DNA of 20,054 bases from the IMG/VR virus record IMGVR_UViG_3300042306_000794, positions 1 through 20,054 of that record; one strand, written 5' to 3'. The notes beneath the pieces are model-generated. The model did no database searches and was not told the origin of the DNA. It was given only the letters and a program-made list of their open reading frames with translations. Below are positions 1 through 20,054 of the stretch, piece after piece. The stretch is from a virus. The position numbers were made by a program, and so were the translations under genes. Position 1 is the stretch's first letter. Each line of letters opens with the position of its first letter.

Positions 1-3000
1 GTCGCAAACGTTGACCAATCTACTGTTGGTTTTGAATGTTCTGGTTTTACATCAGGAAATTGTGTAACGACTTGTACTGGATTTACAATTGTTGATTACA
101 CTATTGATTTTACTGGTTGCACAAACAACTCAAGTACAATATCATTCACATTTAATTCAAGTTCAGATATTTTAACACCTGATTTTAATTCATCATACGA
201 ATTATTTAATGGGACAACGTCAATAATTTCTAATGATTTGAAAAGTCAAATTTCTCAAGTAATGAGTACACCATCTAGTTCGGCTTACTCAATAAATTAT
301 TTTGGTGTAATTTCAGGTGGTACTTATGATTCATTATCAGCATATACTGCAAGTACAAATGTATTTGGTGTTGACAATGTAAGTTCAGATTTAGCTGATT
401 ATACAGCACCAATTAATGATACTTGGTATTATGCTACCTTTGACAATATTGGTGGTGGTGATTATTCAGGTTATTCATTTTATAGTACGATTACTGGTTT
501 AACTGAAACATCAGCAAAATCAAATTGTGCATCGTTTTATTCATATTCTGTAAGTTCTACAACAATTAGTGCAATAACAGGCTCAATAAATTATAATACA
601 AATGTGATTAGTGTTTGTTTACCATCTACAGCAACTACAGCAGACTACTCGGCAATGACTGTAACATTTAGTGCTTGTACAACTGAAAGTTTAAGTGGTG
701 TGACAAGTGGTGGTGTTGTACAATCAGCAATAACAAATAATGTAAATTTCAGTGCATTAACTAAATCTTATACAATTGTATCTGATGATTTAACCGCTAC
801 TTCGGCTTGGACTGTAAATGTTACAATAAATGACCCTTGTAATGCTTGTTCAGGTGGTAATACCGGTACAATACAATCAGGAACAACAACTTATTGTTAT
901 AGTGGTTCAGTAATGGGTAAAATATTTGTTTATACTGGTGATTCTTATACAAATTATGATGACTTAGTTATTGCAACACTTCGTTCAAGAGGTATTGCAA
1001 CATATAGTAATGATAATGGAGCTGTTTATGAAGTTCAAGACTTAAATGGGGTTTCACTTGATTGTACAGGTTCTTATTCAGCGGTAACTAAAAATCCTTT
1101 TTCAACATTTGGTGTAAATGTTACAAGTAAAGATGGTGACACTTATTTCTTTGAAACATCGTTCTCTAATTCTAATGTAAATTACATAGGAAAAGTTTTT
1201 GGGTATTCAAACTTTGCAAAACCAAGAACTGTAGTTCCTCTATTCTTAGAAGAAAGATTCCAAACTTTATTAAATTATGCTTATAGAAAAGGTTACATTA
1301 GAGGTTTAAGTTGTGACTTAACAGCATTACCTGAGTCAAGAAATGGAGATTCTACTTCAATTGGTTGGTATATGGAACAATATCAGTCACCTGAATCACC
1401 TTGGGTTGTTTCTGAATTAAGAGGTAATAAAGTATTTAACCTATTTAAATTTATAACAATAGCTGATGGTGAATCGGCAAATACTGAAGTTAAAATTTCA
1501 ATCGCTAATATTTCATTTAATAACGGTACATTTGATGTATTAGTAAGAGACTTTTTTGATAACGATTCAAATCCAGTTGTGATTGAAAAATTTACTAATT
1601 GTACAATGAATCCAAACGAAAATAGTTTCGTTGCTAAGAAAATAGGTACAAGTGATGGTGAATATCCAATGAATTCAAAATATGTTATGATTCAAATCAA
1701 TGAGGATGCACCAATTGATGCTCTTCCTTGTGGTTTTGAAGGTTATTCATTCAGAGAATATGCTGGGGTTAAATCACCATTCCCAATATACAAAACTAAG
1801 TATGATTTCCCTGGTGAAGTTATATACAATCCACCTTTTGGTCTAGCATCTGGTTCTGATGACGCAACAAGAAGTGCTGGAGATAATGTAAGAAGAACTT
1901 ATTTAGGTTTATCAGATACACTTGGATACGATATTGATTTCTTTGGTTATAAAGGTAAACAAGTACCATTAAGTGTTTGTGACGATACTTCTGGTGATAA
2001 TTGGGCATTCAGAACTCAAGGTTTCCATATGGATATAAACGCTTCAGGTATAACAGTGCCTAACATTTATTCTACAAGTGGTACACCTGCATTTCAAGTT
2101 GGTTCTGCACCATTTATTACAGACCCTGATAGTGAATCAAATCCATACTACAGATTATTTGCACGTAAATTTACTTTATTTGTAAATGGTGGTTTTGATG
2201 GATGGGACATCTATAGAGAATCAAGAACAAATACTGATAGATTTAGATTGGGTGGCGCGGGTTATTTAAAAGGTGCTTGTACATCAATAAGATACCCTAG
2301 TGCAACTGGTTTTGGAGCATTCAAACGTATTACAGTTGGTAATAATAATCAAGATTTTGCAAATACAGATTACTACGCTTACTTATTAGGGCAACAAACG
2401 TTTTCAAATCCTGAAGCTGTAAATATTAATGTGTTTACAACACCTGGTATTGATTATGTAAATCATTCAAATCTTGTTGAGTCTTCAATTGAAATGATTG
2501 AATTTGATAGAGCGGATTCGATTTATATCTGTACAACACCAGACTATAATATGTTTGTACCTGTAACTACAGATAATGCTGATTTGATTTACCCAACTGA
2601 AGCTGTTGATAACTTGGATGGTACTGGTATTGATTCTAACTATACAGCAACTTATTATCCTTGGGTTTTAACAAGAGATACGGTTAACAATACTCAATTG
2701 TATATCCCACCAACTGCTGAGGTTTGTAGAAATCTCGCATTGACAGATAACATTGCGTTCCCTTGGTTTGCTGCGGCAGGTTATACTCGTGGTATTGTAA
2801 ATGGTATCAAAGCAAGAAAGAAACTTACACAAGAAGACAGAGATACACTTTATAAAGGTAGAATCAATCCAATTGCAACATTCTCAGATGTGGGAACAGT
2901 TATTTGGGGTAACAAAACTCTTCAAGTTAGAGAATCTGCTTTAGATAGAATTAATGTAAGAAGACTTTTACTTCAAGCACGTAAATTAATATCTGCAGTT

Positions 3001-3255
3001 TCTGTAAGATTATTGTTTGAACAAAACGATGCTAAAGTTAGACAAGACTTCTTAGACGCAGTTAATCCTATTTTGGATGCGATTAGAAGAGACAGAGGTT
3101 TATATGATTTCCGTGTAACAGTTTCTTCTGACCCAGCTGATTTGGATAGAAATCAACTTACAGGTAAGATTTATATCAAACCAACCAAAGCATTGGAGTT
3201 CATTGATATCACATTCTATATCACTCCAACTGGTGCATCATTCGAAAATATCTAA
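1..3255 (+). CDS. Contractile tail sheath protein (gp18-like), 5'-truncated by the window edge
   Basis: The frame is open from base 1 to the TAA at 3253-3255, giving 1084 residues; the true start lies upstream, and the TTG at 238 is only an internal codon. The C-terminal ~170 residues carry the tail sheath signature: PWFAAAGYTRG (residue 921 on), then GRINPIATFSDVGTVIWG, an arginine-rich helix and a final beta segment ending FENI. This is the family of T4 gp18, which polymerises around the tail tube and contracts to drive injection. Sheath-core sequence appears to resume near residue 305 (GKIFVYTGDSYTNYDDL). The part before it is Ser/Thr/Asn/Cys-rich and beta-like. Residues ~179-280 (nt 535-840) look like a bacterial Ig-like domain, ending WTVNVTINDPC. 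The protein is much longer than T4 gp18 (about 660 residues), mainly because of these insertions. Sheath identity is certain; the Ig-like call is moderate. Confidence 0.93.
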   Translation, partial: VANVDQSTVGFECSGFTSGNCVTTCTGFTIVDYTIDFTGCTNNSSTISFTFNSSSDILTPDFNSSYELFNGTTSIISNDLKSQISQVMSTPSSSAYSINYFGVISGGTYDSLSAYTASTNVFGVDNVSSDLADYTAPINDTWYYATFDNIGGGDYSGYSFYSTITGLTETSAKSNCASFYSYSVSSTTISAITGSINYNTNVISVCLPSTATTADYSAMTVTFSACTTESLSGVTSGGVVQSAITNNVNFSALTKSYTIVSDDLTATSAWTVNVTINDPCNACSGGNTGTIQSGTTTYCYSGSVMGKIFVYTGDSYTNYDDLVIATLRSRGIATYSNDNGAVYEVQDLNGVSLDCTGSYSAVTKNPFSTFGVNVTSKDGDTYFFETSFSNSNVNYIGKVFGYSNFAKPRTVVPLFLEERFQTLLNYAYRKGYIRGLSCDLTALPESRNGDSTSIGWYMEQYQSPESPWVVSELRGNKVFNLFKFITIADGESANTEVKISIANISFNNGTFDVLVRDFFDNDSNPVVIEKFTNCTMNPNENSFVAKKIGTSDGEYPMNSKYVMIQINEDAPIDALPCGFEGYSFREYAGVKSPFPIYKTKYDFPGEVIYNPPFGLASGSDDATRSAGDNVRRTYLGLSDTLGYDIDFFGYKGKQVPLSVCDDTSGDNWAFRTQGFHMDINASGITVPNIYSTSGTPAFQVGSAPFITDPDSESNPYYRLFARKFTLFVNGGFDGWDIYRESRTNTDRFRLGGAGYLKGACTSIRYPSATGFGAFKRITVGNNNQDFANTDYYAYLLGQQTFSNPEAVNINVFTTPGIDYVNHSNLVESSIEMIEFDRADSIYICTTPDYNMFVPVTTDNADLIYPTEAVDNLDGTGIDSNYTATYYPWVLTRDTVNNTQLYIPPTAEVCRNLALTDNIAFPWFAAAGYTRGIVNGIKARKKLTQEDRDTLYKGRINPIATFSDVGTVIWGNKTLQVRESALDRINVRRLLLQARKLISAVSVRLLFEQNDAKVRQDFLDAVNPILDAIRRDRGLYDFRVTVSSDPADLDRNQLTGKIYIKPTKALEFIDITFYITPTGASFENI

Positions 3256-3273
3256 AATTAGATAAACATAAAT

Positions 3274-3302
3274 GGGGGAGAAAAAATCTCCCCCTTTTTT
3301 TT
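3274..3302 (+). terminator. Strong intrinsic terminator after the sheath gene
   Basis: The stem GGGGGAGA (3274-3281) pairs perfectly with TCTCCCCC (3287-3294) around an A5 loop and is followed directly by eight T (3295-3302). It lies 18 nt after the sheath stop codon. It is the only G/C-rich hairpin noticed between genes and should separate sheath transcription from the HAD gene. Confidence 0.93.
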
Positions 3303-3312
3303 ATTAAAGATA

Positions 3313-3324
3313 TATTTATAAATA
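3313..3324 (+). promoter_or_regulatory. Putative phage late promoter for the HAD gene
   Basis: The sequence TATTTATAAATA contains an exact T4 late-promoter octamer TATAAATA (3317-3324), 6 nt before the ATG at 3331 and just after the sheath terminator. The TATTTATA core recurs before three other genes in this window. If the octamer acts as a -10 element, the transcript would start at or very near the ATG. The call rests on motif recurrence; no start site is known. Confidence 0.5.
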
Positions 3325-3330
3325 AAAATT

Positions 3331-4164
3331 ATGAAAATACTAGTAACTGAAAATCAACTTAAATCAATATTGGAATTTTATGAAAAAGGTTATTCTTTTG
3401 ATTGGGATGACAATGTATTAAATATGCCCACCAAAATACATTTGGAGAAAAAAGTTAAAGATACTTGGAAAGACTATGATGTTTCAACTGAGAAGTTTAG
3501 AGAAATAAGACATAATATTGATGGGGAAAAATTGAGATTAAAAAACAATAATCCAAATGACGCATTCCAAGATTTTAAAACTGAAATTTTTATTCAACAT
3601 ACAAAAGATGCAATTAATAATAATGAATTCGCACCTAGTTTTAAAAAATTCAAAAAAACATTAATGAATGTTGTTGATTTTTCAATCATAACCGCACGTG
3701 GTACTAGTAAAGATTCATTAAAAAAAGGTATTAAAGTTTTAATAGATATGACTTTTTCAGATAAAGAAAAAGAAGAAATGAATAAAAATTTAAAAGAAAA
3801 AAAATATTCAAGTATTGATGATTATTTAAAAGACCAACAATTATCTGCAGTATCGTCTGATGAATTCAAAACTGAATACAAATCAACTAGTGGTGCTGAA
3901 AATCCTGAAATTGCAAAAACTATGGCATTTGAAAAATATGTTGATAGTGTTGTAAAAAAAGTTGGGGATTTGGTTGACCACCCTGAAAGAGAAGGGATTA
4001 AGATTGGTTTTAGTGATGATGACTTAGGGAATATCAAAAAAATGGAAGAGTTCATCAAAAAAGAATTAGTTAAAAAGTATCCAAAAGTTAAATTTGTTAT
4101 ATATGATACTTCAAATCCTAAAGATGTTAAAAAGAAATATATTAATATAGAAATAAATAATTAA
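3331..4164 (+). CDS. HAD-superfamily hydrolase (phosphatase-like), phage accessory gene
   Basis: This 277-residue protein shows the haloacid dehalogenase catalytic motifs: motif I FDWDDNVL (nucleophile D24, acid/base D26), motif II SIITARGTS (T121), and motif IV GFSDDDLGN (acidic D229-D231) that would bind Mg2+. K127 or K131 could supply the motif III lysine. Members hydrolyse phosphate esters; the substrate cannot be told from sequence, and nucleotide or polynucleotide 3'/5'-phosphatase activity is possible. The ~90 lysine-rich residues between motif I and motif II, and the helical region before motif IV, suggest large cap insertions. The N-terminus MKILVTENQLKSILE is a short amphipathic helix that looks like an add-on before the HAD fold. 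The gene stands alone between sheath and tube, with a terminator before it and its own promoter-like motif, as expected of a moron or accessory gene. Hydrolase fold is well supported; role is unknown. Confidence 0.8.
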   Translation: MKILVTENQLKSILEFYEKGYSFDWDDNVLNMPTKIHLEKKVKDTWKDYDVSTEKFREIRHNIDGEKLRLKNNNPNDAFQDFKTEIFIQHTKDAINNNEFAPSFKKFKKTLMNVVDFSIITARGTSKDSLKKGIKVLIDMTFSDKEKEEMNKNLKEKKYSSIDDYLKDQQLSAVSSDEFKTEYKSTSGAENPEIAKTMAFEKYVDSVVKKVGDLVDHPEREGIKIGFSDDDLGNIKKMEEFIKKELVKKYPKVKFVIYDTSNPKDVKKKYINIEINN

Positions 4165-4170
4165 TTATTA

Positions 4171-4188
4171 ATATAATTAAAATTATAT
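4171..4188 (+). other. A/T-only hairpin in the HAD-tube intergenic region
   Basis: ATATAATT (4171-4178) can pair with AATTATAT (4181-4188) across a 2-nt gap, just after the HAD stop codon. A run of eight T follows only later (4227-4234), so this is at best a weak terminator. The rest of the 149-nt spacer is low-complexity A/T sequence plus the promoter-like motif at 4272. Confidence 0.2.
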
Positions 4189-4271
4189 ATAATAACTAAT
4201 ATATAATGTAACATATTAATGAATAATTTTTTTTCAAGTAAAAGTAAATAGAAAAATTTTCAATAGTATAA

Positions 4272-4283
4272 TATTTATAATAA
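4272..4283 (+). promoter_or_regulatory. Putative late promoter for the tail tube gene
   Basis: TATTTATAATAA matches, letter for letter, the motif upstream of the tape measure gene (5805-5816). Here it ends 30 nt before the tube ATG, leaving a longer A-rich leader than at the other genes. A long leader before the most abundant tail protein could affect translation or mRNA stability; this is inference. Confidence 0.5.
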
Positions 4284-4313
4284 AATAAATAAAAAATTTA
4301 AAAACAATATAAA

Positions 4314-4802
4314 ATGGCTGATTTATTAATGAAAATGCCGGTTCCTTATGAACCAAAAAGACAGAATAGGTTTATTTTAAGGTTTCCATCATCTTTGGGT
4401 ATCAATGAGTGGTTTGTTGAGTCAGCAAAAAGACCATCAATCAAAGTTAACTCAGTACCTATTCCTTTCTTGAATACTTCAACTTACGTTGCGGGACGTT
4501 TTGAATGGAATGAAATTGGTATCAAATTAAGAGACCCTATTGGACCATCAGCATCCCAAGCAATTATGGAATGGATGCGTCTTTGTGCTGAGTCTGTAAC
4601 AGGTCGTATGGGTTATGCCGCAGGTTACAAGAAAAATGTTGACTTGGAAATGTTAGACCCAACTGGGGTTGTAGTAGAAAAATGGATATTAGAAGGTACT
4701 TGGATGACAAGTGCTGACTTTGGTTCTCTTGGTTATAGTACTGATGCTCTGGCAGATATCAGTGTTAACTTAAGAATGGACCGTTGTATATTAGTTTACT
4801 AA
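4314..4802 (+). CDS. Tail tube protein (T4 gp19-like)
   Basis: This 162-residue protein is almost the same length as T4 gp19 (163 residues) and has the family layout: a short N-terminal arm, then NRFILRFPSSLGI, a hydrophobic beta-rich middle with IGIKLRDPIGPSASQAI, and the C-terminal half with LEMLDPTGVVVEKWILEG and a final strand near NLRMDRCILVY. Hexameric rings of this protein stack to form the inner tube through which DNA passes, on a baseplate hub platform and inside the sheath. It starts at ATG in an A-rich leader with no Shine-Dalgarno sequence. It forms its own transcription unit, with a promoter-like motif upstream and a terminator downstream, which fits the need for many copies. The sheath gene upstream and tape measure gene downstream confirm the context. 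Confidence 0.95.
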   Translation: MADLLMKMPVPYEPKRQNRFILRFPSSLGINEWFVESAKRPSIKVNSVPIPFLNTSTYVAGRFEWNEIGIKLRDPIGPSASQAIMEWMRLCAESVTGRMGYAAGYKKNVDLEMLDPTGVVVEKWILEGTWMTSADFGSLGYSTDALADISVNLRMDRCILVY

Positions 4803-4824
4803 AAAATAACTTAAGTTAAAATCT

Positions 4825-4864
4825 AATTCCTAAATGTATTATGTACATTTGGGAATTTTTTTTT
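4825..4864 (+). terminator. Intrinsic terminator after the tube gene
   Basis: AATTCCTAAATGTA (4825-4838) pairs with TACATTTGGGAATT (4844-4857), a 14-bp stem with one T-G wobble and a 5-nt loop, followed by a T tract through 4864. It lies 22 nt past the tube stop codon. Confidence 0.88.
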
Positions 4865-4868
4865 ATTA

Positions 4869-4876
4869 TGTAAATA
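4869..4876 (+). promoter_or_regulatory. Possible weak late promoter for the gp26-like gene
   Basis: TGTAAATA differs by one base from the T4 late octamer TATAAATA and ends 9 nt before the ATG at 4886, the same distance as for the octamers before the tape measure and 1697-residue protein genes. The outer TATTTATA part is not conserved here. It directly follows the tube terminator, where a new promoter would be needed. Confidence 0.3.
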
Positions 4877-4885
4877 AAAAAAACT

Positions 4886-5638
4886 ATGAATATTGAAGAA
4901 ATTGGACAAGCTGATTTTAGTTTACCACACGATTTAGTACCACTGCCATCTCAAGGTATATTTTATAAGTCAAAAAAGAAAGCAATCAAGGTTGGTTATT
5001 TAACCGCAAGTGATGAAAACTTTTTAGCTAGTGGAAATCAAATGAACGGTGGTAGCATAATTTTAACTTTATTAAGAAATAAAATATATGAACCTGATTT
5101 AAGACCTGAAGATTTATTAGAAGGTGATATTGAAGCTATCTTAATTTTTTTAAGAAATACATCATTTGGACCTGAATATCAGGTGAGTTTGACTGACCCT
5201 ATGACAAATAAACAATTTAAAGCTGATTTGTTAATTGATGAATTAAGAATTAAACAAATTAATGAAAAACCTGATGAGAATGGTATGTTTATAACAACAT
5301 TACCAAAAACTGGTTTAGTTGTTAAATTAAAACCTTTGACTTATGGGGAAATTGTTGAATTGGATAAAATGGTAGAACAATATCCTGCAGGAAGAATTGC
5401 ACCTAAAGTCACTTGGAGATTAAATAAAATTGTTCAAGAAATAGATGGAAATTCAGATAGAACAAATATAGCACTCACAATTGAAAGTTTACCAATTGCT
5501 GACTCAAAATATATTAGAAATTTCATCAAAGACAATCAACCATCATTAGATTTAACCAAAACACTTCAAGCCCCTTCAGGAGAGAAAGTAACATTTGATG
5601 TTACTTTTGGGGTTGAATTTTTTCGTCCTTTCTTCTAA
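4886..5638 (+). CDS. gp26-like baseplate hub / tail assembly protein (T4_baseplate family)
   Basis: The 250-residue product opens with LPHDLVPLPSQGIFY, the LPS-x-G-x-x-Y start typical of the T4 gp26-type baseplate family, followed by a beta strand (KVGYLTASDENFL), a helix around IILTLLRNKIYEPDL, and LEGDIEAILIFLRNTSFGPEY. A second basic/beta part includes LPKTGLVVKLKPLTYGEIVEL. In T4, gp26 takes part in assembly of the central hub of the baseplate. T4 gp26 is about 208 residues. The frame stops abruptly after FGVEFFRPFF at a TAA (5636-5638), while a second frame, open from 5592 to 5777, continues with sequence of the kind found at the C-terminus or in the partner of such proteins. A T6 run at 5618-5623 lies in the overlap. 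The full product may therefore be about 297 residues after a +1 (or -2) frame change. Confidence 0.8.
   Translation: MNIEEIGQADFSLPHDLVPLPSQGIFYKSKKKAIKVGYLTASDENFLASGNQMNGGSIILTLLRNKIYEPDLRPEDLLEGDIEAILIFLRNTSFGPEYQVSLTDPMTNKQFKADLLIDELRIKQINEKPDENGMFITTLPKTGLVVKLKPLTYGEIVELDKMVEQYPAGRIAPKVTWRLNKIVQEIDGNSDRTNIALTIESLPIADSKYIRNFIKDNQPSLDLTKTLQAPSGEKVTFDVTFGVEFFRPFF
5592..5638 (+). promoter_or_regulatory. Candidate ribosomal frameshift window
   Basis: The downstream frame is open only after a TAA at 5589-5591 and the upstream frame ends at 5636-5638, so any switch must occur here. GAA TTT TTT CGT (5615-5626) is the best site: tRNA-Phe on TTT (5621-5623) can re-pair perfectly with TTC after a +1 slip, or with TTT after a -2 slip. 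No obvious stimulatory hairpin follows. A one-base sequencing error in the T6 run would give the same picture, as would two independent overlapping genes. Confidence 0.4.
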
Positions 5639-5780
5639 TCATAGACAATATCTATTAGATGACTATTATGTCTTATCAAAGTTTTTAAGGACAAGTTGGA
5701 GTGATTTTTTGTCAATGCCAACATATGCAAGAAAATATCTTATAAATTTAATTGTTGAACACAATACGCCTAAAGACTAA
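5598..5780 (+). CDS. gp51-like small tail assembly frame, or C-terminal half of a frameshifted gp26-like protein
   Basis: Read from ATG 5598 this is a 60-residue product; a TTG at 5595 is an alternative start. The informative part follows the overlap: HRQYLLDDYYVLSKF, then WSDFLSMPTYARKYLINL. The helix-then-MPxYxRK pattern resembles small gp51-type hub assembly proteins next to gp26 in T4-like phages. The first ~15 residues (MLLLGLNFFVLSS) overlap the upstream gene and are hydrophobic, which is odd for an independent soluble protein and favours read-in from the upstream frame. An AGGAG lies at 5579-5583, 14 nt before the ATG, too far for a typical Shine-Dalgarno and within coding sequence. 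A terminator hairpin begins inside the last codons, so this frame is the true end of the unit. Whether it is separate or fused cannot be settled here. Confidence 0.6.
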   Translation: MLLLGLNFFVLSSNHRQYLLDDYYVLSKFLRTSWSDFLSMPTYARKYLINLIVEHNTPKD

Positions 5781-5801
5781 TTCCAAAAAATTAGTCTTTT
5801 T
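5772..5801 (+). terminator. Intrinsic terminator overlapping the stop of the gp51-like frame
   Basis: AAAGACTAATT (5772-5782) pairs with AATTAGTCTTT (5789-5799) in an 11-bp stem with a 6-nt loop CCAAAA, followed by T's through 5801. The stop codon TAA (5778-5780) lies inside the left arm, so a translating ribosome would reach the hairpin. Its placement supports the small downstream frame as the real gene end. Confidence 0.8.
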
Positions 5802-5804
5802 GTG

Positions 5805-5816
5805 TATTTATAATAA
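5805..5816 (+). promoter_or_regulatory. Putative late promoter for the tape measure gene
   Basis: TATTTATAATAA is identical to the motif before the tube gene. The inner octamer TATAATAA (5809-5816) ends 9 nt before ATG 5826 and directly follows a terminator, so a new promoter is expected here. Confidence 0.55.
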
Positions 5817-5825
5817 AAAGAAAAT

Positions 5826-7721
5826 ATGGCTGATAAAGATAAAAATGTAGATGATATATTTAAAGCGTTTGGTGAATATGCTGGGATTATTTCAAAACAA
5901 TTTGCCACTAACTTTATGGCTTCTGAGATTAAAAAAACAATCGAAGAATATGAAACATCTGCGGTTAATGTTTTAAAATCATTTGGTACGGGTAGAGATA
6001 GAATTGTAGAATTAAAAGCCTCTATGGCTGATGCCGTAACAAGTGTTAAATTGTTAGGTGGTGAATTTAGTGATGTTGCAAAAATAGCAGGAGATATTGG
6101 AACTGCCCTTAATAGAAATATAATCTTAACAAGTCAATCATATGAAAAATTATACGCGACAGCCCAAGTAACTAATGTACAATATCAAACTTTAGCTAAT
6201 AGTTTTAAAGATGCGGGATTTTCCGTATATCAAATAGGTCAAAATATGGAAAAGGTTGTTAATACTGCGAGAGCTCAAGGTATTAATGCAAGAGAAGTGT
6301 CATCCCAAGTTGTACAAAATATGGGATTGATGGACAAATATAATTTTGCCGGTGGTGTTGAAGGTTTGGCAAAAATGGTTACACAAGCAACTAGTTTAAG
6401 AATCTCAGTTAGAGATATTGCTAATACAATGCAAAAAGCATTTGAACCTGAAAGTGCTATTGAAATGGCGGCATCTTTACAGAGATTAGGTATGGCTCAG
6501 GGTGATTTATTAGACCCACTTAGATTGATGGATTTAGCTCAAAATGACCCAGCTGAATTACAAAATCAAATTGCTGAAATGAGTAAAACTTTTGTTGAAT
6601 TCAATCAACAAACTAAATCATTTGAGATAGCACCAGGGGCTAAACGACAATTACAAGAGGTAGCCCAAGCATTAGGTATGCAACCTGAAGCGTTCGCCAA
6701 GATGGCTAAGTCGGCAGCTGAGATGGATGACAAGTTATCAAAAATTTCTTTTCCTAATACATTTACAGAAGACCAAAAGAAATTTGTCGCCAATATGGCT
6801 GAGATGGGTGAAGGTGGTGAATATATGTTGAGAGTTGATAACAAAGACTTGAAACTTGATGAGGCTATGAAATTATTTGAGGGAGATTCAGAAAAACTCA
6901 AAGAGTTTATGAAAGCTTCTGAAAAAAAATCAATGGAAGAATTAGCAAAAGAACAACTTACAACATCAGAAAGAATGGCTGCCGATATTAATGCTATTGC
7001 GAATAGAGTTGGAGCTGCCGCGGCAAGTTCAAAAACACAAGAACAAGCAAATCAAGCAAGTATTGAATTAAGTAGTACACTTCCAAAAATATTGAGTGGG
7101 GATAAACTTCAGGTTCAAGGTATGAGAGAAGCTGGGGATAAAATAGCCCAAGGATTAATAAAAGGTGCTCAAAGTGGAAATATGGCTGAATTTGGTCAAG
7201 CGGCAATAAAAGCGGGTGCTGATACTGAACAATATTTTACTGACGCACTTGGACAAGCGGTACAAGGTGGAAAAAAAGCCTTTGATGATTTAGGAAAATC
7301 AACAAATCCTTTAATACAAATTTTTGGTAAATTAGCTACTAATGTTGGTGCTGTTGTTGGTGAAAGTGAAAAATTGGGAAAAGACTTTTTTAAAACCTCA
7401 GAAACAATAAAAAGTTCAAGTACTAATTTAGAAAGTGTTGCAGCTCAAGCAAAAAATACATCAACAACTACAACCGCAACAGCAACAGCTACAACTGATG
7501 TTACAAAACAAGCAACAGGGACTTTAACGGCTCCTAAAGCTCCTGAATCAACAACAACTGAAATGAAATTTACTAATCCAATTGAAATAAAAGTTACATT
7601 GTCAGGATTCCCATCTGGTATGAAAGAAGAAGATATTAAGAAAATGATAGAAGAGGGTAAATTCAGTCAAGAAATTGTTAAAGCAATAAATGAAGCTGAA
7701 AAACAAAAAACTAAACAATAA
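5826..7721 (+). CDS. Tail tape measure protein
   Basis: This 631-residue protein is nearly all helical, Ala/Gln/Lys/Glu-rich, with long coiled stretches and no clear catalytic motif, as expected of a tape measure protein, which extends inside the tube and fixes its length. Its place after tube and gp26-like genes fits T4 gp29 (about 590 residues), so the tail should be about T4-sized. Residues ~1-130 hold two helical stretches; ~180-290 include QKAFEPESAIEMAASLQRLG and DLLDPLRLMDLAQNDPAE, recalling tape measure proteins of Bacteroidetes phages. Residues 545-557 form a Thr/Ala linker, followed by a small mixed domain (TNPIEIKVTLSGFPSGMKEEDI) and a charged helical end. No lysozyme or peptidase domain and no strong membrane segment are visible. 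It starts at ATG in an A-rich leader after a promoter-like motif. No terminator separates it from the next gene. Confidence 0.85.
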   Translation: MADKDKNVDDIFKAFGEYAGIISKQFATNFMASEIKKTIEEYETSAVNVLKSFGTGRDRIVELKASMADAVTSVKLLGGEFSDVAKIAGDIGTALNRNIILTSQSYEKLYATAQVTNVQYQTLANSFKDAGFSVYQIGQNMEKVVNTARAQGINAREVSSQVVQNMGLMDKYNFAGGVEGLAKMVTQATSLRISVRDIANTMQKAFEPESAIEMAASLQRLGMAQGDLLDPLRLMDLAQNDPAELQNQIAEMSKTFVEFNQQTKSFEIAPGAKRQLQEVAQALGMQPEAFAKMAKSAAEMDDKLSKISFPNTFTEDQKKFVANMAEMGEGGEYMLRVDNKDLKLDEAMKLFEGDSEKLKEFMKASEKKSMEELAKEQLTTSERMAADINAIANRVGAAAASSKTQEQANQASIELSSTLPKILSGDKLQVQGMREAGDKIAQGLIKGAQSGNMAEFGQAAIKAGADTEQYFTDALGQAVQGGKKAFDDLGKSTNPLIQIFGKLATNVGAVVGESEKLGKDFFKTSETIKSSSTNLESVAAQAKNTSTTTTATATATTDVTKQATGTLTAPKAPESTTTEMKFTNPIEIKVTLSGFPSGMKEEDIKKMIEEGKFSQEIVKAINEAEKQKTKQ

Positions 7722-7735
7722 AATCTAATAAATTC

Positions 7736-7747
7736 TATTTATATAAA
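7736..7747 (+). promoter_or_regulatory. Putative late promoter for the baseplate operon
   Basis: TATTTATATAAA shares the TATTTATA core with the motifs at 3313, 4272 and 5805. The inner octamer TATATAAA (7740-7747) ends 9 nt before ATG 7757. It lies in the only spacer before the three closely packed baseplate genes, so it may be their internal promoter in addition to read-through from the tape measure gene. Confidence 0.5.
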
Positions 7748-7756
7748 AACAATTAA

Positions 7757-10700
7757 ATGTCAGATAGTACTTTATCATTTAGTAATAGTGCAAGTTTTAG
7801 AAATAGTTTAATAAGTAGAAATTTAGCACCTTATAATATACCTGGGTCATATACACCACCATCAGGTTCGCAGAACTATGAATTTACAATTTCAAGTTTT
7901 AATGTTGTTGATTCACCTAATGATTTAATAGCAAGTAATCCATTTGTTAATGATAATGCTACATTGAATGAATATGGCCCCAACAATGGTTATCAACAAG
8001 TTATTGTTAATTATAATTTACCAGTTGACCCAAATCAAGGTGAATACAATCCAAACGATACTGTTTTGGATTTGGTTAATGAATTTTATATTGATGCGGC
8101 GTACATTGAAAATAGATTTGGGCCTATAGGTGGGTTTCAAAATATGGTTGTTATTGATAACATTCAAAACAATAACAAGTTATACACACCATATTGGGAC
8201 CCTCCTACATTTATACCCTCAACATATTCACCATATACAATATTATTATCTAATGACCCATCAGGTTCTAATGGACTATTATCTCAGGATTCATTTATTG
8301 CCAAACTAGGGGCACTTTCATTAAAAGATGCACTCCAAGCAAGGATTGATTCAGAAATCTTTCAGAGAAGTGTTGGGGTCGTTAATATTGATGCTTTATC
8401 AGACCCATTTGAGGTTGCATTATTGGCAACAGGAAAAGAACCATTAATCTATAAAGATTATAGAATAACTATACCTGAAAATCCATTAGTTGCTGGGGCT
8501 GAATTTATAACAAGATTGTCTGGTGCAATATTTCCATTATCAACAATCCCTGGTAATTATTTTTCTGATGTTGAACCAAGTGGTGGTTCGTCAAAACAAA
8601 TCAGTAATGCTTTAAATGTTGTTAATCAACTTACAGGTGGATTTTTAGGGCCAATATTAAACACTACAAGAAATCCTTCTGAATTATTCTTGGCTAATAC
8701 TGGAAATGGACAACGTTCAGTTTTATTCAGAAGTATTAGTTATAACCGATATCAACCATCTTATGATAAAAATTTTGGTGGTATTTTAGGTATTGCTCAA
8801 GGTGTTGTTAATTTAATTGCAAATGCAATTAATCCTGATAATGGTACTTTGGTTGGTGGATATTATGTTGGTTCAAGAAATGCTGAACCATCATCAATAA
8901 CTTCACCACCAAATCAATTACCTGTTGACCCATTTGGGAAACAAGTACAAACACCAGTTTATGGTCCTTCCGAACTTGGTATTTTATATGAAGGTAATCA
9001 GAGTCAACTTAACTTTGGTTTAGCGGGTAAATCATTTTCAGATGATGGTGGTATTGATGGTCAATTCGTTTGGACATCACCTAAATATAAAGGTGCTGCA
9101 GGATTTAAAGCAACACCTGGTGGTGGTAAAGGTTCTAAAGATGACGAATTCAAGGAAATTAGTTCTCAATATCAAAAGAATGAATCAACAAATATATCAT
9201 TTAAACAAAGTTCAATATTAGACCAAACTCAAAGATTAGTTGATTCTGCTGATAATGTTGCGGGAATATCAAAATTGAAACATGTTGGTAATGCAATTAA
9301 TCAAGTTAGTAAAGTTTTTAATGATGGATATAAAGAAATAACTAAAGGTTCAAAAGTATTATCGTATGTTGATAATACAACAGGACAAGAATCGGGTATA
9401 GAATATTGTAGAGTGTTTGCTAAAGATACTCCGTATTATACATATGTTGATTTACAAAAAACTGATGGTATTACAACATCAGGAAGAAGATTTACAAACT
9501 CAGTATTTGATAATACATACAATCTTAACATTGCGCCAATTAAAGGCGAAGGTTCTACTAATTTAAAATTAGATGCTAAAGGTAATTTAGTCGCTAAAAA
9601 ATATATGTTTTCAATTGAAAACCTTGCTTGGAGAACATCAAGTAGACCTGGTTTTACTTGGGATGATTTACCTTCTTGTGAGAAAGGTCCTAATGGTGGT
9701 AGAGTTATGTGGTTTCCACCATATGATTTAAAGTTCTCAGATTCAAGTTCTGCGAGTTTTAATGCAACAAGTTTCCTTGGAAGACCTGAACCTATTTACA
9801 CATATAAAGATACAAGTAGAAAAGGTAATATATCTTGGAAGATAATTGTAGATAATCCATCAATAACAAATTTATTGGTAGATAAACAATTAAAAGGTAT
9901 CGATAATCCAAAGATAAATTCAATTATGGAATCTTTCTTTGCTGGTTGTGTAAAATATGATATATATGAATTAGCTAAAAAATTTAACACAATACCATTA
10001 TCTGATTTATACACTTATCAAGAAGTGTTGAATAATCCAAGATTAACTGGTGAGGAATATAAAAAAGTTGTTGAGGAAATACCTAAACAACCTGATGATA
10101 AAAATACAACAGGAGGTCAAACTGGTAAAAACGTTCAACCAGAAACACCAACAGACCCAAGAGTGGAGGAAATAAAAACAGACTTTAATGGGTTAGCTTT
10201 TTATTTTTTTGATAATATACCAGGTCCTAACTTTGGTGCAGTATCAAATCAATCCTATCAAGATACTTATGCTGCATATACAGCACCAACTTTTATTACA
10301 CAATATCAAACAAATAGTAATAGTACATTTTCACCTGATTCTTCTTTTTGTAAAAAGAATGGTACAATAACTACTTCTGATGGGGCAACTATTACTAATA
10401 GTGAATATTGTAGTAGGGCAACTAAAACAACGGATTTTTTTAATACTATCATTAAACCAAACTATGAAAAATTTGCAACTAAGGAAGGTAATTTTGTAAC
10501 CAAAATATCACAATTATTATCTGAAAGTCCTGATAACAAAATAACATTAAATATGATTGGTTCGGCTTCAGCTCCTGGTAGTGTTGAATACAATGTTGAT
10601 TTATCAAAAAGGAGAGTTGACTCAGTACTTAAATTTTTTGAAACCTATAAAATTGGTGATGCTAATTTAAAAAAATATATTGACAATAAACAATTCATAG

Positions 10701-12850
10701 TTAAACCACCATCAATATCAGGAGAAACTATATCAATTCCTAAAACACCTAATAATGAATCTGGTTTTGCGGTTAATTGTACTGAAAATATTACAGGTGG
10801 GACAGGGTTTGTTACACAATCTTCTCAAATTTATTCAGTAAATGCAATGGCTTGCAGAAGAGTTAGAATAGAAAATATTGAAGTAACAATACCAATAACA
10901 ACAACTACAACAACACAAGCTCCAGCCAAAAATGTTGAACCTAAAGTTACTTTAAAACCAATACCGAGAATTCAACCAACAGTTGATATTCAGAAAAAAT
11001 TAAAAGAAGGTATTGGTAAAAGAATATTGAGAAATTTATTAACTGAATGTGATTATTTTGAATTGATTGAAAAAGAAAACCCAATGGTTTATTCTTCATT
11101 CAAAGAAAAAATAAAATACTTTAATCCAACATTCCACTCAATGACACCAGAAGGACTTAATGCGAGATTAACGTTCTTGAATCAATGTGTACGTCCTGGT
11201 GAAACAATACCCATTATTGGAACAGATGGTAAACCTAAATATAATGATTCTTTAAATACTGCATTTGGAGCACCACCAATCCTAGTATTAAGAATTGGGG
11301 ACTTTTATCACACCAAGATAGTACCTAATAGTGTGTCATTTTCATATGACCCAATAGTATATGATATGAATCCTGAAGGTATCGGTATCCAACCTATGAT
11401 TGTGAGTGTTACTTTGGACTTTAATATTATTGGAGGTATGGGTCTTGCAAAACCTATTGAGGAATTACAAAACGCTCTTTCATTTAACTATTATGCAAAT
11501 ACAGAAGTTTATGATGAAAGAGCTATAGCGACAGAAGACACTTCAACTATAGATAAAGAAATTGTAGAAGCTTTAATTTTAAATCAACCAAGTGTTACAA
11601 CTAATCAGGTTACAAATATACAACCAAATCCTGGTGGTAATACAATTGGAAATATTATTACAAATATTCCTGTAACAGGTGGTCAGACTGGTGAAACATC
11701 TTATAGTACTATTATGGACCAATTATTAACTGAAACTAAAAATTATATGAATTTAGTAACTAATAAATTGGAAAGTATTAATAATTCATACAATCTTGGT
11801 ATTGTAAAACTATTAGATTCAAATAAAAATTATACTAAAGGTAAATTAAATCTTGGTACTTTAACACCTAACAACATAGTGATATATGGTAAACCAGTAT
11901 TTGATGAAACTCTTAAAAATGCTTTTGATTTAGTATTAAAAAGTATTGATGATGGAAGTAATGTAATTATAGATAAATTAAAAAAAATTTATAATACTGA
12001 ACAAACACCAATACCATTAATTAAAACTAATTTAAAAAATTATATACAAGATTTACAATCAACATTCAGTAATGGCATTACAACAACTATGCAAGAGTTA
12101 GTTACAGGACAAGAAAACTATGTTCAAGTTATTAGAAAATTAAACGTAGTTGTTGACAAATTAGATGGTAAAATATTAGATACTGGTAAACCAAGAATGT
12201 ATGGTCTTAGTGGAATAACATCAGGTAACACAGATAGTTACAAACAATTAGTTAGTGATTACGCTAAACTGATTGACGTTTTAATGAATACAGGTACAGG
12301 ATTTAATTCTTTATTAGAAACAATTGGTAAAGATATTGCTTTTGGATTTAATATTGCAAATGGGGCAGCACCTAACCAAACAAACTATAAAGATGGTAAT
12401 TTTGTATTAGCAACAAACCCTGAAATAATTGATACTAAAGTTAATAAATTATTTTTTATGATTATGTCAAGAATTATTACCGACAAGAATAAAAAGAAAC
12501 AATTTATTGATGCTATCATAAAAGGAGATGAATTAAAAAAATGGAAAACCCCAGTAAATCTATCAAATAAATTTGAAAAGATAGTTAATGATTTAGATAG
12601 TGATTATTCTAAAGAATTAAAAGCTGAAGAAAAAATATTTACTAATTTAAGAAAAGATAAATTATTTAAAGATTTAATTGATGGTTTGGAGACTAAAATG
12701 TATAAACCAAAAGTTAACCCAAGAAAATTTGAATATACCACTGTTGGTGACTTAACAGCACAAGAAAGTAAAATTTTGAATTTATATAATGGTCAAAATG
12801 GTAGTGAAGCAGATAAAACTAATTTTGATAATAGAATAACTTTTAATTAA
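7757..12850 (+). CDS. Large baseplate/tail structural protein with an internal OmpA-like domain
   Basis: This 1697-residue protein follows the tape measure gene, where T4 encodes tail tube and baseplate initiators (gp48, gp54). It has recognisable blocks. Residues ~1-610 are Asn/Ser/Pro-rich, beta-like. At ~625-700 a structural core includes GRPEPIYTYKDTSRKGNISW (675-694). Residues ~888-1045 look like an OmpA C-terminal domain: MIGSASAPGSVEYN (933-946), LSKRRVDSVLKFF (949-961) and a late ACRRVRIENIEV. A Thr6 linker (1048-1053) follows. Residues ~1126-1250 carry FHSMTPEGLNARLTFLNQC and ELQNALSFNYYANTEVYD, motifs I associate with baseplate proteins of related contractile phages. Residues ~1300-1697 are helical and Lys-rich. 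OmpA-like folds bind peptidoglycan non-covalently, so the insertion could anchor the baseplate to the cell wall; this is inferred. Structural role is likely, exact T4 counterpart uncertain. One base separates its stop from the next ATG. Confidence 0.75.
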   Translation: MSDSTLSFSNSASFRNSLISRNLAPYNIPGSYTPPSGSQNYEFTISSFNVVDSPNDLIASNPFVNDNATLNEYGPNNGYQQVIVNYNLPVDPNQGEYNPNDTVLDLVNEFYIDAAYIENRFGPIGGFQNMVVIDNIQNNNKLYTPYWDPPTFIPSTYSPYTILLSNDPSGSNGLLSQDSFIAKLGALSLKDALQARIDSEIFQRSVGVVNIDALSDPFEVALLATGKEPLIYKDYRITIPENPLVAGAEFITRLSGAIFPLSTIPGNYFSDVEPSGGSSKQISNALNVVNQLTGGFLGPILNTTRNPSELFLANTGNGQRSVLFRSISYNRYQPSYDKNFGGILGIAQGVVNLIANAINPDNGTLVGGYYVGSRNAEPSSITSPPNQLPVDPFGKQVQTPVYGPSELGILYEGNQSQLNFGLAGKSFSDDGGIDGQFVWTSPKYKGAAGFKATPGGGKGSKDDEFKEISSQYQKNESTNISFKQSSILDQTQRLVDSADNVAGISKLKHVGNAINQVSKVFNDGYKEITKGSKVLSYVDNTTGQESGIEYCRVFAKDTPYYTYVDLQKTDGITTSGRRFTNSVFDNTYNLNIAPIKGEGSTNLKLDAKGNLVAKKYMFSIENLAWRTSSRPGFTWDDLPSCEKGPNGGRVMWFPPYDLKFSDSSSASFNATSFLGRPEPIYTYKDTSRKGNISWKIIVDNPSITNLLVDKQLKGIDNPKINSIMESFFAGCVKYDIYELAKKFNTIPLSDLYTYQEVLNNPRLTGEEYKKVVEEIPKQPDDKNTTGGQTGKNVQPETPTDPRVEEIKTDFNGLAFYFFDNIPGPNFGAVSNQSYQDTYAAYTAPTFITQYQTNSNSTFSPDSSFCKKNGTITTSDGATITNSEYCSRATKTTDFFNTIIKPNYEKFATKEGNFVTKISQLLSESPDNKITLNMIGSASAPGSVEYNVDLSKRRVDSVLKFFETYKIGDANLKKYIDNKQFIVKPPSISGETISIPKTPNNESGFAVNCTENITGGTGFVTQSSQIYSVNAMACRRVRIENIEVTIPITTTTTTQAPAKNVEPKVTLKPIPRIQPTVDIQKKLKEGIGKRILRNLLTECDYFELIEKENPMVYSSFKEKIKYFNPTFHSMTPEGLNARLTFLNQCVRPGETIPIIGTDGKPKYNDSLNTAFGAPPILVLRIGDFYHTKIVPNSVSFSYDPIVYDMNPEGIGIQPMIVSVTLDFNIIGGMGLAKPIEELQNALSFNYYANTEVYDERAIATEDTSTIDKEIVEALILNQPSVTTNQVTNIQPNPGGNTIGNIITNIPVTGGQTGETSYSTIMDQLLTETKNYMNLVTNKLESINNSYNLGIVKLLDSNKNYTKGKLNLGTLTPNNIVIYGKPVFDETLKNAFDLVLKSIDDGSNVIIDKLKKIYNTEQTPIPLIKTNLKNYIQDLQSTFSNGITTTMQELVTGQENYVQVIRKLNVVVDKLDGKILDTGKPRMYGLSGITSGNTDSYKQLVSDYAKLIDVLMNTGTGFNSLLETIGKDIAFGFNIANGAAPNQTNYKDGNFVLATNPEIIDTKVNKLFFMIMSRIITDKNKKKQFIDAIIKGDELKKWKTPVNLSNKFEKIVNDLDSDYSKELKAEEKIFTNLRKDKLFKDLIDGLETKMYKPKVNPRKFEYTTVGDLTAQESKILNLYNGQNGSEADKTNFDNRITFN

Positions 12851-12851
12851 A

Positions 12852-13175
12852 ATGGCAAGACAAAACTACAATAGATATAAGGACTTTGTTATTAATGGTG
12901 AACAAACAATTGTTCCCTATATAACTCTTCCATCTAAAAGTACAGATAAAAAATATATCTATAAGATTGGTATGTCTAGGATGGATAAGGTATCCCAACA
13001 ATACTATGGTTCTCCTTTATTTGGATGGTTAATTATGCAAGCAAATCCACAATTTAGTGGTAATGAATGGAGGATTCCTGATGGTTCTATATTGACAATT
13101 CCATATCCTTTAGTAGCTTCATTACAAGACTATAAAAATCAATTGGACGAGTATCTTTTCTATTATGGTAGATAA
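12852..13175 (+). CDS. LysM/gp53-like small baseplate protein
   Basis: This 107-residue protein has the pattern of the LysM-like tail proteins (T4 gp53, P2 gpX): a beta strand and helix with MSRMDKVSQQYYGSPLFGW (residues 41-59), a conserved ANPQ turn, then RIPDGSILTIPYPL (74-87), where a strand closes the fold. Residues 1-30 are a basic arm (MARQNYNRYKDFVINGEQ) and the last ~20 form a helix ending FYYGR. In contractile tails these small proteins sit at the baseplate and bind hub or wedge partners rather than glycan. It begins 1 nt after the upstream stop and overlaps the next gene by 11 nt, so the three are probably translationally coupled. No own promoter is visible. Family assignment is good; choosing between wedge gp53 and hub gpX types is not possible from sequence. 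Confidence 0.8.
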   Translation: MARQNYNRYKDFVINGEQTIVPYITLPSKSTDKKYIYKIGMSRMDKVSQQYYGSPLFGWLIMQANPQFSGNEWRIPDGSILTIPYPLVASLQDYKNQLDEYLFYYGR

Positions 13176-16100
13176 ACAAGAAAACATTTTGGTTGAATTC
13201 GATTATAATAACATTATTATAATTGACCCAAACAAAATTATAGATGAAAATGGTAAGGCAAAACAAAGATTAGTACAACACGAAAATCTCGTGATGTATG
13301 CTAATTTGGAATGTGATGTATTACCAAGAACTAAATTGGCAATAGGCGTTGCCCCAAATGATGCAATTGAAACGATTTCAGTTGCAAGAATTAACTTTTT
13401 GAAACCCGGAGGTAAGACATTCTTGGATACTTCTTGGACTGATGAAATTACAGGTAAAGGAACTGTGACAGGTGAGGGTGTTAATCAACCCAAACAAACA
13501 TCAATTAAAAACCCAAATAAAGATAACGATTTTTACATACGTCAAACAATTCAATCAGGAGGAAAACCTGGTTCTGTTGACAATGGGTTATTAGGTATAA
13601 CATCAATTAATATTAGACAAACTACAGCTTTTATGCCAACAATATCAATTGAATTGGTTGACATTAAAGGTAGGGCTTTGTTTGAATCTGGTGACAATTC
13701 ACCTTATGCGGCATTTTTTAATTTACCATACCCATTATTTTATTTAACAATAAAGGGTTATTATGGTAAAGCTGTAAGATTGGGATTAATGTTACAGAAA
13801 TTTAATGCAAGATTCCAACCAGATTCAGGTAACTTTAAGATTGATTTGATGTTCTATACATACAAGTACACAATATTAAGTGAGTTGAGTATGGCAGCAC
13901 TTATTGCTGCCCCACATATGTATAAAACAAGAATATCAACACAATCAAGTAGTGGCGGACCATCAACTTTAGTTAAAGTAAATGAATCAATAACTGAACG
14001 TGGATACCAAAAGATTAAAGAATTATATAGTGAATATAAATCAAAAGGTTTAATTCCTGATGATTTGCCAGAATTAACTTTGGTACAACTTAAAGAAAGA
14101 TTAGATACTTTCATCAAAGATAAATTAGACACATTTACTAAACAAAATTTAGAACCTATTTCAGGCTGTGATGACTATCAAAAAAATCTAAAAGAATATC
14201 AAGGTGCTATATATTATTATACAGCAGGAAGAATATCTTGGTTCAATAAGTACTTGGATAAAAATAACTTTTTTATTCTTAACAATAATACACAAACTAA
14301 AGTTTATACGTTTAAAAAAGAAATTAATACTCCTGATTTAAGACAAGCCGCAGTTACTGAATTAAATGGAATTGTTCAAGAATTTAATAAAAAATTGAAT
14401 AGCAATCCTGTTGTTGGTGAAAAAGGAAGTTATAAGATTGATGGTAAAACATTTAATTCATTAGTACCAAATCCAATCACAACAAATGTATTTAACACAA
14501 CAATTGATTATGCGAATATTAATAAAAAACAAACTTACATACAAAGAAAAGGTTCTGAGCCAAATAATGACCAACTAGCTCAATTTGAAAAAGAATTAGT
14601 TGAAACTTTTATTGTTAATACAAGCCAAGTAACATTAAAAGATGGAACAAAATTACCTGTAACTAATTTCTATGTATTTGAAGGTCCTAATACATTTATT
14701 GATTTAACTGATAAAATGGGTAGAGACCTTAAAGTCATCAGAGAACAAATTGAACAAGAACTAACGTTAGCCTTAACCAATTTATTAGAAAACAAAAGTG
14801 ATGGAATTGGATTTGTTCCTAACATTAGAAATGTTTTAGCCGTTGTATTTGCAAGTGGTGAAGCTTTCTTAAGAATGATGGATGATGTTCATACCAAAGC
14901 TTGGGATTTAAGTGATAATCCTATTAGAAAACAAATAGTACTTAATACACAGACAGCAGGTGCTTCTCAAGAAACATTTAATAATGGGGATATTCAAAAT
15001 ACACCAATTTATCCTTGGCCTCAATATATTGAAGAAACTACAGGTGAAAATGGACACGAAAAATATGAATTACGTTATCCTGGTGATTCTTCGGTAATAT
15101 CAAAAACCAAAGGATATTTGTTGGATGTATGGCCTGAGATTGAATTTGTTGAAGAATTTATCAAGGGATTTACAGAACGAAAGAGTCCACCAGCAGAAAA
15201 TAAAAATGGTAATGAGGTTACTGAAGTTAAAAGAGTTAGTTTTAATGCAATTGAATTTCCAATTGGAAATTATGTTTTCTCAAATAAAGAAGAGGTTAAA
15301 TTCTTTTTTGAAATTTACGAGAGAATGTTGTACATATCAAACTATTCTAAATTATCAAGAGTTTCTGATGCACCTAGTTTTATAGACCCAATAGTTAAAA
15401 TAATTTCTGAATGTGAAAAAATTAACATCAAAAATGGTCTTAGTGATGGTGCTCCATTTATTAAAGATAAACTTAAAAATTATTTAATAAGTTCTGGTAA
15501 CTTTTTACAATTATTGAGACAATTCTCAAATAATGGTAGGGGGGAAAGTTGGCAAAATTATATAAGAGGTATTTTTAACACAAAATATATTAAAAATACT
15601 ATTAATAATGCAAGTTTTGAATTCTTGGATTCAAGAATATTAAATGAGAAATTTACTCAACCTGCAATTACATTAACTGATGAAACTAAAATACAAGAAT
15701 TTATAAGTTCATCAACAAATTCTAAATTTGATTTTACTGATACTTTCCCATTTACAAATAAAAATTGGGTTAAAAAGTATTTAGCACAATCATCTACTAT
15801 TGATACACCAGAATTAGCATTTAAAACACCTGAAGTACTTAAGTACAATCAGACTAATAAAATTATTGCTAACTTTTTACCAACAGCAAATAATACTTTT
15901 GCCAAACCATTCGCAGTATTTGTACAAGAAAATGGAACTGAACCAAATCCAATTCCAAATAATGCTCAAAACTCACAAGTTACAAGTAGTCAATTAATAG
16001 ATTTTTATCAAAGACCATCTGATAAACAAATTATAACTGAAGGTAGAATTAGATACGAAAATTATAGCGGGTCAGTTAGTTTTGAACAAACAACATCAAT

Positions 16101-19100
16101 ACTGAATACACCATATTTTGTTAACTCAATCCAAATTGGACAGAAAAATTTTAGAAATTATGATAAACATCCATTTGTTGCTTCAGCTTATTTGTTTTTA
16201 AATAGTTTACCATTAATAACACTTAAAGAAAAGTACACAAAATATGAAAATGGAAAAACCATTTTTATGGATTATATATTTGCAACATTGAAAAAATTTG
16301 GTGCAATACATAAAGTTCCATATGCTTGGATTCTTAAAATGGGTTCGGTTTGGTATCGATATAAAAAATATGTTGAAGAAAACGTGGATATTTTAGATGA
16401 ATGTTGGAAAAGTTTTGATAGCGTTCCAAACTATGACCCCATTACATCTGCGGCAACTAAAACATATAATCTAACTATCAATGGTTCACCAATAGATTTA
16501 GTTTTGGAAGATAATAACGTAATTGGACTTGAAACTTCTTCATTAATTAATGTTGGATTTTATCCAAAACTAATTAATGACTTTAATGTTTTCTTGAATG
16601 GTTATGAAATAATTCAGTCTAATTCTCAAGTTAATGGTACTTGTAGTGTAAGTGGAACAACATTAACTATAACACAAGTTAATTCAAATACATTACAACC
16701 AGGTTACATTTTAGCGGGAATTAATTTACTTCCAAATACAACAATAATTTCTCAAATTGGTGGTACACCAGGTGGTGTAGGAACTTATGAAATAACTCCG
16801 ACACAAACTGGTTCTACGGCATTATTTTCCGTAACTAATGCAACAAGTGTTGGTTATACAAGTTCTAATATACAAAGTGCTTTAGATTTTTCAGGGTTAT
16901 CAATGTATTATGTAAGTAATGCTATTATTAACGAACCTGAAGGTTTTGACCCAAATAATCCTTTGAGAGATTTAAGAATTATACCTTGGAGTTTATCTGT
17001 TGATACAAACAACAAAAACTTTATGTATATTCTACCATCAAGTGGTACTTTATTTAATCAGACAAAAAATGAATGTTTCAATAATAACAATAAATTAATC
17101 CAAGAAGTAACTGGTAACACATCAGTACATAATGGGGCTGTAAGATTATTTTGGACAGCACCAAACTATGGTTATTTTGACAACACTAGAATTACAAAAG
17201 TTAAACCTAATGAATATCTTAAAAGAGTTTTAACGGCTGACACGTATCAAGATATATTCACTTTAACTGGTTTTGGGGATGAATATTCTAAGATTGATGA
17301 AATATTTTCAGTATTTGAAAAAAGTGTATTAGATGGTTTTGAAAAAGAATTTTTAAAATTCTCAAAATCAATATATGATTATGAAGATGATTCAACATCT
17401 AATTTAACTCTTACAACAAGTCAAACATCAACAACAACAACCACTACAACATCTTCAAGTGGTCAAGATACAAGTACAGAAATTACATCAGCATTTAATG
17501 ATATTACTAAATCTTTAAAGGAAATAGGTGATACTGTAATAGATAAGAGAAATAGGAATTTCCAACAATTAATGAGGACATTATTATCTGTACCAAAAAT
17601 TACAGGTAATACTGGTTATGAATATGTAAAAAAAGTTCAATCATCTCAATTTAGTACAATCAAATCAGTATTATCTGATTTTTTGAACTATGACGTAACA
17701 TTTAAATATGGAAATCCTTCTGGGTTTGACAGAAAACTATTTAACACATTTTCAACATTACCATTTACAGACCCATATGAATGGAGTAAATATACAAATT
17801 CAACTCCAAATGCACTACCTAAATTAAATGGTACAACTACTTTAGCCAGTTCTCAAATAATTTATTCAGGTGCTTGGGCAACATTACAAACTTATGTTGG
17901 ATTTTCAGAAATACCTGAATTAAAATATAGTAATAACGGTTCATATATCACTGACTTCTTTATTGATTTAAATGTTGCATTTACACCTGAAAATATAGAA
18001 CTTTTTGCTCCAATAATTAAGATTTATGCGACTCAGAAACTAAATCAATTTCAGTCTAATTATATACCACCACAACAACCACAATTACAACCATCATCTA
18101 ATGTTGTTGCAACAGCATTCTTGAAAAGCGGTGGAACTATTAATGTTGAAAAATTAGGTCCTAAATTTAGAACAACATATTATAATAGTGATAATGTGTT
18201 ATTATTTGAAGGTGCGTATACTTTCACATTTAGTAATGATGTATATACCACTTCAGGTTCGGAGATTTATTATACGGCATTAGTTAATGAAACAATTATT
18301 GGGATATTTGGGAGTACAACAACTAATCCAACTGACCCTCAATATATAACAACATTTGATAGGGTAACACCAACAACATATAATCCTGAACCTAGTTCTT
18401 CAAATAGGAATAATTCATCGGCTTTTTATGAAGCTATGGACAATTATTTAAACAAAATAGATAATTTTCAAAATAAAATTATAGATTCAACAATGATTGA
18501 TGTTAGAAATTCATTGGATTCAATAACAATCAATGCTGAAGAAAGAGACCAAAGTGTTTTACAAGGTGAACCTCAACCAAAGTTGGAAATTTGGGAAAGT
18601 TTTAAAGCGTTAAATGACAAATGGATAGCTGGTGGTGATTTTAAAACAAAAACATTATTTGAGGATGTATTGTTATTGGATAGAGCAAGCAGAAATATTG
18701 GTGATAAAGTTTTAGTTGACATATATAAACTCAAAGATAGATTACAAACTGTTATTGAAAAAGAAACCAATAAAACAACGATGTTGATTTTTGTTCAAAA
18801 CATATTAGTTGAGAACAATTTTGTGGTAATGAATTTACCATCTTATGTTAATTTTTATGGAGTTCAAGACGCAGTTAAAAATCCAAAACCAAAAGTTGAA
18901 GATACTTTGGATTTTGCAAATACTATGTTTGGAACTTTCTTAAATGTTGATTATAGGGAATCGTCAGCAAAAATGGTTTGTTTTTATGGTGGTAAACCAA
19001 GTGAGCAATTGGATTTAAAAGATAATGTTGATTATCGTAAAAGAAGTGATGCCTTTGAACTTAGAAGAGCAAGTGATAATCCATTGGTTGAAAATCTAAT

Positions 19101-20054
19101 AGGTAAAAATGATTGGGATAAATCTAATAAAGTTGTTGGTTTTAATGTTGATGTTGGCCCTCAAAACCAAGGTATTTTTATTAGTTTTAATGTTGGACAA
19201 GATGCTGGTAAAGCAACTGCGGAGTCATTAGAAGCTACAAATATGTTGGCAAATCAAGGTAATAACAGAGCGGGTTCATCACAAAGCATTTCATTATATA
19301 ATTTATATAAAAATAGAAGTTATAGTTGTGAAGTTGAGATGATGGGAAATGCTTTGATTCAACCTACAATGTATTTCAATTTGAGAAACGTACCAATGTT
19401 TAGTGGACCTTATATGATTTTGGAAGTTAACCATAGTATTAGACCTGGTATGTTTTCAACTAGATTTAGTGGTATAAGACAACCAACTGCAGCATTACCA
19501 AAGATTGATAACTTCTTACAATCTTTAAAACAGAATTTAGTTCAAACTTTAATTGAAAAAAATAAACAAGAGAAAGATGCAGCACAAAAAGCGGCAACAA
19601 GTGGTGATACGGATACAAAAAGAACTAGTTCACCAATTAGACTTAACTTGGTTAATACTACTCAAAATTGTACGGCCTCAACTAAATATAATACATATGT
19701 AGCGTCAGCTCCTAGTAGTAGTTTTGAAACTGTTCAAAATGTAATAAATCAAATTGTGACTAAAACAGATAGTGTCGTATTACGTTATTGTATATTTGCC
19801 AGAATTTACTTTTTTACGGGTAACGAAACATTAATTGAGGCTTATGCTAACAATTATTCTCTTACAAATTTGATTGAGGATTGGGGACCATCTGAAAATT
19901 ATTTTTCAAAATCAAAAAAATACTATTGTACACCTGATAATTTTGCTTTAGTTTATTTTGATAGTTTGAATGACCATTTGAATTTTATGTTTGAAAGATG
20001 GAGAAATTTCCCAACCGCATTAAAATTACAAAATAATGTTTCAGATATAACAAA
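13165..20054 (+). CDS. Giant baseplate hub-like protein, 3'-truncated by the window edge
   Basis: From ATG 13165 the frame stays open to the last base, at least 2296 residues, and reads as protein throughout. The N-terminal ~260 residues (SINIRQTTAFMPTISIELVD, then FYLTIKGYYGKAVRLGLM) look like the beta domain of gp27-type hub proteins. Residues ~2053-2112 look like the other half of that fold: YSCEVEMMGNALIQP, NLRNVPMFSGPYMILEVNHS, TRFSGIRQP. Between them lie ~1800 residues: a conserved-looking helical block (HPFVASAYLFLNSLPL, 1002-1017; HKVPYAWILKMGSVWYRYK, about 1049-1067), a G/T-rich beta insertion at ~1158-1224, and a Thr/Ser linker at 1421-1432. It overlaps the preceding gene by 11 nt (ATG 13165, previous stop 13173-13175), implying coupled translation. 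Hub role is inferred from these blocks and position; the middle is unassigned. The C-terminus is outside the window. Confidence 0.78.
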   Translation, partial: MVDKQENILVEFDYNNIIIIDPNKIIDENGKAKQRLVQHENLVMYANLECDVLPRTKLAIGVAPNDAIETISVARINFLKPGGKTFLDTSWTDEITGKGTVTGEGVNQPKQTSIKNPNKDNDFYIRQTIQSGGKPGSVDNGLLGITSINIRQTTAFMPTISIELVDIKGRALFESGDNSPYAAFFNLPYPLFYLTIKGYYGKAVRLGLMLQKFNARFQPDSGNFKIDLMFYTYKYTILSELSMAALIAAPHMYKTRISTQSSSGGPSTLVKVNESITERGYQKIKELYSEYKSKGLIPDDLPELTLVQLKERLDTFIKDKLDTFTKQNLEPISGCDDYQKNLKEYQGAIYYYTAGRISWFNKYLDKNNFFILNNNTQTKVYTFKKEINTPDLRQAAVTELNGIVQEFNKKLNSNPVVGEKGSYKIDGKTFNSLVPNPITTNVFNTTIDYANINKKQTYIQRKGSEPNNDQLAQFEKELVETFIVNTSQVTLKDGTKLPVTNFYVFEGPNTFIDLTDKMGRDLKVIREQIEQELTLALTNLLENKSDGIGFVPNIRNVLAVVFASGEAFLRMMDDVHTKAWDLSDNPIRKQIVLNTQTAGASQETFNNGDIQNTPIYPWPQYIEETTGENGHEKYELRYPGDSSVISKTKGYLLDVWPEIEFVEEFIKGFTERKSPPAENKNGNEVTEVKRVSFNAIEFPIGNYVFSNKEEVKFFFEIYERMLYISNYSKLSRVSDAPSFIDPIVKIISECEKINIKNGLSDGAPFIKDKLKNYLISSGNFLQLLRQFSNNGRGESWQNYIRGIFNTKYIKNTINNASFEFLDSRILNEKFTQPAITLTDETKIQEFISSSTNSKFDFTDTFPFTNKNWVKKYLAQSSTIDTPELAFKTPEVLKYNQTNKIIANFLPTANNTFAKPFAVFVQENGTEPNPIPNNAQNSQVTSSQLIDFYQRPSDKQIITEGRIRYENYSGSVSFEQTTSILNTPYFVNSIQIGQKNFRNYDKHPFVASAYLFLNSLPLITLKEKYTKYENGKTIFMDYIFATLKKFGAIHKVPYAWILKMGSVWYRYKKYVEENVDILDECWKSFDSVPNYDPITSAATKTYNLTINGSPIDLVLEDNNVIGLETSSLINVGFYPKLINDFNVFLNGYEIIQSNSQVNGTCSVSGTTLTITQVNSNTLQPGYILAGINLLPNTTIISQIGGTPGGVGTYEITPTQTGSTALFSVTNATSVGYTSSNIQSALDFSGLSMYYVSNAIINEPEGFDPNNPLRDLRIIPWSLSVDTNNKNFMYILPSSGTLFNQTKNECFNNNNKLIQEVTGNTSVHNGAVRLFWTAPNYGYFDNTRITKVKPNEYLKRVLTADTYQDIFTLTGFGDEYSKIDEIFSVFEKSVLDGFEKEFLKFSKSIYDYEDDSTSNLTLTTSQTSTTTTTTTSSSGQDTSTEITSAFNDITKSLKEIGDTVIDKRNRNFQQLMRTLLSVPKITGNTGYEYVKKVQSSQFSTIKSVLSDFLNYDVTFKYGNPSGFDRKLFNTFSTLPFTDPYEWSKYTNSTPNALPKLNGTTTLASSQIIYSGAWATLQTYVGFSEIPELKYSNNGSYITDFFIDLNVAFTPENIELFAPIIKIYATQKLNQFQSNYIPPQQPQLQPSSNVVATAFLKSGGTINVEKLGPKFRTTYYNSDNVLLFEGAYTFTFSNDVYTTSGSEIYYTALVNETIIGIFGSTTTNPTDPQYITTFDRVTPTTYNPEPSSSNRNNSSAFYEAMDNYLNKIDNFQNKIIDSTMIDVRNSLDSITINAEERDQSVLQGEPQPKLEIWESFKALNDKWIAGGDFKTKTLFEDVLLLDRASRNIGDKVLVDIYKLKDRLQTVIEKETNKTTMLIFVQNILVENNFVVMNLPSYVNFYGVQDAVKNPKPKVEDTLDFANTMFGTFLNVDYRESSAKMVCFYGGKPSEQLDLKDNVDYRKRSDAFELRRASDNPLVENLIGKNDWDKSNKVVGFNVDVGPQNQGIFISFNVGQDAGKATAESLEATNMLANQGNNRAGSSQSISLYNLYKNRSYSCEVEMMGNALIQPTMYFNLRNVPMFSGPYMILEVNHSIRPGMFSTRFSGIRQPTAALPKIDNFLQSLKQNLVQTLIEKNKQEKDAAQKAATSGDTDTKRTSSPIRLNLVNTTQNCTASTKYNTYVASAPSSSFETVQNVINQIVTKTDSVVLRYCIFARIYFFTGNETLIEAYANNYSLTNLIEDWGPSENYFSKSKKYYCTPDNFALVYFDSLNDHLNFMFERWRNFPTALKLQNNVSDIT

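Follow-up and report, generated by a model that had tools for sequence, protein, structure and literature searches.

A predicted OmpA-like domain with an altered binding pocket in a probable tail-tube initiator of uncultured aquatic phages

How a contractile tail keeps its hold in the cell envelope after firing is poorly known, and a phage tail protein containing a domain of the OmpA type raises the question of whether the tail itself may grip the cell wall. The window, i.e. the whole stretch of 20,054 bases analyzed here (IMGVR_UViG_3300042306_000794), carries a contractile-tail gene cluster with the order sheath, tube, hub subunit, probable tape measure, 1697-aa protein, gp53-like protein and giant protein. 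The tail genes and domain features of the window described below lie on the plus strand. The sheath protein (1..3255; Pfam, PHROGs), which is cut by the window edge, is followed by a gp19-like tail tube protein (4314..4802; PHROGs E 1.1e-24), a baseplate hub subunit of the T4_baseplate family (4886..5638; over the Pfam cut-off, and matched in PHROGs), and a probable tape measure protein (5826..7721) that is assigned by its position in the gene order alone and has no family match in Pfam or PHROGs. Downstream of the 1697-aa protein (7757..12850) lie a gp53-like baseplate wedge subunit (12852..13175; PHROGs E 5.8e-5) and a giant tail protein (13165..20052), a hub by its place in the gene order, also cut by the window edge, a homologue of which matches the tail protein family phrog_52.

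Concerning the first genes of the cluster, the N-terminal ~800 residues of the sheath protein (window 1-2600) form a long, Ser/Thr-rich part without family match, the sheath-family matches being confined to its last ~220-280 residues. Between sheath and tube, a 277-aa protein (window 3331-4164) starts with MKILVTENQLKSILE and then contains FDWDDNVL, a lookalike of the HAD phosphatase motif.

We found at least 593 stretches in IMG/VR that encode relatives of the 1697-aa protein, from which 80 relatives were taken and 43 non-redundant ones aligned. Uncultured aquatic phages that share such a protein with an OmpA-like module make up a large family. In one homologue (L071:1446-6440), a lone TAA in frame (3912-3914) interrupts the coding sequence, which may reflect an error in the contig or a broken gene.

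The open reading frame at 7757-12850 is present and encodes 1697 aa, nucleotides 10418-10894 correspond to residues 888-1046, as the preliminary description had it, and the motifs that it read there are exact: G935-S-A-S938-A-P-G941, Y945-N-V-D-L-S-K-R-R953-V-D-S-V and R1034-R-V-R-I-E-N-I1041. The OmpA-like region that it had called stands, but not its left edge: the true start lies ~84 residues earlier, at ~residue 804, strand 1 (F815-Y-F817) and the helices that follow it having been missed. From profile matches, the AlphaFold model and fold matches, we place the domain at residues 804-1044 (10166..10888). Its strand 1 motif F815-Y816-F817 (10199..10207) is conserved in nearly all of 121 homologues, and at the other end Cys1033, found in 115 of the 121, directly precedes the closing strand R1034-R-V-R-I-E-N-I1041 seen in the model (10853..10879). 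Cys1008 (10778..10780), which is a Cys in 121/121 homologues, is a possible partner of Cys1033, and a bond between the two may exist.

Taken alone, the window protein stays below the PF00691 cut-off of 27.2 bits, with 18.6 bits for the whole protein (E 0.0024) and 21.8 bits for the domain (E 0.00025), whereas 36 of the 43 homologues match this family at E<=0.01, the best at E 3.7e-6, and one relative exceeds the cut-off with 28.3 bits. Each of the 43 has a match (E<=0.05) to one or more NCBIfam models of the OmpA family, and their joint profile retrieves 33 PDB sequences at E<=1 (best 1.4e-5), nearly all OmpA-like, including Pal, OmpA and PorE, and one clearly not. The domain was also folded by itself, since low-confidence flanks had swamped a Foldseek search with a 718-residue model. 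The AlphaFold model of residues 796-1056 (pLDDT 92.2, pTM 0.90) displays an OmpA-like fold, and the Foldseek and VIA-align lists consist almost throughout of OmpA-family chains, with PorE at the top in Foldseek, and Pal (Z 9.0; 2.7 A, 122 residues) and Acinetobacter baumannii OmpA with bound peptide (3td5; Z 8.2; 2.8 A, 119 residues) among the VIA-align matches. Because these Z values are moderate, the OmpA-like claim rests on fold, motif and profile jointly. The score of the single window sequence below the Pfam cut-off, together with Foldseek E-values of only about 0.005 to 0.1 and modest TM-scores, might speak for a chance resemblance and a domain that is not OmpA-like, but the agreement of fold and signature motif and the matches of the homologues in Pfam, NCBIfam and the PDB make this very improbable. 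On the predicted structure, residues ~804-1044 are an OmpA-like domain, and the resemblance is more than chance.

What kind of protein carries this domain? Its location inside a baseplate protein, as originally described, can be kept and sharpened by gene order and flank homology to a probable tail-tube initiator. The succession of tape measure, protein and gp53/hub is the same in the window, where the tape measure is recognized solely by its position, in Flavobacterium phage immuto and in Bacillus phage SP-15. Moreover, when the regions on the two sides of the module, residues 612-705 (9590..9871) and 1110-1262 (11084..11542), are spliced together, they align in hhalign with one tube-like domain, the C-terminal domain of immuto gp35-type proteins (96.9%, E 1.5e-10, 139 columns). 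Most of the signal is held by the first half, which alone reaches 96.0% (E 4.5e-9) against the same profile. The second half is weak by itself (11.6%, E 0.0026) and is aligned in order only when spliced behind the first; when the halves are swapped it is no longer aligned, so that the match is order-dependent. The immuto-type profile also finds SP15_048 of phage SP-15 (E 8.5e-6), a protein that is over the Pfam CIS_tube cut-off, while the spliced tube-like domain has no direct match in Pfam (including CIS_tube, PF19266) or in the PDB (including solved initiators). Pro/Thr-rich linkers join the OmpA-like module to the tube-like domain. Gene order and sequence comparisons together indicate that the 1697-aa protein is probably a tail-tube initiator whose tube-like domain is interrupted by the OmpA module, which would then be carried by the tube rather than by the outer baseplate.

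The ligand site of OmpA-like domains is well defined in TagL, where diaminopimelate (DAP) is contacted by Asp486, Asn494, Leu497 and Arg501, and where mutating Asn494, Leu497 or Arg501 abolishes the interaction with the cell wall (PMC8253398). By motif alignment, the counterparts in the phage protein are Ser938, Asn946, Leu949 and Arg953. The last three belong to the pocket motif Y945-N946-x-x-L949-S950-x-R952-R953 (10589..10615), in which Asn946, Leu949, Ser950 and Arg953 are invariant in 78/78 sequences; column identity over the domain averages 42% in the 43 aligned homologues. Ser938 (10568..10570) takes the position of the DAP-contacting Asp in a gap-free profile alignment with GHTD proteins, and this site is a Ser in all 112 distinct pocket-bearing domains. 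The preliminary description had doubted that the Asp/Arg pair was complete, and justly so: the Arg is kept as R953 and the Asp is gone. With the Asp of the GHTD motif absent, we class the domain as OmpA-like but do not count it among the canonical DAP binders. That the pocket stays fixed while the domain around it drifts suggests a constant ligand, for which peptidoglycan would be the natural candidate.

In 31 acidobacterial OmpA domains, which were the best Pfam matches and hence biased to canonical forms, the site is Asp in 25 and Cys in 6 (one apparent V being a shifted GHTD match), so Asp loss occurs in cells too. Some OmpA proteins of Bacteroidota may have Ser there, within a GYASPEG motif. 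The fixed exchange of Ser for Asp in the phage family amounts to a natural experiment on ligand recognition by OmpA. A changed Asp implies a changed ligand, and the pocket might bind, for instance, a small molecule or a host protein of the cell surface or the periplasm, all the more as the OmpA-like YfiB and Pal also bind proteins, in solved complexes that are among the structure matches. Nothing positive points to any particular ligand of this kind, however, and a host protein would vary between hosts whereas the pocket is constant; we consider such a partner unlikely.

The pocket is not kept throughout the family. Applying a rule of our own to 121 aligned homologues, we found a full pocket in 96, a partial one in nine and none in 16. 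In a quick, unrooted tree built from the flanks only, 13 of the rows without pocket and three with a partial pocket form one group of 16 (SH-aLRT 99), the other three partial-pocket rows being placed outside it. Strand 1 and Cys1008 are retained in this group, and so is the domain, at a length of about 180-200 residues. We read this pattern as loss, because the pocket matches that of cellular OmpA, and the erosion of the pocket in one clade that keeps the domain suggests that wall binding is dispensable in some of these phages.

Alternatively, the module may no longer bind the wall and instead pack between tube, hub and wedges, with part of another tail protein lodged in its former pocket. The replacement of the ligand Asp by Ser throughout, the clade that keeps the domain without the pocket, and the LysM of the Mu gp43 tube initiator, which is regarded as structural (PMC11915804), all favor such a reuse, and the last two in particular make a purely structural role a close rival that we regard as quite possible. 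Against it, the main clade shows no variation at the pocket residues Asn, Leu, Ser and Arg even as the remaining domain drifts, and a ligand that is itself a phage protein would be expected to drift along with the domain.

Other phage proteins also contain OmpA-like stretches. A tblastn search of INPHARED with the protein, its conserved second half and the OmpA domain returned no relative of the family and one weak match, in the 636-kb uncultured huge phage LR756504.1, and a plasmid search gave weak OmpA matches only. LR756504.1 encodes a stand-alone 502-aa protein (L084:9668-11176) with two OmpA-like stretches over the Pfam cut-off, the first of which reads GHTSSPAKPEYN and has a Ser at the Asp site. 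A stretch of the canonical GHTD type is found in this phage too, as part of a 719-aa protein (L211). In the phage record G003, where the pocket of the tube initiator is eroded, a separate gene codes for a 475-aa OmpA-like protein (L209:3632-5056, minus strand) with SSAS and LSEARAATV motifs. The latter starts with MKKIVRLTENDLVAIIQKVISE, which resembles a capsid-targeting propeptide, and the start of the 277-aa protein of the window, given above, resembles it in turn.

The explanation that we prefer, with a probability of roughly 0.45, is that the tube base grips peptidoglycan with an altered ligand recognition. A large contractile-tailed phage, itself uncultured, would use the protein as its tail-tube initiator, and, with the module inserted in a loop of the tube-like domain, copies of the module would ring the tube base. 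Contraction of the sheath would drive the tube and its initiator through the outer membrane and bring the modules into the periplasm, where the pocket (N946, L949, S950, R953, with Ser938 for Asp) may grip a carboxylate-bearing group of the stem peptide, and this grip would steady the tube in the wall while DNA passes. More specifically, and somewhat more tentatively, the modules may bind peptidoglycan after contraction, the exchange of Ser for Asp fitting them to a stem peptide that is altered or modified. By analogy, anchoring is favored by the requirement for the TagL counterparts of Asn, Leu and Arg in wall binding (PMC8253398) and by the ability of tube initiators to carry wall-binding folds, namely LysM (PMC11915804); the absence of the ligand Asp in every homologue, the eroded-pocket clade and the LysM of Mu gp43, regarded as structural, speak against it. 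In three relatives of the window, we could not find a peptidoglycan hydrolase in the giant protein encoded downstream, which leaves a grip-and-cut pair unsupported. The hub protein of phage immuto (L205:28029-30842) contains a VanY D,D-carboxypeptidase domain, of which there is none in the three window relatives. A wall-binding fold at the tube base makes the question of tail hold testable with a single purified domain.

Concerning the host, the nearest named phages by sheath and tube are from Microcystis and Flavobacterium. At the start codons no Shine-Dalgarno motif is obvious, a common situation in Bacteroidota. The two observations together tentatively suggest a Bacteroidota host. Moraphages are aquatic jumbo phages with predicted Bacteroidota hosts (PMC12619734), and they may form one lineage with the phage of the window; OmpA is not mentioned in that paper. 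A genome scan yielded a Holophagaceae contig of chimeric appearance and, within a Christensenella MAG, a short phage contig; we discarded both as host clues. OmpA-like phage proteins are already annotated (BFVD) or present in unnamed families (phrog_7897), and in open-licence full texts we found no description of a phage tail protein that contains an OmpA-like domain. As far as our searches reach, what is new is the combination of an OmpA-like fold with a tube initiator, the place at which the module is inserted, and the fixed Ser.

The closest counterparts by gene position are immuto gp35 (716 aa) and SP15_048 of SP-15 (168 aa), which share a homologous tube-like domain with the 1697-aa protein but in neither of which an OmpA module was detected. 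With the OmpA-like peptidoglycan-binding domains (PF00691) of Pal, A. baumannii OmpA and PorE, a protein of the type IX secretion system, the phage domain has in common its predicted fold, the NxxLSxRR pocket and the closing RRVxI strand. The phage domain differs from them in having Ser for the ligand Asp, a non-conserved Ala after the Arg and a longer insert after strand 1, and in being part of a tail protein without visible membrane anchor. TagL of the type VI secretion system likewise places an OmpA-like domain in a protein of a contractile machine, and three of its four DAP-contact residues match; however, TagL anchors the membrane complex of the firing cell, whereas the phage module belongs to an incoming tail and has Ser in place of Asp486. 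Finally, LysM folds are attached to the tube initiators of phages Mu (gp43) and Milano (gp25) and of R2 pyocin (PMC11915804), which are thus similar in bearing a wall-binding fold on a tube initiator, but there the LysM sits in a separate helix-rich domain, whereas the phage module described here is OmpA-like and inserted within the tube-like domain itself.
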